This document shows, piece after piece, positions 1 through 64,000 of a stretch of 64,000 nucleotides of DNA. The notes under the pieces are model-generated. The model was not told the DNA's origin. It was given only the letters and a program-made list of their open reading frames with translations, and ran no database searches. The stretch covers positions 1 to 64,000 of the forward strand of contig NZ_JAEDOX010000001.1 in the NCBI RefSeq assembly GCF_017872555.1, given 5' to 3'. Within the stretch, counting starts at the first letter, position 1, and every line of letters starts with the position of its first letter. The position numbers were made by a program, and so were the translations under genes. This DNA comes from Ruegeria sp. HKCCSA071. Its GTDB lineage: Bacteria; Pseudomonadota; Alphaproteobacteria; Rhodobacterales; Rhodobacteraceae.

Positions 1-101
1 CGCTGACGACCCAGCTCAGACCGGATCGAGCCAAAAAGCTCAGGGTCGCGGTCCGACAAGGACTGGGTGAAAAATCCGGTGTCACGAAGATTGGCGTTCA
101 T
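1..101 (-). CDS. glyA: Serine hydroxymethyltransferase, N-terminal fragment
   Basis: Only the first 33 codons lie in the window; the gene runs off the left edge. The visible N-terminus contains RDTGFFTQSL and ends with IRSELGRQ, which I recognise as the start of alphaproteobacterial GlyA, the PLP enzyme interconverting serine and glycine with tetrahydrofolate as one-carbon carrier. The ATG at 99-101 follows a GGAG with five bases between, which supports this start. It is divergent from nadK, with about 170 bp between. No catalytic residue falls inside the fragment, so the call rests on N-terminal similarity only. Confidence 0.8.
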   Translation of the reverse strand, partial: MNANLRDTGFFTQSLSDRDPELFGSIRSELGRQ

Positions 102-268
102 GGGCGCTCCACATGGCTGGGTAAAATCTTGCGGATTTCCTATCGGAAACGTCACACGCACAAAAGGCTTAAAGCGACGATTTGGCCAACTGCGGCGTCA
201 AGACTGGCCTATTGGGGAAAGGTATGTTTGTTTCGGAACCAAATGTGCAACACCGGAAACCACAAAAC

Positions 269-1030
269 ATGAAAAAGAGAATCGCCTTTCTCGCCAGCGA
301 GGTCAAAGTGGCGCAAACAGCGCGTGACATCCTGGTGGCCAAATATGGAAATGTGGCACCTCGGGACGCAGATGTTGTGGTTGCATTGGGCGGCGACGGC
401 TTCATGTTGCACACTTTGTACAATGTGCAGCATCTCGATACTCCGGTTTACGGGATGAATCGCGGCACGATCGGCTTTCTGATGAATGAGTATCACGAAG
501 ACGATCTGATGGCGCGGCTGGAGGATGCCGAGGAAGAGGTTATCAACCCGTTGGCCATGCAGGCGATGGACCAATCAGGAAAACTGCACCAAGCGTTGGC
601 GATCAATGAAGTGTCATTGCTGCGCGCCGGCCCTCAGGCAGCAAGGCTCAAGATCAGCGTAGACGGCCGGGTACGCATGGCAGAACTGGTCTGTGACGGG
701 GCACTACTTGCCACGCCCGCGGGATCGACCGCCTATAACTATTCCGCGCATGGGCCGATTGTTCCGATTGGCGCTGACGTTCTTGCTCTGACACCCATCG
801 CGGCGTTTCGCCCACGGCGGTGGCGTGGTGCCTTGTTGCCGAAAATGGCGAAAGTCAGGTTCGATGTGGTCGAAGCAGACAAGCGACCGGTCATTGTGGC
901 TGCTGATTCCGTTTCTTTCCCGGATATCGACTGGGTCGAGATCAGGTCGGAACCAACCATTGCGCACCGTATCCTTTTCGACCCCGGCCATGGGTTGGAA
1001 GAACGTCTAATATCAGAACAATTCACGTAA
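269..1030 (+). CDS. nadK: NAD kinase
   Basis: Cytosolic ATP-NAD kinase that makes NADP+ from NAD+. The 253-residue protein has the family's GGDG motif (about residues 40-43, VALGGDGFML), the MNRGTIGFL strand, the INEVSLLR segment and the GSTAYNYSAHGP loop, all diagnostic of the PpnK/NadK family, and its length is normal. I start at the ATG at 269 (MKKRIAFLAS) because family members begin just before this strand. An in-frame ATG at 224 has a better Shine-Dalgarno (GGGGAAAGG), so a 15-residue extension is possible. The gene stands alone and is divergent from glyA. Confidence 0.9.
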   Translation: MKKRIAFLASEVKVAQTARDILVAKYGNVAPRDADVVVALGGDGFMLHTLYNVQHLDTPVYGMNRGTIGFLMNEYHEDDLMARLEDAEEEVINPLAMQAMDQSGKLHQALAINEVSLLRAGPQAARLKISVDGRVRMAELVCDGALLATPAGSTAYNYSAHGPIVPIGADVLALTPIAAFRPRRWRGALLPKMAKVRFDVVEADKRPVIVAADSVSFPDIDWVEIRSEPTIAHRILFDPGHGLEERLISEQFT

Positions 1031-1061
1031 AATTGGCCATCCCCGAATTTTCTCAAGTCTA

Positions 1062-1108
1062 TGTGAAGCAGTTCACAGGAATTCCCTTAACGATTGGCTA
1101 ATGTGAAC
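1062..1108. promoter_or_regulatory. TGTGAA-N4-TTCACA palindrome with a third half-site
   Basis: A perfect 6-bp inverted repeat TGTGAA-GCAG-TTCACA lies at 1062-1077, and a further TGTGAAC occurs at 1102-1108, inverted relative to GTTCACA at 1071-1077. The cluster sits between the nadK stop and the candidate RNA that begins near 1111. A TAATGT at 1099-1104 could be a -10 element for that RNA. I infer an operator or promoter region; no regulator can be named from the sequence. Confidence 0.35.
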
Positions 1109-1110
1109 TT

Positions 1111-1236
1111 GCCCGGAGAACACGCCAAGGTGGGAGTGAGTGGCCACCTGAACGGTGTTTTCGAATGGTTGCGCAGATTTTGCGCTGGCGAGGGTGGGTG
1201 GTGCTACGCTCGTCATCAGAAATCCGGGCTTATTTT
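1111..1236 (+). ncRNA. Candidate structured small RNA downstream of nadK
   Basis: No convincing ORF fills this stretch, but it folds well on paper. GCCCGGA at 1111-1117 pairs exactly with TCCGGGC at 1223-1229, which is followed by TTATTTT. Inside are AGGTGG (1128-1133) with CCACCT (1144-1149), GCGCA with TGCGC (1171-1185), and GGCGAG with CTCGTC near 1187-1213 (one G-U pair). A TAATGT sits seven bases before the 5' end. Together these suggest a transcribed RNA of about 125 nt, or about 165 nt if it runs into the next hairpin. I do not recognise the family: the SRP RNA tetraloop motif is absent and the shape is not 6S-like. Confidence 0.4.
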
Positions 1237-1244
1237 AGCAGCTG

Positions 1245-1276
1245 GACCCCGGGCACAATGACCCGGGGTCTATTTT
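1245..1276 (+). terminator. Rho-independent terminator
   Basis: A perfect 9-bp GC-rich stem (GACCCCGGG at 1245-1253, CCCGGGGTC at 1262-1270) with an 8-base loop is followed by TATTTTT. The T-tract follows on the plus strand, so it would end transcription of nadK or, more likely, of the candidate RNA just upstream. The 3' arm overlaps the stop codon of the convergent amidase gene. Confidence 0.8.
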
Positions 1277-2706
1277 TGCTGCATGTGATCCCAAAGCGGG
1301 AAACACATCTGTCCGACGCGGGCTTCTATCGCGGCGGCGGCATCCACGGCCAGATCCTCGCGCCAGCGCTGTGCCGCGATCTGTACGTTGATAGGTTGAG
1401 GTCCTTTGGGAAGGGTGGCCAGCCGCGACGGAACACAAGCTGCAGGCAGTCCCAGAAAGTTCATCGCATAGGAATAGACAGCGCATCCCAAAACATCATG
1501 CACGCCTTCCGCGCCTTCGGTGTCCCGGTCAGGTTTGAAAAATGGCTGTGGCAGGAAAGGGGACAAAACCAGCGGGTAGTCCTGCATAAACAGGGACCAT
1601 TCGCGTGCATAATGGCTGCGCTTGGCCAGCATCCGAACCAATTCTGTTTCAACGATGGGCGGGAACTCCCGAAAGTAGACGTCAAAGATGTCGCGGATGG
1701 TTCTGGACCCAGCGGCTTCAATGTCTGATTTCATCAGGGTCAGCACTTCGCCCATCAAGGTCCGATACCCGATCCGGCCACATTCAAAGACATCGGGTGG
1801 ATCGACCTCTTCAACGTCGTACCCTGCATCGACCAGTGCATCGCGCGCAGTGTCGAGGGCTTTTTCAACCTCGGGGTGCAGCGCATAGCCGAAGGTATTC
1901 TTGGTGAATGCCACTTTGATTGGCTGGTCAAAACGCTCGCCGCGCCAGGGCATTGGTACGTGGAACGGATCCCGCGCATCGGTGGCGATCAGGCTGGGCA
2001 TGGACAGGTGCAGATCCGCAGCCGAGCGGGTGATCAGGCCCTGAACCGACATTGATTGCGCCAGCAATCCGCGTTCGGCCTTCTGACTTGGGTTCCACGC
2101 GGGAACGCGCCCCAAACCCGGTTTGACCGTCACGGCACCGATGGCGGCTGCCGGAAAGCGCAGGCTGCCGCCAATATCGTTGCCATGGGCCAGCGCACCG
2201 ACACCTGCCATCACGGCGGCAGCAGCGCCACCGGATGATCCTCCGGGTGAAATGTGCCGTCCCCACGGGTTGAATGTGCGCCCATGCAGGGGGTTGTCGG
2301 TGTCGGCCCTGAAGGAAAACTCGGGCGTATTCGTTCGCCCGATCACAATGGCCCCCGCTTTTTGCAAATTGCTGACCACCGGCGCGTCATCCGGTGCAAT
2401 CACATCCTTCAGCGCAATGACACCGTTGGTGGTAGCGTGACCTTTCTGATCGACATTCACCTTGATTGTTACCGGTACACCATGCAGCGGGCCGGTCGGC
2501 TGACCACGCCCACGTGCAGCATCAAGCGACTGCGCGCGCTCTAGGGCTTCGGTGTGCAAATCTTCGACGACCGCGTTCAGCGCGGGGTTCACCGCGTCCA
2601 TGCGATCAATCGAGGCCTGTACCGCCTCGGTCGCGCTCAGATCGCCGCGTCGGGTCAGGGTGGTCAGCTCTGTGGCGCTGAGACGCCAGATATCGGTATG
2701 TGTCAT
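1270..2706 (-). CDS. Amidase signature family hydrolase
   Basis: A 478-residue amidase-signature enzyme that hydrolyses a C-N amide bond; the substrate cannot be read from sequence. The Ser-cisSer-Lys triad is visible: Lys82 in HGVPVTIK, the cis-Ser at about 157 in GGSSGG, and the nucleophile Ser181 in NDIGGSLRFPA. Length and domain coverage are complete. It lies just downstream of prpE on the same strand, but an unusual inverted repeat touches its start codon and contains the likely ribosome-binding site, so expression may be controlled separately. A GatA role is unlikely because the gene stands apart from gatB and gatC and the protein looks like the stand-alone amidase type. Confidence 0.85.
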   Translation of the reverse strand: MTHTDIWRLSATELTTLTRRGDLSATEAVQASIDRMDAVNPALNAVVEDLHTEALERAQSLDAARGRGQPTGPLHGVPVTIKVNVDQKGHATTNGVIALKDVIAPDDAPVVSNLQKAGAIVIGRTNTPEFSFRADTDNPLHGRTFNPWGRHISPGGSSGGAAAAVMAGVGALAHGNDIGGSLRFPAAAIGAVTVKPGLGRVPAWNPSQKAERGLLAQSMSVQGLITRSAADLHLSMPSLIATDARDPFHVPMPWRGERFDQPIKVAFTKNTFGYALHPEVEKALDTARDALVDAGYDVEEVDPPDVFECGRIGYRTLMGEVLTLMKSDIEAAGSRTIRDIFDVYFREFPPIVETELVRMLAKRSHYAREWSLFMQDYPLVLSPFLPQPFFKPDRDTEGAEGVHDVLGCAVYSYAMNFLGLPAACVPSRLATLPKGPQPINVQIAAQRWREDLAVDAAAAIEARVGQMCFPLWDHMQQK

Positions 2707-2741
2707 GGGCCCTCACTGTCTTACAGCGACAGTAGGGGCCC
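2707..2741 (-). promoter_or_regulatory. Inverted repeat sequestering the amidase ribosome-binding site
   Basis: GGGCCC (2707-2712) and ACTGTC (2715-2720) pair with GACAGT (2728-2733) and GGGCCC (2736-2741). The arms are separated by a C-A mismatch and a T-G wobble, with a 7-base loop. On the minus strand the hairpin ends directly against the amidase ATG, and the only Shine-Dalgarno-like sequence (GAGGG) lies in its 3' arm. Known behaviour of such hairpins suggests translational repression, but it could also be a protein operator or a weak terminator for prpE. Confidence 0.55.
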
Positions 2742-2771
2742 AGATTCAGGTTGCAAGGGCGGACATGGTAT

Positions 2772-2789
2772 GGGCGGCCTGTGCCGCCC
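2772..2789 (-). terminator. Hairpin just downstream of prpE
   Basis: GGGCGG (2772-2777) and CCGCCC (2784-2789) form a 6-bp stem with a 6-base loop five bases after the prpE stop. There is no T-tract, so it is a weak or factor-assisted terminator, or an mRNA-stabilising 3' hairpin. Confidence 0.4.
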
Positions 2790-2794
2790 GATGG

Positions 2795-4684
2795 TTACTT
2801 GGCGTAACCAATTGTCTGCAATGCTTCCTTTATTTCATCGAGGATGGCCGGGTCGTCAATCGTTGCAGGCATTTTATAGTCCTGACCGTCTGCAATCGAG
2901 ACCATCGTGCCGCGCAGGATTTTACCGGAGCGGGTCTTGGGTAACCTGTCGACAACAACAGCCAGTTTGAAGGCGGCCACCGGTCCGATTTTTTCCCGAA
3001 CCATTTTGACGACTTCCTGAACCACATCGCCATGTTCCCGTGTGGCACCAGCATTCAGGCACAGGAAGCCAACCGGCATCTGCCCCTTCAGCTGGTCCGA
3101 AACTCCGATCACCGCGCATTCAGCCACATCGGGGTGGGCGGCCAGCACTTCTTCCATCCCACCCGTCGACAAGCGATGGCCGGCAACGTTGATGACGTCA
3201 TCGGTGCGCGCCATGATGTAGAGGTACCCGTCTTCGTCAATCATCCCGGCATCGCCGGTTTCGTAATATCCGGGGAAGTGTTCAAGATAAGACTTCTTGA
3301 ACCGTGCCTCGGCATTCCACAGTGTTGGCAAGGTGCCTGGGGGCAGGGGCAATTTAACCGCGATGGCACCCAGTTCACCGGCCTTCATCGGGTGACCGCC
3401 TTCATCCAGAATTTGCACGTCATAACCCGGCATCGGTTTTGCGGGCGAGCCCAGCTTGACCGGAAGCTCTTCGATACCCAGCGGGTTTCCGGCTATGGCC
3501 CAGCCTGTTTCGGTTTGCCACCAATGGTCGATAACCGGAACCTTCAGCGCATTTTGTGCCCAGATAATTGTGTCAGGGTCGGCGCGTTCACCTGCCAGAT
3601 AGAGGGCCCGTAGATGAGACAGATCGTATTTGGCGATCAGTTCGCCTTTGGGGTCTTCTCGTTTGACGGCGCGGATGGCCGTAGGTGCGGTGAAGAAGCT
3701 CTTGACCTTATGTTCCGAGATCACGCGCCAGAAGGTGCCCGCGTCCGGGGTGCCGACTGGCTTGCCCTCGAACACAATTGTGGTGTTTCCGTGGATCAGG
3801 GGTGCGTAGCAGATATAGGAGTGCCCCACGACCCAGCCCACATCGGACGCTGCCCAGAACACGTCACCCGGATCGACGTTATAGATATTCTTCATCGTCC
3901 AGTTCAGTGCCACAAGGTGTCCGGCAGTGGGGCGCACGACCCCTTTGGGTGCACCCGTAGTGCCAGAGGTGTACAGGATATAAGCCGGGTCATTGCCGTC
4001 GACCGGTACGCATTCAGCCGGTTCGACACCGTATTGGAAGCCATGCCAGTTGAAGTCGCGCCCTTCGATCAACTGAGCAACTTCTTGTTCCCGCTGGAAG
4101 ATCACACAAAAATCAGGCTTGTGGTTTGCCAGTTCGATCGCACCGTCAAGCAGGGGCTTATAGTGTACCACGCGGCCAGGTTCCATCCCGCAGGACGCGG
4201 CGATGATTGCTTTGGGTTTGGCATCGTCGATGCGCACAGCCAGCTCGTTGCTGGCAAACCCGCCGAACACGACCGAATGCACGGCGCCCAAGCGGGCACA
4301 GGCCAGCATCGCCTCAAGCGCTTCGGGGATCATCGGCATGTAGATGATGACACGGTCACCTTTCTCGACACCCTTTGCCCGCAGCGCGCCGGCCAGAGTG
4401 GCCACGCGGTTGCGAAGCTCGACATAGGATATCTCGCGCTTGGTGTGGGTGATGGGGCTGTCATAGATGATGGCGGTTTGTTCACCGCGCCCGTTTTCCA
4501 CATGACGGTCTACGGCATTCCAACAGGTATTGACCCGCGCATCGCTGAACCATTCGTACAAGGGCGCATTGTCGTCGAACAGTGCCTTGCTGGGGGCCTT
4601 GACCCAATCGATCCCATTTGCAGCGTTCATCCAGAACGCTTCGGGGTCAGTCTTCCAGCTGTCATAAACGTCCTGATACGCCAT
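2795..4684 (-). CDS. prpE: Propionyl-CoA synthetase
   Basis: AMP-forming acyl-CoA ligase that activates propionate to propionyl-CoA. The 629-residue length and the N-terminal and central segments match PrpE rather than acetyl-CoA synthetase. The ATP loop YTSGTTGAPKG, the WWQTETGW motif, the RTDDVINVAGHRL hinge and the C-terminal RSGK with catalytic, acetylatable Lys588 are all present. The start at 4684 has a strong GAGGAGG three bases further upstream of a GAG spacer; a 23-codon in-frame extension to 4753 lacks such support. The upstream region carries several TTTGCAAA-type sites, which fits control by the short-chain acyl-CoA regulator family (ScfR/PccR). Confidence 0.92.
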   Translation of the reverse strand: MAYQDVYDSWKTDPEAFWMNAANGIDWVKAPSKALFDDNAPLYEWFSDARVNTCWNAVDRHVENGRGEQTAIIYDSPITHTKREISYVELRNRVATLAGALRAKGVEKGDRVIIYMPMIPEALEAMLACARLGAVHSVVFGGFASNELAVRIDDAKPKAIIAASCGMEPGRVVHYKPLLDGAIELANHKPDFCVIFQREQEVAQLIEGRDFNWHGFQYGVEPAECVPVDGNDPAYILYTSGTTGAPKGVVRPTAGHLVALNWTMKNIYNVDPGDVFWAASDVGWVVGHSYICYAPLIHGNTTIVFEGKPVGTPDAGTFWRVISEHKVKSFFTAPTAIRAVKREDPKGELIAKYDLSHLRALYLAGERADPDTIIWAQNALKVPVIDHWWQTETGWAIAGNPLGIEELPVKLGSPAKPMPGYDVQILDEGGHPMKAGELGAIAVKLPLPPGTLPTLWNAEARFKKSYLEHFPGYYETGDAGMIDEDGYLYIMARTDDVINVAGHRLSTGGMEEVLAAHPDVAECAVIGVSDQLKGQMPVGFLCLNAGATREHGDVVQEVVKMVREKIGPVAAFKLAVVVDRLPKTRSGKILRGTMVSIADGQDYKMPATIDDPAILDEIKEALQTIGYAK

Positions 4685-4803
4685 CTCGTCCTCCTCACAA
4701 CGGCTTGGACATTGTGTTAGGTCGCAGAAAACATCCGGGCAAGCGCGACGCATGACGACGCGTCAGTTTATCGCAAAAAAATTTGCAGATCAGCGAAATA
4801 TGT

Positions 4804-4893
4804 CTTGCAAATTTTTGCAAAATCACAGGCCTAGCAGAGTTTTCGTCGCCGCAGTGGGAAGTTTTGCAAAATTGCAAACTTTTGCATGCAAAT
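4804..4893. promoter_or_regulatory. TTTGCAAA operator array upstream of prpE
   Basis: Two paired sites are visible. The first is CTTGCAAA (4804-4811) and TTTGCAAA (4814-4821). The second is TTTGCAAA (4863-4870) directly followed by ATTGCAAA (4871-4878), with TTTGCATG (4881-4888) and ATGCAAAT (4886-4893) beyond. TTTGCAAA repeats are the reported binding motif of PccR, the ScfR-family regulator of propionyl-CoA assimilation in Rhodobacter sphaeroides. Their place 120-210 bp before prpE, a propionate-activating gene, makes that assignment natural. The regulator gene itself is not in the window. Confidence 0.75.
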
Positions 4894-4916
4894 CCTACGC
4901 CCCTTCGGGAATCATC

Positions 4917-5306
4917 TCAACCAGCCGTTTTGGCGTATCGTGGCAGCTTGTCCTCAAGGTTCAGCCAGGGCAGGTGGTCGGCGTGGAACACGTGAAACTG
5001 TGGCGGCAGGGTTCCCGGGTTGGCCAGCGTTGCAGTGTAAAGATGTATGTTCACCTTGTCGCGCGCTGTGCGATAGGCCATCTGGGTTCCGCAATTGCCA
5101 CAAAACAGACGCTCGACCCCTTCGGATGAACGATAGATCTTTGGTGCCTGACCCAACCATCTGACTGCTTCATGCGGCAGCCCGAAAAAAGCCGTGACCG
5201 GCGCGGCGCAGTTTCGCCTGCAATCTGAACAGTGGCAATAACAGCTCCACGCGGCTTGGGCATCGCTTTCCCAATGCACGGCGTTGCAGTGGCAATGTCC
5301 TTTCAT
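4917..5306 (-). CDS. GFA/CENP-V family zinc protein
   Basis: A 129-residue protein with the beta-tent zinc fold of glutathione-dependent formaldehyde-activating enzyme (Gfa). Cys5, Cys7, Cys69 and Cys72 match the structural zinc site, and Cys24, Cys26 and Cys29 (CHCSDCRR) match the catalytic zinc site. The family is broad and most members are not proven formaldehyde-glutathione synthases, so only the fold is assigned. The start has a GGGGAG just upstream. It follows maeB on the same strand by 44 bp and precedes the prpE operator region. Confidence 0.8.
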   Translation of the reverse strand: MKGHCHCNAVHWESDAQAAWSCYCHCSDCRRNCAAPVTAFFGLPHEAVRWLGQAPKIYRSSEGVERLFCGNCGTQMAYRTARDKVNIHLYTATLANPGTLPPQFHVFHADHLPWLNLEDKLPRYAKTAG

Positions 5307-5350
5307 GCGCTCCCCCCTGTTGGCAGGGGCACCAGCAAGGCCGCCCCCGG

Positions 5351-7624
5351 TTAACCGTAATGCGCCACGGGTGTTCCTGCAATCGCCGCCATGTTAAGCA
5401 GACCGCGCGCGGTGATGGATGGAGTAACAATATGGGCCTTGTTGCCCATGCCCATCAGGATCGGGCCAACTTCAATTCCGTCCGCCTTCATCTTCAGAAT
5501 ATTGCGTACGCCACTGGCCGCATCTGCGTGGGCGAATATCAGAACGTTGGCCGCTCCTTCCAACCGCGACGCCGGGAAGATACGCGCCCGCAGGTCTGCA
5601 TCCAACGCCGCATCCAGATTCATTTCGCCTTCGTAGACAAAATCGCGCGGCTGCCGATCAAGGATTTCCAGCGCCGCCCGTAGCCGTTTGCCTGATCCTT
5701 CAGCCTGATTGCCGAATTGCGACTGCGAACAAAAGGCGATCTTGGGCTCGATCCCGAACCGGCGAACATGTCGCGCAGCACCAATGGTGGTTTCTGCCAG
5801 TTCTTCCGGCGACGGCAATTGCCGGACATGCGTGTCGGCGATGAACAGGGGGCCGTCTTCCAAAATCATCAGCGACAACGCGCCGTGCGGGCGCAGGTTG
5901 CCCTCGTCAAGCACCTGCTCAACATAGTTCAGATGCCAGCGATATTCGCCGAACGTGCCGCAGATCATGCTGTCGGCCTCGCCCCGATACACCATGATCG
6001 CGCCGATGGCGGTTGTATTTGTGCGCATGATCGCCTTGGCCAGATCCGGTGTCACACCGCGGCGCTGCATGATCTGGTGGTAGGAAGTCCAGTAATCGTA
6101 ATAGCGCGGGTCATTCTCCGGGTTAACGATCTGACAGTCCTTGCCCGGACGAATGGTCAGCCCCAGCTTTTCACATCGGGTTTCGATCACATCGGGTCGC
6201 CCAATCAGAATTGGCGTTTCCGTCGTCTCTTCAAGAATGGCCTGCGCGGCTCTCAAAACCCTTTCATCTTCACCCTCGGCAAAAACGATGCGACGGGACG
6301 CGACGGCCGCAGCCTCGAACACAGGACGCATCAGAAGGGCAGATTTGAAGACAGTCTGGTTGAGCTTTTCCTTATAGGATTCAAGGTCCTCAATAGGGCG
6401 TTTTGCAACACTGCTTTCCATGGCGGCCTTGGCGACCGCCGATGACACCACGCCCACAAGACGCGGGTCAAATGGTTTTGGAATCAGGTATTCTGGGCCA
6501 AAGGTCAGTTGCTCGCCCTTATAGGCAGCCGCGGCCTCGGCGCTTGTGGTCGCGCGCGCCATTTCAGCGATGCCATCCACGCAGGCAATCTGCATCGCGT
6601 CGTTGATCTCGGTCGCGCCGACGTCCAATGCACCCCTGAAGATAAACGGAAAGCACAATACGTTGTTGACCTGATTAGGAAAGTCGCTGCGACCCGTGGC
6701 GATGATTGCGTCTGGTGCAACTGCGCGCGCGTCCTCTGGCAGAATTTCCGGCGTCGGGTTGGCCAGGGCGAAGATGATCGGGCGGCTGGCCATTTTCCGG
6801 ACCATATCAGGCTTCAGAACATTTGGGCCGCTGAGACCCAAAAACAGGTCGGCCCCACCGATCACATCGTCCAGCGTCCGCAAGTCCGACTTCTGCTCGA
6901 ACTGTGACTTGTGCGGGTTCATGTCCTCGGCCCGCCCTTCGTAGACAAGCCCGTGAATGTCGCACAGCCATATGTTTTCACGCTTCACGCCCAGCTTGAC
7001 CAGCATGGTCAGGCACGCAATCCCGGCAGCCCCGCCACCGGTCGACACGACCTTGATATCCGCAAAGGACTTACCCGCCACATGTAGCGCATTCTTGGCC
7101 GCAGCCCCGACCACAATGGCGGTTCCGTGCTGGTCATCATGGAAAACCGGAATGTTCATGCGTTCACGGCAGAGTTTCTCGACGATGAAGCAATCGGGGG
7201 CCTTGATGTCTTCCAGGTTAATGGCGCCAAATGTCGGTTCAAGGGCACAGACGATATCCGCCAGCTTTTCGGGATCGGGCTGATCGACCTCGATATCGAA
7301 ACAGTCGATGCCCGCAAACTTCTTGAACAGAACGGCCTTGCCTTCCATAACCGGCTTCGACGCGAGTGCCCCGATATTCCCCAGGCCAAGCACGGCGGTG
7401 CCGTTTGACACCACAGCAACAAGGTTGCCGCGCGCTGTATACCGCTCGGCATTGGCTGCATCGGCCTTGATTTCAAGGCTGGCCTCGGCCACGCCGGGCG
7501 AATAGGCGCGGGCCAGATCGCGACCGTTGGCCATCGGTTTGGTAGCCTTGATCTCAAGCTTCCCGGGTTTGGGAAATTCATGATATTCGAGCGCAGCTTG
7601 TCGCAGGCTGGGGGTGTCAGACAT
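5351..7624 (-). CDS. maeB: NADP-dependent malic enzyme with C-terminal phosphotransacetylase domain
   Basis: Oxidative decarboxylation of malate to pyruvate, giving NADPH. Residues about 1-425 carry the malic enzyme domains ([22 protein letters not shown], the [10 protein letters not shown] nucleotide loop, LANPTPEI); residues about 430-757 are the phosphotransacetylase-like domain ([14 protein letters not shown], near-terminal [12 protein letters not shown]), the standard MaeB architecture, where the extra domain is regulatory rather than a proven transferase. I place the start at the second Met (MSDTPSLRQ, 7624), preceded by GGGAG at 11 bases; the first in-frame ATG is 18 bases further upstream and lacks a site. 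Total length of 757 residues is typical. Confidence 0.93.
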
Positions 7625-8048
7625 CGGCGATTCAGCTCCCATTGATAATTTGATTTAGCCTTAAACTATTTATTTGGACTTGGCTACGCTGCGTAACTCT
7701 GCCGTGATGTCGCAACCGTGAAACCGGATTGATATTGTCTGAGTTCATTCTCACCTTTTCACATTGCGACGACCAAGATTACTCTGGCAAGGTTGTCGTG
7801 ACATTCAGAACTGATGAACCGGCTGGTAACGAATGAGGGATCAGTAGGTTGGATGTTGGTTGCAGCAGTGCTGGGTGGTTGTTGTCACCCAGGTATTGGT
7901 CGAATTCACCGCGCTGATCGGCGGAGTGTTACCCGTGATCATTGAACTGCGAATCTTTGCCGTTGAAGAAATGTCGGGGATGTTCTTTTCGGTTGGCCTT
8001 TGGCGTCTGTTCTGATCGGATGGCCAAAGTTGCAATTCGAAGAGAATA
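7625..8048. other. Intergenic region without a supported gene
   Basis: About 420 bp between divergent maeB and the VOC-bicupin gene. No ORF here has both a ribosome-binding site and protein-like composition; the longest candidate, on the minus strand from 8125 to 7841, overlaps the next gene and looks like antisense translation. Two inverted repeats are visible: ACGAC/GTCGT around 7777-7801, and CTTTGGC (7998-8004) with GCCAAAG (8023-8029) shortly before the next start codon. Both promoters should lie here, but I cannot place them with confidence. Confidence 0.5.
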
Positions 8049-9155
8049 ATGATGACCGAGACATCCGATCTGGCGCGAACGCACGCTGAGATTCGCCTGC
8101 CCACACGGGAAATTCGCGACGACATCCCCTTTTACACGAAGAAACTGGGGATGAAGATGGACATGATTTATCCCGCTGACGATCCGCGCGTCGCGGTGTT
8201 TTCGGGGCATGGTGTGCGGTTGCGCATTGAAAAAGACGCACCGGAAAGCCCTGGAACTTTGCGTATTCTGACGGATAATCCGTCTGATTTCGCGGGTAGT
8301 GAACGCGTTCTGGTGGCCCCAAATGGCACCCGGATCGAAATCGAAGAACGAAATCCGCCACTGGTGATGCCAGAGACCGTGCATTCCTTTGTAGTGCGCA
8401 GGCTCAAGGATCAGGCCCCCTGGATCATCGGTCGGGCCGGGATGCACTATCGCGATCTGGTGCCGGATCGGTTGGGTGGGTCGATTATCGCCAGCCATAT
8501 CCGCATTCCCGATGGTGGGCCGGTTCCGGACATGGTGCATTTTCACAAGGTCGGGTTTCAGCTGATCTTTTGCATCCATGGCTGGGTGGATGTGGTCTAT
8601 GAGGATCAGGGCGAGAAAATGCGTCTGACAGCGGGGGACTGCTTTATTCAACCACCGGAAATCCGGCACCGTGTTCTCGAAGCTTCTGATAATGTTCAGG
8701 TTATCGAGATCGGTGTGCCGGCTGAGCATGTCACGGAAATCGACCATGACATGACACTTCCCACTCCGCACATCCGCCCGGACCGCGAATGGCAGGGTCA
8801 GCGTTTCGTCTACAATCAGGCCAAGAACGCCGAGTGGATGCCCTTCCGTCTGCCGGGGTACATCTGCCGCGACACCACGATTGCCGAGAACACCAAGGGC
8901 GTTGCTGGGGTGCAGGTTGTGCGCAAAGGGTCGGGGGATCCGGAATGGGCCAGCCATGACACCGACATTCACTTTACCTTTGTGATGGGCGGCGAGGTCA
9001 CCTTGGAAGGAGAGGGGCGTGAGCCCTACCGGCTGGAGCAAGGGGATGCTTTTGTCATCCCTCCTGGGATGCGCACACGGCTGTCCGACCCAACAGACAA
9101 TATCGAATTGTTGGAAGTCACCTTACCCGGTACCTTCAACACAACGCTGGGTTAA
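8049..9155 (+). CDS. VOC-like plus double-cupin protein of unknown function
   Basis: A 368-residue protein I cannot assign to a reaction. Residues about 12-100 resemble a glyoxalase/VOC module (REIRDDIPFYTKKLGMK). Two cupin barrels follow: the first at about 155-225 (HFHKVGFQLIF, GDCFIQPPEIRHRV), the second at about 295-365 (HFTFVMGGEV, GDAFVIPPGM). The first cupin keeps the metal-binding His pattern better than the second. Bicupins include dioxygenases and ureidoglycine aminohydrolase, but the VOC fusion is not typical of either. Two adjacent ATGs (8049, 8052) compete as start. It precedes the nucleoside operon by 91 bp but need not belong to it. Confidence 0.7.
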   Translation: MMTETSDLARTHAEIRLPTREIRDDIPFYTKKLGMKMDMIYPADDPRVAVFSGHGVRLRIEKDAPESPGTLRILTDNPSDFAGSERVLVAPNGTRIEIEERNPPLVMPETVHSFVVRRLKDQAPWIIGRAGMHYRDLVPDRLGGSIIASHIRIPDGGPVPDMVHFHKVGFQLIFCIHGWVDVVYEDQGEKMRLTAGDCFIQPPEIRHRVLEASDNVQVIEIGVPAEHVTEIDHDMTLPTPHIRPDREWQGQRFVYNQAKNAEWMPFRLPGYICRDTTIAENTKGVAGVQVVRKGSGDPEWASHDTDIHFTFVMGGEVTLEGEGREPYRLEQGDAFVIPPGMRTRLSDPTDNIELLEVTLPGTFNTTLG

Positions 9156-9246
9156 GCGAAAAACATGGGTCGGGGGCTTCAAATTTCCCGCCTTAATACG
9201 TTAGCGTGCAAATTTCTGACCAGATGATCAAAAATGAGGAATCGCC

Positions 9247-9639
9247 ATGTCGCTGAAAGACGCTGCCTTGTCTGTCCGGGAAAACGCCTACGCGCCATAT
9301 TCGAACTTCAAAGTTGGCGCAGCGCTTCGGTCTTCTTCGGGTCATGTCTTTTCCGGGTGCAACGTCGAGAATGTGGCCTATCCCGAGGGCACCTGCGCGG
9401 AAGCAGGGGCAATTGCCGCAATGGTGGCCGCGGGCGAGCAGGAACTGACCGAAGTCTACGTGGTTGCCTTCAGCCCTCAGCCTGTGCCGCCTTGCGGTGG
9501 GTGCCGTCAGAAGCTGGCCGAGTTTGGCAAGCGCGATGTAAAGGTCACTCTGGCAACCGTCGATGGTGCGGAGTTTGAGACAACCATCGGAGATTTGCTG
9601 CCGGGTGCGTTTGACGCGTCGCACATGGAGGATGTCTGA
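9247..9639 (+). CDS. cdd: Cytidine deaminase
   Basis: Zinc enzyme deaminating cytidine and deoxycytidine to uridine and deoxyuridine. The homotetrameric-type length (130 residues) and motifs fit: Cys50-Ala-Glu52 (catalytic Glu) and Cys83-x-x-Cys86 in PPCGGCRQ complete the zinc site, and PYSNFKVGAA is the usual N-terminal segment. A GAGGA lies seven bases before the ATG. It is the first gene of the salvage operon cdd-deoA-deoB-add-upp; its stop is followed within five bases by the deoA start. Confidence 0.95.
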   Translation: MSLKDAALSVRENAYAPYSNFKVGAALRSSSGHVFSGCNVENVAYPEGTCAEAGAIAAMVAAGEQELTEVYVVAFSPQPVPPCGGCRQKLAEFGKRDVKVTLATVDGAEFETTIGDLLPGAFDASHMEDV

Positions 9640-9643
9640 ACGC

Positions 9644-10951
9644 ATGGACGCCCGTTCAATCATAGCCAAACTGCGCAGGCACGAAGTTCCAGGCAGCGAC
9701 GAGCTGATCTGGTTCGCGCGAGGGTTGGCAGACGGCAGCGTCAGCGATGCGCAGGCCGGGGCGTTTGCCATGGCCGTCTGTATGGGCGGGCTGGGCCCTC
9801 AGGGGCGTGCGGACTTGACGATTGCGATGCGCGATAGCGGCGATGTTCTCAGTTGGGATGTGGACGGGCCGGTGATCGACAAGCACTCGACCGGTGGGGT
9901 CGGGGACTGTGTCAGCCTTGTGCTGGCTCCGGTGCTGGCGGAATGCGGTGCGTATGTGCCGATGATCTCGGGTCGGGGTCTGGGTCACACGGGTGGAACA
10001 TTGGACAAGCTCGAGGCGATTCCGGGGGTCAGCACTCAGATCAGTCAGGACCGACTTGCGCAGATATTGCGCGAAACGGGCGCGGCCATCGTTGGCGCGA
10101 CGGGCCAGATTGCACCGGCGGACAAGCGGCTTTATGCAGTGCGGGATGTAACGGCAACAGTCGAAAGTCTGGATTTGATCACAGCGTCGATCCTGTCCAA
10201 AAAGCTGGCGGCCAGCCCGGATGCGTTGGTTCTTGACGTCAAGGTCGGCAGCGGTGCCTTTATGAAAACAATTGAGGATGCCCGTAAGCTGGCCACAGCA
10301 TTGACCGAGACAGCGAACGCAGCCGGGTGCCGGACTTCGGCGGTGATCACGGACATGAACCAGCCTTTGGCCCCGGCGCTAGGCAATGCACTGGAGGTCG
10401 CGGAAGTGATGAAGGTTCTGACCGGTCCTGACGCTTCGCCACTGGTGGACATTTCTGCCGAGTTGGGCGGCGTCCTGCTGTCTGATTCTGGCATGTGCAA
10501 TTCGGTCGAGGAGGGGCGCGAGCAGATCGCCAGGATCATCCGTGACGGTCGCGCCGCGGAACGGTTTGGCCGCATGATAGCAGCGGTTGGTGGCCCTGTG
10601 AAATTTGTCGATACCTGGACCCGTTTCCTGCCTGAGGCGAGCGTTATTCAGGAGGTTCCTGCCCCCAAAGACGGTTACATCTCCTACATCGACGGGGAGG
10701 CGCTGGGCCTTGCGGTCGTCTCACTGGGTGGCGGCCGCCAGGTCGAAAGCGATGAGATCGATCCGGCAGTAGGAGTATCCAACATCCTCAGGCTGGGCGA
10801 TCGTGTGTCCAAAGGTTCACCCATTGCCGTGGTCCACGCCGCACGGGAAGACGCCGCACGGCGCGCAGCGGACACTGTGCTGAGCGCGATGACGATCAGC
10901 AATACAGTTCCAAAGCTTCCCGATCTGATCCACGAAAGGATCAGCGTATGA
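9644..10951 (+). CDS. deoA: Thymidine phosphorylase
   Basis: Phosphorolysis of thymidine and deoxyuridine to base plus deoxyribose 1-phosphate. The 435-residue protein shows the glycosyltransferase family 3 phosphate loop KHSTGGVGD (Lys80), SGRGLGHTGGTLDKLE, PADKRLYA and DVKVGSGAFM. I choose the ATG at 9644, with GGAGG at 9627-9631 giving workable spacing; the in-frame ATG at 9632 overlaps cdd but would leave no spacing from that site. The product feeds DeoB, encoded next with a 4-bp ATGA overlap. Confidence 0.94.
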   Translation: MDARSIIAKLRRHEVPGSDELIWFARGLADGSVSDAQAGAFAMAVCMGGLGPQGRADLTIAMRDSGDVLSWDVDGPVIDKHSTGGVGDCVSLVLAPVLAECGAYVPMISGRGLGHTGGTLDKLEAIPGVSTQISQDRLAQILRETGAAIVGATGQIAPADKRLYAVRDVTATVESLDLITASILSKKLAASPDALVLDVKVGSGAFMKTIEDARKLATALTETANAAGCRTSAVITDMNQPLAPALGNALEVAEVMKVLTGPDASPLVDISAELGGVLLSDSGMCNSVEEGREQIARIIRDGRAAERFGRMIAAVGGPVKFVDTWTRFLPEASVIQEVPAPKDGYISYIDGEALGLAVVSLGGGRQVESDEIDPAVGVSNILRLGDRVSKGSPIAVVHAAREDAARRAADTVLSAMTISNTVPKLPDLIHERISV

Positions 10952-12159
10952 GCCGTGCATTCTTTGTGGTTATGGATTCCGTTGGAATAGGTGGGGCACC
11001 CGACGCAGATCAGTTTTTCAACGGTGATGTCCCGGATACCGGGGCAAACACGCTGGCCCATATAGCCCAAGCCTGTGCGGAAGGCCGTGCAGAAGAGGGG
11101 CGCACCGGCCCGTTGCACCTGCCCAACCTGGACGCGCTGGGTTTGGGCGCAGCTGTGCGGCTGGCGTCTGGAGAGGCCACTCCGGGCCTCGATGCAGAAC
11201 CTGCTGGACTATGGGGCTGCGCGCGTGAGCATTCGCCGGGTAAGGACACGCCCTCGGGCCACTGGGAACTGGCGGGCCTGCCGGTGCCCTGGGATTGGCA
11301 TTACTTTCCCAACACGGTTCCGGCCTTTCCGACAGAACTGAGCCGCGCGGCAGCCGAAGCTGCCGGGACCGAAGGCATTCTTGGTGACTGCCACGCATCG
11401 GGGACAGCGATCATTGCCGAGCTGGGCGCTGAGCATATGCGCACCGGCTGGCCGATCTGCTATACATCCGCTGACAGCGTGTTTCAGATCGCGGCGCATG
11501 AGGAAAGCTTTGGGCTGGAACGGTTGCTGGACATGTGCCGCGCGCTTGCTCCGCGATTGCACAAGATGAAAGTGGGGCGTGTCATCGCGCGCCCCTTTGT
11601 CGGAACGCCTGAGACGGGGTTCGAAAGAACAACCAACCGTAAGGATTTCGCCATTCTGCCCCCGGCACCGATGCTGACCAACTGGGTGCAGGATGCAGGG
11701 CGACGGGTTCATGCAGTGGGCAAGATCGGCGACATCTTCTCGATGCAGGGGATCGACACGCTGCGCAAAGGGTCGGATGCCCAGCTGATGCAGCACCTGT
11801 CTGATCTTGTGGACGAGGCGGAAGAGGGCAGTCTGACCTTCGCCAACTTTGTCGAATTTGACAGCCTTTATGGGCATCGCCGCGACATTAGCGGCTATGC
11901 CCGAGCGTTGGAATGGTTCGACCGCGAGATCGGGGATATTCTGAAGAAGCTGCACCCAGGCGATCTGTTGCTGTTAACAGCTGATCATGGCAATGACCCA
12001 AGCTGGACTGGAACGGATCACACACGTGAACAGGTACCGGTTCTGATTGCGGGGCAGGGTGCGGGACAGATCGGGCAAGTGGATTTTGCCGATATTGCGG
12101 CCAGCATTGCCCATCATCTGAACATTCCGGCGCAAGGGCCGGGAAGGAATTTTTTATGA
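10948..12159 (+). CDS. deoB: Phosphopentomutase
   Basis: Converts (deoxy)ribose 1-phosphate to 5-phosphate, linking nucleoside phosphorolysis to central carbon. The 403 residues match the alkaline-phosphatase-superfamily DeoB: DSVGIGGAPDA at the N-terminus with the first metal Asp, PSGHWEL around the catalytic-site region, and TADHGNDPSW with metal ligands near the C-terminus. Start and stop both overlap neighbours by 4 bp (deoA before, add after), indicating translational coupling. Confidence 0.95.
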   Translation: MSRAFFVVMDSVGIGGAPDADQFFNGDVPDTGANTLAHIAQACAEGRAEEGRTGPLHLPNLDALGLGAAVRLASGEATPGLDAEPAGLWGCAREHSPGKDTPSGHWELAGLPVPWDWHYFPNTVPAFPTELSRAAAEAAGTEGILGDCHASGTAIIAELGAEHMRTGWPICYTSADSVFQIAAHEESFGLERLLDMCRALAPRLHKMKVGRVIARPFVGTPETGFERTTNRKDFAILPPAPMLTNWVQDAGRRVHAVGKIGDIFSMQGIDTLRKGSDAQLMQHLSDLVDEAEEGSLTFANFVEFDSLYGHRRDISGYARALEWFDREIGDILKKLHPGDLLLLTADHGNDPSWTGTDHTREQVPVLIAGQGAGQIGQVDFADIAASIAHHLNIPAQGPGRNFL

Positions 12160-13142
12160 GCGTCGCAGACCTGCCTAAAATCGAACTGCATCTTCACCAC
12201 GAAGGCGCGGCACCTCCGGCCTTTATCCGTCAGCTTGCGCATGAAAAACGCGTTGACCTGAGCGGTATCTTCAAACCGGACGGATCTTATGATTTTCGTG
12301 ATTTCGCGCATTTTCTGAGCGTGTACGAAGCCGCCTGCGAAGTTCTGAAAACGCCCGAAGACTTCCGGCGGTTGACATTGGCCATTCTTGAGGAAAGCGC
12401 TGAAAATGGCGTGGTTTATTCCGAGACCTTTCTCAGCCCTGATTTTTGCGGCGGTGGCGACCTGCATGCGTGGCGGGATTATCTGAATGCCATTCAGGAT
12501 GCGGCAGACGAAGCCGAGCGTAAATTCGATATCACCTTGCGCGGTGTCGTTACCTGTGTCCGCCATTTTGGCCCCGAACAAGCCAGGCGGAGTGCCCATT
12601 GTGCGGCCGAGACCGCCGGAAACTGGATCACCGGTTTTGGCATGGGCGGCAACGAATCCATTGGCACGCAGGGTGACTTCAAATGGTCTTTCGATTGTGC
12701 TCGCGAAGCCGGGCTTCGCCTGACCACGCATGCGGGTGAGTTTGGCGGTCCCGACAGTGTGCGCGACGCTGTGCGCGATCTGGGGGTTGAGCGTATCGGG
12801 CACGGTGTCCGCGCCATCGAAGACCTTGATCTTGTTCGTGAACTGGTTGACCGGGATATCACGCTTGAAGTGTGTCCGGGTTCGAATGTGGTTCTGGGCC
12901 TTTTCCCGGATTTTGCTGCCCACCCCATCGCGAAACTGCGCGATGCGGGCGTAAAGGTTACGATTTCCACCGACGATCCTCCGTTTTTTCACACGACCAT
13001 GCGGCGGGAATATGAGATGTTGAACGCGGCTTTCGGCTGGGAGGCCGGGGATTTTGCGGCATTGAATGAGACGGCCCTGAACGCGGCCTTCTGTGATGAT
13101 GACACCCGCGCGCGGGTCAAGAAAAGATTGGAGAACACATGA
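12156..13142 (+). CDS. add: Adenosine deaminase
   Basis: Zinc-dependent deamination of adenosine or deoxyadenosine to (deoxy)inosine. The TIM-barrel signature is present: His12-x-His14 in LHLHHEG, the THAGE loop with zinc His and catalytic Glu, IGHGVR with the catalytic His, and STDDPP with the zinc Asp. The 328-residue length is normal. Its context with deoA, deoB and upp supports a nucleoside rather than adenine-deaminase role, although adenine deaminases of the same superfamily look similar. It overlaps both neighbours by 4 bp. Confidence 0.9.
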
Positions 13143-13771
13143 GCGAACACCTGACCGTCGTCGATCACCCGCTGGTGCAACACAAGCTGACGCTCATGCG
13201 GGACAAGGGCACCTCGACCGCCGGGTTCCGGCAATTGCTGCGCGAGATCACATTGCTTCTGGCCTACGAGGTCACGCGCGACATTCCCCTGACCACGCGC
13301 AATATCGAAACGCCGATGGAAGAAATGGACGCCCCCATACTGGCAGGTAAAAAAATGGCGCTGGTGTCAATCCTGCGCGCCGGAAACGGGATGTTGGACG
13401 GGGTGCTGGAACTTGTGCCTTCAGCACGCGTCGGTTTTGTGGGCCTGTATCGCGACGAAGAAACGCTGAAACCTGTTCAGTATTATTTCAAGGCCCCCGA
13501 AAGCCTGAAGGACCGTTTGGTCATTGCGGTGGATCCGATGCTGGCGACTGGTAACAGCTCGGCCGCGGCCATTGACCTGTTGAAACAGGCCGGGGCGACG
13601 GATATTCGCTTTCTGTGCCTATTGGCGGCACCCGAAGGTGTGGCGCGGATGAAAGAAGCACACCCTGACGTGCGTATCGTCACGGCAGCGCTGGACCGCG
13701 AGTTGAACGCGAAAGGTTACATCATGCCCGGTCTGGGGGATGCCGGCGACCGGATGTTCGGAACCAAGTAA
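13139..13771 (+). CDS. upp: Uracil phosphoribosyltransferase
   Basis: Makes UMP from uracil and PRPP, closing the pyrimidine salvage route served by cdd and deoA upstream. The 210-residue protein has the PRPP loop [14 protein letters not shown], the ILRAGNGM segment and the C-terminal [12 protein letters not shown] uracil-binding motif. It is the last gene of the five-gene operon, starting inside the add stop (ATGA), and it converges with the next gene, with only six bases between stops. Confidence 0.96.
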
Positions 13772-13777
13772 CCCGGT

Positions 13778-14791
13778 TTATTCGCCGCAAATATTCTGTA
13801 GCCGGACCCAGTCGCGGTCCGGCAGCACCTGTTCCAGCGCCCTTCCCGCCATCGGATCCGCTTCGATCAGGCCAAGAACCGTTTCGCCGGTCACATCACG
13901 GGCATAGGCGTAGGGGGTTGAGGGAAGCGCGCTTTGCGAGAACATCGCCAGCACGTCGTCGTCAGAAATGGCCGGACGGGGCTGTGACAGGACCTGCTCG
14001 GTATATGTGTCGATAATCTCGGGCGTCAGTCCGCCGGTTGTCAGCAGCCTGAAGGCAGAGGTCGCGCCGGTTCTGTCCAGCAGGTCATCAAGCGGATCCT
14101 TATGCGCGGCCCGCGCCCGTTCTGCAATCACATAACCCGCTGCGACAGCAGGGTCTTCGTAATCCTCGACCAAAGCACGGCTGAGCAGGACAGTGCCGCC
14201 AGGCAAGCTGAGGCTGTCTTGAACGCCTGCTGGCAGAATGATGATCTGCCGTACGCCAGTGCGCCGGGCCAGCTGTTCCAATGAATCCCGTGCATCCCGC
14301 GACGTACAGGCCTGGCCCGAAACACGCTCGATCCGATGCAGGATCATATCGCCGATCTCCTGCCGCTTGACCTGGGGCACGACCGAGACAACATGGTTTT
14401 GCAGCGCACCGGGCAGCCAGAACAGCAACAGGGCCAGCACAGCGGCCACGACGCCTCCGACACTCAGCCAGCGCAAACGCCCCGGGTGGGGGCGGGACCG
14501 ATCAATAGCGCGCTGCAATCGATCGATCGCTTCAAGCATCGTGGTTTCGGATTCCGCCAGCTCAAGCGTTTCATCCGGGTCACCGTCCGGGTTGAATATG
14601 GCCGGAAAGGAACCGGGGTTCTGGCGTTCAAGTGCCGCCAGCGACCAATGTGTTAGCGCCCTGTCATTGAAATCAGAAATGGTTAGGGTGGCTTCGCCGA
14701 TAGACACAACAACCTCGCGCCGCTGTTCATCGGGCGAGGGGCGCCACAGACCGGTGGCTTCGATCCGCTGGTACTGTTTCAGGGCCGTCAT
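13778..14791 (-). CDS. Single-span membrane protein with degenerate M48-like domain
   Basis: A 337-residue protein with a cytoplasmic N-terminal region (1-105), one strong membrane span (about 109-128, VGGVVAAVLALLLFWL) and a C-terminal domain of about 200 residues. Within the latter, LPGGTVLLSRALVEDYEDP resembles the strand that precedes the zinc helix of M48 metallopeptidases, but the following helix (VAAGYVIAERARAAH) lacks HExxH. I infer a non-catalytic relative; the family is not otherwise recognised. The start at 14791 gives the MTALKQYQRI N-terminus; the longer in-frame extension overlaps the divergent permease gene. Confidence 0.65.
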   Translation of the reverse strand: MTALKQYQRIEATGLWRPSPDEQRREVVVSIGEATLTISDFNDRALTHWSLAALERQNPGSFPAIFNPDGDPDETLELAESETTMLEAIDRLQRAIDRSRPHPGRLRWLSVGGVVAAVLALLLFWLPGALQNHVVSVVPQVKRQEIGDMILHRIERVSGQACTSRDARDSLEQLARRTGVRQIIILPAGVQDSLSLPGGTVLLSRALVEDYEDPAVAAGYVIAERARAAHKDPLDDLLDRTGATSAFRLLTTGGLTPEIIDTYTEQVLSQPRPAISDDDVLAMFSQSALPSTPYAYARDVTGETVLGLIEADPMAGRALEQVLPDRDWVRLQNICGE

Positions 14792-14939
14792 CTGGGTTGG
14801 TCTGCTCGAATTTGTTTTGTTGCAGCTTAGCATGGTGAAATCGCAGGGCGCAAACCTGTTGCGCAGTCGTTGTGAATTGTGCTGGATACCCGAATGGATC
14901 GAAACAGTCGGCCCACCATCGCAATCAGGACACGACTTC

Positions 14940-15875
14940 ATGCAGGCGCATTCCGCATCTTCTGCTGTTCTGGCTTCGGCGCTGATGGTAAGTGCCATGG
15001 CAATTATCGGCGTCATCGACAATGTTGTGATCCTTTTGGCCGAAACCGTCGGGCTGTGGCAGTTTCATCTGACCCGTGCACTGTTGATGCTGCCGCTGAT
15101 TGTTGGCCTGTCGTTTCTGGGGCTGGGTGGGTTGAGGCCCGTGCGGTGGGGGCCTGTCATCTTGCGCAGCGTGCTGATTACCATGGCGATGCTTTTCTAT
15201 TTTGCATCTCTTGCCATGATGCCAATTGCACAGGCGCTGGCAGGGTTGTTCACCTCACCGATTTTTGTGCTGTTGATCTCCGCTCTGGTGCTCAGGCAAC
15301 CAATAGGGCCGTGGCGCATACTGGCCGTACTGATTGGATTTACTGGCATCCTTTTGGTACTTCAGCCAAACCCCAGCGATTTTGACCTGCGCACGCTGGT
15401 GCCTGTGGCGGCAGGGTTTTTCTATGCCCTCAGTTCGATCCTCACGCGTACGCATTGTTCTCAGGAAAGCACTGTGGCCATGCTGGCCGTTATGGTCATT
15501 ACTCTGGGTGTGGCAGGTGCGATGGGGGTTGCGTTTCTGACAATCTCACCGCTCGTCACGGCAGAGGGTGCTGATGGCTTTGTCTCGCGTGGATGGGTTT
15601 GGAACATGGGGCCTGCCATACCGTGGCTGGTTACTCAGGCTATCGGTTCAACAATCGCGGTTTTCATGCTGATCAAGGCGTATCAGGTAGGCGAGCCATC
15701 TTATGTTGCGGTGTTCGAGTATTCTGTGATGATCTTCGGCCCGCTCTTCGCATTTGTGGCCTTTGGGCAAACCATTGGCGTCTTTCAGATTTCGGGCATC
15801 CTTATGATTGCGGCAGCGGGTCTGTTGCTGGGGTGGCGTGCCAGCCGATCATCTGAACAGCAAAAAGTAGCCTGA
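14940..15875 (+). CDS. EamA-family (DMT superfamily) permease
   Basis: A 311-residue inner-membrane transporter with about ten hydrophobic spans arranged as two EamA repeats, typical of drug/metabolite exporters. PIAQALAGLFTSPIFVLLIS in the first half and SYVAVFEYSVMIFGPLFAF in the second are recognisable repeat features. The substrate cannot be read from sequence. The start at 14940 has CAGGA ten bases upstream; the large in-frame upstream extension runs antisense through the neighbouring gene and is rejected. It is divergent from the membrane protein at 13778-14791. Confidence 0.85.
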   Translation: MQAHSASSAVLASALMVSAMAIIGVIDNVVILLAETVGLWQFHLTRALLMLPLIVGLSFLGLGGLRPVRWGPVILRSVLITMAMLFYFASLAMMPIAQALAGLFTSPIFVLLISALVLRQPIGPWRILAVLIGFTGILLVLQPNPSDFDLRTLVPVAAGFFYALSSILTRTHCSQESTVAMLAVMVITLGVAGAMGVAFLTISPLVTAEGADGFVSRGWVWNMGPAIPWLVTQAIGSTIAVFMLIKAYQVGEPSYVAVFEYSVMIFGPLFAFVAFGQTIGVFQISGILMIAAAGLLLGWRASRSSEQQKVA

Positions 15876-16144
15876 CGCGATTGGGTCGTATGCACGTCTA
15901 AGCCAGATCGTCTTGATGCTTCTGAACCTCTGTGAAACGCGAGGATTCGGAGGATCGACAAAATCGCCTTCGTTTCAGAAATGGAAAAAATGCCCAGTGA
16001 GGCTCATAGAGTGTTCATGAAAACTCGCGGTAACTACGCGGAATTGGTCAAAATTGGGCGCAAATATGTCTGAAATGTGACGGGCCGAATATTTGGTGTT
16101 AGCTCATTGGCATAACCGTTTTGTGCCAAAAGGGGGTAAGGCAC

Positions 16145-16918
16145 GTGTCCGAAGTAACAAGTATTTCTGTTTATCTGGATCAGCTGCCAGAAGTTGATCG
16201 AACCAACAATAAACAGGCGGTAAATGCGCGCCGTGGCGGGTTTTTGCACGGCACCAAGATCGCCACGACTGCCGGGTGGAAGCCGGTCGAACGGATCACG
16301 GTGGGTGATCTGGTTAGAACCCTCGATCACGGGTTCAAAGAAGTACGGCGCATCTCGATAAGCGTTGTGGTCATTCCAGCCGATGAACGCCGGGTCGAGT
16401 TCCTGCCGGTCCTCGTGCCTGCCCGCGCCGCGTATAACGGGCGACCTGTCTGGTTGATGCCCGAACAGGGCATGGCGCTAAACCTGTCCCGGATCAACGC
16501 CAAGGCCGATGGACCTTCGGTGGTGCCAGCGCGTTTGCTGAACGGCGCCGGTCACCTGACGTCACAGGCACCGGGGTCGTCTTTTGAAGTGTTTTCTTTG
16601 TTCTTTGATGATGATCAGGTGATTTTTGTCGAGGGCGGATTGCAGGCCTATTGCCCGTCCGGTCGCTTCAACATGCGCGGTGCAACCACCGGAACACGGT
16701 ACGATGTCGCGGCCGAAGAGGTGGCCTCAGACCTGATCCACTCACTTATAAGCAAGGGCGATATGTCGGCTCTTGCCAACCCATTGGGTGCGCTGCCTGC
16801 ACCCATTCCCCAGGAACCGATATTTCCGATCCGCCCGCCGTTTGGGGTTAGGCGACCGGGTCGACCGGGACGCCCAAGCGCGCCGGTTCTGTTCCTGCGG
16901 CCCGAATGGCAGATCTAA
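16145..16918 (+). CDS. Hint-domain protein with altered catalytic residues
   Basis: A 257-residue protein with the Hedgehog/intein (Hint) fold seen in many Rhodobacterales secreted or structural proteins. FLHGTKIATTAGWKPVERITVGDLV and VRRISISVV align with the Hint core, but the position normally held by catalytic Cys is Gly32, and the usual PQH-type His segment reads PEQG. Self-splicing or cleavage is therefore unlikely. The tail is rich in Pro and Arg. I choose GTG at 16145 because AAGGGGGTAAGG lies right before it, whereas the TTG at 16121 has no site. No signal peptide is visible. Isolated gene, converging on fadJ. Confidence 0.7.
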   Translation: MSEVTSISVYLDQLPEVDRTNNKQAVNARRGGFLHGTKIATTAGWKPVERITVGDLVRTLDHGFKEVRRISISVVVIPADERRVEFLPVLVPARAAYNGRPVWLMPEQGMALNLSRINAKADGPSVVPARLLNGAGHLTSQAPGSSFEVFSLFFDDDQVIFVEGGLQAYCPSGRFNMRGATTGTRYDVAAEEVASDLIHSLISKGDMSALANPLGALPAPIPQEPIFPIRPPFGVRRPGRPGRPSAPVLFLRPEWQI

Positions 16919-16939
16919 CCAAACACTGACAAGAACGAT

Positions 16940-16965
16940 GCGGGCGCATGGTGACATGCGCCCGC
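16940..16965. terminator. Bidirectional hairpin between convergent genes
   Basis: An 11-bp perfect stem, GCGGGCGCATG and CATGCGCCCGC, with a GTGA tetraloop lies between the stop of the Hint gene and the stop of fadJ. Three further weak pairs extend it. No T-tract follows on either strand, so termination may need a factor, but position and symmetry suggest it serves both genes. Confidence 0.6.
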
Positions 16966-16974
16966 GTCATTGGA

Positions 16975-19176
16975 TTAAGCGGCTTTTGCTTCAGGGTTGA
17001 AGCGACCGTAGAAGTTCTGACCTTTTTCTGCCATCTCGCGCAGCAGCGTCGGGCAGGCAAAGCGTTCACCGTAATTCTCGGCCAATTGATCGCAACGTTC
17101 GGCCGCGTAGGGCGTGCCGATGATGTCCAGCCAGCTGAACGGACCACCCGACCACGGGGCAAAGCCCCAGCCCAGAATTGCGCCGACATCGCCCTCGCGG
17201 ATGTCCTCCAGAACACCCTCTTCCAGCGCGCGGACGGCCTCCAGAACCTGAGCAAACATCAGACGTTCCTGCACTTCGATCAGGTCAGGCTGGTCATCGG
17301 CAAGCGGATACTTGTCTTGCAGGCCCTTCCAGTATTCGACGCGCTTGCCCTTCTCGTCATAGTCGAAGAAACCGGCATTCGCCTTACGGCCCAGACGGCC
17401 CTGTTCCTCCATCCAGAAGATCAGATCGTCCGAGGGGCTTTCCGGATAGGCATCGCCCATCGCCGCCTTTGTCGCGCGGGCGATCTTTGCACCCAGATCA
17501 ATCGAGGTTTCGTCGGTCAGCTGGATCGGACCGACCGGGAAGCCCAACTGCCGCGCGGCGTTGTCGATCAAAACGGGGCTGACGCCTTCAGTGACCATGC
17601 GCGCGCCTTCGTTGATATATGGAATGATGCAGCGGTTTGCGTAGAAGAAACGCGCATCGTTGACCACGATCGGGGTCTTGCGGATCTGACGCACATAGTC
17701 CAGCGCCTTGGCCACTGCACGATCCCCGGTTTCCTTGCCCTTGATAATCTCGACCAGGAACATCTTTTCGACCGGTGAGAAGAAGTGGATGCCGATGAAC
17801 TGGTCAGCCCGGACCGAAGCTTTGGCCAGATCGCTGATCGGCAGGGTCGATGTGTTCGATGCAAAGATGCAATCTTCGGGGATAATCGCCTCAACCTTTT
17901 TGGTCATCTCAGCCTTGACGCCCATGTCTTCAAAGACCGCTTCGATGATCAGGTCGCACCCTTTCAGGTTGTCCAGATCCGGCGTCGCGGTGATCCGACC
18001 CAGCATGGCCTCTTTTTTTTCAGCCGTGACCTTGCCGCGCTTCATGCCTTTGTCCAGATAGGTCTCGGTATAGGCTTTGCCTTTGTCCGCAGCCTCCTGG
18101 TCGCGGTCGATCAGAACAACTTCCATACCGGCCTGCGCCGATACCAGAGCGATACCAGCCCCCATCATGCCCGCGCCCAGAACGCCGATCTTCTTGACTG
18201 ACTGGTCCGGGACACCGGTGGGGCGCACGGCTCCTTTTTCCAGTGCTTCCTTGTTCAGGAACAGCGACCGGATCATCGCACCTGACGACGGGTTCATCAG
18301 CACGGACGTGAACCAGCGCGCTTCGATTTTCAGCGCGGTGTCGAAATCGACCAAAGCGCCTTCGTAAACCGCGCTCAGCAGAGCCTTGGAGGCCGGGAAG
18401 GCCCCTTGGGTCTTGCCATTTACCATCGCCGACGCGCCAACGAAGTTCATGAAGCCCGCAGGATGATAGGGGGCGCCACCGGGCATCTTATAACCCTTTG
18501 CGTCCCATGGTTTGACCAGATCGGCGTCCTTGGCGTTCAGCACCCATTCCTTGGCTGCCGCCATTGGATCGGCTGCGATCTCGTCAACATAGCCTGCGCC
18601 TTTGGCTTTCTTGACGTCCAGCATCTTACCTTCCAGCAGCAGCGGAGCCGCCGCAATGGCGCCGACTTTGCGGACCATCCGCGTGGTGCCGCCCGCGCCG
18701 GGGAAGATGCCGACCATGATCTCGGGCAGGCCGTACTTCGCCTTTGGGTTCTCGGCCGCAAAGATACGATGGGTGGACAGGGGCAGTTCCATACCGATGC
18801 CCGCAGCGGTCCCGGGCAGAACGGTAGCAATCGGCTTGCCGCCTTTCTTGGTCTTGGGGTCCATACCCGCCAGTTCGATCTTGCGCAGCAGGGCGTGCAT
18901 TTTCATCGTACCCTCGAACAGACCCTTGGCCGGATTGTCGCCCGCCTGTTCTTTCATCACCGCCAGCAGGTTCAGGTCCATGCCGCCTGCAAATGACCCT
19001 TCTTTGCCCGAAGTAACAATGATGCCTTTCACCTCATCGTCGGCCAGCGCCTGATCGATGCAATCGCTCAATTCTGCCAGCCCGTCAAAGGACATCACGT
19101 TCATGGTCTTCCCGGCCACGTCCCAGGTGATTGTGGCGACGCCATCGGCGTCTTTGCTCAGAGTGAAATCAGTCAT
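16975..19176 (-). CDS. fadJ: Fatty-acid oxidation multifunctional enzyme (enoyl-CoA hydratase / 3-hydroxyacyl-CoA dehydrogenase)
   Basis: Second and third steps of beta-oxidation in one chain of 733 residues. The N-terminal crotonase domain (1-190) has catalytic Glu130 (GIGME) and Glu152 (GLPE). The dehydrogenase begins with the NAD loop GVLGAGMMGAGIA (about 331-343), followed by IHFFSPVEKM with the catalytic His, and a C-terminal dimerisation domain to the end. The start is ambiguous among TTG 19188, ATG 19182 and ATG 19176; the last has GGAG at six bases. It overlaps the cupin gene by eight bases and forms an operon with gst, fadA and the cupin gene. Confidence 0.93.
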   Translation of the reverse strand: MTDFTLSKDADGVATITWDVAGKTMNVMSFDGLAELSDCIDQALADDEVKGIIVTSGKEGSFAGGMDLNLLAVMKEQAGDNPAKGLFEGTMKMHALLRKIELAGMDPKTKKGGKPIATVLPGTAAGIGMELPLSTHRIFAAENPKAKYGLPEIMVGIFPGAGGTTRMVRKVGAIAAAPLLLEGKMLDVKKAKGAGYVDEIAADPMAAAKEWVLNAKDADLVKPWDAKGYKMPGGAPYHPAGFMNFVGASAMVNGKTQGAFPASKALLSAVYEGALVDFDTALKIEARWFTSVLMNPSSGAMIRSLFLNKEALEKGAVRPTGVPDQSVKKIGVLGAGMMGAGIALVSAQAGMEVVLIDRDQEAADKGKAYTETYLDKGMKRGKVTAEKKEAMLGRITATPDLDNLKGCDLIIEAVFEDMGVKAEMTKKVEAIIPEDCIFASNTSTLPISDLAKASVRADQFIGIHFFSPVEKMFLVEIIKGKETGDRAVAKALDYVRQIRKTPIVVNDARFFYANRCIIPYINEGARMVTEGVSPVLIDNAARQLGFPVGPIQLTDETSIDLGAKIARATKAAMGDAYPESPSDDLIFWMEEQGRLGRKANAGFFDYDEKGKRVEYWKGLQDKYPLADDQPDLIEVQERLMFAQVLEAVRALEEGVLEDIREGDVGAILGWGFAPWSGGPFSWLDIIGTPYAAERCDQLAENYGERFACPTLLREMAEKGQNFYGRFNPEAKAA

Positions 19177-19657
19177 TGTCATCTCCAATCTGGTCAGCCG
19201 TCAGCGGGCTGCCATCCTTGCGGGTGAAGGAGAATCCGTTCTCATCAACCTTCACCATCATGTCCATGTCGCTGTAATAGCCGGTCTCGGTCGGGGTCCG
19301 TGTGCCCACCACCAGAAAGGTCATGGGCGCATCGGTCTTGTTCACAAGGTGATGGCCGTTGGCCTCACCTGCGGGCCAGGCGGCGCAATCGCCGGGCTGC
19401 ATCTCGTGCTCGCCATCATCATCGACCAGCGTGCACGAGCCGCTGAGGATGATGGCAAACTCGTCCTGTTTCATATGGTAATGCCGCAGCGAGGACAGGC
19501 CCTGCGGTTCCAGCCGCACGATGTTGACCCCGTATTGGGTCAGCCCGCCCGCATCGCCCACGCGCTGCGCGAAGCGACCTGCGGTCGCTTCGGCCAGCTT
19601 GCCGGGATAGGCCGAGCCGCCCTGAAACGGAATCTGAGAAAGATCCAGCTTTGGCAT
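19169..19657 (-). CDS. Cupin-domain protein inserted between fadA and fadJ
   Basis: A 162-residue single-cupin protein of unknown function. The metal-binding cupin motif is seen as SLRHYHMKQDEFAIILSG, with the second motif around PGDCAAWPAGEANGHHLVN. The start at 19657 overlaps the fadA stop as TGATG, and its end overlaps fadJ by eight bases, so the three reading frames are translationally coupled. Position suggests a helper or signal-sensing role in acyl-CoA degradation; that is inference. An upstream in-frame extension to 19705 runs inside fadA and is rejected. Confidence 0.75.
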   Translation of the reverse strand: MPKLDLSQIPFQGGSAYPGKLAEATAGRFAQRVGDAGGLTQYGVNIVRLEPQGLSSLRHYHMKQDEFAIILSGSCTLVDDDGEHEMQPGDCAAWPAGEANGHHLVNKTDAPMTFLVVGTRTPTETGYYSDMDMMVKVDENGFSFTRKDGSPLTADQIGDDND

Positions 19658-20868
19658 CAGACGCGCTCGATAATGGTTGCCGCACCCATGCCGGATGCAA
19701 TGCAAAGCGTGGCCAGACCGGTTTCCTTGTCCTGACGCTCAAGCTCATCCAGCAGCGTACCAATGATCATCGCACCCGTGGCACCCAGCGGGTGACCCAT
19801 CGCGATCGAGCCGCCGTTGACGTTGACCAGTGCAGGATCGACATCAAATGCCTGCTGGAAACGCAGCACGACCGAGGCGAAGGCTTCGTTCACTTCAAAC
19901 AGGTCCAGATCGCTGATCTTCATGCCATTGTCGGCCAAAATTTTCTCGGTCACCGGTACCGGGCCGGTCAGCATGATGGTCGGATCAGTGCCAATCTTGG
20001 CGGTTGCTTTGATGCGGGCACGCGGCTTGAGGCCGTATTTCTCGCCAAATTCCTTGTTGCCGATCAGAACAGCAGCGGCTCCGTCCACGATGCCCGAGCT
20101 GTTGCCTGCATGGTGGATGTGGTTTACGCGCTCAAGATGGGGGTATTTCAGCATTGCAACCTTGTCGAAGCCAGGCATCTGTTCGCCCATCATTGCGAAT
20201 GACGGGTTCAAAGCGCCGAGGCTTTGCATATCGGTGCCTGGACGCATGTATTCATCGCGGTCCAGAATGGTCAGACCGTTTTGATCCTTGACGGTGATCA
20301 CGGATTTTTCAAACCGGTTGTCGGCCCATGCTTCCGCAGCACGTCTTTGCGATTCAACCGCCAGCGCATCCGCGTCATCACGGGTAAAGCCATACTCGGT
20401 CGCGATGATGTCGGCCGAGATGCCCTGAGGCACGAAATAGGTCTCCATCGCCAGCGAGGGGTCAACGGCGATTGCTGCACCGTCGCTGCCCATGGCCACG
20501 CGACCCATCATCTCGACACCGCCTGCAATATAGGCATCGCCCGCGCCGCCTTTCACTTGGTTTGCGGCCAGGTTCACGGCTTCCATGCCCGAGGCGCAGA
20601 AACGGTTGATCGCCAAACCCGGGATCGACTGGTCGAGGTCGGATGCCAGAACGGCCGAGCGCGCCAGACAGCCGCCTTGCTCCATCACTTGCGTGACGTT
20701 TCCCCAGATCACGTCTTCGACGGCGTGACCTTCCAGGTTGTTGCGCTCTTTCACCGCGTTCAGGGTCAGGGCGGACAGGCGCACCGAGGTTACCTCGTGC
20801 AGGCTGCCATCCTTGCGGCCCTTGCCGCGCGGCGTGCGCAGGGCGTCATAGATATAGGCTTCGGTCAT
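19657..20868 (-). CDS. fadA: Acetyl-CoA acyltransferase (3-ketoacyl-CoA thiolase)
   Basis: Thiolytic cleavage of 3-ketoacyl-CoA to acetyl-CoA and shortened acyl-CoA; partner of FadJ. The 403-residue protein has nucleophile Cys91 (RFCASGMEA), the NEAFA motif, His359 in MGHPLGATG and the second Cys389 near the C-terminus. That last motif reads CIASGMGAAT where many thiolases have GGGxG after the Cys, a mild variation. The start at 20868 (MTEAYIYDAL) lies 11 bases after the gst stop. It is followed by a cupin gene rather than directly by fadJ. Confidence 0.92.
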   Translation of the reverse strand: MTEAYIYDALRTPRGKGRKDGSLHEVTSVRLSALTLNAVKERNNLEGHAVEDVIWGNVTQVMEQGGCLARSAVLASDLDQSIPGLAINRFCASGMEAVNLAANQVKGGAGDAYIAGGVEMMGRVAMGSDGAAIAVDPSLAMETYFVPQGISADIIATEYGFTRDDADALAVESQRRAAEAWADNRFEKSVITVKDQNGLTILDRDEYMRPGTDMQSLGALNPSFAMMGEQMPGFDKVAMLKYPHLERVNHIHHAGNSSGIVDGAAAVLIGNKEFGEKYGLKPRARIKATAKIGTDPTIMLTGPVPVTEKILADNGMKISDLDLFEVNEAFASVVLRFQQAFDVDPALVNVNGGSIAMGHPLGATGAMIIGTLLDELERQDKETGLATLCIASGMGAATIIERV

Positions 20869-20879
20869 GGGTCTTCTCC

Positions 20880-21518
20880 TCAAGCTCGATCCGACGGGTT
20901 GCCGGGCATCAGGTCATAGGGGTGCTTCCAACCGGGCTGTTCGGACAAGCGGGTCAGCCAGGCATCGATATGGGGCCAGTCGGCACGGTCAAAACCGAAT
21001 GGTTCAGGGTAATACAGATAGCCGCAGCAGCTAAGGTCGGCGTTGGTTACGCCGTCGCCGACGATCCAGTCGCGGCCTTCCAGATGCGCGTTCAGGATCT
21101 CATAAGCTGATTTCAAACGTCCTTTGTTGAATGCAATGACGTCAGGGTTGCGGTGCTGCTCGGGTAGGAAATTGATCAGGAACCGCGTCAAACCAGCCAT
21201 GGAGCTGAGTTTGTGATTGTCCCACAAGACCCAACGCAGAACATCGTAGTTTTCTTCCCGGTCCTTGCCACCGAACTTGCCGGATTTCTCTGTGACATAG
21301 GCTTGAATCGCACCGGATTGGCTGGTGCGAAAATCTCCATCGACCAGAACAGGCGCTTCACCCAACTCGTTTACGTCAGCACGATATTCCGGCGTGCGGG
21401 TTACGCCTTTGAAGAAATCGACAAAGACCGGTTCCCACTCCAAACCGGACATTTCCAATGCCAAAGCAGCCTTGTAGCTGTTTCCACTTTCTCCGAAGCA
21501 ATGAAGTTTGATGGTCAT
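20880..21518 (-). CDS. Glutathione S-transferase family protein
   Basis: A 212-residue protein with a thioredoxin-like N-terminal domain (about 1-80; LHCFGESGNSYKAALAL, then GEAPVLVDGDFRTSQSGAI with the cis-Pro and glutathione gamma-glutamyl site) and an all-helical C-terminal domain containing the NADLSCCGYL capping-box region. The substrate is unknown. The start at 21518 has GGGAGGGG just upstream. As the first gene of gst-fadA-cupin-fadJ it may handle reactive acyl or aldehyde intermediates, which is only inferred from context. Confidence 0.85.
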   Translation of the reverse strand: MTIKLHCFGESGNSYKAALALEMSGLEWEPVFVDFFKGVTRTPEYRADVNELGEAPVLVDGDFRTSQSGAIQAYVTEKSGKFGGKDREENYDVLRWVLWDNHKLSSMAGLTRFLINFLPEQHRNPDVIAFNKGRLKSAYEILNAHLEGRDWIVGDGVTNADLSCCGYLYYPEPFGFDRADWPHIDAWLTRLSEQPGWKHPYDLMPGNPSDRA

Positions 21519-21559
21519 GTGCTCGCCCCTCCCAAGGCGCATGTGGCTAGGCTGGATTT

Positions 21560-21581
21560 GAGTATTTTTGAAAAGATGAAG
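21560..21581 (+). repeat. 22-bp repeat, copy 1 (plus orientation)
   Basis: Core GTATTTTTGAAAAGATGAA. It matches 21 of 22 positions with a second, oppositely oriented copy at 21718-21739, so the two flank a 136-bp gene-free segment. This copy lies just upstream of gst. Similar GTATTTNTGAAAAGATGAA strings are, from memory, widely scattered in Rhodobacteraceae genomes, but I cannot check that here. Confidence 0.6.
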
Positions 21582-21717
21582 GACTGTCGGTAACCTTAAA
21601 TCAACCATCTTCGTTTTAAGTAGTTATGCGGTACAGGCTGGAGAGCCGATGGCCGCAAAAGGTGAAGTCGTTCCTGTCCTGATGGCGAGTGCGCCCGGTG
21701 GCAGGGACGCATCGCCG

Positions 21718-21739
21718 CTTCATCTTTTCACAAATACTC
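21718..21739 (-). repeat. 22-bp repeat, copy 2 (minus orientation)
   Basis: Reverse-complement partner of the copy at 21560-21581, differing at one base. On the minus strand it is directly preceded by a small GC hairpin, CGCC-TCC-GGCG, about 50 bp beyond the stop of the 70-residue gene. That arrangement resembles a 3'-end or terminator-associated repeat. Confidence 0.6.
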
Positions 21740-21797
21740 CCGCCGGAGGCGTCCGGCATTCAAGTTAGCGTCGCCGTTGAGTTTTCTTTGTAGCAGC

Positions 21798-22010
21798 TCA
21801 TCTTTTCCGTGCCTCAAGTTCAGAATTGAAGATGCGCAGGCGGTGGGTCAGGTTCTCCTCATCAATCACGCTGTTGAAATTCTCGAACAAGAAAGACAGC
21901 GCCTCGCCTTCGTCCAGACCAGCATCCCGCGCGAACGCTTTGAGCTTGCGATACCCGTCTTCAGTCATCGCAACCGGGAAACGGCGGGTCAGGCGAAAAC
22001 GTTTTGGCAT
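21798..22010 (-). CDS. Small protein, possible ribbon-helix-helix fold
   Basis: A 70-residue basic protein (MPKRFRLTRRFPVAM N-terminus, helix-rich remainder with GLDEGEALSFLFENF). A short basic beta-like start followed by two helices resembles Arc/MetJ-type DNA-binding proteins, but no family is firmly recognised. AAGGAGA lies five bases before the ATG, which strongly supports it being translated. It follows the acyl-CoA dehydrogenase gene by 55 bp on the same strand and is probably co-transcribed. Confidence 0.65.
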   Translation of the reverse strand: MPKRFRLTRRFPVAMTEDGYRKLKAFARDAGLDEGEALSFLFENFNSVIDEENLTHRLRIFNSELEARKR

Positions 22011-22065
22011 TTGGTCTCCTTCGGTAAACTGGGTCCGGGCGGTGTTGCCCGGACCCAGACTGAGA

Positions 22066-23847
22066 TCAGAAGTTCGCCGCGTCCAGTGCCATTACCGTGT
22101 CTGCGCCGGTCTGAATGCGCGCAAGATGCATCGCTGTCGCTGGCAGGCGACGCGCCATGTAGAAGCGACCGGTGTTGATCTTGGTCTCGTAGAACTCCTT
22201 GTCCGACGCATCATTGTCCAGAGCGTCCTGCGCGGCCTTGGCCATCTGCGCCCACATCAGGCCCAGGCAAACATGGCCGAACATGTGCATGAAGTCATAG
22301 GAACCGGACAGTGCGTTATTCGGGTTCTTCATGCCTTCCTGCATGAAATACATGCCTGCGGCCTGAAGATCCTTGGACGCAGCTTTCAGCGGTTCAATGA
22401 ACGCTTTGTCGTATGCTTCGTTCTGGCCCGCGTTATCCTTGCAGAAGGTTTTGACCATCTCGAAGAACGCCATGACGTGCTTGCCGCCATCCTGCGCCAG
22501 CTTGCGACCCACAAGGTCAAGCGCCTGAACGCCATTTGCGCCTTCGTAGATCATCGCGATGCGGGCGTCACGGGTGTATTGCGACATGCCCCATTCTTCG
22601 ATGTAGCCATGGCCACCATAGACCTGCTGCGCCTGAACGGTCATGTCGTAACCTTCGTCGGTCAGGAAGCCTTTGATGACCGGAGTTAGCAGCGAGATCA
22701 GCCCGTCCGCATCCTTGTCTCCCGCGCGGTGCGCCTTGTCGATCATGGTCGCGCCCCAAAGGATGAACGCGCGCGCGCCTTCGGTAAAGCTTTTCTGATC
22801 CATCAGGTTGCGACGGATATCTGGATGCACGATCAGAGGATCGGCCGGACCATCCGGGTTCTTAACGCCGGTCACATCGCGACCCTGCAAACGATCCTTG
22901 GCGTATTCCAGAGCATTCTGATAGGCCGCTTCGGCTTGCGACAGGCCCTGCATACCCACACCCAGACGCGCTTCGTTCATCATGGTGAACATGGCGCGCA
23001 TGCCCTTGTGCTCTTCGCCCAGCAGCCAGCCGGTGGCTTCGTCATAGTTCATGACGCAGGTCGAGTTGCCGTGGATGCCCATTTTCTCTTCGATCTTTCC
23101 GACCGATACGCCGTTGCGTTCGCCCGGACTGCCGTCTTCGTTCACAATGAACTTGGGCACAATGAACAGCGACACGCCTTTGATGCCCTCGGGGCCACCT
23201 GGGATCTTGGCCAGCACCAGATGGATAATGTTGTTTGCCATGTCGTGGTCGCCAGCCGAGATAAAGATCTTCTGGCCGGATATCTTATAGCTGCCATCAC
23301 CCTGCGGTTCTGCCTTGGTGCGCATCAGGCCCAGATCGGTCCCACAATGCGGTTCGGTCAGGTTCATGGTGCCGGTCCATTCACAGCTGACCATGTTGGG
23401 CAGGTATTTGTTCTTCTGCTCGTCTGTTCCGTGCGCCAGAATGGCCGAGGCTGCGCCATGGGTCAGGCCCTGGTACATGGTGAAAGCCTGGTTGGAGCCC
23501 GAGAACATCTCACCTACGGCTGTGCCGATCACGTAGGGCATGTTCTGGCCACCATACTCTTCCGGCATGTCGAGGCCAGTCCAGCCACCTTCCTTCATCT
23601 GCTCGAAGGCGTCTTTGAACCCGGTAGGGGTGTACACAATACCGTTTTCCAACCGGCACCCTTCGGTGTCGCCAACAACGTTCAAAGGATGCAGGACGTT
23701 GGCGGCAACCTTGCCTGCTTCTTCCAGAACTGCGCCGGTGAATTCGGCTTCCAGTTCGTCATAGCCGGGGATGTCCGACTGTGAGACTTTCAGAACATCG
23801 TGCAGAATGAACTGCATGTCTTTGGTTGGCGCGTTGTAAACGGGCAT
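22066..23847 (-). CDS. Acyl-CoA dehydrogenase, FadE/DmdC-like
   Basis: A 593-residue FAD-dependent acyl-CoA dehydrogenase of the longer class that includes roseobacter DmdC (3-methylmercaptopropionyl-CoA dehydrogenase). Seen in order: an N-terminal extension ([19 protein letters not shown]), the FAD/substrate segment [26 protein letters not shown], the [30 protein letters not shown] block holding the catalytic Glu, and an extra C-terminal helical domain. Whether it acts on DMSP-derived or ordinary acyl-CoA cannot be decided; the neighbouring fad genes favour general beta-oxidation. A GGGAG lies seven bases before the ATG. Downstream of a MerR gene by 42 bp. Confidence 0.85.
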
Positions 23848-23889
23848 GTGAAGCTCCCTTAATTCATATGTCCGGAAGGCAGGGCGAGG

Positions 23890-24291
23890 TTACTCGGCCG
23901 CCTTCTTTTCCTGTTTCATCGAGGCGATGACTTTCTCGCCCCAGCGCAACTGCTCTTTCAGATCGTCGATGGCCTGCGTCAGCTCTTCACGGCGCGATTC
24001 CATGTCAGCCAGACGTTCGCACGCGATTTCATAAGTGCGATTCATCTGGGTGACCTGTTGATCGCCCACGTGGTAGAGATCCAGCAGCTGTCGAATTTCC
24101 TCGAGGCTGAACCCAAATCTTTTGCCGCGCAGGATCAGCTTCAGCCGCGCCCGGTCACGTTTGGTGAACAGACGTTTTTGGCCTTCGCGGATCGGGAACA
24201 GCAGTTCCTTTGCCTCATAGAACCGCAAGGTGCGTGGTGTGACATCATAGGTCTCGCACATCTCGCGGATGGTCATCACATCTTCGGTCAT
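23890..24291 (-). CDS. MerR-family transcriptional regulator (acyl-CoA degradation)
   Basis: A 133-residue one-component regulator. The N-terminal winged helix-turn-helix (TIREMCETYDVTPRTLRFYEAKELL) is typical MerR, followed by KRFGFSLEEIRQLL and a coiled coil (about 85-125). The C-terminus lacks the Cys pairs of metal-responsive members. Its place just upstream of an acyl-CoA dehydrogenase gene and downstream of ACGT-type inverted repeats resembles the LiuR group, which controls branched-chain amino acid and fatty acid degradation. The exact effector is unknown. Confidence 0.8.
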   Translation of the reverse strand: MTEDVMTIREMCETYDVTPRTLRFYEAKELLFPIREGQKRLFTKRDRARLKLILRGKRFGFSLEEIRQLLDLYHVGDQQVTQMNRTYEIACERLADMESRREELTQAIDDLKEQLRWGEKVIASMKQEKKAAE

Positions 24292-24362
24292 TCGTCATAC
24301 TCTCGTCACTGGCGTCATGAGACATGAGTTGCGCAGTTGGTGGGTGCTTTACAACATGTGAG

Positions 24363-24460
24363 TGACGTTTACGTAATCCAGACGCTGCGTCACTTTTAAG
24401 TTGACGTAACATCCGTACACGTAAGCGGTGTCCGACGTAATTTTGTTACCGTTACGTCAA
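24363..24460. promoter_or_regulatory. ACGT-type inverted repeats upstream of the MerR gene
   Basis: TGACGTTTACGTAA (24363-24376) is an inverted repeat with two ACGT cores. Two more elements, TTGACGTAAC (24401-24410) and GTTACGTCAA (24451-24460), are exact reverse complements of each other, with a GACGTAA between them at about 24434. The pattern resembles operators described for LiuR-type MerR regulators (ACGT-TT-ACGT core). The sites lie 70-170 bp before the 23890-24291 regulator, so autoregulation together with the acyl-CoA dehydrogenase is the simple reading. Confidence 0.65.
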
Positions 24461-24561
24461 CTGATTTCCGGCATGAATAATCGGGAGCGCGGAAGGGGAA
24501 GCGCACCGGTTTTGACAGGTTCTGCCACCTGCAATGTTTGATTTTGTAAAATCGGAAAAGG

Positions 24562-24930
24562 TTATTCCAGAGATTTGGCGGTTTGGTCGCGCAGGCGCTT
24601 GAGTTCGTTCATGGCCTCGTCCAATTGCTGGCGCTGCTGCTGAAGTTCACTCATCTGGCGGTCTGCCATTTCCACGAAGGTGGCCATTTGCGCCTCGTTG
24701 CCCTGATCTTCATAGATCAAAAGCCACTGGCGAATCTCTTCCAAGGGGAAGCCGAATTTACGACCGCGCATGATCAGCTTCATTCGCGCGCATTCCCGGG
24801 CCCCATAAAAGCGCGAACGCCCTTCGCGGTCCGGTTGCAAAAGCTCGATATATTCGTAATAGCGCAAGGTGCGCGGCGTCACGTCGAACTCGGCGCACAT
24901 TTCTTTGAATGACAAACGGTTGTTGGACAT
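24562..24930 (-). CDS. Second MerR-family transcriptional regulator
   Basis: A 122-residue protein closely resembling the neighbouring regulator: the winged helix LSFKEMCAEFDVTPRTLRYYEYIELL, then RKFGFPLEEIRQWL and a C-terminal coiled coil rich in Gln. No metal-binding Cys is present. The start at 24930 (MSNNRLSF) fits the family; a 64-codon upstream extension is low-quality antisense of the thioesterase leader. It is divergent from the PaaI-type thioesterase gene, with 115 bp between, so it may regulate that gene, itself, or the ACGT operators on its other side. Confidence 0.8.
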   Translation of the reverse strand: MSNNRLSFKEMCAEFDVTPRTLRYYEYIELLQPDREGRSRFYGARECARMKLIMRGRKFGFPLEEIRQWLLIYEDQGNEAQMATFVEMADRQMSELQQQRQQLDEAMNELKRLRDQTAKSLE

Positions 24931-25045
24931 TCCCGGTCTCCTCGTCAGCAACCTAGGCGGTCCCGATCCCAAGCGCAACAGGCAGGCTTGCTCTTTACTG
25001 GAACACCGGCTCATAAAGGCAGTGCAGAGAACAGGACGCATACCC

Positions 25046-25465
25046 ATGGTCGATAAAACAGTTTTAGCCCGCCAGTTTATCGAGGCGATCCCCCATGCGC
25101 GGGCATTGAACCTTACGCTCACGCAGATCGGCGAAGGTGAGGCTGAGATAACATTGCCCTACAACAAAGACCTGATCGGGGATCCGCGCACAGGGGTGAT
25201 TCATGGCGGTGCGATTTCCACGATTCTGGACACCTGTTGTGGTGCTGCGGTGATGAGCCACCCGTCGGCGCCCGGAGGAACCGCAACAATCGATCTGCGG
25301 ATAGATTATATGCGCGCGGCGACGCCAGGTCAGACGATTACTGCGCATGCCGTTTGCCATCATATCACGCGCAACGTTGCCTTCGTGCGGGCCACTGCAA
25401 TGGACAACGACACGGACCTGCCTGTGGCGACTGCCTCGGGCTCTTTTACGGTTGAAGGGAAGTAA
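25046..25465 (+). CDS. PaaI-type hotdog thioesterase
   Basis: A 139-residue hotdog-fold acyl-CoA thioesterase. The family signature is visible as TGVIHGGAISTILDTCCGAA, with the GTATIDLRIDYMRAA strand pair typical of YbdB/PaaI members. The start at 25046 (MVDKTVLARQ) has AGGA at nine bases; a longer in-frame extension lies antisense to the MerR gene and is rejected. A second, related thioesterase gene follows one base after the stop, so the two are probably co-translated and may form a hetero-oligomer. Confidence 0.85.
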   Translation: MVDKTVLARQFIEAIPHARALNLTLTQIGEGEAEITLPYNKDLIGDPRTGVIHGGAISTILDTCCGAAVMSHPSAPGGTATIDLRIDYMRAATPGQTITAHAVCHHITRNVAFVRATAMDNDTDLPVATASGSFTVEGK

Positions 25466-25466
25466 C

Positions 25467-25985
25467 ATGCCGCGACCTCGTCCCGAACCGATGCAGGTGG
25501 TCAAGCAGCGCCGCGATGCTGCCCTGCGTGCGCTTGTCGATGGCGTACCGTATATCCGTTTTCTGAACATCAGTTTTGACAGGCGCGGGGATGAACTGAC
25601 CGGCGTGTTGAATTTCGATGACAAGCTGATCGGCAACCCGTTTCTGCCTGCAATTCATGGCGGTGTGACGGCTGCCTTTTTGGAAGTGACAGCCGTTATC
25701 ACGCTGAGCTGGGAACACATGTTTCCAAGTATCGAGAGCGGAGAGATAGATGCAGACGCCATCGTGTCAGACGAAAGCATCCGGTTTCCGAAGACGATTG
25801 ACTTTACCGTCGACTATCTGCGCTCGGGCTTGCCGCGAGACGCCTATGCGCGGGCATTTATCAGCCGGTCCGGGCGGCGTTACGCATCGGTGCGGGTTGA
25901 AGCCTGGCAGGACAATCATGCGAAACTGTTTGCGCAGGCTTCCGGACATTTCCTGATGCCGCAACCTCCCAGAGACAAGAGCTGA
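25467..25985 (+). CDS. Second PaaI-like hotdog thioesterase
   Basis: A 172-residue hotdog protein paired with the preceding gene. AIHGGVTAAFLEVTAVI corresponds to the HGG active-site helix, and KTIDFTVDYLRSGLPRDAYARAF to the core strands. It has an N-terminal extension of about 30 residues and an insertion around 85-105 relative to its neighbour. The ATG sits one base after the previous stop, with GAAGGGA in the right place. The substrate is unknown; context with regulators and fad genes suggests acyl-CoA. Confidence 0.8.
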   Translation: MPRPRPEPMQVVKQRRDAALRALVDGVPYIRFLNISFDRRGDELTGVLNFDDKLIGNPFLPAIHGGVTAAFLEVTAVITLSWEHMFPSIESGEIDADAIVSDESIRFPKTIDFTVDYLRSGLPRDAYARAFISRSGRRYASVRVEAWQDNHAKLFAQASGHFLMPQPPRDKS

Positions 25986-25987
25986 CC

Positions 25988-27304
25988 ATGCAGGACGCCT
26001 CGGCGCCCATCACGCATGGACGGGTGCTGAAGATCGCGGTGCCGATTGTCCTGTCGAACGCCACCGTTCCGATTCTGGGGGCAGTTGATACCGGTGTTGT
26101 CGGCCAGTTGGGGCAGGCTGCGCCTATCGGGGCGGTCGGAATCGGCGCAGTGATCCTGTCAACGATCTACTGGATCTTCGGTTTCTTGCGGATGGGAACC
26201 ACCGGGATGGCGGCGCAGGCACGCGGGGCAGGTGACGCTGTTGAAACCCGGGCATTGCTGATGCGCGGCCTGATGCTTGGCGGCGCGGCCGGGTTGTTCT
26301 TTGTCCTCACGCAAGTGGCTGTGTTCGCGGGTGCATTCGCCCTTTCTCCGGCAAGTCCCGAGGTCGAAACACTTGCCCGCGCCTATCTTGAGGTTCGAAT
26401 TTGGGGGGCGCCTGCCACTATTGCACTTTTTGCGGTTACCGGATGGTTGATTGCCGTTGAACGCACGCGCGGGGTTTTTGTTCTTCAGGTCTGGATGAAC
26501 GGATTGAACATCGTTTTGGACCTGTGGTTCGTGCTTGGTCTTGGCTGGGGTGTCGAAGGGGTTGCCATAGCCACTTTGATTGCGGAATGGACAGGTCTGG
26601 CGCTGGGCCTTTGGCTGTGTCGGGATGGGTTCGAAGACGGAATCTGGCGCGACTGGGCCCGCATATTTGACGCTGCCCGACTGCGCCGGATGTTGCAGGT
26701 CAACGGCGATATCATGATCCGGTCGGTTTTGCTAACCGGATCCTTCACGACCTTTCTTTTCGTCGGTTCCGATCTGGGTGATGTCAATCTGGCGGCCAAT
26801 CAGGTCCTGCTACAGTTTCTTGAAATCACAGCTTTTGCGCTGGACGGGTTTGCCTTTTCCGCCGAGGCGCTGGTCGGAAGCGCGGTGGGTGCCAGAGACA
26901 GGTATCAGGTGCGCCGCGCGTCTGTCATGACCTCGCAATGGGGTGTTGGGGGTGCCCTGTTACTGGGTGTGGTTTTCTTTGTCGCCGGACCGGCGTTGAT
27001 CGACCTCATGTCAACATCGCCGCAGGTGCGCGAGGCCGGGCGCGAGTTTCTTGTCTGGGCCGCGTTGGCACCCGTTATCGGCGTGGCAAGCTGGATGTTT
27101 GACGGCATCTACATAGGTGCTACATGGACCCGGGCCATGCGTAGCGCGATGTTCCAATCGGTCGCTATCTATCTGGTTGCGCTGTTTATTCTGGTGCCAA
27201 GTTTCGGAAATCACGGCCTGTGGGCCGCGTTGATGGTGCTTAACATCGCACGTGGCGTGACTTTGGGGTGGCGCTATCCCAAGCTCGAGGCGCAGGTGGC
27301 CTAG
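25988..27304 (+). CDS. MATE-family efflux transporter (DinF-like)
   Basis: A 438-residue inner-membrane exporter with about twelve hydrophobic spans and two homologous halves. VPIVLSNATVPILGAVDTGVVG at the start, GFLRMGTTGMAAQARG in the first half and AEALVGSAVGARD in the second are MATE/DinF landmarks. MATE proteins export cationic drugs or metabolites using Na+ or H+; the substrate here is unknown. It starts two bases after the thioesterase stop, so it belongs to that transcription unit. Its TAG stop lies in a CTAG shared with the convergent ArsC-like gene. Confidence 0.88.
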   Translation: MQDASAPITHGRVLKIAVPIVLSNATVPILGAVDTGVVGQLGQAAPIGAVGIGAVILSTIYWIFGFLRMGTTGMAAQARGAGDAVETRALLMRGLMLGGAAGLFFVLTQVAVFAGAFALSPASPEVETLARAYLEVRIWGAPATIALFAVTGWLIAVERTRGVFVLQVWMNGLNIVLDLWFVLGLGWGVEGVAIATLIAEWTGLALGLWLCRDGFEDGIWRDWARIFDAARLRRMLQVNGDIMIRSVLLTGSFTTFLFVGSDLGDVNLAANQVLLQFLEITAFALDGFAFSAEALVGSAVGARDRYQVRRASVMTSQWGVGGALLLGVVFFVAGPALIDLMSTSPQVREAGREFLVWAALAPVIGVASWMFDGIYIGATWTRAMRSAMFQSVAIYLVALFILVPSFGNHGLWAALMVLNIARGVTLGWRYPKLEAQVA

Positions 27305-27642
27305 AGCAGCGTAAGAAGGTTTTCCGGTGGACGCCCGATGGCGGCCTTATCGCCCGCAATGGCAAGCGGACGCTCAATCAGGATCGGGTTTTCAGCCATG
27401 GCCCGGATCAGGGCGTCGTCTGGCGAGGTCTTTGTCAGCCCCAGTTCCTTGAACCGGGATTCTCCGGTGCGCATCATCTCGACGGGCGAAAGCCCCAAGG
27501 CGGATTGTGCCGCTCGCAGCTCATCAATTGATGGTGCATCCTCAAGATATTTGCGCACCGTGACCCGTGCACCATTTTCTTCCAGCAATGCAAGACCGGC
27601 GCGGGATTTTGAACAGCGCGGGTTGTGCCAATATTCGATCAT
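27301..27642 (-). CDS. arsC: ArsC/Spx-family reductase (arsenate reductase-like)
   Basis: A 113-residue thioredoxin-fold protein with the ArsC glutaredoxin-type active site HNPRCSKSR (Cys10) and the C-terminal [19 protein letters not shown] segment that carries the family's Arg and cis-Pro region. It would reduce arsenate to arsenite using glutaredoxin. No arsR, acr3 or arsB is nearby, so a role in arsenic resistance is not supported by context; the related YffB type is an alternative. It overlaps pyrD by four bases (ATGA), an odd operon partner. Confidence 0.82.
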
Positions 27643-28697
27643 AGCCAGTCCTCTCGTTTGCTGCCGACGGCCTGAGCCACATTGTCAAAGTCGTCGCAGG
27701 CCAGCAGTTTATCCAGCCCGTTCGCAATGTCGGCCGCCAGAGAAATGCCGCAATACACCATCGCCGTATAGAACTGCACAGCTGATGCCCCGGCGCAAAT
27801 CTTGGCATAGGCCTGTTCCGCACAGCTGATGCCACCGACGCCGATCAGGGGAATGTCACCCTCGGTCAACTGGCTGAGCCGCGCCAGAACACGTGTTGAT
27901 TTCTCGAACAGCGGTGCACCGGACAGCCCACCGGTTTCACCTTTGTGCGAACTGCGCAGCCCGTCGCGTGACAGGGTGGTGTTGGTGGCAATCACGGCAT
28001 CCACACGGGTCTCGCGCGCAACCTCGGCAATGTCCTGCAATTCGGCATCGGTCAGGTCCGGCGCGATTTTCAGGAAGACAGGCAGCGGGCGAGGCAGCGC
28101 ATCACGGGTTTCAATCACACCGCTCAAAAGCGCGCTCAGCGCTGCTTTGCCCTGCAAATCCCGCAGCTTTTCCGTATTCGGGGATGACACGTTGACGGTG
28201 GCAAAATCCAGATGAGGGGCACAATGCGCCAGCACCTTGACGAAATCACCTGCGCGATCCTCGCTGTCCTTGTTGGCACCCAGATTCAGGCCGATCACCG
28301 CATTTTGGGGGCGATCAGCGAGCCGTTTTGCCATCACCTCCATGCCTTCGTTGTTGAAGCCAAAACGGTTGATCGCCGCTTTGTCTTCGGTCAGGCGAAA
28401 CAGGCGGGGTTTAGGGTTTCCCGGTTGCGGGCGTGGTGTGACAGCACCGACTTCGATGAAACCGAATCCAGCGCGTGACAGGGGTGCCAAAACCTCACCG
28501 TTCTTGTCGAAGCCCGCGGCCAAACCTACCGGGTTAGGCAGGTTCAACCCGGCTAGGCTGGTTTTCAGGCGCGGCGTTGTCAACGGCCCCGGCGCAGGCG
28601 CAAGCCCCGCCTTCAAAGCCCTGATCGACATCCCGTGGGCGGTTTCGGGGTCCATGCAGTGCATGGCCGCAAGCCCGAACTTCTCGGTCAGTTTCAT
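27639..28697 (-). CDS. pyrD: Dihydroorotate dehydrogenase (quinone), class 2
   Basis: Membrane-associated FMN enzyme oxidising dihydroorotate to orotate in pyrimidine synthesis, passing electrons to quinone. The 352-residue length, the N-terminal amphipathic segment ([17 protein letters not shown]), [18 protein letters not shown], the [13 protein letters not shown] loop with the class 2 catalytic Ser, and IGVGGI near the C-terminus fit class 2. The start at 28697 gives MKLTEKFG and overlaps the upstream DUF1330 stop as ATGA. The operon is DUF952-DUF1330-pyrD-arsC. Confidence 0.94.
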
Positions 28698-29125
28698 CCG
28701 AACGCTTTCCCGCTTTTGCTTGATCCGCACCGGATCAGGCGCGAGGTTTCTACCGCAGCCTGCCGATGGACCACCGCTGCCCGGTACACCGGGTCAGTCA
28801 CCATTTCCAGAAACGCATATGCAGTCGGATAGCGTGCGATAAATACGGCATCCCATACCTCATCAGCCGGTCCGATCAGTGTCGTTTCAAATGCACCCCG
28901 CCACAGGATGCTTGCCCCGATACGGTCAATGATTGGGGCGGTTTCAACCCCGTATTTCTGATAAGCCTGCGCCCCGGTCAGCCCTGCGCCAGCCAATTCA
29001 TGTGATTTGGGATACTGCGCCTCGGCGCGGAATTTCACCAGATTGAGCATTTCGATCGGCTGGTCGCGCTCCAGAGCCTTGAATGCCTCGAACTGGGCGC
29101 GATCCGGATCGACATAGGATGTCAT
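28694..29125 (-). CDS. DUF1330-like (dimeric alpha/beta barrel) protein
   Basis: A 143-residue protein of the ferredoxin-like dimeric barrel superfamily. [13 protein letters not shown] near the start and [31 protein letters not shown] are the two characteristic DUF1330 segments. Its biochemical role is unknown. The start at 29125 ([10 protein letters not shown]) gives a 4-bp overlap with the preceding gene, and its stop overlaps the pyrD start, so the gene is embedded in a coupled operon; an upstream extension to 29251 runs inside the previous gene. Confidence 0.78.
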
Positions 29126-29460
29126 GCCATGTCCTCGGGAAACTGATGTGCCGTGCCGACAAAAGGCAGGGGACGCGCCCAGACGACATCGCTTAACCTG
29201 ATCTGACGATACAGATGCGGAAACAGGGCGTCTCCTCGCGACACTTCCCATTTCAGGTCATCGCCCATGGCATCGGCATCGCAGGCCAACAGCGTAAGCC
29301 CTTCAACGCCCGCAAAATGCTTGGCGGCGGTTTCAGCAGCTTGTTCGGCGGTGGAAAAGTGAACAAACCCGTCTGACACGTCAATGGGTGCTCCGTCTGT
29401 GGCGCCCAGACTTTGCAGTTCAGCCCATTCGACGGCTCGGAAAATCTTGTAGATCAGCAT
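29122..29460 (-). CDS. DUF952 family protein
   Basis: A 112-residue protein whose pattern (LIYKIFRAVEWAEL, DGFVHFSTAEQAAETAAKHFAG, LYRQIRLSDVVWARPLPF) matches DUF952, a family with a fold related to ADP-ribosyltransferases but no firm function. The start at 29460 was chosen because the protein family begins at the IYKI strand. It is the first gene of the pyrD operon and is divergent from the 5'-nucleotidase gene, with about 105 bp between. Confidence 0.8.
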   Translation of the reverse strand: MLIYKIFRAVEWAELQSLGATDGAPIDVSDGFVHFSTAEQAAETAAKHFAGVEGLTLLACDADAMGDDLKWEVSRGDALFPHLYRQIRLSDVVWARPLPFVGTAHQFPEDMA

Positions 29461-29567
29461 GATGACCTGATGCCCCGCACGGCGCTTGGAATCAAGCTGG
29501 ATTTCTCCTTTGACTCTCGGTCGACATAAGCGCACGATCCCCGGCAATAATAACAGGGAGTTCCAAG

Positions 29568-31145
29568 ATGTTGACCCGATTTTTAACTTCGGTCGCGGTG
29601 CTGGGCCTGACGGCGGGTGCCGCAGCAGCCGACTACAAGCTGACGATTCTGCACACCAACGATTTCCATTCGCGCTTTGAGCCGATCAACAAATACGACA
29701 GCGGATGCGGTGAGGAAGACAATGCAGAAGGTAAGTGCTTTGGCGGATCGGCGCGCCTTGTAACGGCAGTTGCCGATGCGCGCGCACGGGCAGAAAATTC
29801 GATCTTGGTGGATGGAGGTGACCAGTTCCAGGGGTCCCTTTTCTATACCTATTACAAGGGCAAGGTCGCGGCGGAGTTCATGAACAAGCTGGGCTATAAC
29901 GCCATGACCGTTGGCAACCACGAGTTTGATGACGGCCCCGAAGTGTTGCGAGGGTTCATCGACTCGGTCGACTTCCCGGTTCTGATGACCAACGCTGATA
30001 TTCGCGACGAAGAGCTTTTGACGGACAGGATCAAGAAATCGACTGTTATCGAGGTGGGCGGCGAGAAGATCGGCTTGATCGGCCTGACCCCAATCGACAC
30101 GGATGAGCTTGCCTCGCCCGGCCCCAACGTCACGTTTTCGGACCCGGTGCCAGCCGTGCAGGCCGAAGTCGATAAACTGACAGGTGAAGGCGTCAACAAG
30201 ATCATCGTTCTCAGCCACTCCGGCTATGGTGTCGATCAGCGTGTCGCGCAAGAGACGACCGGTGTTGATGTGATCGTAGGCGGGCATTCGAATACGTATC
30301 TTTCGAATGTGTCGGATAAGGCGGCAGGTCCGTACCCAACGGTGGTAAACGGCGTACAGATTGTTCAGGCCTATGCCTATGGCAAGTTTCTGGGCGAGTT
30401 GAACGTCACCTTCGATGACGACGGCAAAGTGATCGAGGCAGTTGGCGAGCCTTTGATCATGGACAACGCAGTGACCGAGGATCAGGCGGCGCTGGACCGT
30501 ATTGCGGAACTGGCGGTGCCGTTGGATGAAATCCGCAATAAGGTCGTTGCGAGCGCTGCGGAAGCCATTGAAGGGGATCGCTCAATTTGTCGCGTGCAGG
30601 AATGTCAGATGGGCAACCTGGTTGCGGATGCGATGCTGGCGCGCGTGGCGGATCAGGGCGTTCAGATCGCGATTGCCAATTCGGGTGGATTGCGGGCGTC
30701 CATTGATCCCGGTGATGTGACCATGGGCGAGGTTCTGACTGTGTTGCCATTCCAGAATACACTGTCGACCTTTGAAATCAGCGGACAGGGTGTCATTGAC
30801 GCACTTGAGAATGGTGTAAGTCAGGTAGAAGAAGTAAAAGGTCGCTTCCCGCAGGTCGCCGGCCTAAGCTTTACTTGGGATCCAAGCGTTGCGCCGAACG
30901 AGGGACGCGTCAGCGAGGTAATGGTTGCCGAGGGTGACGGTTTTGTTCCGATCGACCCGAACAAGACCTACCTGGTCGTCACCAATAACTACGTCCGCAA
31001 CGGGGGTGACGGGTACAAGATGTTCGAAGGCGACGACAAGAACGCCTATGACTTCGGACCGGACCTTGCGGATGTCACCGCGGAATACCTGGCGGAAAAT
31101 GCGCCCTATCAGCCCTATGTCGACGGGCGTATCAAACAGAAGTAA
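29568..31145 (+). CDS. Periplasmic 5'-nucleotidase / 2',3'-cyclic phosphodiesterase (UshA-like)
   Basis: A 525-residue exported metallophosphatase that releases phosphate and nucleosides from nucleotides. A signal peptide is visible (LTRFLTSVAVLGLTAGAAAA, cleavage near 20-21). The dinuclear metal site follows in order: HTNDFH, DGGDQFQGS, VGNHEFDDG, and VGGHSNTYL; the C-terminal nucleotide-binding domain contains IANSGGLRASI and TNNYVRNGGDGY. GGGAG lies seven bases before the ATG. The transported nucleosides could feed the salvage operon at 9.2-13.8 kb. A strong terminator follows directly. Confidence 0.92.
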   Translation: MLTRFLTSVAVLGLTAGAAAADYKLTILHTNDFHSRFEPINKYDSGCGEEDNAEGKCFGGSARLVTAVADARARAENSILVDGGDQFQGSLFYTYYKGKVAAEFMNKLGYNAMTVGNHEFDDGPEVLRGFIDSVDFPVLMTNADIRDEELLTDRIKKSTVIEVGGEKIGLIGLTPIDTDELASPGPNVTFSDPVPAVQAEVDKLTGEGVNKIIVLSHSGYGVDQRVAQETTGVDVIVGGHSNTYLSNVSDKAAGPYPTVVNGVQIVQAYAYGKFLGELNVTFDDDGKVIEAVGEPLIMDNAVTEDQAALDRIAELAVPLDEIRNKVVASAAEAIEGDRSICRVQECQMGNLVADAMLARVADQGVQIAIANSGGLRASIDPGDVTMGEVLTVLPFQNTLSTFEISGQGVIDALENGVSQVEEVKGRFPQVAGLSFTWDPSVAPNEGRVSEVMVAEGDGFVPIDPNKTYLVVTNNYVRNGGDGYKMFEGDDKNAYDFGPDLADVTAEYLAENAPYQPYVDGRIKQK

Positions 31146-31164
31146 CAGTGATTTTAGAAAAGAC

Positions 31165-31199
31165 AAAAGCCGCATCCTCGTGATGCGGCTTTTTTGTTT
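31165..31199. terminator. Bidirectional rho-independent terminator
   Basis: GCCGCATC (31169-31176) and GATGCGGC (31182-31189) form an 8-bp stem with a 5-base loop, followed by TTTTTTGTTT and preceded by AAAA. It ends the nucleotidase transcript and can also serve the convergent sulfotransferase gene. Confidence 0.93.
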
Positions 31200-31212
31200 G
31201 TTAGGGAACCGA

Positions 31213-32865
31213 TCAGCTGAAATCGTATTCCGGCCAGAGCTCGGGGTCGATCCCGTCGAGCATCGGCTTGATATGCTCGGCAACCTCACGCCAGCCTCCG
31301 ATAGACTTGGTCGAGATCTTTCTGCGCACCTGATCGATGCTGGCCGTGCGCACCTGTTTCGTGTTCTTTTCAGGGTGCATCATCGTTTCGGTCCACTCCA
31401 GACCGCAGAACGCGGCGACCTGCTGGCTGTAGGTTTTCGGGTCTGCCACCAGTTCTTCGTAAGGGACCGTCAGAATACGATCGCCGAACACGGCATCCCA
31501 ATGCGCCATATAGCGACGATACAAATTTGCAGAATGGGCAATGGCTTGCAAATGCGAGGCATAACGCATTCCGCCCGCAGGAAAGCGTCTGATCCATTTG
31601 GACAATCCCACATCCCGCGGGTCGCGCAGCATGTTGATGACCTTTGCCTTTGGAAATGCGGACAACAGAAACCCGACGCGCTGATAATTGTGCGGCATCT
31701 TGTCTACAAAAGCGACAGAGTCGCCAGGAATGGGCGGCATCAATTCGAGGAATTCCCGCGCGAGTTTGGACGCTTCGGATGGGTCATACTTCTGGCCCTT
31801 TTTTTCATACTCACGCGACAAATCGGCACCCAGGGTCAGTTCGCCGCAACCGGCTATTCCGGGTGCAGAACTCAGCATCATTTCCATCAATGTCGTGCCA
31901 GAGCGCGGTTGACCCAGTACGAAGATCGGCATCGGCCCCTCGTCAAAGCCGGACTCCGGTGTTCCGGCATCGATTGGGAACAAGCTGTTGATCCGAAACA
32001 GTTTTTCCTCTTCAACGGACGGGACATAAGGATTGCCTTGGTGCTGAATATCGTTGGCCCGTGCAAAATGCGGCATGGCGGCATTCAACCCGTCTAACTT
32101 CGAAATCAAATGTGCCTTGGCGAACTGAAGCTCCAAAATATTATCTCCCTTGTCGGAGATCGTTTTATTAACGGCATCCAGTAGTTCCGGAGCGTCCTCC
32201 GTAGAAACCATTGTCGACATTTGCAGCAACGCTGACACGTGCCCGGGTTCATCTTGAAGAATGCGCTTCAGAATTGCCTTGGACTCATTCTTGTCACCGC
32301 TTTGGTGCAGATTGGCGGATTTATGAAAGGCAATCTTTGTGTTCTCGGGGGCCAACTCGTAGGCGCGCGCAATATCGCGAGAGTTTTCATCGTCAAAGCC
32401 AACCTTGGCGTAAGCCCTTGCACGTTTTTCAAGAAGCTCCACATTGTTGGGATCAATTTTCAGCTTTTTGCTCGCATGCTCAATTATCATGCGCCAGTTG
32501 TTGCCCTTGAGGTGAATCTCATCCAGCACGCGGTTCAATTCCTGGTTGTTGGGGAATTGTTCCAGCTTTTGCTCAGTATATTCTAGGGCCTTGGGAATCT
32601 GCCCAGTCTGCATCAAAGCATTTGCCAGGTTTTCGACAAACTGCGAATCGTCAGGTTTCATTCGCGAGGCTTCAACAAAATGCGGAATGGATTTCTTGTA
32701 TTGCTTCATCTCGGTCAACACAAAGCCGGCAATGGCGTGATAATCCGAGTCTTTTGGAAATTTTTTGACACCCAGTTGCGCCTTCTTCAAGGCCTGCGGA
32801 AGCTTGCCCGCGTCTAGAAGGGCCAGTGCTTTGCTCTTGAGGGATTGTGTTGTCTGGTTTTCCAT
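31213..32865 (-). CDS. TPR-sulfotransferase fusion protein
   Basis: A 550-residue protein with tetratricopeptide repeats in residues about 5-280 and a sulfotransferase domain (about 310-550). The PAPS 5'-phosphosulfate loop is PIFVLGQPRSGTTLMEMM, and the 3'-phosphate motif is INMLRDPRDVGLSKW. Such TPR-sulfotransferases are common in Rhodobacteraceae, but their acceptor (sugar, protein or lipid) is unknown. There is no signal peptide, so it acts in the cytosol. It stands alone between a terminator and the divergent yedK gene. Its base composition looks slightly lower in GC than its neighbours by eye. Confidence 0.87.
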   Translation of the reverse strand: MENQTTQSLKSKALALLDAGKLPQALKKAQLGVKKFPKDSDYHAIAGFVLTEMKQYKKSIPHFVEASRMKPDDSQFVENLANALMQTGQIPKALEYTEQKLEQFPNNQELNRVLDEIHLKGNNWRMIIEHASKKLKIDPNNVELLEKRARAYAKVGFDDENSRDIARAYELAPENTKIAFHKSANLHQSGDKNESKAILKRILQDEPGHVSALLQMSTMVSTEDAPELLDAVNKTISDKGDNILELQFAKAHLISKLDGLNAAMPHFARANDIQHQGNPYVPSVEEEKLFRINSLFPIDAGTPESGFDEGPMPIFVLGQPRSGTTLMEMMLSSAPGIAGCGELTLGADLSREYEKKGQKYDPSEASKLAREFLELMPPIPGDSVAFVDKMPHNYQRVGFLLSAFPKAKVINMLRDPRDVGLSKWIRRFPAGGMRYASHLQAIAHSANLYRRYMAHWDAVFGDRILTVPYEELVADPKTYSQQVAAFCGLEWTETMMHPEKNTKQVRTASIDQVRRKISTKSIGGWREVAEHIKPMLDGIDPELWPEYDFS

Positions 32866-32920
32866 GTGACCCCGTGAGATCCTGTGCCTGTGTCAAGATA
32901 GTATCGGTGGTTCATTACCT

Positions 32921-33586
32921 ATGTGCGGACGGTTTGCAATAACTCTTCCCAACGACGCGATGGCTCAGCTGTTTTCGGCGCGCCCGGCAAATGCGCTACC
33001 TGTGGTGCCGAATTTCAATGTTTGTCCGACAAATCAGGTACATGTCGTGCGGAGTGGTGAAACAGGCCGTCATCTGAGTGCGCTGCGCTGGGGATTTCTG
33101 CCACATTGGTACAAGACCGAAACGGCGGGGCCGTTGCTGATCAACGCCCGGGCCGAGACCCTGGCGGACAAGCCCGCCTTTCGTGAAGCCTGCCGGGCGC
33201 GCCGCTGCCTGATCATAGCGACTGGGTTCTATGAATGGACAAAAACGAAACAGGGAACGCGCCTGCCTTGGTATATCCACCGTCGGGACAAAGCTCCGAT
33301 TGCTTTTGCCGGGGTCTGGCAGGACTGGGGTCCTGAAGGCGAACGGCAGGGCACTTGTGCAATCGTGACGACGGCTGCCAACAAAAGGCTTGAGGTCATT
33401 CATCAGCGAATGCCCTTGATAGTAGAACCCAAAGACTGGCCACTGTGGTTGGGTGAAGCTGGAAAAGGGGCCGCACGACTGATGCAGCCAGGGCACGAGG
33501 ATGTGCTGACCTTCCACCGGGTTAGTCCTTTGGTGAACTCGAACCGGGCCAGCGGGCCTGAGCTGATCGAACCTTATGACGCGTGA
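32921..33586 (+). CDS. yedK: SOS response-associated peptidase, HMCES/YedK family
   Basis: A 221-residue protein that forms a covalent thiazolidine crosslink with abasic sites in single-stranded DNA to protect them. All family hallmarks are present: MCGRF with the reactive Cys2 after Met removal, the NARAET motif, the GFYEW motif with catalytic Glu, and VIHQRMP with the active-site His. No clear Shine-Dalgarno precedes it, but the obligatory N-terminal Cys fixes the start. No LexA-type operator was recognised upstream. It is followed by selU on the same strand, 37 bp away. Confidence 0.94.
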   Translation: MCGRFAITLPNDAMAQLFSARPANALPVVPNFNVCPTNQVHVVRSGETGRHLSALRWGFLPHWYKTETAGPLLINARAETLADKPAFREACRARRCLIIATGFYEWTKTKQGTRLPWYIHRRDKAPIAFAGVWQDWGPEGERQGTCAIVTTAANKRLEVIHQRMPLIVEPKDWPLWLGEAGKGAARLMQPGHEDVLTFHRVSPLVNSNRASGPELIEPYDA

Positions 33587-33623
33587 CCTTTTCATTGGAA
33601 ACGCGGCAAGCTAGACCTTCGGC

Positions 33624-34676
33624 ATGGCTCTGAAATTTCCTGACCTGACCCAACTTTACGCGCACGGCTATGATACCGTGATTGACGTTCGCAGCCCTGC
33701 CGAGTTTGCCGAAGATCATCTGCCGGGTGCAATGAACCTGCCGGTGCTGAATAATGAGGAACGCGCCCGGGTCGGAACCATTTATGTACAGGAAAGCCCC
33801 TTTCTGGCGCGCAAGCTGGGCGCTGCTTTGGTATTCCGCAATGCAGCCAATCACATCGAACATCACCTCAGCCATCATGACGGAGCGTGGCGCCCCTTGG
33901 TTTATTGCTGGCGCGGTGGACAGCGTTCCGGATCTTTCACATGGATGTTGCAACAAATTGGGTGGCGCGCCGAAGTGGTCGAAGGCGGCTATCGCACCTA
34001 TCGTCGATTGGTGAACGCTTATTTGTACGATGATCCCTTGCCACATCGGCTGATCGCGCTGGATGGCTACACCGGCACCGCAAAGACCGATCTTTTGGCT
34101 GTGTTGCAGGCACGAGGCGTACAGGTTCTGGACCTTGAAGCGCTGGCCAACCATCGCGGGTCCTTGCTGGGCGAAAGGCCGGGGGGGCAGCCCAGTCAGA
34201 AGGGGTTTGAATCTGCTCTGTCCGCTGCGCTGTGTGCAATGGATCCGGCGCGTCCGGTCTTGGTCGAAGCGGAATCATCCAAAATTGGCGGCTTGATCCT
34301 GCCACCCAGCCTTTGGAACGCGTTGTGTAATGCTCCGCGTGTGAACATCACGGCTTCGATTGAAGCACGTTCGGCCTATCTGGTGCGGGCTTATAACGAC
34401 ATCCTGTCTGACAGTGACCGTTTGCGTGACCGGTTATCGCCGCTGCGGTTCCATCGCGGGCATGAGGTCGTGGACGGGTGGCTGCGCTTGATCGATGCGG
34501 GTGAAAAACAGGCGCTGACACGGGCGTTGATGGAACAACATTATGATCCCGCATACACTAAATCCCGGCAATCCCGCCCGGCGCAAGTGTTGGCCAGTCT
34601 AGATGTGGAAACTTTGGACAATGCGGGGCTGAGCAACGCGGCCGCGCGAATCGAAAGCCTTCTGGATCAGCTTTGA
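33624..34676 (+). CDS. selU: tRNA 2-selenouridine synthase
   Basis: Replaces sulfur with selenium at the 2-thiouridine of tRNA wobble position 34, using selenophosphate. The 350-residue protein has an N-terminal rhodanese domain with catalytic Cys95 (VYCWRGGQRSGS) and a P-loop domain with GYTGTAKT (148-155), where the usual GKT appears as AKT, a small deviation from the canonical Walker A. It is convergent with selD and their ends overlap by ten bases, so substrate maker and user are tightly paired. Confidence 0.93.
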   Translation: MALKFPDLTQLYAHGYDTVIDVRSPAEFAEDHLPGAMNLPVLNNEERARVGTIYVQESPFLARKLGAALVFRNAANHIEHHLSHHDGAWRPLVYCWRGGQRSGSFTWMLQQIGWRAEVVEGGYRTYRRLVNAYLYDDPLPHRLIALDGYTGTAKTDLLAVLQARGVQVLDLEALANHRGSLLGERPGGQPSQKGFESALSAALCAMDPARPVLVEAESSKIGGLILPPSLWNALCNAPRVNITASIEARSAYLVRAYNDILSDSDRLRDRLSPLRFHRGHEVVDGWLRLIDAGEKQALTRALMEQHYDPAYTKSRQSRPAQVLASLDVETLDNAGLSNAAARIESLLDQL

Positions 34677-36826
34677 AGGCGCAGACCCGGTGTGTCGGTC
34701 AGCTGGCCAATGATCATTGCCGGATATCCCGCGTCCAGAAGATCTTGCAGAAGGGTTTCGGCATCCTTCGCATTCACGGCGGCCAATAAACCCCCGGCTG
34801 TTTGCGGATCAAAAAGCAGTGCCGCCTTGCGCCCGGACGGAAGATTGGGCGCAATCGCGCTGTTGTCGGTGAAAATCGTTGACCGGACCCCCTGATCAGT
34901 CAGGGCAAGCGCACCGTCCATCACATTTACCGCGTCCAGATCAAGCGTGGCGCCGCAATGAGATGCGTCGCAGATGCCTTGCAGATGCCCGGCCAAACCA
35001 AACCCGGTCACGTCGGTCATCGCATGGGCGTTGGCCAAAATGCGGGCTGCATTGCCTTGGGGCTGTGTCATATGTTTGTAGGCTGCCGCGACCCAGGCCC
35101 CCTCGGCAAGACCGGCCATTTCCGCCGCCATCAGAACACCGCTTCCCAAGGGTTTGGTCAGGATCAGACGGTCCCCCGGCTGACCACCCGCCAATGTAAT
35201 CGGGGTAGCTTCGCACAGGCCGGTCAACGTGAAACCGACCGTCATCTCGTCGCCCATTGAGCTGTGCCCGCCGACGATTTCCGCGCCCGCATCGCGCATG
35301 ACGTCACTCGCGACGGACATGATTTCGGACATTGTGCGGCTTTGCAGGGCGGCAGACATGCGTGGCAGGATGATCGTTGCCGTGGCCGCCTGAGGTGCGG
35401 CCCCCATGGCCCAGATATCCCCCAGGGCGTGAACGGCGGCGATACGCGTCATAAGTGCGGGATCGTTGGTGAAAGCCCTCAGATGGTCGGATGTCATGAC
35501 TTGCTGCGTCCCGCCCGTTTGCAAAAGCGCGGCATCGTCGCCGGGCAGGGGGGTGACGTCGGTACGAGTAGGGGCGGGGAGGGATTTCAGGGCGATCTGC
35601 AATGCGTCGCGCCCGACCTTTGCTCCGCATCCGCCGCACATGGGCTTTTCACCCAAAACCCCATCAAGCCCGGCGGCCCGGTTGCGCGGCAGAGCGGGTG
35701 GTGTCATTTGCGGCAGGTCGCGAAACTTGTTCATGAAGGTCTGGTCGATATGGTTCTTCCATGTCCACATCAACGGGCCGCTGAACGATGTTCCCAAACG
35801 CTCGGCCAGTGCTGACTTGCCGCCCAGTGAGATCAGTTTGAGATAGTCTTTTTGCGGTGTGTATTTTTGCATCCGCCCCGCGCCGAGCGCTGCGCGCAGA
35901 TTTTCGAACAATATTGGCGCTTCGCGCACCGCATAAACGCCAGCCTTCGGTCTGGGGTTGTCCGAAAGATGGGCGCAATCCCCGGCGGCAAACACAGCCG
36001 GATCACTGGATTGCAGGTAGCTGTTTACGCGGATGTATCCGTCATGAAGGTCAAGCCCTGTGTTTGCAATCCAGTCATGGGCGCGTGCTCCGGCGGCACC
36101 GGTTACGAAACCAGCCGGAATTGTGCGCCCGTCCTGTAGTTCCACGTGATCCTGCCCGATCTGGGCGATTACCGCGTTTTCGATCACCTCCACGCCAAGG
36201 TCATGCATCGCAATCCGGATTGTTGCCGCCGCCTTGGGTTTGGTTGCAGTCAGGGCCGAGGCACTATCGATCAGGGTAATCTGTGCCGCCCGCCCTCTGG
36301 CTTTCAACGCGTGCGCCATCGCCATGACCAGTTCGACGCCCGCGACGCCGCCACCGATCACAGCGACCGAGGCCGGCCCTTGACCCTTTAGATACTCGGC
36401 CCATTTTGCGGCAAGGGGTCCCAACGGCTTGGCTGGCACTGCATATTCCGCAAAGCCCGGCAGGGCGGGCATGTCCGACGTGATCCCTACATTGACCGAA
36501 GCCACGTCGAAGCCTACCGGAGGATGCCCGGGGACGTGCACTTCATGTGTTTCGGTGTCGATGCCATTGACCGCACCCAAGATCACTCGCGCACCTGCGA
36601 AACGGGCCAGTCTGACAAGATCGATATCCAGCTCCCACCGGTCGTAATGTCCGGCGACATATCCGGGCAACATCCCGGAATAGGGGGCAGTGGGGCCGGG
36701 GTTGATCACGGTTACCCGCGCGCCGGGCAAAGGGTTCATTCCCCATTTGCGCAGCAGCAGGGCATGGGTGTGGCCGCCGCCAATTAAAACCAGATCTCGG
36801 GTCAGGGGCAGCGGAGATGTGTGCAT
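34667..36826 (-). CDS. selD: Flavoprotein-SelD fusion: selenide, water dikinase with N-terminal NADH-dehydrogenase-like domain
   Basis: A 719-residue fusion. Residues 1-370 form a pyridine-nucleotide-disulfide-type flavoprotein with an FAD loop (LIGGGHTHALLL, 14-25) and an NAD loop (VIGGGVAGVE, 156-165) plus the VFAAGDCAHL C-terminal FAD motif. Residues about 395-719 are SelD: MCGGCGAKVG (Cys397, Cys400, Lys403), PLPGDDAAL and DPQTAGGLL. SelD makes selenophosphate from selenide and ATP. Here the Sec/Cys position is Cys. The start at 36826 (MHTSPLPLTR) lies five bases after the mrpG stop, without a clear Shine-Dalgarno; the upstream extension is inside mrpG. Confidence 0.9.
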   Translation of the reverse strand: MHTSPLPLTRDLVLIGGGHTHALLLRKWGMNPLPGARVTVINPGPTAPYSGMLPGYVAGHYDRWELDIDLVRLARFAGARVILGAVNGIDTETHEVHVPGHPPVGFDVASVNVGITSDMPALPGFAEYAVPAKPLGPLAAKWAEYLKGQGPASVAVIGGGVAGVELVMAMAHALKARGRAAQITLIDSASALTATKPKAAATIRIAMHDLGVEVIENAVIAQIGQDHVELQDGRTIPAGFVTGAAGARAHDWIANTGLDLHDGYIRVNSYLQSSDPAVFAAGDCAHLSDNPRPKAGVYAVREAPILFENLRAALGAGRMQKYTPQKDYLKLISLGGKSALAERLGTSFSGPLMWTWKNHIDQTFMNKFRDLPQMTPPALPRNRAAGLDGVLGEKPMCGGCGAKVGRDALQIALKSLPAPTRTDVTPLPGDDAALLQTGGTQQVMTSDHLRAFTNDPALMTRIAAVHALGDIWAMGAAPQAATATIILPRMSAALQSRTMSEIMSVASDVMRDAGAEIVGGHSSMGDEMTVGFTLTGLCEATPITLAGGQPGDRLILTKPLGSGVLMAAEMAGLAEGAWVAAAYKHMTQPQGNAARILANAHAMTDVTGFGLAGHLQGICDASHCGATLDLDAVNVMDGALALTDQGVRSTIFTDNSAIAPNLPSGRKAALLFDPQTAGGLLAAVNAKDAETLLQDLLDAGYPAMIIGQLTDTPGLRLQS

Positions 36827-36831
36827 TTGAG

Positions 36832-37218
36832 TTAATTCGCGCTGTGGTCCGGAACATCCTCGACCTGCTCGACCGCGTGGGTGGCCCAAAGCTCATCCTC
36901 GCCAGCATCGGGCAGGTCACTGGGAAGTTCATGACGGTGAATGTGCCATTTTGCAATGAACAGGGCCGTGATCGGAGCCGTCAGGAATAAAAACAGCGTG
37001 ATCAGAAGCTCGTGCAGCGACAGTTTGCCTTCCAGCAGAACGGAATGGGTGATCGAAGCCAGCAACACCCCGCCCACCCCCAAAGTAGTCGCCTTGGTCG
37101 GCGCATGAAGGCGGGACATAGGGTCATTAAGCTTGATCATGCCGAAGGATCCGACAAACCCAAAAATACCCGAGACTATCAGGAAAATGGCGATCAGAAG
37201 CTCTGCAATGAATGTCAT
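36832..37218 (-). CDS. mrpG: Na+/H+ antiporter subunit G
   Basis: A 128-residue subunit of the multi-gene Mrp cation/proton antiporter in the inner membrane. Three hydrophobic spans are visible (FIAELLIAIFLIVSGIFGFVG, GVGGVLLASITHSVL, LLITLFLFLTAPITALFIA), with the family motif DPMSRLHAPTKATTLG between the first two. The start at 37218 has GAGGGCGAT directly before it; a 23-codon upstream extension is unsupported. It lies seven bases after mrpF and is the last Mrp gene; selD follows on the same strand. Confidence 0.9.
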   Translation of the reverse strand: MTFIAELLIAIFLIVSGIFGFVGSFGMIKLNDPMSRLHAPTKATTLGVGGVLLASITHSVLLEGKLSLHELLITLFLFLTAPITALFIAKWHIHRHELPSDLPDAGEDELWATHAVEQVEDVPDHSAN

Positions 37219-37225
37219 ATCGCCC

Positions 37226-37495
37226 TCATTCGATGATATTTCCGCGCAGCATGAAACGCGCATATGCGACGGTTGAAACGAAGCCAAGCATCGCGATGAT
37301 CATGGCCGCTTCAAAGAAAATCTCGGTCCCTTTTGAAAGGCCATAAAGTATCATCAGGGCAATCGTGTTGATGACCATTGTATCCAGGGCCAGAACCCGG
37401 GTCCCAACGCCGTCCGCGGTGATGATCCGCCACAGACACATCATGATCGCCGCGCCAAAACAGGCAAATGCAAAGTAGATAGCGTATTCGATCAT
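37226..37495 (-). CDS. mrpF: Na+/H+ antiporter subunit F
   Basis: An 89-residue Mrp subunit with three membrane spans. Family features include FAFACFGAAIMMCLWRIITADG followed by VLALDTMVINTIALMILYG, the span holding the conserved Asp. It overlaps mrpE by four bases (ATGA) and is followed by mrpG after seven bases. The small subunits F and G are needed for assembly and activity of the Mrp complex in studied systems. Confidence 0.91.
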   Translation of the reverse strand: MIEYAIYFAFACFGAAIMMCLWRIITADGVGTRVLALDTMVINTIALMILYGLSKGTEIFFEAAMIIAMLGFVSTVAYARFMLRGNIIE

Positions 37496-37992
37496 TCGAA
37501 AATCTCCTTCAGGCGACGTTCATAGCGCTGCTTGATTTCGTCGCGCACCTGATCCGGGTTTGGTGCATCCAGGCAATGGACCAGCAGATTGTGCCCCTGT
37601 GCCGACAGGTCGCAACTGACGGTGCCGGGTGTCATCGTGATGGTCCCGGCCAGCACGGTTATGGCTTCGGGTGTCCGAAGCTCCAGTGGAATGCACACCC
37701 AGTTGGGCCGCCGGTCTTCATTGCGTTTGAACAGGACGATGCGGGCCACGGTCACATTCGCGACGACAATATCCCACAGCACTACGATCATGTACTCGGC
37801 GACCATTGGCCAGTTGCGCAGCTTGGGCCTGTCGGGCCAGTAGGGTTGTGTGACAAAGGGAATGATGATCCCAAGGATCAGGCCAAAGACCAGAGAATTC
37901 AGCGACGGCTTGTTCGCCAGCAGGATCCAGACGATCGTCAACAAAATGGTCAGGTGAGGGTGCGGAAATATCCGGTGTAGCAGTTTCATCAT
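37492..37992 (-). CDS. mrpE: Na+/H+ antiporter subunit E
   Basis: A 166-residue Mrp subunit. Two N-terminal membrane spans (LTILLTIVWILLANKP and LVFGLILGIIIPFV) are followed by a hydrophilic domain with ITMTPGTVSCDLSAQGHNLLVHCLDAP, the recognised MrpE signature TPGT. The start overlaps the mrpD stop as ATGA; a second Met follows immediately. Confidence 0.9.
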   Translation of the reverse strand: MMKLLHRIFPHPHLTILLTIVWILLANKPSLNSLVFGLILGIIIPFVTQPYWPDRPKLRNWPMVAEYMIVVLWDIVVANVTVARIVLFKRNEDRRPNWVCIPLELRTPEAITVLAGTITMTPGTVSCDLSAQGHNLLVHCLDAPNPDQVRDEIKQRYERRLKEIFE

Positions 37993-39533
37993 TCGGCCCC
38001 TCCCAATACGGCAGAGATGTAGTTTTCAGGCGCAAACAGCTGCTCTGCGGTTTGGCTTGTATATTCCAGCGCAGGGCCCGCGAACAATGTCAGCAGGATC
38101 AGGCCGGCTACTGCGCCGAAAACGGCGGTAAAGGCAAGACCCGGTTGCGGTTCCGGTGCGACCGGTTCAGGGGCAGCCTCGTTTTCCGCAGGCATCTCTA
38201 TTGGAACAGCCTGAGTGTCGTGGCTTTTCCAGAAGATCAATGTCCCGGCTCTGGCCAGCCCGATAATTGTGACGAAAGAGCTGATCAGAATCACGGCCCA
38301 GACCATCGTGGCATCGGAAGCATCGCGCGAGGCGTCCAGCACAAGCAGCTTGCCAATAAATCCGGACAACGGCGGCATTCCCGCCATTGCAATCGCCCCC
38401 ACGAAGAACAGCGCGGACACCAGCCCGCTTTGCGGCATGGGGGGCGTTGGTGCGATGGCCCCGCCCCGCCGCGCCATCACCAGATCGGCAACCAGGAACA
38501 GCAGGGCTGTCGCTAGTGTCGAATGGAACACATAGTACAGCGCTGCGGCTGTAGCGTCAGGCGTGAATTGCGAGATTGCGATCAACAGGGTGCCCATGGA
38601 TGCAATCGCGCAGAACGCCACCATGCGGGCGATATGTTTTGACCCCAGAATGCCGATAGTCCCGACAGCCAAAGTGACAAGCGCAGCAGGTTGCAACCAC
38701 TCACCCGCCAGACCCTCTGTCGCTGCGACATCGGGGCCAAAGGCCAGTGTGAACATCCGCAGAATCGAGTAAGCCCCGACCTTTGTCATGATTGCAAACA
38801 GGGCCGCGACGGGCATTGGCGCATTGGCATAGCTGGCAGGTAGCCAGAAATGCAGGGGCAGAACGGCGGCCTTGATGCAAAAGACCAAAAGCAAAAGGAC
38901 TGCGCCAACCCGCAACAATGCCGTATCCTCGGCCGGGATTTCGGCAACCCTTGTGGCGATATCCGCCATGTTCAGTGTCCCGGTCACGCCATAGATCGTG
39001 CCCAACGCAAACAGGAACAAAGTCGATCCCAACAGGTTGTAAGCCACATATTGTACACCCGCCTTCAACCGTACCGCACCGCCACCATGGGTCATCAGAC
39101 CGTAAGAGGCGATCAGCAGAACTTCAAAAAACACGAAAAGGTTAAAGGCATCTCCGGTCAGAAATGCGCCGCAGACACCCATAAGCTGAAAATGGAACAG
39201 GGCGTGGAAGTGTTTGCCCCTATCATCCCAGCCCGAAGCTATTGCATAGAGGACAATCGGTAAGGCCAGCAGCGCGGTTAGTAGAACCATCATGGCCGAC
39301 ATTCGATCCAGTACCATGACAATGCCAAACGGGGCAGGCCAGTCACCAAGTTCGTAAACCTGAATATCTCCACCCGAAGCCTGAGCTGTGATTGTCAGGG
39401 CGATACCCAACAGGGCTACAACACCGGCAACGGAAAAGATGCGCTGCAGGTCCAAATGGTATCGCAAAACCATGATGCTAAACGGAGCCAGGATCGCGGG
39501 CAGGACGATCGGCGCAACGATCCAGTGGTTCAT
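37989..39533 (-). CDS. mrpD: Na+/H+ antiporter subunit D
   Basis: A 514-residue membrane protein homologous to the NuoM/N proton-pumping subunits of respiratory complex I. The Proton_antipo_M core is seen in GVCGAFLTGDAFNLFVFFEVLLIASYGLM (with the conserved Glu), KAAVLPLHFWLPASYANAPMPVAAL and LVSALFFVGAIAMAGMPPLSGFIGK. About 14 spans are predicted by eye. It overlaps mrpC and mrpE by four bases each. Confidence 0.93.
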   Translation of the reverse strand: MNHWIVAPIVLPAILAPFSIMVLRYHLDLQRIFSVAGVVALLGIALTITAQASGGDIQVYELGDWPAPFGIVMVLDRMSAMMVLLTALLALPIVLYAIASGWDDRGKHFHALFHFQLMGVCGAFLTGDAFNLFVFFEVLLIASYGLMTHGGGAVRLKAGVQYVAYNLLGSTLFLFALGTIYGVTGTLNMADIATRVAEIPAEDTALLRVGAVLLLLVFCIKAAVLPLHFWLPASYANAPMPVAALFAIMTKVGAYSILRMFTLAFGPDVAATEGLAGEWLQPAALVTLAVGTIGILGSKHIARMVAFCAIASMGTLLIAISQFTPDATAAALYYVFHSTLATALLFLVADLVMARRGGAIAPTPPMPQSGLVSALFFVGAIAMAGMPPLSGFIGKLLVLDASRDASDATMVWAVILISSFVTIIGLARAGTLIFWKSHDTQAVPIEMPAENEAAPEPVAPEPQPGLAFTAVFGAVAGLILLTLFAGPALEYTSQTAEQLFAPENYISAVLGGAE

Positions 39534-39889
39534 GCGTCTTCTCCCGCGGCATCCACGCTGTCCTGCGCTGTCATGTCGATATGGTCATCCTTGGAGGACA
39601 GGTACGCGCTGAGCGAAATCATCACGATCACCGCGGTCATTCCAAAGGAAATTACAATCGCGGTCAGCACCAGCGCCTGTGGCAGAGGATCGGTATAAGC
39701 GACGTCCTTGTATTTGTTCAGAACCGGCGGGGCGTTCAGCGCAAGGCGCCCGGTCGCGAACAGGAACACGTTGACCGCGTAAGTAATCAGCGACAAGCCC
39801 AGAATGACAGGGAACGTCCGGCGGCGCAGGATCAGGAATATTCCGGCTGCGGTCAAGATACCGACGGCAGAGGCTACGAGCGCTTCCAT
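39530..39889 (-). CDS. mrpC: Na+/H+ antiporter subunit C
   Basis: A 119-residue NuoK-like subunit with three spans. AGIFLILRRRTFPVILGLSLITYAVNVFLFATG is typical of MrpC, and DPLPQALVLTAIVISFGMTAV is its third-span signature. The start at 39889 (MEALVASAVG) overlaps the mrpA stop as TGATG; the longer in-frame extension is inside mrpA. It overlaps mrpD by four bases. Confidence 0.92.
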   Translation of the reverse strand: MEALVASAVGILTAAGIFLILRRRTFPVILGLSLITYAVNVFLFATGRLALNAPPVLNKYKDVAYTDPLPQALVLTAIVISFGMTAVIVMISLSAYLSSKDDHIDMTAQDSVDAAGEDA

Positions 39890-42759
39890 CAGGCCTGCTC
39901 CTTCTCTTGTTCTTGTTCCGGTGGAGAGTCCCGCAGGGGATTGATATCCATCGGAAATTCCTGTGCCATTCCGGGTTGCCATGCAAAGCGGGACAGGCTG
40001 TCGAGCGCCAGCATGACCGCGCCCAGAACCGCAAGGAACACGCCCGTGTCAAACAGCATGGCGGTGGCCCATTCGAATTCCTCAAGCGGGGGCCAGTGGA
40101 GATAGCCGAAATCACTGGTCAAGAAGGGGCGTTCATTGAACCAGGCGCCCAGACCCGTTGCTGCGGCGATCAGAACGCCCCAGCCAATGGTGCCGTGGTA
40201 ATAAAACCGCTGCCGTTCAATCGCCCAAGTATAGCCGCTGGCCATGTATTGCATCAGATAGGCGATGGCGACGATCAGCCCGGCGATAAATCCGCCGCCT
40301 GGCTGGTTGTGCCCACGGAAGAAAATATAAGCCCCGACCATCAGCGCAATCGGCATCATCACGCGGGTCGCCACAACCATCATCAGCGGGTGTGAATCAC
40401 CGGACTGTGGCCAGTGCGGTTTGCGATTCAGCAGGTAACTGCGGACATTGGTGCTTAACACGGATTCCGTCAGCGCAAAGATAATCAGCGCGGCAATGCC
40501 CAGCACGATGATCTCGCCAAACGTATCAAAACCCCGGAAGTCGACGAGGATCACGTTGACCACATTGGTGCCGCCACCGCCCTTGTAGGAATTGGCCAGA
40601 TGGAATTCTGAAATCGTTGGGAATGCAAAATCGCGCATCATCATCGCGTAGACCAGCGCGCCAGTACCAAGACCGGCAATGACGGAAATCGCGGCATCCC
40701 GCCATCGCCGCGCCGCGCTGCTGTCCCACGGTGTCTCGGTCGGCAGGAAGTTCAGCGACAGCAACAAAAGGATCATTGTCACCACCTCGACCGAGATTTG
40801 CGTCAGGGCAAGATCTGGGGCCGAGAGATAGTTGAAGGCAACCGAAACGATCAGGCCGACGACACCGATCAGCACCAGTGACAACAGGCGATTCCGATGG
40901 AACCACATGATGCCCAGCGTTGCGCCCACCAGACAGATCCAGCCGATGATCGGAATGATCTGCGCTGGCAGCGGAACGCGGGTTTCCACACCGATGGTTC
41001 CCGTCGAATAGGCGTAATAACCAAGGCCCACGGTGAAGGCCACGAAGATGATCGCATAGCGGCTGAGAACACCGTTATGCATCTCATCGGTGATCCAGCG
41101 GCTTAGCCTGGTCAGCGCGTCGATGATCGCCTCAAAGATTACCTTGGCCTCGGGCCGGGGCAGGGCATTCCAGACCTGCTCGCCGCGTTTGTGCAGCGCC
41201 AGCAGGAACAGGCCACCCAATGTCGCAACAACCGACATGTAAAGTGCGGGCGTGAAGCCATGCCACAGTTTGAGCGAGTAATACGGCAGCTTCTCGCCGC
41301 CTATCACCGCGCTGGTAACCACGGCGATCAGCGGGCCAACGAGTGCTGCGGAATTCAGGCCGATCAGGACGACCAGCACCACCAGCAATGCGGGTGCCAG
41401 CCACAGCCCAACAGGCGGATCATGCGGATGGGTGGGATAGTCTTCGCGCTGGGCTCCAAGGAAAACATGGCTGACGAAGCGGAAAGAATAAGCGGCCGAA
41501 AACAGCGCTGCCAAAAGTGCCAGCCCCGGAACCAGATAATGTGAATGCAACCAGGTGGTATGCACAGTCTCTTCCAGCATCATCTCTTTCGACAAAAAGC
41601 CATTCAGCGGCGGCAGACCCGCCATGGAAAGGGCTGCGATGGTGCCGATGGTAAAGGTGATCGGCATCAGGTGGCGCAGGCCACCCAGCCGTTTCAGGTT
41701 CCGCGTACCGGTCTCGTGATCCACGATTCCGGCGGTCATGAACAGGGCGGCCTTGAAGGTCGCATGGTTGATGATGTGGAAAATGGCGGCCACGGCGGCA
41801 ATTTTAGTGCCAAAGCCCAACAGCATGGTGATCAGGCCCAGATGGGATACGGTCGAAAAGGCCAGCAGCGCCTTCAGGTCATCTTTGAACAGCGCGATGA
41901 CCGCACCCAGCAGCATGGTGATCAGACCAGTTGTGGCCACGATGTAGAACCAGGCATCTGTTCCCGCCAGAACCGGCCACATCCGCGCCATCAGGAACAG
42001 ACCGGCCTTCACCATGGTGGCCGAATGCAGATAGGCCGATACCGGCGTCGGCGCGGCCATGGCATGGGGCAGCCAGAAGTGAAACGGGAACTGTGCCGAC
42101 TTGGTGAAAGCGCCCAGCAGGATCAGGATCAACGCCGGCAGGTAGTAGGGGGACGCCTGTATCAGCGCCTTGTTCTGCAAAATGACACTCAGGTCATAAG
42201 ATCCAACGATATTGCCGAGGATCAGCATCCCGGCGATCATCGCCAACCCGCCCGAGCCGGTGACGGCCAAAGCCATGCGCGCGCCCTGTCGGCCATCGGG
42301 CAGATGTTTCCAATAGCCGATCAACAGGAATGAGCTGAGCGATGTAAGTTCCCAGAAAACAATTAAAAGTAGGATGTTGTCGGACAGGACAATACCAACC
42401 ATCGCCCCCTGAAACAGCAGCAGGTAGGTATAGAACTGTCCCATCGGATCTTCGCGCGACAGGTAGAACCGTGCGTAGAGAATGATGAGCAATCCAATGA
42501 CAAGGATCAGCAAAGCGAAAAGAAATCCCAGCCCGTCCAGCATGAAATTCGCGTTCAGGCCCAATCTCGGTATCCAATCAAACCGGGCGGTCACGACGTC
42601 TCCACGCATGACCGAAGGGATGTGGATCAGCAGCCCCATCAGGGCCAGAAATGTGGTCAACCCGGCTGCGGACGCGGCGGCATTTCGGCCCGCGCGGATC
42701 AGCAGTGCGGGAAATACAGCACCAAGGAAGGGAAGGGCCGCAATAAGGAATAGGGACAA
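39889..42759 (-). CDS. mrpA: Na+/H+ antiporter subunit A/B fusion
   Basis: A 956-residue membrane protein combining MrpA with an MrpB-type C-terminal domain, the group common in alphaproteobacteria (PhaAB type). The NuoL-like core (about 60-440) has FWELTSLSSFLLIGYW, SAQFPFHFWLPHAMAAPTPVSAYLHSATMVKAG and MAGLPPLNGFLSKE; residues about 640-780 form the MrpA-specific extension, and the C-terminal part contains YIFFRGHNQPGGGFIAGL of MrpB. I start it at TTG 42759 (reads SLFLIAALPFLGAV) with GGAG at eight bases; 57 upstream in-frame codons look non-coding. First gene of the operon. Confidence 0.93.
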   Translation of the reverse strand: MSLFLIAALPFLGAVFPALLIRAGRNAAASAAGLTTFLALMGLLIHIPSVMRGDVVTARFDWIPRLGLNANFMLDGLGFLFALLILVIGLLIILYARFYLSREDPMGQFYTYLLLFQGAMVGIVLSDNILLLIVFWELTSLSSFLLIGYWKHLPDGRQGARMALAVTGSGGLAMIAGMLILGNIVGSYDLSVILQNKALIQASPYYLPALILILLGAFTKSAQFPFHFWLPHAMAAPTPVSAYLHSATMVKAGLFLMARMWPVLAGTDAWFYIVATTGLITMLLGAVIALFKDDLKALLAFSTVSHLGLITMLLGFGTKIAAVAAIFHIINHATFKAALFMTAGIVDHETGTRNLKRLGGLRHLMPITFTIGTIAALSMAGLPPLNGFLSKEMMLEETVHTTWLHSHYLVPGLALLAALFSAAYSFRFVSHVFLGAQREDYPTHPHDPPVGLWLAPALLVVLVVLIGLNSAALVGPLIAVVTSAVIGGEKLPYYSLKLWHGFTPALYMSVVATLGGLFLLALHKRGEQVWNALPRPEAKVIFEAIIDALTRLSRWITDEMHNGVLSRYAIIFVAFTVGLGYYAYSTGTIGVETRVPLPAQIIPIIGWICLVGATLGIMWFHRNRLLSLVLIGVVGLIVSVAFNYLSAPDLALTQISVEVVTMILLLLSLNFLPTETPWDSSAARRWRDAAISVIAGLGTGALVYAMMMRDFAFPTISEFHLANSYKGGGGTNVVNVILVDFRGFDTFGEIIVLGIAALIIFALTESVLSTNVRSYLLNRKPHWPQSGDSHPLMMVVATRVMMPIALMVGAYIFFRGHNQPGGGFIAGLIVAIAYLMQYMASGYTWAIERQRFYYHGTIGWGVLIAAATGLGAWFNERPFLTSDFGYLHWPPLEEFEWATAMLFDTGVFLAVLGAVMLALDSLSRFAWQPGMAQEFPMDINPLRDSPPEQEQEKEQA

Positions 42760-42860
42760 GTGCGATACTCCGGTCTGGGCGGTCAGGGTGAGGTCAATTT
42801 TGTAAGGATATTTTGCCGACTGTCCAGAGATGGCAACTTTTTTGCCGGGCTCCAATGGAT

Positions 42861-42876
42861 CACCAATGCATTGGTG
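42861..42876. promoter_or_regulatory. 16-bp perfect palindrome CACCAATGCATTGGTG
   Basis: A perfect 16-bp palindrome lies in the 222-bp divergent region between mrpA (start 42759) and the rhodanese gene (start 42982), with an 8-bp CATTAATG palindrome shortly after it. Its symmetry and location about 100 bp from either gene suggest an operator controlling the antiporter operon, the rhodanese-esterase pair, or both. No regulator can be named. Confidence 0.5.
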
Positions 42877-42981
42877 GCATTGCGCATTAATGACGCGATC
42901 TTGATCTGCAAGCTGTGTTTCACCGCGCAACTTGCTGTCTGGTTGTGATAGAACCAGTGTCAGCGAACAGGAGGCTGAGGT

Positions 42982-43455
42982 GTGGCCGAAAAAATGAAAC
43001 GATCCCGACGGTGGCTATTGATTGGTGGCGGTGCCGCGATTGCTGCCGGGTTTGCGATCAGGCAATACAGACTGATCCCCGAGGATCACAGCGGCGGCCG
43101 GATCAGTGTGGCCGACGCCCATGAGCAGGCTGTGGACGGGCGCGTTCTGCTGGTTGATATCCGCACACCGCGCGAGTGGCGCGCCTCGGGAATTGGCGAG
43201 GGCGCGGTACCGCTGGATATGCGGCGCGAGGATTTCGTCGACGTTCTGACACAAATGACCGGTGGTGATCAGGCTGTTCCCGTGGCGCTGATTTGCGCCC
43301 GAGGGGTGCGGTCCGCGCGCCTCAGCAATCGTTTGATTGAAGCCGGATTCACAAATATCATCGACGTACCCGAGGGAATGTTGGGCTCGGCGGCCGGGCC
43401 AGGATGGGTAAGGGCCGGTTTGCCGGTTCGCAGATTCATTGAGGATGCGGGATGA
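42982..43455 (+). CDS. Membrane-anchored rhodanese-like protein
   Basis: A 157-residue protein with a short basic N-terminus and one membrane span or signal anchor (about 11-25, WLLIGGGAAIAAGFAI), followed by a single rhodanese domain: VLLVDIRTPREWRASGIGEGA and the active loop ALICARGVRSAR with the catalytic Cys. Sulfur transfer or thiosulfate chemistry in the periplasm is likely; the partner is unknown. I choose GTG at 42982 because AGGAGG sits seven bases upstream; the first ATG is four codons further in. It overlaps the next gene by four bases. Confidence 0.82.
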   Translation: MAEKMKRSRRWLLIGGGAAIAAGFAIRQYRLIPEDHSGGRISVADAHEQAVDGRVLLVDIRTPREWRASGIGEGAVPLDMRREDFVDVLTQMTGGDQAVPVALICARGVRSARLSNRLIEAGFTNIIDVPEGMLGSAAGPGWVRAGLPVRRFIEDAG

Positions 43456-44276
43456 TCAGGGAAATCAGTCTTGCAGCAATCTTTGCCTTTGTCGCGCAGA
43501 CGGTCCAGGCGGGCTGCGCCGATCAACAGAGCGTTTGCGAGACGCCGATGGGCGCGTATCACATCGAATTGCCCGACACAGAAAACCCGCCATTGGTGGT
43601 GTTCCTGCACGGGTATGGCGGCAGTGGTTCAGGCACGATGCGAAATCGCGGGATGGTCGAACCTCTGCTGGCGCGGGGTTATGCTGTCATGGCTCCGGAA
43701 GGCTTGGAGAGGCCCGACCGTGGTGGCACAAAAAGCTGGAATTTCTATCCCGGTTTTGGCGAACGGGATGAAACCGCCTTTCTGTCTGAAGTAGTTCAGG
43801 ACGCGGTAAACCGCTTTGGTATCGACACCGACCGGGTCATGCTGGGTGGGTTTTCGGCTGGTGGTTTTATGGTCAACTATCTGGCCTGCAAGGCACCCGA
43901 GACATTTTCGGCATATGTTCCGGTGTCCGGAGGGTTCTGGCGGCCGCACCCAGAAACCTGCAAGGGTCCGATCCGGATGTTGCATACCCACGGCTGGACC
44001 GACAACGTGGTTCCGCTTGAGGGGCGCTTGCTGGGCGGTGGCCGGTTTCAGCAGGGGGACATCTATGCCGGGCTCGAAATCTGGCGCGAGGCAAATGGCT
44101 GCGTCGATCACAAACCGGCTGGGTTCAGCACAACAGGAAAATTCATGCGCCGCCGCTGGACTGCCTGTGCCAAAGGCAGCGCGCTGGAGTTTGCCTTGTT
44201 TCCGGGCGGTCATACAGTTCCAGCTGGCTGGGCCGATATGGTCGTGGATTGGTACGAAGGGCTTCCAGGCAGTTGA
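43452..44276 (+). CDS. Secreted LpqC/PHB-depolymerase-like esterase
   Basis: A 274-residue alpha/beta hydrolase of the Esterase_phb/LpqC type. An N-terminal signal peptide (SLAAIFAFVAQTVQA, residues 6-20) is followed by FLHGYGGSGSGT (oxyanion region), GGFSAGGFM with nucleophile Ser135, a later THGWTDNVVPLEG loop with the acid residue, and PGGHTVP with the His. The natural ester is unknown; feruloyl esterases and short-chain PHB-type hydrolases share this fold. It is translationally coupled to the rhodanese gene and its stop abuts the opgH stop. Confidence 0.83.
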   Translation: MIREISLAAIFAFVAQTVQAGCADQQSVCETPMGAYHIELPDTENPPLVVFLHGYGGSGSGTMRNRGMVEPLLARGYAVMAPEGLERPDRGGTKSWNFYPGFGERDETAFLSEVVQDAVNRFGIDTDRVMLGGFSAGGFMVNYLACKAPETFSAYVPVSGGFWRPHPETCKGPIRMLHTHGWTDNVVPLEGRLLGGGRFQQGDIYAGLEIWREANGCVDHKPAGFSTTGKFMRRRWTACAKGSALEFALFPGGHTVPAGWADMVVDWYEGLPGS

Positions 44277-46148
44277 TCACTCTGCCGGGGTCATCTTGAT
44301 CTTACCTTCAACCAGTTGTTTCAGCTCGGCCCGGTAACGGCGGGCCGACCGGGTGATGGAAGGTTCGCGGAAATCCTCGCGCATCCCGACCATCCGGCGT
44401 GCGGCACCGGCCGAAACACCGCTGAGTGCTGATAGTGGGATGGCCAAAGCAAGACTGACGGCGATCGGAGCCAGCCAGATCGAGACCAGCCCGGACAGGA
44501 TACCAACACTCAAGGCTATGCCACTGACGGTTTCCAATGCGTGACACAGGATCAGCGTGCGCAATCCGTAACTGCCACCGTCGCGTGCTTGTGGCGACCA
44601 GCCCCGCTGAATGCCAAGCGCTGTCCGGAACACGGCGATCATCTGTTGCACCATCAGGATCGGCGCATAAAGGATCGACAGAATGACCTCGGCCAGAAAC
44701 GAGGTCAGGAACTTGAGGCCGCCTCCGAATTCGGAGTAGCGCACACCGCTTAGCGGCAAAGCCAGAACTCCCAGAACCTTGGGTGCCAGCAGCATTGCAT
44801 ACATCACGAGAATGATCAGAACGTGCCGGGTTTCAGACATTTCCGGCCATTGCGGGAACAGCGGATTATCGGGGCTGAAGTAATGCAGGACAGAAGCGTC
44901 TTTGCCCTGACCGATCAGTGCCCACATCAACAGCAGCGCAAACCACAGCGGTGACATCAAGTACCCAACGGCACCGTGGAACATGTGAAAACGCGAGACG
45001 GCCCGGAATCCGGTCGAGCCCAGCAGTTTCAGGTGTTGCAGGTTGCCCTGGCACCAACGCCGATCCCGCATCGCATGATCGATCAGTGTGGGGGGTGTTT
45101 CCTCGTAAGATCCCCGAATGCGTGGCAGGAACCGCACCGCCCATCCGGCACGGCGCAGCAATCCGGCCTCGACGAAATCATGGCTCATGATCAGCTTGTC
45201 CTGACCATTGAGCGCGCGCAGCTTGGGCAGTCCGGCACTGGTGGCGAAAGCCTTGGTGCGGATAATTGCGTTGTGGCCCCAATAATTGCCCTCTTGCCCG
45301 CACCAGCGCGCCAATCCTTCGGCAAAGGCGATGCCATAGACTCCATTTGCAAATTGTTGCATCCGGGCAAAAACCGATTGCGCGCCGATCAGTTGCGGAT
45401 AGCTCTGGATCAGCCCGGCACCGGGATCACGCGCCAGCGCATCGGTCAGCCGAAGTATGGCGCGACCTGTCATCAGGCTGTCCGCATCCAGAACCAGCAT
45501 CGCGTCCCAATCTGCGCCCCAGCGACTAACCCAGTCGGCGATGTTACCCACCTTGCGGTCGGTGTTTAGCTCGCGACGGCGGTAATACAACTCCAGCCCC
45601 GGGGCGAGCGTGGTGCGCAGGGCTTCGACGCTGGCCTGTTCCTGCGCCGCGATTTCAGGATCGCGCGTGTCGGACAGGATGAACATGGCATAGTGATGCT
45701 GCCGACCGCGTGCCTGCAAATCCTCAAGCATGGTGCGGGCGTTGCCCAGCACGTTCCATGGCACTTCGTTGTATACCGGTGTCAAAAGGGCCACGCGCAG
45801 GGGCTGTGCTGTGCGCTTGCGCTGCGGACGATCCTGTCGCGACAGCGACACCATACCCAGCAGAACGGTGCAGACCGTGAATGAAATCCAAAAGAAGTTG
45901 AACGAGATAAGCGCCAACAGGATGCCCTCGATCAGATTGATCCCCTGGGCGCTGAACCAGTCGCTCATGATCCATAGCAGGCCCAATGTCGCCACCATCG
46001 CCGGTGAAAACGCAAGCGCGCGCCAAAATCCAGTCGCACCCGTGTCTGTGCCCGACGGGGCATCGGCATCGTGGAACCCTACGCTGAAATTCTGCGCGGG
46101 CATCGCCAGAGGTGCTTCAGGCGGCATGATATGCAGATCGCGGTTCAT
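44277..46148 (-). CDS. opgH: Glucans biosynthesis glucosyltransferase
   Basis: Inner-membrane family 2 glycosyltransferase that polymerises the beta-glucan backbone of osmoregulated periplasmic glucans. The catalytic domain has LTPVYNEVPWNVLGNART, LVLDADSLMTG (DxD-type Asp pair) and the RRWCQGNLQHL motif (Q/RxxRW-like). Several spans flank it. Size of 623 residues is shorter than enterobacterial OpgH. I start at 46148, where the ATG overlaps the opgG stop as ATGA; ATG at 46157 and GTG at 46169 are other options. Last gene of the opgC-opgG-opgH operon. Confidence 0.92.
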   Translation of the reverse strand: MNRDLHIMPPEAPLAMPAQNFSVGFHDADAPSGTDTGATGFWRALAFSPAMVATLGLLWIMSDWFSAQGINLIEGILLALISFNFFWISFTVCTVLLGMVSLSRQDRPQRKRTAQPLRVALLTPVYNEVPWNVLGNARTMLEDLQARGRQHHYAMFILSDTRDPEIAAQEQASVEALRTTLAPGLELYYRRRELNTDRKVGNIADWVSRWGADWDAMLVLDADSLMTGRAILRLTDALARDPGAGLIQSYPQLIGAQSVFARMQQFANGVYGIAFAEGLARWCGQEGNYWGHNAIIRTKAFATSAGLPKLRALNGQDKLIMSHDFVEAGLLRRAGWAVRFLPRIRGSYEETPPTLIDHAMRDRRWCQGNLQHLKLLGSTGFRAVSRFHMFHGAVGYLMSPLWFALLLMWALIGQGKDASVLHYFSPDNPLFPQWPEMSETRHVLIILVMYAMLLAPKVLGVLALPLSGVRYSEFGGGLKFLTSFLAEVILSILYAPILMVQQMIAVFRTALGIQRGWSPQARDGGSYGLRTLILCHALETVSGIALSVGILSGLVSIWLAPIAVSLALAIPLSALSGVSAGAARRMVGMREDFREPSITRSARRYRAELKQLVEGKIKMTPAE

Positions 46149-47644
46149 ATGGTCCATCGGTAAAGCCACACCTCAGAGGCGGGCTGTTTGTCTTTCAGCA
46201 GCTGCGCGCGCAATTCAACATGATCGCGCTCTTCAGGTTGGAACGAAAACGCCAGACGCAACCCACCCGTATCCGGGTTGCGTTGCAGAACACCGTCCGA
46301 GGTTTCGGCATGAGGGGAATCCACGAAGACACTGATCGTCTCGATATCATCGAACAAGTCGCTGCCTTCGAAATCGACGACAACCAAACGCCCCTCACCA
46401 AAGGTATTTTCGCCCATGGCGGTGTTGGTCACCCGTGGCATCGGAGTGAGCTGAGGCTCCTCACCCCAGATCAGGCGATAGGACAGGTCAACCCTGCTAC
46501 CTGCCGCGTAGGGTTCAGCCGGACGCCAATAGGCGACGATGTTGTCGTAGATTTCCTGATCTGCCGGTATCTCGACCAGTGTAACGGTGCCCTTGCCCCA
46601 CTCTTCCTTAGGCTCGACCCACAGGCCCGGGCGTTTGTGATAATTCGCCTCAAGGTCGGCATAGTCCGAGAACTCGCGCTTACGCTGCATCAGCCCGAAG
46701 CCGCGCGGGTTAGTATCAACGAAGGAGGAAACCTGTAGGCGGGTTGGATTTGCCAAGGGACGCCAGAGAACCTCGCCCGCGCCATTGCGGATTAGCAACC
46801 CGTCACTGTCATGGACGGCCGGACGGAAATCGTCGAACCGGCTGTGGTTGGTCTGGTCGAACAGGAACATCGAGGTGCCCGGCGCTATGCCCACATGGGG
46901 CAGGTCATCACGCGGAAACAGCGTGGCCTCGACATCGATAATGCAATCCGCGCCCGCCGTGACATCGAACCGATAAGCACCGGTCACGCTGGGACTGTCC
47001 ATAAGCGCATGTACAACCATATTCCGTTGGCCGGGCATGGGGCGTTCCAGCCAAAAACGGATAAACTCGGGGAATTCCTCACCATCTGGATCGCCGGTTT
47101 TCAGGGCCAGTCCGCGGGCCGACAGGCCATAAACCTCATGCAGGCCAATTGCGCGGAAATAGCTGGCGCCCTGCCAGACGCAGAATTCATCCGTTTTGCC
47201 GGGGCGGTGCATCTCGGTCCGCAGTCGCAGGCCTGAAAAACCCAGGGTCTCGTCGATGGGCAATTGCGGCACATCTTCGGATTTGTCGAACATCCCCAGA
47301 TCGAAATCGACCGGTGTGGTCATGCCGTTTTCGACCGTTTCCACCTTGACGGTTCGGGGGAAATAAAGGCCCGGTGTGAAGAAATCGACGTTAAATGGCG
47401 TTTCGGTCTCGTACCACAGCGCCCGGTCCAGTCGAAAACGGATCGAGCGATATTGTTCGTAGGTCAGATCCTGCCATTCCTGGGGGACCATTTCGCGTTC
47501 CGCATAGGGACGGCTGGCAAGATCGCGGGCCAGTTCAATCACGTGGTCACGGTCAAATGGAACGGTGCCCCCGGTCGCATAGGCCGATGGGGCAAAGGCC
47601 AAAGCTGTCGTCGAAACGAGGAATGCGCGACGGGTGAAATTCAT
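46145..47644 (-). CDS. opgG: Glucans biosynthesis protein G (periplasmic)
   Basis: A 499-residue periplasmic protein of the OpgG/OpgD family, needed for backbone branching or processing of periplasmic glucans. The N-terminus has a twin-arginine type signal (NFTRRAFLVSTTALAFAPSAYA), followed by the beta-sandwich core with DLTYEQYRSIRF, NVDFFTPGLYF and the conserved PRGFGLMQRKR segment. The Tat-like motif is more typical of OpgD, so this may be the OpgD paralogue. The start at 47644 overlaps the opgC stop as ATGA. Confidence 0.9.
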   Translation of the reverse strand: MNFTRRAFLVSTTALAFAPSAYATGGTVPFDRDHVIELARDLASRPYAEREMVPQEWQDLTYEQYRSIRFRLDRALWYETETPFNVDFFTPGLYFPRTVKVETVENGMTTPVDFDLGMFDKSEDVPQLPIDETLGFSGLRLRTEMHRPGKTDEFCVWQGASYFRAIGLHEVYGLSARGLALKTGDPDGEEFPEFIRFWLERPMPGQRNMVVHALMDSPSVTGAYRFDVTAGADCIIDVEATLFPRDDLPHVGIAPGTSMFLFDQTNHSRFDDFRPAVHDSDGLLIRNGAGEVLWRPLANPTRLQVSSFVDTNPRGFGLMQRKREFSDYADLEANYHKRPGLWVEPKEEWGKGTVTLVEIPADQEIYDNIVAYWRPAEPYAAGSRVDLSYRLIWGEEPQLTPMPRVTNTAMGENTFGEGRLVVVDFEGSDLFDDIETISVFVDSPHAETSDGVLQRNPDTGGLRLAFSFQPEERDHVELRAQLLKDKQPASEVWLYRWTI

Positions 47645-48858
47645 CTCTTCAATTTCCAGGGTTGAGACTTGAACCAAGCTGCCAGATAAGCCACGCCAAT
47701 GATCATGGCAAAGCCAATTATGTTGGCGACAAAGACGGTGGCAACATCCCGCCCAGCTTGATCGAGGGCAACGCCGATAAGTCGCGCTGCTGCCATGGAA
47801 AATACAAAGACTGCAAGGGATTGCTGGCCGACTTTGGTGATGACCGTCAGCAGGAACTGCCAGACACGCGCGCCTAAACCGTGACCCGTCGCTATCAGGC
47901 GGTGACCATGTTCGCCTGCCGCAACCCAGCCCAGATAGGCCAGTGACAGGAAATGGACATACCGCAGCAGGCCAAACTCGGTCTTGCCGCGCAACTCTTC
48001 GGTCAATGGCCAGCTCTTGCGGATCACAGCGCCCAGCTCAGGTGCAGCAGTGTTAACCCAGATAAAGACTTTCCACGATCCGAATGGTGCTGAAAGGATC
48101 AGGAACAAGGCAGCTGCCCAGACCAGGGTTTTCGATACCGGTGGAGCGGGAATCCAGCCGCGCATCAAGGCAAATCCGGTGAAGAACAGCAATTGCCAGC
48201 CAAACGGGTTGAAGAACCATTGCCGATCCGACCAAGGCTCGGCTGGAAGGGCCAGCGCGCCGGTCTGGGTGATGCACCAGATGGTCACAGATGCAGCTGC
48301 CATCAGCCAGAAACTGATACGGTACAGCGCGATGTAGAGTGGCATCAGCGCCAGTACCACCAGATACATTGGCAGGATGTCAAAGTAGTTCGGTACATAA
48401 GTCAGGGTAAAGATTCCCACCATCTGAGGGGCGGGATCGTCGAAGAAATGCTGAAGATTCAGCGACGAGACATAGGTTTTCTCGAACGCACCGGTCAGAT
48501 CCAGCGCGGCCATTGTCATGGCGACGAAGAAGAACAGGGCAATATGGGCCCAATAAACCTGCCAGATGCGATAGGCCACACGGGCCGTGCCCATCCACCA
48601 GCCCTTGTGCAGGAACGCCCCGCCAAAGGCGATGGCCGAGGCCATGCCCGAACAGAACACGAAGATCTCGGTTGCGTCCGAGTACCCAAAGCGCGCCGGG
48701 ATCCAATTCGCCCAGGGATCATTAGGAATGTGGGCGATCAGGATGATGAACATCGCGATGCCGCGATAGAAATCCAGTCGCGGGTCACGCGTGCGGGCGG
48801 GGGCCGCAGCCGGGGCTGCGACGGGTGCAAAATCAGCAGCGGGCGATATGGTCGCCAT
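47641..48858 (-). CDS. opgC: OpgC family acyltransferase
   Basis: A 405-residue polytopic membrane protein of the OpgC/acyltransferase type that adds succinyl groups to periplasmic glucans. After a 30-residue Ala/Pro-rich N-terminus come RDPRLDFYRGIAMFIILIAHIP (active-site helix and His), WIPARFGYSDATEIFVFCSGMASA and about ten spans. AAGGA lies ten bases before ATG 48858. It is followed by opgG with an ATGA overlap and preceded by the TPR gene, 28 bp upstream. Confidence 0.9.
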   Translation of the reverse strand: MATISPAADFAPVAAPAAAPARTRDPRLDFYRGIAMFIILIAHIPNDPWANWIPARFGYSDATEIFVFCSGMASAIAFGGAFLHKGWWMGTARVAYRIWQVYWAHIALFFFVAMTMAALDLTGAFEKTYVSSLNLQHFFDDPAPQMVGIFTLTYVPNYFDILPMYLVVLALMPLYIALYRISFWLMAAASVTIWCITQTGALALPAEPWSDRQWFFNPFGWQLLFFTGFALMRGWIPAPPVSKTLVWAAALFLILSAPFGSWKVFIWVNTAAPELGAVIRKSWPLTEELRGKTEFGLLRYVHFLSLAYLGWVAAGEHGHRLIATGHGLGARVWQFLLTVITKVGQQSLAVFVFSMAAARLIGVALDQAGRDVATVFVANIIGFAMIIGVAYLAAWFKSQPWKLKR

Positions 48859-48886
48859 ACGGTCTCTGTCCTTTTTGGTCGTCTTG

Positions 48887-50257
48887 TTATTCGGCGGGGA
48901 CGCTTTGCATGTCTCCGCCGTCACGGGCCGCATCAATCAGGGAGCGGCGCGCGATGGCATAATTGTCTTCTCCCCCGGCGCGCTTGGCGCGACGGTCGTC
49001 CAGAATGCGTTCAACGGCATCGAGACGACCGGCCCGAAGCCCGGAATCGATGGTAATGCGTTCAAATACATCACGTTGCGCGTGGCTGCCACCAGCCAGT
49101 TGCATCGAACCGCGCGCTGCCAACAGGTGATCAAATGCCGTGCCATAATGGCCGTCACCAAAGGCTTCAAGACCCATGGCGGCCGCGACACCGGGATCGG
49201 CCATACGGCGGGTGGTGTCGTCATTGGCGCGCGCTGCATCCTTGTTGAGGCGAGTCAGCATCTTGGCGGTGGCATCAGCGCGGTTGTCACCGGTCAGCGC
49301 CAGCAGATAATGCAGATCCGCAAAGATCAGGCAGCCGTCTTCGGTGCGTGCAGCACTCAGGTCAGCCAGTTCTTCCCAGCGATTTCCGACATTTACGCCT
49401 TCTAGTTCAAGCCGCATCAGCAACGAGGTTCCGTTCGAGATGTCGCGGTAATCGTCGGTTTTGTCCTTGCGAACGTGGTTGTCATACAGATCCATCACCT
49501 GATCGACCTGACCAAGATCCAGATGCATCAGGGCCTTGTGCCACCAGACGTGATAGCGGAAGTTGTTGCAATGGGCCCAGGCCGCCTCGCGTCCGGCCAG
49601 CCAGTCAAGGCCCAGCTGCGCGTTGCCGGTCATTTCATGGACATGGGCCACCGCGTGCAGACCCCAGGCATCGTCGGACACCATCCAAAGCGCCTGACGT
49701 CCCGCGATTTCGGCCTTTTCATAAGCTCCGGTTTCTTCCAGCGCGAAGGAATGGCAGCCCAGCAGATAGCCCCGACCGGGATGATCGGGTTCATATGCAG
49801 GCATCACCCGTTCGATCGAACGGCGCATTCCGCCCGGATCGCCCAGAACGAAACGGGTCGCGTGGCTGAGTTTCATCGCCAACGTATCCTGCGGATGATC
49901 GCGCAGGACCGCTTCGAACTTTTGCACCGCCTGTGTCAGTTGGCCCGCCAGATACAGCCCCAAAGCATCGACAAACAACCGCTCGCGTGCCGAGACGGGC
50001 TGCTGTTTCATCGCAGCATTGGCAGCCGCCAAAGCCTCGACTGCAACCGCCATCATCTCGCGCCGACCGAGAAGGCCCATGAAAAGGCCTTTCACGGCAT
50101 GACCCAAAGCAAAATCGGGCTCAAGCTCCAGCACTTTGCTCAGATGTTGGGGCGTAACCGCGGCATGTGCCATGAACCCAAGCAGAACACCATTCCAAGC
50201 TTCGACAGCTTCAGGCTGCGCCAAGGTGTTCATCTGTCCAAAAACGTCTTGTTTCAT
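48887..50257 (-). CDS. TTC38-like tetratricopeptide repeat protein
   Basis: A 456-residue helical-repeat protein of the tetratricopeptide repeat protein 38 group. The conserved middle is visible: LLGCHSFALEETGAYEKAEIAGRQAL, GLHAVAHVHEMTGN and RYHVWWHKALMHLDLGQVDQVMDLYD, which together define the family. No signal peptide or membrane span. Function unknown. It lies 28 bp before opgC and is probably the first gene of the opg transcription unit, so it may have a role in glucan export or regulation, but that is inference. Confidence 0.78.
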   Translation of the reverse strand: MKQDVFGQMNTLAQPEAVEAWNGVLLGFMAHAAVTPQHLSKVLELEPDFALGHAVKGLFMGLLGRREMMAVAVEALAAANAAMKQQPVSARERLFVDALGLYLAGQLTQAVQKFEAVLRDHPQDTLAMKLSHATRFVLGDPGGMRRSIERVMPAYEPDHPGRGYLLGCHSFALEETGAYEKAEIAGRQALWMVSDDAWGLHAVAHVHEMTGNAQLGLDWLAGREAAWAHCNNFRYHVWWHKALMHLDLGQVDQVMDLYDNHVRKDKTDDYRDISNGTSLLMRLELEGVNVGNRWEELADLSAARTEDGCLIFADLHYLLALTGDNRADATAKMLTRLNKDAARANDDTTRRMADPGVAAAMGLEAFGDGHYGTAFDHLLAARGSMQLAGGSHAQRDVFERITIDSGLRAGRLDAVERILDDRRAKRAGGEDNYAIARRSLIDAARDGGDMQSVPAE

Positions 50258-50436
50258 ACTTGGGTCCAATCTGATTGCGGTATTTGACACTGTTTGATGT
50301 AGCAGAGTGTGCGAGAGCGGCGTATCAGTATCGACCCCGCTCTCGAATTGGTGAAATGTCGTGTGTGAAAAAGTCGAAAAAATCCGCCGATTCAAAGGCA
50401 TGTTTCAGCAACTTGCCGCCTAGTTGTGCAAGTGTT

Positions 50437-51621
50437 TCAATCGTCGAACGGGTTTTCAGCGTTTAATACCCAGTCAGTGTCCGCCCCGCAGGTGGGTGGC
50501 GCGCTGCGATATGTTACAGGCGTACGTGACAGGTTCAGGGGATTCCCGATCAGGTTCACCGCACCGGGCTGGGCCTGCATCGAAATCTGCATTTTTCGTG
50601 CTGCTACCTGTTCCGTATCAAAAACCTGATCCAGCGTCTGGACCGGACCTACGGGCACTTTCACGTCTTCAAGACCGGAAATCACGGATCGCGTATCCAG
50701 ACCTTGAACAGCAGGCCGTAGAATGGCGTTCAGCGCATCACGGTGTTCCAGTCGCGCCGGGTTGGTCGCGAATCTGGGGTCGTCGGCAAGTTCGGGGTGT
50801 CCCAGGAAACCGCACAGCTTTCTGAACTGGCCATCATTTCCGACCGCCAGAATGACATGCCCATCGGATGTCTCGTAAACGTCATAAGGCACGATGTTGG
50901 GATGCCCGTTTCCACGGCGTTGCGGAACGTCGCCTGAAGTCAGGTAATTGACGCCCTCGTTGATCAGCCATGCGATCTGAGAATCAACAAGTGCCAGATC
51001 GACCTGCTGGCCTTCACCGGTCAGGTCGCGGTGGCGCAGCGCGGCCAGAATGCCAACGCTAGCATACATTCCGCACATCACATCAGCGATGCCGACCCCC
51101 ACTTTCATCGGCGCGCCTTCCGGGTCGCCGGTCAGGGACATGATCCCACCATAACCTTGCGCCATCAGGTCATAGCCGGGTTTGCTGGCGTTCGGCCCGG
51201 TTTGGCCGTAACCCGAAATCGAGCAGTAAACGAGGCTGGGGAATTCCTGCGACAGGGTGGCATAGTCCAGCCCGTATTTCGCCAGACCACCGGGTTTGAA
51301 ATTCTCGATCAGAATATCCGCGTGTGAGGCCAGCCGCCGAATTTCCGCCTGACCTTTCTCAGTCGCGATATCCAGCGCCACGGATTTCTTGTTTCGGTTC
51401 GCTGACATGAAATAGGCGCTCAGGTCCGAGCGGTTGCCGTCGGCATCGGTGACATAGGGCGGACCCCATTGCCGTGTGTCGTCGCCGCCGGTGGCAGGGT
51501 TTTCGATCTTGATGACGCTTGCGCCCAGATCACCCAGCAACTGCGTGCAGGTCGGCCCGGCCAGAATACGGCTGAGGTCCAGAACCTTGACGCCCTTCAG
51601 CGGGCCCTCAGATGCGGCCAT
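50437..51621 (-). CDS. CaiB/BaiF-family CoA-transferase (class III)
   Basis: A 394-residue family III CoA-transferase, moving CoA between carboxylic acids through a covalent Asp intermediate. ILAGPTCTQLLGDLGASVIKIE, NRNKKSVALDI, the SISGYGQTGPNASKPGYDLMAQ segment with the catalytic Asp, and NIVPYDVYETSDGHVILAVGND are all standard. Substrate unknown; formyl-, succinyl- and carnitine-type members share these motifs. GGAGG sits five to six bases before ATG 51621. It overlaps the upstream ThDP gene by 14 bases, so the two are coupled. Confidence 0.87.
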   Translation of the reverse strand: MAASEGPLKGVKVLDLSRILAGPTCTQLLGDLGASVIKIENPATGGDDTRQWGPPYVTDADGNRSDLSAYFMSANRNKKSVALDIATEKGQAEIRRLASHADILIENFKPGGLAKYGLDYATLSQEFPSLVYCSISGYGQTGPNASKPGYDLMAQGYGGIMSLTGDPEGAPMKVGVGIADVMCGMYASVGILAALRHRDLTGEGQQVDLALVDSQIAWLINEGVNYLTSGDVPQRRGNGHPNIVPYDVYETSDGHVILAVGNDGQFRKLCGFLGHPELADDPRFATNPARLEHRDALNAILRPAVQGLDTRSVISGLEDVKVPVGPVQTLDQVFDTEQVAARKMQISMQAQPGAVNLIGNPLNLSRTPVTYRSAPPTCGADTDWVLNAENPFDD

Positions 51622-53227
51622 CGTATCCTCCACGGTCGATTTCAGCGGCGATGACGGTAAATGTCTCGGCCTTTACAGCAGCTTCAAGTGCTGCACGCAA
51701 CTCTGCCCGGTTGCGGACAGTGTGGCCGTTCCCACCAAATGCACGGCCCATGGCCGCGAAGTCATGGTGACCGAAATCCACGCCATTCTTTCCCATTTGC
51801 CGCTGCCGCTGTTTCAACTCGATAAGGGCAAGGCTGGCATCAACGAAGACAAGAAAGATCGGATTGCCGCCCATTTCAGCCGCCGTCGACAATTCCCCGG
51901 CGACCATCAGAAACCCGGCATCACCCGAAAAGCTGATCACCGGGCGGTCAGGCTCGGCCAGTTTCAGACCAATGGCCATTGGGACAGCACAGCCCATGGT
52001 GCAGAGCGCCGAGGATTGGATCAGCCCACGTTCTTCGCTGCAGTCCCACATCTGGCTCAGCAGAATGCGATGCGCGCCGCTGTCGGCGGTTGCCAGCGTT
52101 TCGGGGGGCAGGGTAGCCCGCGTTTCGGCGATGACCGCTGCGGGTCCCCAGTCCTCATCGGTGGGAAAGGCCTGTGCCAGTGCGGTTTTGACCTGCGCGG
52201 GCTCACCACCCGGCCACGTTGCGCGGGCAGGGTTTCCCTTGGCGATGGCCTCCAGCGTCTCGCCCGTGTCGGCCACCAGATTAAGACCCGCCTGATGCAT
52301 GTAGTGGTCATTGATCACCGCTGATATGTCGATGACGCGCTTTTCTTCGGGGTCCCAGATTTCGCGCCAGCCGGGGCGCATTTCGATCGGGTCATACCCC
52401 AGACACAGCACCAGATCGGCGTGTTCGACCAATGGGACAAGGTGCTTGTCTGCCAAAGGCGACAGGCCAGCGCCGCCCAAACACAAAGGGTGATCTTCGG
52501 GAACAACACCCTTGGCCTTGTAGGTGGTAACAAATGGAATTCCGAAATGTTCCAAAAACGCCTGCACAACACTGCGCGAGTCGTCATAGAGGACATCGAG
52601 ACCGATAATGGCGATGGGGCGCTCGGCCTCAGCCACCCAGCGCCGGGCTTTTTCAAGGCATTCACCATTGGGGCTGACAGGCGCGACCTTGGCCAGGCGG
52701 CGGCGTTTTTTACCCGTCACCGGCGTGTCGGCGACCGAGATCGGGACATCAATATGAACCGGCCCCGGTCGCGGCTGCGTGGCCAGCGACACCGCCTTGT
52801 CTGCGATGATATCCGCACCCTTGGCCGTCAGGGTAAACGTGCCCTTGGTGATGGAACGGTAAACCTGGCTGTGGTCCATAACCTGATGGGTGTAGGTCAG
52901 CGCTTCGTCCGCATCGACACAACCGGTCAGAACGATCATCGGAACACGGTCCTGCAACGCATTGGCCACCACGTTGATGCCGTTCATCGCGCCGGGACCC
53001 AAAGTGGCGACCAGAATCGCAGGCGCGCCGTCGCGGTGATGCACGGCCTCGGCCATGAATCCGGCCGAGTTTTCATGTTTTGTCAGATGAAAGGTGATGC
53101 CCGCTTTCTCAAGCGCATCCACCAGTGTCAGCACCTCACCCCCCGGCATTCCAAACGCGTGGCGGCACCCCTCTTCGTACAGGCGTTGGGCCAGAAGATC
53201 GGCGGCGCGCGGCGTGGGGTCCTGCAT
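51608..53227 (-). CDS. Thiamine diphosphate-dependent enzyme, acetolactate-synthase-like
   Basis: A 539-residue ThDP enzyme with the N-terminal Pyr domain (HAFGMPGGEVLTLVDAL; catalytic Glu52 in KHENSAGFMAEA), a central domain, and the C-terminal PP domain with GDAGFLMVAGELSTAAEMG. The metal motif reads GDA, and the usual NN at its end appears as FVDASLA, an unusual departure. It resembles acetolactate synthase-type proteins but not the Oxc or Xsc enzymes I can recall. Linkage to a CoA-transferase suggests a 2-oxoacid or acyl-CoA substrate. It is the first gene of a two-gene unit. Confidence 0.8.
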   Translation of the reverse strand: MQDPTPRAADLLAQRLYEEGCRHAFGMPGGEVLTLVDALEKAGITFHLTKHENSAGFMAEAVHHRDGAPAILVATLGPGAMNGINVVANALQDRVPMIVLTGCVDADEALTYTHQVMDHSQVYRSITKGTFTLTAKGADIIADKAVSLATQPRPGPVHIDVPISVADTPVTGKKRRRLAKVAPVSPNGECLEKARRWVAEAERPIAIIGLDVLYDDSRSVVQAFLEHFGIPFVTTYKAKGVVPEDHPLCLGGAGLSPLADKHLVPLVEHADLVLCLGYDPIEMRPGWREIWDPEEKRVIDISAVINDHYMHQAGLNLVADTGETLEAIAKGNPARATWPGGEPAQVKTALAQAFPTDEDWGPAAVIAETRATLPPETLATADSGAHRILLSQMWDCSEERGLIQSSALCTMGCAVPMAIGLKLAEPDRPVISFSGDAGFLMVAGELSTAAEMGGNPIFLVFVDASLALIELKQRQRQMGKNGVDFGHHDFAAMGRAFGGNGHTVRNRAELRAALEAAVKAETFTVIAAEIDRGGYDGRI

Positions 53228-53306
53228 CAGTCATGCTCCGAGATAACCGTTTCGAAGCAGATTGCGGAGGACGCCACCAGACGCAAGGCGGATCACGTCA
53301 GTGTGA

Positions 53307-53765
53307 CTATTTGACTGCCTCTTCGGCGACGGATTGAAAGGCTGTATCCAATTCTGCGGCAATGTCCTGCAAGACTTGCCCGCCTTCCGCCATGTAAGGG
53401 GCAAACACGAAGCTGGGGGTCTTGTAAGACAGGGTTGCGGTCCCGTCCTCGTTCTCGGTGACGTAGAAACGGATCGGTGCTTCGATCATCGCATTGGTAG
53501 AGGTTTCCAGCACCCGCACCGCGTAATCGTTGTTGAACGCACCAATCACCAGATTGCCTGGAATGGTGATCCCGCGCGCCGCAGCAGCTTTGGTGGGGCC
53601 AGCCTGCGTCACCACAATTAGCCCGTTGTCCTTGATTGCAGCCTTGGTTGCATCGACCAGTTCCGAGTAGGTCTTGTCCGCAGGAAGCACGGCCCAACCG
53701 GTTGGGGCGTCTTGTGCCCAAACGGGTAAAGCGATCAGGCAGAGCAAGGGAATGAGGGCTTTCAT
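53307..53765 (-). CDS. Exported DUF302 domain protein
   Basis: A 152-residue protein with a signal peptide (MKALIPLLCLIALPVWA, residues 1-17) and one DUF302 domain (TYSELVDATKAAIKDNGLIVV, then VIGAFNNDYAVRVLE and APIRFYVTENEDG). The family's function is unknown. The start at 53765 is fixed by the signal peptide; an upstream extension has no such feature. It lies 80 bp before the ThDP gene on the same strand and after cobF; no functional link is evident. Confidence 0.8.
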   Translation of the reverse strand: MKALIPLLCLIALPVWAQDAPTGWAVLPADKTYSELVDATKAAIKDNGLIVVTQAGPTKAAAARGITIPGNLVIGAFNNDYAVRVLETSTNAMIEAPIRFYVTENEDGTATLSYKTPSFVFAPYMAEGGQVLQDIAAELDTAFQSVAEEAVK

Positions 53766-53852
53766 TGTCACGTCTCCTGTATTGAGGTGCAACCTGTGTG
53801 CCAGACCTGAGCGATCCACGTCATCACAAACCCGTGTTTATTTGCCCGTGCG

Positions 53853-54596
53853 TTATTTCCGTCGCGCCTTCAATAGGTAGATATCCATGATCCAGCCATG
53901 TTCGGCGCGGGCCTTCGCCCGGGTCTTAAGGATGTTCTGCGCAACCTCATCCAGCGGGCCACTGATCAGAACCTCTTCTTTCATACCCACATAGGCGCCC
54001 CACCAGATGTCAAAACCTGCCGTATCAAGGGTTTGGAACGAACATTCGCCATCCAGCATCACCGCAACGTTCGAGGCCGCATCAGGCCAGCCTTCATCCC
54101 GGATACGACGACCGGTTGTAACAACGTAAGGTGCGCCCAGATCATTGATCGGAATCGCATGGGCAGCGGTCAGCGCCTGCAACGCGGTGATGCCGGGGAT
54201 AACCTTGGTATTTGGTTGCGGGTTCAATCGTGCAGCGATGCGCAGTGAGCTGTCATAGAGGGACGGATCCCCCCAGATCAGCAACGCGACATGCTGCGCC
54301 TTTGGGTGCGCGGCAATGGCCGCTTGCCAGCGCAGGGCGATGGCGTCGTGCCATTCATCGACACCGCGCAGGTAGCCATCGTCGGCCCGGCGCTGGGGAA
54401 TATCGAAATAGGCGATCTGTGGCGGCGTTTCGGCGACACGCTCGATGATCGCTTCACGCAGCCCGGCCAGATCAGCCTTGTTTTCCCCTTTGCGCGGAAT
54501 CAGGATCAAATCCGCCGCCCGGATGGCTTGCGCGCCTTGAAACGTTACATGATCCGGATTGCCGGTGCCGATGCCGATCAAGCTCAGATCAATCAT
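53853..54596 (-). CDS. cobF: Precorrin-6A synthase (deacetylating)
   Basis: SAM-dependent C-1 methyltransferase of aerobic cobalamin synthesis, which methylates precorrin-5 with loss of the C-20-derived acetate. The 247-residue protein has the tetrapyrrole methylase SAM loop LSLIGIGTGNPDHVT, ALLIWGDPSLYDS and VIPGITALQALTAA. This enzyme exists only in the oxygen-dependent route. ATG 54596 lies inside the end of cobA, an 8-bp overlap. Last gene of the minus-strand cob operon. Confidence 0.91.
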   Translation of the reverse strand: MIDLSLIGIGTGNPDHVTFQGAQAIRAADLILIPRKGENKADLAGLREAIIERVAETPPQIAYFDIPQRRADDGYLRGVDEWHDAIALRWQAAIAAHPKAQHVALLIWGDPSLYDSSLRIAARLNPQPNTKVIPGITALQALTAAHAIPINDLGAPYVVTTGRRIRDEGWPDAASNVAVMLDGECSFQTLDTAGFDIWWGAYVGMKEEVLISGPLDEVAQNILKTRAKARAEHGWIMDIYLLKARRK

Positions 54597-55317
54597 CGTC
54601 GAACTCCGCCAGCGGACCATAAAGGATCAGCGCCGGTGCTTTGCCAATCTCGGTTTTCAGCTGTTCTGCGAGCGCGCCAATCGTGGCGCGTTGCAGTTTT
54701 TGGTCGGGAGTCGAGACGGATTCGGCCATAAGCGCCGGAGTATCCAAAGGCAAACCTTGGGCGTGCAGCGTATCGACCAGCAGGGGAAAGGTGCGCTTGC
54801 CCATGAAAACGACGGTCGTGGCCTGCGGATCGGCCAGCGCTTTCAGGTTCAGGTCGCCGGGTAGATCACCACTGACGTCATGGCCCGTCACGAACTGAAC
54901 CCGTCGGGCCGTGAGCCTGCGCGTCAATGGAATGCCAGCGGCTGCTGCCGCTGCTATTGCCGAGGGGACGCCGGGAATGATCTCATAGGCGATACCAGCT
55001 GCGCGCAGGGCGACAAGCTCTTCCTCAAGCCGTCCGAACATACCGCCGTCGCCGGACTTCAGGCGCACCACATGCTGACCGGACTGCGCGTAATCCACCA
55101 GCAGCCGGCTGACATGGTCCTGCTTGGGTGACGGACGACCGGCCCGCTTTCCGACACCAACCAGATCCGCATCGTCGCGCGCATGGCTCAGGATCGGGCC
55201 ACTGCTGAGATCGTCGAACAAGATCGCGTCGGCTTTTTGCATCCGGTCCACCGCCTTGAGCGTCAGTAGTTCCGGATCACCGGGGCCAGAGCCGATGAAA
55301 GAGACAAAGCCGCTCAT
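54589..55317 (-). CDS. cobA: Uroporphyrinogen-III C-methyltransferase
   Basis: First committed step towards precorrin-2, methylating uroporphyrinogen III at C2 and C7. The 242-residue protein shows the SUMT motifs FIGSGPGDPELLTLKAV, GVGKRAG, VRLKSGDGGMFGR and PGVPSAIAAAAAAGIPLT. It is a stand-alone methylase, without the oxidase/chelatase part of CysG, and given its location it supplies cobalamin rather than siroheme. It overlaps cobB by four bases and cobF by eight. Confidence 0.94.
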   Translation of the reverse strand: MSGFVSFIGSGPGDPELLTLKAVDRMQKADAILFDDLSSGPILSHARDDADLVGVGKRAGRPSPKQDHVSRLLVDYAQSGQHVVRLKSGDGGMFGRLEEELVALRAAGIAYEIIPGVPSAIAAAAAAGIPLTRRLTARRVQFVTGHDVSGDLPGDLNLKALADPQATTVVFMGKRTFPLLVDTLHAQGLPLDTPALMAESVSTPDQKLQRATIGALAEQLKTEIGKAPALILYGPLAEFDDD

Positions 55318-56630
55318 GCCGACGCCTCCGCAATCAGGTGAAAGAACGTGCCAGTGACATTGCCGCGTAGTGATCCGGTTTGCGGGCCTTCTTCCCCTTC
55401 GGCGTCAAACACGCGTGCCAATGGGGCGTCCGGTTGATCCATGATTGAGGAATAGTGGAACTCGTGTCCGCGCAATGCCGATCCTTTGGCAAAGCCGGGC
55501 ATAGGGGCCAGAAGGGCGGCCTTTCTGTAACCAAGGTTGAACTTGCGCTTCTGATAAGATGTGACGAGGCCCAGCAAGCCGGCCATTTCATGTTGCACGC
55601 CGTCCTTGTCGATCAGCGCCTGACCAAGCGCCATGTAGCCGCCGCATTCTCCGTGCACCGGTTTTGTTTCCGCATGTTTACGCAGTCCACTCAGAAAGGT
55701 GGTGGCCGCCGCCAATGCTCCGGCATGCAATTCGGGATACCCGCCAGGCAGCCAGACCAGATCGGCGTCCGCCGCCGGAGGTTCGTCTGCCAAAGGGGAA
55801 AAAGGCAGGATCTCGGCACCCGCATCGTGCCACCCTTGCAAAAGGTGAGGATAGGTAAAGGAAAAGGCGGCATCACGGGCCAGCGCGATCCGCTGGGCCG
55901 GGGGCTGCGGCAGCGCGGCTGACGAAGGTCCGCCGGGGCCTGAGGAAGCTGCCCGCTTGATAGCGTCGAGGTCTACATGTTCTCGCAAGAACGCGGCATA
56001 GCCTACAATGGCGCTTTCCAGATCGGGGTGTTCAACCGCCTGAATAAGTCCCAGATGCCGCTCTGGCAGGGTCAAATCACCACGGCGGGGCAGCACGCCC
56101 AGAACAGGCAGGCCCGCGCGCTCCATTCCCAGACGGGTCAGGCGTTCGTGGCGGGGGCTGGCGCATCGGTTCAGGATAACTCCGGCAAAGGGCAGATCGG
56201 GATTGTACATCCTGAACCCCAGCGCTGTTGCCGCCGCTGATTGTGCCTGCCCGCCCACATCCAAGACAAGCACAACGGGCCAGCCCATGCGCAGGGCGGT
56301 CTCGGCACTCGAACCGTGCCCAACTTCGCCAGGCTTTGCGACACCGTCGAACAAACCCATCGAGCCCTCGGCCACCACAATGTCAGCGCCTTCGGCCTGA
56401 GCAGAAATTGCGCTGAGCAGGGGATCTGCCATGGCCCAGCTGTCCAGATTGAACGAAGCCCGCCCGGCCGCCGCCCGGTGAAAGGCGGGATCGATATAAT
56501 CCGGCCCGCTTTTAAAGGGTTGCACGGTCAGGCCATCTTCGGCCAGCGCGCGCAAGAGGCCCAGCATGACCGTCGTCTTGCCGGTACCCGAAGAGGGAGC
56601 TGAAATCAGAATACCCGGAGGGTTAGTCAT
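55314..56630 (-). CDS. cobB: Hydrogenobyrinic acid a,c-diamide synthase
   Basis: Glutamine- and ATP-dependent amidation of the a and c side chains of hydrogenobyrinic acid. The 438-residue protein has a P-loop ([19 protein letters not shown]), the [11 protein letters not shown] segment and a C-terminal class I glutamine amidotransferase-like domain with [10 protein letters not shown] (catalytic Cys) and LRGHEFHYS (His). I start at ATG 56630, with GGAG at eight bases; ATG 56636 is two codons earlier. It begins inside the cobM coding region (8-bp overlap). Confidence 0.93.
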
Positions 56631-57417
56631 CACCATGGCTCCAGCTTGACCAAGGGCTGTCGGCACTTTGCGGGCGATAGCGGCGGTCGTAGTCTCTGGA
56701 ATAAAGACAGCTTTCGTCAAAACCCTCACCGGCCAGCGCGGGGCCGACCATGATCAAAGCCGTGCGCGAGATGCTTTGATCCAGCGACCCTTTCAGGGTT
56801 TCCAGCGTTGCGCGGATGATCTGTTCATCCGGCCAGCTTGCGCGATATACAACGGCCACCGGGCAATCTGCACCATAAGCCGGGGTCAGGTCTGCGATAA
56901 CCTTGTCCAGATTGCCGATTGACAGATGAATGGCCAATGTCGCGCCGGTACGGGCAAAATTCACCAGCGTTTCACCTTCGGGCATGGATGACGCGCGCCC
57001 CGGCGTTCGGGTCAGAACCACCGATTGCGCCAATCCCGGCAAGGTCAGTTCGGTGCCCAGGGCCGCTGCGGCGGCGGCAAAGGATGGCACGCCAGGGGTC
57101 ACACTGACCGGAATGCCCATTTCTTTCAGGCGGCGGATCTGTTCGCCCATCGCTGACCAGACTGACAAATCGCCCGAATGCAGCCGCGCCACATCCTGAC
57201 CCGCTTTATGCGCGACTTCGATCTCGGCCATGATCTGGTCCAGATCCATGGGCGCGGTGTTGACGATTTTTGCGTCTTTGGGGCAATGGCTCAGAATTTC
57301 CTCGGGCACCAGCGATCCGGCATAAAGGCACACGGGGCACGAGGCGATGATGTTGCGCCCACGCAATGTCAACAGGTCTGCAGCGCCCGGTCCGGCGCCG
57401 ATGAAATGAACGGTCAT
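56623..57417 (-). CDS. cobM: Precorrin-4 C11-methyltransferase
   Basis: Methylates precorrin-4 at C-11 to precorrin-5. The 264-residue protein contains the methylase landmarks [36 protein letters not shown] and [20 protein letters not shown]. The start at 57417 overlaps the cobE stop as ATGA; a longer in-frame reading to 57570 lies inside cobE. Substrate recognition follows CobM rather than CobJ or CobI by the surrounding pathway genes and the GTELT segment. Confidence 0.92.
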
Positions 57418-57782
57418 GTTTGTCCTCCGATGGCGATGGCGCAGGTGGCCAGCCGGTCGTCCGAAATATGTCTGGGTGAAAGCAGCCGCGCGCCGGACCC
57501 GGCGGCGGCAAGGGCCGATGCTTCGGCTACGCTGCCGGTGCCATAAGCGGCACGGCTGCGGTTCGAACATGTCAGGGTGCGTTGTCCGGCTAAATCGGCA
57601 GCCGCCACGAAATGCAGCGGAAGGGCAAGGCTTTCCGCAAAGGCCGCCAGCGCAGAGTGGCCGCTTTTGTCGGCAACCGTCGCCAAAGCCTGGACGTCAT
57701 GACTGGCCGCTGCCGCGTCATAGGCGGCGCGCAAACTGTCTGTCGTCGCGTCTGATGAAAAGCCCAAACCTGCCACGATCAT
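57414..57782 (-). CDS. cobE: CobE/GbiG C-terminal type cobalamin biosynthesis protein
   Basis: A 122-residue protein whose frame lies inside a longer, low-quality reading; the true gene starts at ATG 57782 ([12 protein letters not shown]). [38 protein letters not shown] and [14 protein letters not shown] match CobE, equivalent to the C-terminal domain of CbiG. Its role in the aerobic route is not fully settled; it is thought to help in ring-contraction intermediate handling or protection. It overlaps cobL and cobM by four bases each. Confidence 0.88.
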
Positions 57783-58978
57783 AGCGTCACGCTCCACTGG
57801 ACAACCGGATAGGCAGCCTTCCAGGCGCGCCGCGGTCCGAGCGGTGCAGAATGTGCCAGTTCGATCCGCAAAAGGTCTCCGCCTAGGTCTTGGTGCCATC
57901 GCGCCAACAGGGCTTCGCTTTCCAGCGTTACCGCATTGGCGACCAACCGGGTGCCAGCGGGCAAGGCGTCGCGAAGCCACGCCAGCAGGCTGGTGCTGAG
58001 CCCACCGCCGATGAAAACCACGTCCGGCAGGGGCAATCCGGCCAGCGCTTCGGGTGCTGTACCGTGGACAACCTGTAACCGATCCTGCCCCAGCGCGTCG
58101 GCATTGCGACGAATGCGTTCGGCCCTGTCGGCGCGGGGTTCGATACTGGTGGCGGTCAGGGTCGGGTCGCACATCAGCCATTCGATGCTGATCGAGCCGG
58201 TGCCACCGCCAATGTCCCACAGATGCTCACCCCTCTGTGGCGCCAATGCGGACAGGGTCAGCGCCCGGATCGGGCGTTTGGTGATCTGGCCGTCGGTTTC
58301 AAAAAGATCATCCGGCTTGCCCGAGGCCTTGGACACTCCCCGCCCAGTGCCGGTCACTTCCAACCCGACGCAGACAGGATGATCGAAGGTTCCCAGCAGA
58401 GCTTCGGTCAGGCTCACTGTCTGGACGTTTTCACGCGGGCCGCCGAGGGCCTGCATCACATTCAACGCGCTGTCGGCAAATCCGGTTTCGCTTAGATATG
58501 TAGCCAGTTCAGCAACCGCCTTGCCGTCACGCAAAAGTACAATGGCGTGCAGGCCCGCGGCCAGATGCGGCCGCAACCGGGTCAAAGGCGCGGCGTGCAG
58601 GCCAAAGGTCAGCGTGCTTTCCAAAGGCCAGCCCAGGCGCGCAGCGGCCAGCGAAAACGTGGACTGGCCGGGCAGGGCGGTCCACTCGTTGGCATCGAAG
58701 TTACGCGCGATGACGGACCCTGCGCCAAACCAGAACGGATCACCTGACGCCAGAACCACCGTCTGCCGTCCGCGCAGGCCTTTCAGGATCGGCAAACCGT
58801 CCGAGAACGGCACCGGCCATTCGAACCGCTCAGCCTCGTTTTCCGGCAGCAGCGACAGGTGGCGCGGCGGCCCCATGATCACTTCGGCCCGGTCCAGCAC
58901 TTGACGGCTTGCAGGCGACAGGCCATCAAGCCCATCTTCGCCCAATCCCAGAACGGTCAGCCACGGAGATTCAGACAT
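57779..58978 (-). CDS. cobL: Precorrin-6Y C5,15-methyltransferase (decarboxylating)
   Basis: Bifunctional enzyme methylating C-5 and C-15 and decarboxylating the C-12 acetate, giving precorrin-8X. The 399 residues divide into an N-terminal CbiE-like methylase (LTVLGLGEDGLDGLSPASR, VLASGDPFWFGAG) and a C-terminal CbiT-like domain with the SAM loop HLWDIGGGTGSISIEWL. The start at 58978 (MSESPWLTVLG) shares the CATG with the divergent cobK start; its AGGAG ribosome-binding site lies inside cobK. Confidence 0.94.
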   Translation of the reverse strand: MSESPWLTVLGLGEDGLDGLSPASRQVLDRAEVIMGPPRHLSLLPENEAERFEWPVPFSDGLPILKGLRGRQTVVLASGDPFWFGAGSVIARNFDANEWTALPGQSTFSLAAARLGWPLESTLTFGLHAAPLTRLRPHLAAGLHAIVLLRDGKAVAELATYLSETGFADSALNVMQALGGPRENVQTVSLTEALLGTFDHPVCVGLEVTGTGRGVSKASGKPDDLFETDGQITKRPIRALTLSALAPQRGEHLWDIGGGTGSISIEWLMCDPTLTATSIEPRADRAERIRRNADALGQDRLQVVHGTAPEALAGLPLPDVVFIGGGLSTSLLAWLRDALPAGTRLVANAVTLESEALLARWHQDLGGDLLRIELAHSAPLGPRRAWKAAYPVVQWSVTL

Positions 58979-59708
58979 GCCCAAACTCCTGATTCTTGGC
59001 GGCACGACCGAGGCCAACGCTCTGGCCAAAGCTGTTGCGGAACAAGGGATTGCGGCTGTGTATTCTTACGCCGGACGGGTGGAAACCCCGCGCCCGCAGC
59101 CGTTGCCGGTGCGGGTTGGCGGGTTTGGCGGCCCGGAAGGTCTGGCCGCCTATATCCATGAGAACGCCATCAACCATGTCGTGGACGCGACCCATCCATT
59201 TGCGGCCCGGATGAGCCGGAACGCGATTGAGGCGTGTCACGCAACTCAGGTCCCACTGGCCGCCTTGACCCGCGCGGCGTGGAAGCCGCAACCCGGCGAC
59301 GTCTGGCACCGCGTGCCAGATATCACTGCCGCCGTCGATGCGCTTGCAGGTGATCCGCAGCGTGTGTTTTTGGCTGTCGGACGTATGCACCTTGAGGACT
59401 TTGCTACTCAGCCCCAGCATTACTACCTGCTGCGCCTTGTGGATGAGCCCGACACTTTGCCCTTGCCCAACGCAGAGGTGGTCGTGGCCCGGGGTCCTTT
59501 TACAGAAGCCGATGACCGTGCGCTGATGCAGCAACACAGGGCGCAACTTGTGGTGTCCAAGAACGCGGGTGGCTCGGGTGCGCGTGCCAAGTTGGACGCA
59601 GCGCGGGCGCTGGGCCTGCCAGTGCTTATGATCGACCGCCCTGTTCTGCCCAAGCGGACCGAGCTTTCGACTGTCGCACAGGTTCTGGACTGGCTGTCTC
59701 ATCCCTGA
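58977..59708 (+). CDS. cobK: Precorrin-6A reductase
   Basis: NADPH-dependent reduction of precorrin-6A to dihydro-precorrin-6Y. The 243-residue protein begins with LLILGGTTEANALAKAV (Rossmann loop) and has HVVDATHPFAARMSRNA and VSKNAGGSGARAKLDAAR, both typical of CobK/CbiJ. It is the only cob gene here on the plus strand: its start codon overlaps the cobL start by two bases, with GGAG at eight bases inside cobL, and its end overlaps the cobJ end by ten bases. Confidence 0.94.
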   Translation: MPKLLILGGTTEANALAKAVAEQGIAAVYSYAGRVETPRPQPLPVRVGGFGGPEGLAAYIHENAINHVVDATHPFAARMSRNAIEACHATQVPLAALTRAAWKPQPGDVWHRVPDITAAVDALAGDPQRVFLAVGRMHLEDFATQPQHYYLLRLVDEPDTLPLPNAEVVVARGPFTEADDRALMQQHRAQLVVSKNAGGSGARAKLDAARALGLPVLMIDRPVLPKRTELSTVAQVLDWLSHP

Positions 59709-60463
59709 TCCTCGACCGGGGTGAAGCGTGGCGTGTAGACGATCGGTGTGCCGTTGCGTTCGATGACCCGGGTGCGCGACGAGCCGACAATGACCATGGT
59801 CTGCATATCCGCCATCTCGGGCGTGGCCTCGGCCAGTGTGGAAATCCGGATCGCCTCATCCGCTCGTGACACGGCGCGTGCAAACAGGATCACCCGCTCG
59901 GGTTCACATTCTTCGCGCAGGATTTCCAGTGTCTTTACAAAGCCTTCCGGGCGGGATTTCGATCGGGGATTATAGAAGGCCATCGAAAAATCGGCTTGCG
60001 CAGCTAAGCGCAGGCGTTTTTCGATCAGCGTCCATGGCTTTAGGTTATCACTAAGGTTGATGGCGCAGAAATCATGCCCCATCGGAGCGCCTGCGCGCGC
60101 GGATGCGGCCAGCATAGCCGTGATCCCCGGCAGTACATCGATCTGAAGGTCACGCCATGCTGTTGGGCCATTCTCCAACGCTTCGAACACGGCTGCCGCC
60201 ATAGCAAACACACCGGGATCGCCCGAAGACACAACAACCACCCGCCTGCCTTCGGAGGCCATTTGCAGCGCGTGTTGCGAGCGGTCGATTTCAACCCGGT
60301 TGTCACTGGCGTGCAGGGTCAGGCCGGGGCGGTCGGCCACGCGGGCCACATAAGGGATATAGCCCACTACATCGGTGGCGTCGGCCAAAGCCGCTGTAAC
60401 TTCAGGGGTGACCAGAGCCTCATCCCCCGGACCAAGGCCTGCGATCTTGACCCAACCGCTCAT
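59699..60463 (-). CDS. cobJ: Precorrin-3B C17-methyltransferase
   Basis: Methylates C-17 and catalyses ring contraction of precorrin-3B. The 254-residue stand-alone protein contains KIAGLGPGDEALVTPEV, VVSSGDPGVFAMAAAVFE, VLPGITAMLAASARAGAPMGHDF and AFYNPRSKSRPEG, the last being a CobJ signature. It starts at 60463, overlapping the cobI stop by four bases (ATGA); the upstream in-frame extension is inside cobI. It converges on cobK with a ten-base overlap. Confidence 0.94.
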   Translation of the reverse strand: MSGWVKIAGLGPGDEALVTPEVTAALADATDVVGYIPYVARVADRPGLTLHASDNRVEIDRSQHALQMASEGRRVVVVSSGDPGVFAMAAAVFEALENGPTAWRDLQIDVLPGITAMLAASARAGAPMGHDFCAINLSDNLKPWTLIEKRLRLAAQADFSMAFYNPRSKSRPEGFVKTLEILREECEPERVILFARAVSRADEAIRISTLAEATPEMADMQTMVIVGSSRTRVIERNGTPIVYTPRFTPVEDQG

Positions 60464-61188
60464 GGTCGCCGCCCCTGACCGTGCACAACGATGATCGAGA
60501 AATACGGGGTGATCTTCTCGCAGGCTTCGGACAGCTTTGTCACCGTCTGGTTCGGCATTTGCGCATATTCGACAATCCAAGCGCGGTCGTACAGCCCGGA
60601 GGTTTTCAGTGCGCGTTTTACCTTGTCGATGTTCCGCCCGATTTTCATCACGACCAAAGCATCTGTCTGCGCCATACGTTCAGCCAAAACCTCCTCGGGC
60701 AGAGTGCCAACCAGCACGGTCAGCACATCATCGCCCCATGTGATCGGATCGCCCGTAGCCGTCCACGCACCGGACATGCCGGTGATGGCTGGCACAACCT
60801 CGACCGGAGCTTCGTCACGCAACCGATTGTAAAGATGCATGAACGAGCCGTAGAAAAACGGATCGCCCTCACACAGGACCACCACATCCTCACCCTGTTC
60901 CGACAGCGTCTTCAGGTGTGCTGTGCACTCTTCATAGAACGCGGCCAGCAACTCGTTATAACGCGGATCGGTGACCGGGATCTCGGTGGTCACAGGGTAT
61001 TCCATCGGGAATTCAATCGCGCCTTCGGGGATCATCCCGTTGACGATTTTGCGGGCCTGACCGCTGCGACCCGGTTTGCGAAAGAATGCCACATGCTTGG
61101 CGTTGCGCAGCAGGCGATCAGCCCGGACGCTCATCAGATCCGGATCGCCGGGGCCAAGGCCCACACCGTATATGGTGCCCATCTTCAT
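60460..61188 (-). CDS. cobI: Precorrin-2 C20-methyltransferase
   Basis: SAM-dependent C-20 methylation of precorrin-2. The 242-residue protein has GVGLGPGDPDLMSVRADRLL, VVVLCEGDPFFYGSFMHLYNRL and VVPAITGMSGAWTATGDPITWGDD, typical of CobI. The start at 61188 (MKMGTIYG) overlaps the cobH stop as ATGA; a second Met is two codons in. A long in-frame upstream reading of Arg-rich low-complexity sequence is the cobH shadow. Confidence 0.94.
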   Translation of the reverse strand: MKMGTIYGVGLGPGDPDLMSVRADRLLRNAKHVAFFRKPGRSGQARKIVNGMIPEGAIEFPMEYPVTTEIPVTDPRYNELLAAFYEECTAHLKTLSEQGEDVVVLCEGDPFFYGSFMHLYNRLRDEAPVEVVPAITGMSGAWTATGDPITWGDDVLTVLVGTLPEEVLAERMAQTDALVVMKIGRNIDKVKRALKTSGLYDRAWIVEYAQMPNQTVTKLSEACEKITPYFSIIVVHGQGRRP

Positions 61189-61814
61189 TCTGCTCGGCTT
61201 GCAATGGCGTTGATGGCCGCCACGGTGATGGCGCTGCCGCCCAGACGACCTTTGACAATGCAGGACGGCACCGGTTGCGCCTGCCATAGCGCATCTTTGG
61301 ATTCCATCGCTCCGACAAATCCGACCGGGCAGCCGATGATCGCGGCAGGGCGCGGGCAATCCGGGTCTTCCAGCATGTTCAGCAAATGAAACAGCGCGGT
61401 GGGCGCATTGCCGATGGCGACCAGCGCGCCCTCCAGATGCGGACGCCACAATTCCAGCGCAGCGGCGGAACGGGTATTGCTCATCTCGGCGGCCAGGGGG
61501 CGCACGCGTTCGTCATGCAGGGTGCAGATCACCTGGTTGTCGGCGGGTAGGCGAAAGCGGGTGACACCTTCGCTGACCATGCGCGCATCGCACAGGATCG
61601 CCGCGCCGTTTTCCAGCGCCGTACGTGCGGCCCGCACAAATCCGGGTGAGAAATGTACAAACTCCTCCAGCCCGACCATGCCGGCGGCGTGGATCATCCG
61701 AACGGCGACCTGCTCTTCATCGGCATCAAAGCGGGCCAGATCAGCCTCGGACCGGATGGTGGCAAAGCTTTCCTTGTAGATCGCCGCGCCATCGGTTTCG
61801 TATGTATAGGGCAT
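61185..61814 (-). CDS. cobH: Precorrin-8X methylmutase
   Basis: Moves the C-11 methyl group to C-12, giving hydrogenobyrinic acid. The 209-residue protein shows the family pattern: RMIHAAGMVGLEEFVHFSPG with the catalytic His, ILCDARMVSEGVTR, VAIGNAPTALFHLL and GCPVGFVGAMESKDAL. The start at 61814 overlaps the cobG stop as TGATG and its end overlaps cobI by four bases. Confidence 0.95.
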   Translation of the reverse strand: MPYTYETDGAAIYKESFATIRSEADLARFDADEEQVAVRMIHAAGMVGLEEFVHFSPGFVRAARTALENGAAILCDARMVSEGVTRFRLPADNQVICTLHDERVRPLAAEMSNTRSAAALELWRPHLEGALVAIGNAPTALFHLLNMLEDPDCPRPAAIIGCPVGFVGAMESKDALWQAQPVPSCIVKGRLGGSAITVAAINAIASRAE

Positions 61815-62935
61815 CAGGTGAAGTCCATAGTCATGAGTGTTTCCGGGTCGAGCCCGCGTTGGCTGGGCTCATCCCCCGCGCGGCCCTGTTTGACAAGATC
61901 AAATCGCCCGTTGTTGCCGACCACAGTGATGTCGGCCGGGCCCATATGGGCGCATCCCTTGGCGCAGCCCGAGACATGCAGGCGACCGGGAATGCGCCGG
62001 GCCAATGCCCGGGCGATGTCGCGGGTTTCCACCTGCGCTTGCGGGCAGAACGGCGCGCCGGGGCAGGCGTCGGTTGTCATCATCGGATCGGCTCCGTCAG
62101 TGACAAAATCCGGGGCGGGTATCGCTGCCCCGCCTTCCAGCAGGATCAGCCGCCACGGTGTGACACGCAAGGCAGAAGCGCCGCTGGCTTCGATCAGTTC
62201 ACAAAGCTTGTGCGCAGGCAGCGAGCCGAAAGCCGCGCCGTAGAGAGCACCCAGTTCACAGGGGCCGGGTTGCAGTTTTTCACCGAAAGGACCGGGGGCA
62301 AATCCCTGCCATTCCTGTGGCAACGCGTGGGTGACCCGCGCCATGCGACGTGTCTCGGCCGTGTAAGTCTCAGAAAACCACAGGGCCAATGCGATCACGT
62401 TGTCAATGGCGTTATCCTCGGTCACAGACCGCCCGGTTTTGCAGCCGTCGGCGCGCAGGATCGGACCGTCGGCACCCAGCTCCAGACGAATATCTGCAGA
62501 ATCCGAGGCCAACAGGCGCTTCGGGCCTGTATCTATGGCAAAACCAAACTTAGCGGGCAGAGCAGGCAATTCGGCCAGTCGATCAATCAACTCCAGTGTC
62601 AGCCGCGCGGTCAAATCGCCCGCCTGATAGAGCGGAGTGACCAGAATATTGCGGCGTACTTCGATGCCGGGTTCCGTATCAAGCAAGTTCAGCGCTGCAA
62701 GTTCCACAAGCAACGGCTGGTGGTCGCGCTCATCCACGCCGCGCAGTTGCAGGTTGGCACGATTGGTCAGGTCAATGGTGCCGTTGCCGAACCGTTCAGC
62801 CAGTTCGCACAAACCAATAGCCTGCCTGGCACTCAGTCGCGCCAGACGCGGACGGACCCGCACGACCAGCCCGTCGCCTGACATCATCGGGCGATGTGCG
62901 CCAGGGCACCAGCCTTGAACGATAGGTGCACTCAT
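61814..62935 (-). CDS. cobG: Precorrin-3B synthase
   Basis: Oxygen-dependent monooxygenase of the nitrite/sulfite-reductase-like fold that forms the gamma-lactone of precorrin-3B; it marks the aerobic pathway. The 373-residue protein has nitrite reductase-like half-domains (LVVRVRPRLARLSARQAIGL, IDLTNRANLQLRGV) and the 4Fe-4S cysteines in DACPGAPFCPQA and SGCAKGCAHMG. ATG 62935 (MSAPIVQGWCPGAHRPMM) was chosen by family N-terminus; it overlaps the cobN stop by four bases. Confidence 0.92.
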   Translation of the reverse strand: MSAPIVQGWCPGAHRPMMSGDGLVVRVRPRLARLSARQAIGLCELAERFGNGTIDLTNRANLQLRGVDERDHQPLLVELAALNLLDTEPGIEVRRNILVTPLYQAGDLTARLTLELIDRLAELPALPAKFGFAIDTGPKRLLASDSADIRLELGADGPILRADGCKTGRSVTEDNAIDNVIALALWFSETYTAETRRMARVTHALPQEWQGFAPGPFGEKLQPGPCELGALYGAAFGSLPAHKLCELIEASGASALRVTPWRLILLEGGAAIPAPDFVTDGADPMMTTDACPGAPFCPQAQVETRDIARALARRIPGRLHVSGCAKGCAHMGPADITVVGNNGRFDLVKQGRAGDEPSQRGLDPETLMTMDFT

Positions 62936-64000
62936 CCCAAACCCTCCAAGTCGGCACGGATCGAATTCCGGCGTGTGTTCCAAAGCCCCGCTTCCAGCAA
63001 TGCACGGAACCTGTCTTGCATGGCCTGATGGGCCTTCGGGTTGGCCTCTTGCAGAAAGGCATCAACGGCCTCATTGCCCAATGTGGCTTCGTGGTAGAGA
63101 TCAAATAGATGCGGAGCGACGGTTCCGGACAGATGCGCAAAAGAGGCCATGTGATCCAGCGTCGCAGCAATCTCGGCGGCGCCGCGAAAACCATGGCGCT
63201 GCATCCCCGCGATCCAGCCAGGGTTGGCAGCACGGGCATGAACGACGCGGCTGATTTCTTCCGGCAGAGTCCGGGCGCGCGGATTATCGGGGTTGGTGTT
63301 GTCCAGATGGTAAAGCTGCGCGGATCCGCCGACGAATTTCTTGGCGGCGGCAAAACCGGCCTCATGCGTGGCATAATCGTTGGCCAGCAGCAGGTCAGTT
63401 TCCGTCAGATCCTGGAGGTGAACAAAACTGTCGGCATTGGCGACACGATCCGTGATTCCCTCTTTGTCTTGCGCAACGTGCTCACCTTCCAGCGCGTACG
63501 AGCTGGCCTCCAGCCATGCCTCCCCGGCTTGGGTGCGCGCTTCGTCCGTATAGGTCTCGGACAGATGGGTCATGTTCAGGCCGTAACTGCCGGGTGCCGG
63601 GCCAAACACCCGCGCAGCCGGGGCGTGACCGGCATAGGGGTTCCAGTCGGTCGCTTCATCACGCACTGACAAAGCCCGGACCGCCTGACCATAAAGGGCT
63701 GACAACGTAGGGAACACATCGCGAAACAAGCCTGAAACCCGCAGGGTGACGTCCAGGCGCGGGCGGCTCAGGTCGGTGATGGGCAGCACTTCGATACCCG
63801 AAACCCGCTCGGACCCCTTGTCCCAAACCGGCTTTACACCCAGCAGGTGCAGGGCCATGGCGAATTCTTCGCCCGCCGTGCGCATGGTGGCCGATCCCCA
63901 CAGATCGACAATCAGCCCTTTCGGGTAATCGCCTTCCTCCTGCAAGTGCCGCCGTACCAGTTCCTCGGCCAGTTTCACACCTTGCGCGTAAGCTGCGCGG
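62932..64000 (-). CDS. cobN: Cobaltochelatase subunit CobN, C-terminal fragment
   Basis: Large subunit of the ATP-dependent CobN-CobS-CobT cobaltochelatase. Only the last 356 codons are inside the window; the reading frame continues through the right edge. VDLWGSATMRTAGEEFAMALHLLGVKP, RVFGPAPGSYG, and YATHEAGFAAAKKFVGG are diagnostic for the C-terminal half of CobN/ChlH-type proteins. The adjacent cobG-H-I-J genes favour CobN over magnesium chelatase BchH. cobS and cobT are not in view. Confidence 0.93.
   Translation of the reverse strand, partial: RAAYAQGVKLAEELVRRHLQEEGDYPKGLIVDLWGSATMRTAGEEFAMALHLLGVKPVWDKGSERVSGIEVLPITDLSRPRLDVTLRVSGLFRDVFPTLSALYGQAVRALSVRDEATDWNPYAGHAPAARVFGPAPGSYGLNMTHLSETYTDEARTQAGEAWLEASSYALEGEHVAQDKEGITDRVANADSFVHLQDLTETDLLLANDYATHEAGFAAAKKFVGGSAQLYHLDNTNPDNPRARTLPEEISRVVHARAANPGWIAGMQRHGFRGAAEIAATLDHMASFAHLSGTVAPHLFDLYHEATLGNEAVDAFLQEANPKAHQAMQDRFRALLEAGLWNTRRNSIRADLEGLG

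Follow-up and report, generated by a model that had tools for sequence, protein, structure and literature searches.

A ThDP-dependent enzyme and a CoA-transferase at the head of a predicted operon for periplasmic glucan synthesis and acylation in Ruegeria

The locus described here most closely resembles the OpgC/OpgG/OpgH systems of E. coli, Rhodobacter sphaeroides and Dickeya dadantii, in which, as here, a single operon combines an MdoH-type glucosyltransferase with an MdoG-type protein and an OpgC acyltransferase. OpgC succinylates glucans, acyl-CoA is a demonstrated donor for some acyltransferase-3 proteins, and the only periplasmic-glucan acyl groups named in the accessible parts of two sources are succinyl, methylmalonyl and acetyl (PMC9558356, PMC4726272). 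A second point of reference is the 3-sulfinopropionate pathways, Act-AcdA in Variovorax paradoxus TBEA6 and a desulfinase pathway in Advenella mimigardefordensis. According to the accessible parts of the papers on these, the putative acetolactate synthase IlvX of TBEA6 (VPARA_05550) is overrepresented on TDP and 3-sulfinopropionate, and its deletion left growth on TDP unchanged (PMC6370202, PMC5373536).

A six-gene run from ThDP enzyme to glucosyltransferase

We analyzed a 64,000-nucleotide stretch of Ruegeria sp. HKCCSA071 (the window), in which the genes of interest are arranged as follows.

43452-44276, plus strand: PHB-depolymerase-like esterase, secreted-looking, convergent, below NCBIfam cut-offs
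44277-46157, minus strand: MdoH/OpgH glucosyltransferase of periplasmic glucans (NF003962, 828.9 bits, cut-off 328)
46145-47644, minus strand: MdoG/OpgG-type periplasmic glucan biosynthesis protein (PF04349, 617 bits; twin-arginine-like start)
47641-48858, minus strand: OpgC membrane acyltransferase, 'type M' (PF10129, 353 bits)
48887-50401, minus strand: TPR-type protein (weak TPR matches, all below cut-off)
50437-51621, minus strand: class III (CaiB/BaiF) CoA-transferase, 394 aa from the ATG at 51621
51608-53227, minus strand: ThDP-dependent enzyme, ALS/AHAS fold, 539 aa, first gene of the run
53307-53765, minus strand: DUF302 protein (PF03625, 35.1 bits), 79 bp upstream of the ThDP gene

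From the ThDP gene onward, the order is ThDP enzyme, CoA-transferase, TPR protein, OpgC (for which we chose the ATG at 48858 in an ORF that opens at 48936), OpgG and OpgH, and neighboring genes overlap or lie no more than 35 bp apart. Judged by layout and gene families, the run is an operon for the synthesis and acylation of osmoregulated periplasmic glucans. It is also complete at an R. pomeroyi locus (L083). Unlike the described systems, it has a different gene order, with the ThDP enzyme, CoA-transferase and TPR genes placed first.

The sequence-only reading had singled out the ThDP enzyme and the CoA-transferase as a pair overlapping by 14 bases, and the coordinates bear this out (51608-51621). 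GGAGG lies directly 5' of the CoA-transferase ATG, and an alternative GTG start at 51633 would give a 26-base overlap. ORF ends overlap or lie within 30 bases of each other in 93 of 103 loci with same-strand ThDP and CoA-transferase genes, a count made on longest ORFs with uncurated starts and including many closely related Ruegeria, which argues that the pairing is not chance. As a free-standing unit, however, the pair had to be given up: its genes are the first in an operon that continues to OpgC, OpgG and OpgH, and its ThDP family is linked to a particular subfamily of OpgC.

The families of the two enzymes

Three TPP-enzyme Pfam domains (111.6, 107 and 80.7 bits), the cofactor Glu, a GDx...D/N metal site and the fold place the ThDP protein in the ALS/POX group. 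Among the 25 listed of 54 NCBIfam families it fell below every cut-off; its ALS equivalog scores were 350.9 (PRK08322, the best of those listed) against 509, 287.3 against 510, 261 against 551 and 238.9 against 538. No close characterized relative was found among solved structures, in agreement with the sequence-only reading, the best being about 27% identical. With AlsS (1ozf, 4rjj), the protein shares the fold, cofactor glutamate, HQ pair and Asp metal ligand, but at 27% identity the AlsS stretches NGQQTMG and DNGYNMV become SALCTMG and DASLALI.

The cofactor motif reads GDAGF...VDASLALI. Across 113 members of the ThDP family, its third position holds A in 90 and G in 23, Asp replaces the first Asn in every member, and the cofactor-activating glutamate E52 is present in 112, the remaining one having a gap. 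Catabolic acetolactate synthase likewise has Asp at the first-Asn position (VDNGY in the 1ozf alignment). The description of the motif as GDA with no NN was therefore literally correct, but not as a sign of a disabled cofactor site; from these alignments, the unusual motif is a trait of the family rather than damage.

In phylogenetic analysis, the family formed a clade with support of 1.0 (113 members) or 0.998 (115 members, including L180 and L181). The comparison took in the window genome's six ThDP paralogues (among them L003, L004 and L006) and, as its only characterized references, the E. coli enzymes IlvI, IlvB, Oxc, Gcl and PoxB; these five fell outside the clade, so the placement beside a characterized enzyme that might have overturned the earlier proposal did not emerge. 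Arg284, Trp287, His311 and Lys472 are invariant in the family and absent from the same columns of IlvI and IlvB, which have an Arg one column ahead of Arg284; Arg387 is near-invariant, and Gln115 corresponds to Glu in E. coli Oxc. An AlphaFold2 model (pLDDT 89.8, below 50 at residues 470-478) ranked acetolactate synthases first in Foldseek, whereas VIA-align 2 put BbmA ('HKA synthase') on top with Z 45.1, and many families reached Z 40-43. Structure did not fix the substrate.

The CoA-transferase belongs to class III, with a PF02515 match of 438 bits, a catalytic Asp180 that aligns with Frc Asp169 and is Asp in 80/80 aligned transferases, and a GNGH (GNxH) loop at residues 237-240. It lies near the succinyl-CoA-dependent dicarboxylate transferases. 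Like the succinate-hydroxymethylglutarate/succinate-glutarate CoA-transferase (9br6, 9br7), it is class III, scoring 288 bits to 9br7, but against its best NCBIfam model, NF052585 for succinate-glutarate CoA-transferase, it reaches 466.9 bits where the cut-off is 750. In a tree that did not include the characterized Act sequence, the window protein grouped with five desulfinase-linked transferases and one from M. loti (support 0.994).

Association with an OpgC subfamily and with a desulfinase

The window OpgC has PF10129 and the R-x10-H acyl-CoA motif of an acyltransferase. After one of 110 OpgC ORFs was dropped, the motif was found within the first 140 residues of 107/109 ORFs above 250 bits, and the two misses are apparently overlong ORFs. 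The window protein scored 705 bits against type M and 170 against canonical OpgC, in a comparison drawn from OpgG-OpgH-OpgC operons other than that of R. sphaeroides, and type M separated from the clade of those operons' OpgCs with support of 0.998. By profile and tree, the module's OpgC is thus a subfamily distinct from canonical OpgC.

We compared 198 genomes of the window's bacterial family, the Rhodobacteraceae, 52 with the ThDP enzyme and 146 lacking it. In raw counts uncorrected for shared ancestry, type-M OpgC was present in 46/52 ThDP-positive and 7/146 ThDP-negative genomes, and canonical OpgC in 1/52 and 24/146. OpgC lay within 20 kb of the ThDP gene in 36 of the 52, and within 3.4 kb in 35 of these. 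Type M was kept even in eight genomes with the two genes on separate contigs or 3 Mb apart (G004, G008, G017, G083, G101, G108, G162 and G194), and the DUF302 gene recurs alongside type M even at loci whose ThDP gene is situated elsewhere (L257, L258). The ThDP neighbor is not strictly confined to type M, since one canonical OpgC (L241) adjoins a distant ThDP homologue (32% identity); another (L250) has a 23% one.

Outside the Rhodobacteraceae, OpgC occurred in the examined stretch around the ThDP gene in 12 of 28 genomes, and the module is also found on annotated Rhizobium, Sinorhizobium and Bosea plasmids. Alternative orders include TPR-ThDP-OpgC-CoAT, ThDP-OpgC-TPR, CoAT-ThDP-OpgC and EST-CoAT-ThDP-TPR-OpgC. 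Recurrence in other gene orders in these genera and in other families indicates that the link is not mere synteny. The esterase gene also recurs, its rhizobial copies being annotated. No OpgG or OpgH was found within the examined stretch of the rhizobial plasmid modules, so the acceptor may differ there.

Among 109 OpgC-containing ThDP loci, the TPR-type gene is conserved in 104 and the CoA-transferase absent from 15. We queried 12 genomes for the transferase: G011 and G126 proved to carry it next to the ThDP gene, and in the remaining ten no copy exceeded 51% identity. The transferase is therefore not indispensable. A homologue at 47-51% occurs in most of those ten; we rejected it as a substitute, given that it is near-universal (177/198 genomes match at 1e-105 or better).

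Genes of these ThDP and CoA-transferase families also adjoin a 3-sulfinopropanoyl-CoA desulfinase gene in 17 loci, none with OpgC nearby. The two contexts intermix in both enzyme trees, neither forming a clade. The desulfinase occurred in 12/52 ThDP-positive and 5/146 ThDP-negative Rhodobacteraceae genomes, an association less strong than the one seen for type-M OpgC; three ThDP-positive genomes with it beside the ThDP gene (G003, G089 and G126) had no OpgC match at all. Neither gene was in the examined stretch in 8 of the 28 genomes outside the family. In four loci the ThDP gene adjoins a conserved ORF of some 450 aa, without a Pfam match in the two that were scanned; we discarded it as a shadow ORF, since in L099, L164 and L165 it runs antisense over the desulfinase gene. 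The described 3-sulfinopropionate pathways resemble the present system in their class III CoA-transferase and in that relatives of the pair, ThDP enzyme and often CoA-transferase, adjoin a gene passing the desulfinase cut-off; they differ in that the window genome lacks one.

Proposed acyl supply for the glucan and competing explanations

The reading we favor, and hold to be on balance probable, is that the pair serves the glucan operon as its cytoplasmic arm for acyl supply. Operon layout, family assignments and recurrence with a specific OpgC subfamily are read directly from sequence; from them we infer the chemistry. The ThDP enzyme would act on a 2-oxo acid by decarboxylation or carboligation, giving an acid, or an aldehyde that is oxidized to one, and Arg284, Lys472 and Arg387 could hold a distal acidic group of the substrate. 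The CoA-transferase would activate the acid with succinyl-CoA as CoA source, type-M OpgC would place the acyl group on the glucan, and the esterase may take it off again.

Succinyl-CoA is a product of the TCA cycle. A dedicated CoA-transferase would thus be pointless for plain succinyl, and the glucan group is probably another dicarboxylate-like acid. The desulfinase neighbors elsewhere suggest a C3-C5 acid that bears a second acidic group. The boldest candidate is 3-sulfinopropionyl: the ThDP enzyme would decarboxylate an acid like 2-oxo-4-sulfinobutyrate as a step toward 3-sulfinopropionate, the CoA-transferase would form 3-sulfinopropionyl-CoA and type-M OpgC would transfer its acyl group to the glucan, while desulfinase-bearing relatives would burn the same ester. 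We consider this combination, taken as a whole, unlikely.

The strongest competitor, possible though doubtful, is that the pair forms a small catabolic unit for degrading a sulfinate or a C4-C5 acid, co-transcribed with the glucan genes for shared regulation, for example under osmotic or oxidative stress, and does not supply OpgC. It would account for the 17 desulfinase loci, 15 of which have a LysR-type gene, for the CoA-transferase's nearest relative on a plasmid (65%), which sits in a desulfinase operon with a sulfate-exporter-family gene, and for the sigma-70-family factor and NrsF/DUF1109 genes near the rhizobial and Bosea modules. Yet no desulfinase acting in trans was found in the window genome (best match 34% identity, none at 1e-150), as a 3-sulfinopropionate unit would call for, and the ThDP family goes with one OpgC subfamily whether or not the two genes are linked. 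There is only a slim chance that the operon carries out ordinary succinylation, with 2-oxoglutarate or a similar acid as substrate of the ThDP enzyme and with the transferase keeping succinyl-CoA and succinate in balance for OpgC. In its favor, OpgC is known to transfer succinyl groups (PMC4726272, in its accessible part), the transferase's best model is for succinate-glutarate CoA-transferase, and a succinate-semialdehyde-dehydrogenase-like gene adjoins the ThDP gene in one locus (L118). However, neither a CoA-transferase of this kind nor a TPR gene lies near the 16 canonical OpgG-OpgH-OpgC operons examined; succinylation can therefore proceed without the ThDP/CoA-transferase/TPR set, and the module's OpgC belongs to a separate subfamily.

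Profile cut-offs, tree and residues together weigh against the two remaining explanations. An acetolactate synthase, catabolic or biosynthetic, beside an unrelated CoA-transferase is very improbable and was rejected on these grounds: acetolactate synthases come first among solved structures, both in sequence and in Foldseek comparison, and among the profiles, but the four ALS equivalog cut-offs given above are missed, identity is 27%, and the four family-invariant residues are not in the IlvI/IlvB columns. Least credible is an oxalate pair of Oxc and Frc, which the adjacency of the same two superfamilies recalls; we dismissed it, as the CoA-transferase scores 218.5 against 504.2 (TIGR03253) and 226.1 against 442 (PRK05398) on the formyl-CoA transferase models, and E. 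coli Oxc lies outside the clade and has Glu for Gln115. The earlier description of the ThDP protein as acetolactate-synthase-like and not Oxc-like thus stands.

Our searches of one open-access library turned up no operon described as encoding acyl-making enzymes of its own, and no report of OpgC together with a ThDP enzyme, CoA-transferase and TPR protein, of a periplasmic glucan tied to sulfinopropionate, or of a desulfinase tied to acetolactate synthase. Acylation of periplasmic glucans is a recognized envelope trait. If the acyl-supply reading is true, it would give a function to an unassigned ThDP family spread over Alphaproteobacteria, separate OpgC into two subfamilies that use different donors and predict a new envelope glycan group; should that group be 3-sulfinopropionyl, both the glycan modification and the biological role it implies for sulfinates would be new.

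The gene pair and its operon

Both genes proposed by the sequence-only reading are real; they are encoded on the minus strand and share 14 bases (51608-51621). They stand in the following run:

79 bp upstream of the pair: DUF302 gene
51608-53227, minus strand: ThDP enzyme, 539 aa, three TPP-enzyme domains
50437-51621, minus strand: class III CoA-transferase, 394 aa
48887-50401, downstream of the pair: TPR-like protein
Downstream of the pair: OpgC (PF10129, 353 bits)
Downstream of the pair: MdoG/OpgG (PF04349, 617 bits)
Downstream of the pair: MdoH/OpgH (828.9 bits, cut-off 328)
Far end of the run, convergent: PHB-depolymerase-like esterase

By inspection of start sites, consecutive genes of the operon either overlap or are separated by no more than 35 bp. 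With the TPR, OpgC, OpgG and OpgH genes directly behind it, the pair opens an operon for osmoregulated periplasmic glucans (OPG); it is on this point above all that the earlier reading needs correcting. Upstream of the operon, positions 53853-60580 hold a tetrapyrrole-methylase and other ORFs resembling cobalamin biosynthesis genes, with no sign of a functional link; the domain check (PF00590) covered 53853-54620.

Placement of the two enzymes

The ThDP protein has its closest named relatives in Ruegeria (up to 94%). As the sequence-only reading had proposed, the protein is acetolactate-synthase-like: its AlphaFold2 model (pLDDT 89.8) has the predicted acetolactate-synthase fold, at about 27% identity. 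FastTree trees that included five E. coli enzymes (IlvI, IlvB, Oxc, Gcl and PoxB) and six ThDP paralogues from the window genome placed 113 homologues in a single clade (support 1.0), or 115 with distant L180 and L181 included (0.998); the E. coli enzymes fell outside it. The cofactor motif, described as altered, does depart from the usual form, yet the departure is a trait of the family and not a defect: of 113 aligned homologues, 90 have Ala and 23 have Gly as the third residue of GDx, all have the metal-binding Asp463, and 112 have the cofactor Glu52, the remaining one showing a gap there. Arg284, Trp287, His311 and Lys472 are likewise found in 113/113 and Arg387 in 112/113. At those columns IlvI and IlvB have none of the five, though both carry an Arg in the column preceding that of Arg284; L180 and L181 keep all but His311.

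Among the best 25 of 54 families listed, the ThDP protein fell below every cut-off, including those of PRK08322 (350.9 bits, cut-off 509) and the AlsS models (287.3, cut-off 510; 261, cut-off 551). Its scores for biosynthetic acetolactate synthase (238.9 against 538) and HACL (175.6 against 600) were also too low. The CoA-transferase was below cut-off in all seven families matched: 466.9 bits for the succinate-glutarate model (cut-off 750), 318.5 for mesaconate CoA-transferase (700), 273 for CoA:oxalate transferase (522) and 218.5 for formyl-CoA transferase (504).

Linkage with a subfamily of OpgC

Of 198 genomes in the window's family (Rhodobacteraceae, judged from named relatives), 52 have the ThDP gene at E <= 1e-100. 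OpgC lay within 20 kb in 36 of these, and within 3.4 kb in 35. The other 16 include some genes at contig ends (in G078 the contig ends inside the TPR gene) and five genomes without any OpgC match. Searches of other families at E <= 1e-90 (385 and 398 genomes, overlapping sets) found 28 genomes outside the window's family carrying the gene; the fetched stretch held OpgC in 12 (about 10 kb away in G811), a 3-sulfinopropanoyl-CoA desulfinase in 8 and neither in 8. OpgC likewise adjoins the ThDP gene on annotated Rhizobium, Sinorhizobium and Bosea plasmids. In all, 109 of 150 fetched loci, most of them from close Ruegeria relatives, contain OpgC in many gene orders, with TPR in 104 and CoA-transferase in 94 (a total that includes the fragment found in L055 and the remote homologue in L119).

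Several modules on the Bosea, Rhizobium and Sinorhizobium plasmids (L119-L126) lie near genes for a sigma-70-family factor, NrsF/DUF1109, a YHS-domain protein and TetR, a setting that suggests stress control. OpgG and OpgH were not found in these fetched stretches. A second ThDP-like ORF (about 560 aa in L079) stands just upstream of the module ThDP gene on the opposite strand in L079, L081-L085 and L218, occurring in Ruegeria pomeroyi, Tropicibacter and relatives.

For each of the 85 OpgC-positive genomes (47 ThDP-positive, 38 ThDP-negative), the best OpgC was typed with two HMMs, trained on 33 sequences from ThDP loci (type M) and 8 from ThDP-negative genomes (canonical); second copies were covered in three ThDP-positive genomes only (L300-L302). 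Type M accounted for 46 of the 47 ThDP-positive OpgCs, the exception (G147) being a fragment at 126 bits, while the 38 ThDP-negative ones comprised 24 canonical, 7 type M and 7 neither; no fewer than 4 of the 47 OpgCs and 8 of the 38 had themselves served for training. Among the type-M "negatives", G022 has a ThDP piece at a contig end and G118 and G122 are incomplete genomes. Across the 198 genomes, ThDP-positive versus ThDP-negative, type-M OpgC occurred in 46/52 versus 7/146, canonical OpgC in 1/52 (G066, with both types) versus 24/146 and a close CoA-transferase in 36/52 versus 11/146; Fisher values for these counts ignore kinship and are descriptive only.

Sixteen OpgCs from the 18 ThDP-negative genomes first fetched formed their own clade (0.998). 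Their loci have the order OpgG-OpgH-OpgC, which agrees with the opgGIH-opgC operon named for R. sphaeroides in a reference title, and contain no such CoA-transferase or TPR gene. At L241 (genome G048) a 32% ThDP homologue on the other strand adjoins canonical OpgC, sharing Asp463, Arg387 and Lys472 but not Arg284; a 23% homologue lies near canonical OpgC at L250. The pair is very probably tied functionally to type-M OpgC.

Desulfinase neighbours and the predicted acyl supply

Seventeen fetched ThDP loci adjoin an acyl-CoA-dehydrogenase-like gene. A LysR-type gene (so named only from annotated records) accompanies it in 15, and in none does the fetched stretch contain OpgC. All ten scored (L115 and nine others) exceeded the desulfinase cut-off of 600 bits (615.7-673.1), as did a Mesorhizobium loti gene (676.7). 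The plasmid-borne relative (65%) of the transferase in the window lies in an M. loti operon of LysR, CoA-transferase, desulfinase and sulfate-exporter-family genes, near a gene for a TPR protein of the module's family (330 bits). The TPR gene of M. loti pML2037 (L224:10374-11705) stands beside glutamine-synthetase-family and gamma-glutamyl-gamma-aminobutyrate-hydrolase-family genes. The OpgC and desulfinase contexts are mixed in both trees: in the ThDP tree all 113 tips fall within the span of the 76 OpgC loci and 103 within that of the 17 desulfinase loci, and in the tree of transferases the clade with the window sequence (0.994) also takes in the M. loti gene and five desulfinase-linked members. 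Support is low at many inner nodes. Cupriavidus necator N-1 plasmid pBB1 (L118) brings together transferase, desulfinase, aspartate-transaminase-like, ThDP and succinate-semialdehyde-dehydrogenase-like genes, a set that reads like a predicted route from amino acid through 2-oxo acid, aldehyde and acid to CoA ester, including desulfination. This locus also has an acetylornithine-deacetylase-like gene.

The TCA cycle supplies succinyl-CoA, so an acyl group other than succinyl best accounts for the presence of a dedicated transferase, a ThDP enzyme and a distinct OpgC. In the predicted mechanism, which we slightly favour, the ThDP enzyme would convert a 2-oxo acid to an acid or aldehyde, a succinyl-CoA-dependent CoA-transferase would convert the acid to acyl-CoA, and type-M OpgC would form the acyl-glucan; the esterase could remove the acyl group. 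Against this mechanism, CoA-transferase is absent from 15 of the 109 OpgC loci and some ThDP homologues have neither partner. In D. dadantii, succinylation of OPGs depends on OpgC, with mass increments of 100 Da for succinyl and 42 for acetyl (PMC4726272), and acyl-CoA is the demonstrated donor for some acyltransferase-3 proteins, OPG substituents including succinyl and methylmalonyl (PMC9558356). Sulfinopropionyl is an improbable candidate for the acyl group. A study of V. paradoxus TBEA6 has CoA-transferase Act and desulfinase AcdA acting on 3-sulfinopropionate, and reports a putative acetolactate synthase, IlvX (VPARA_05550), as overrepresented both on TDP and on 3-sulfinopropionate; its deletion left growth on TDP unchanged (PMC6370202).

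Twelve ThDP-positive genomes of the window's family have the desulfinase, five beside the ThDP gene (G003, G089, G101, G126 and G194; no OpgC match in G003, G089 and G126), and the other seven carry it on a different contig (G004, G011, G072, G108, G125, G139 and G183). G101 carries ThDP, desulfinase and TPR genes at L191 and type-M OpgC, DUF302 and CoA-transferase genes 3 Mb away at L257. Judging from these twelve genomes, both fates, through OpgC and through the desulfinase, may occur in the same cell.
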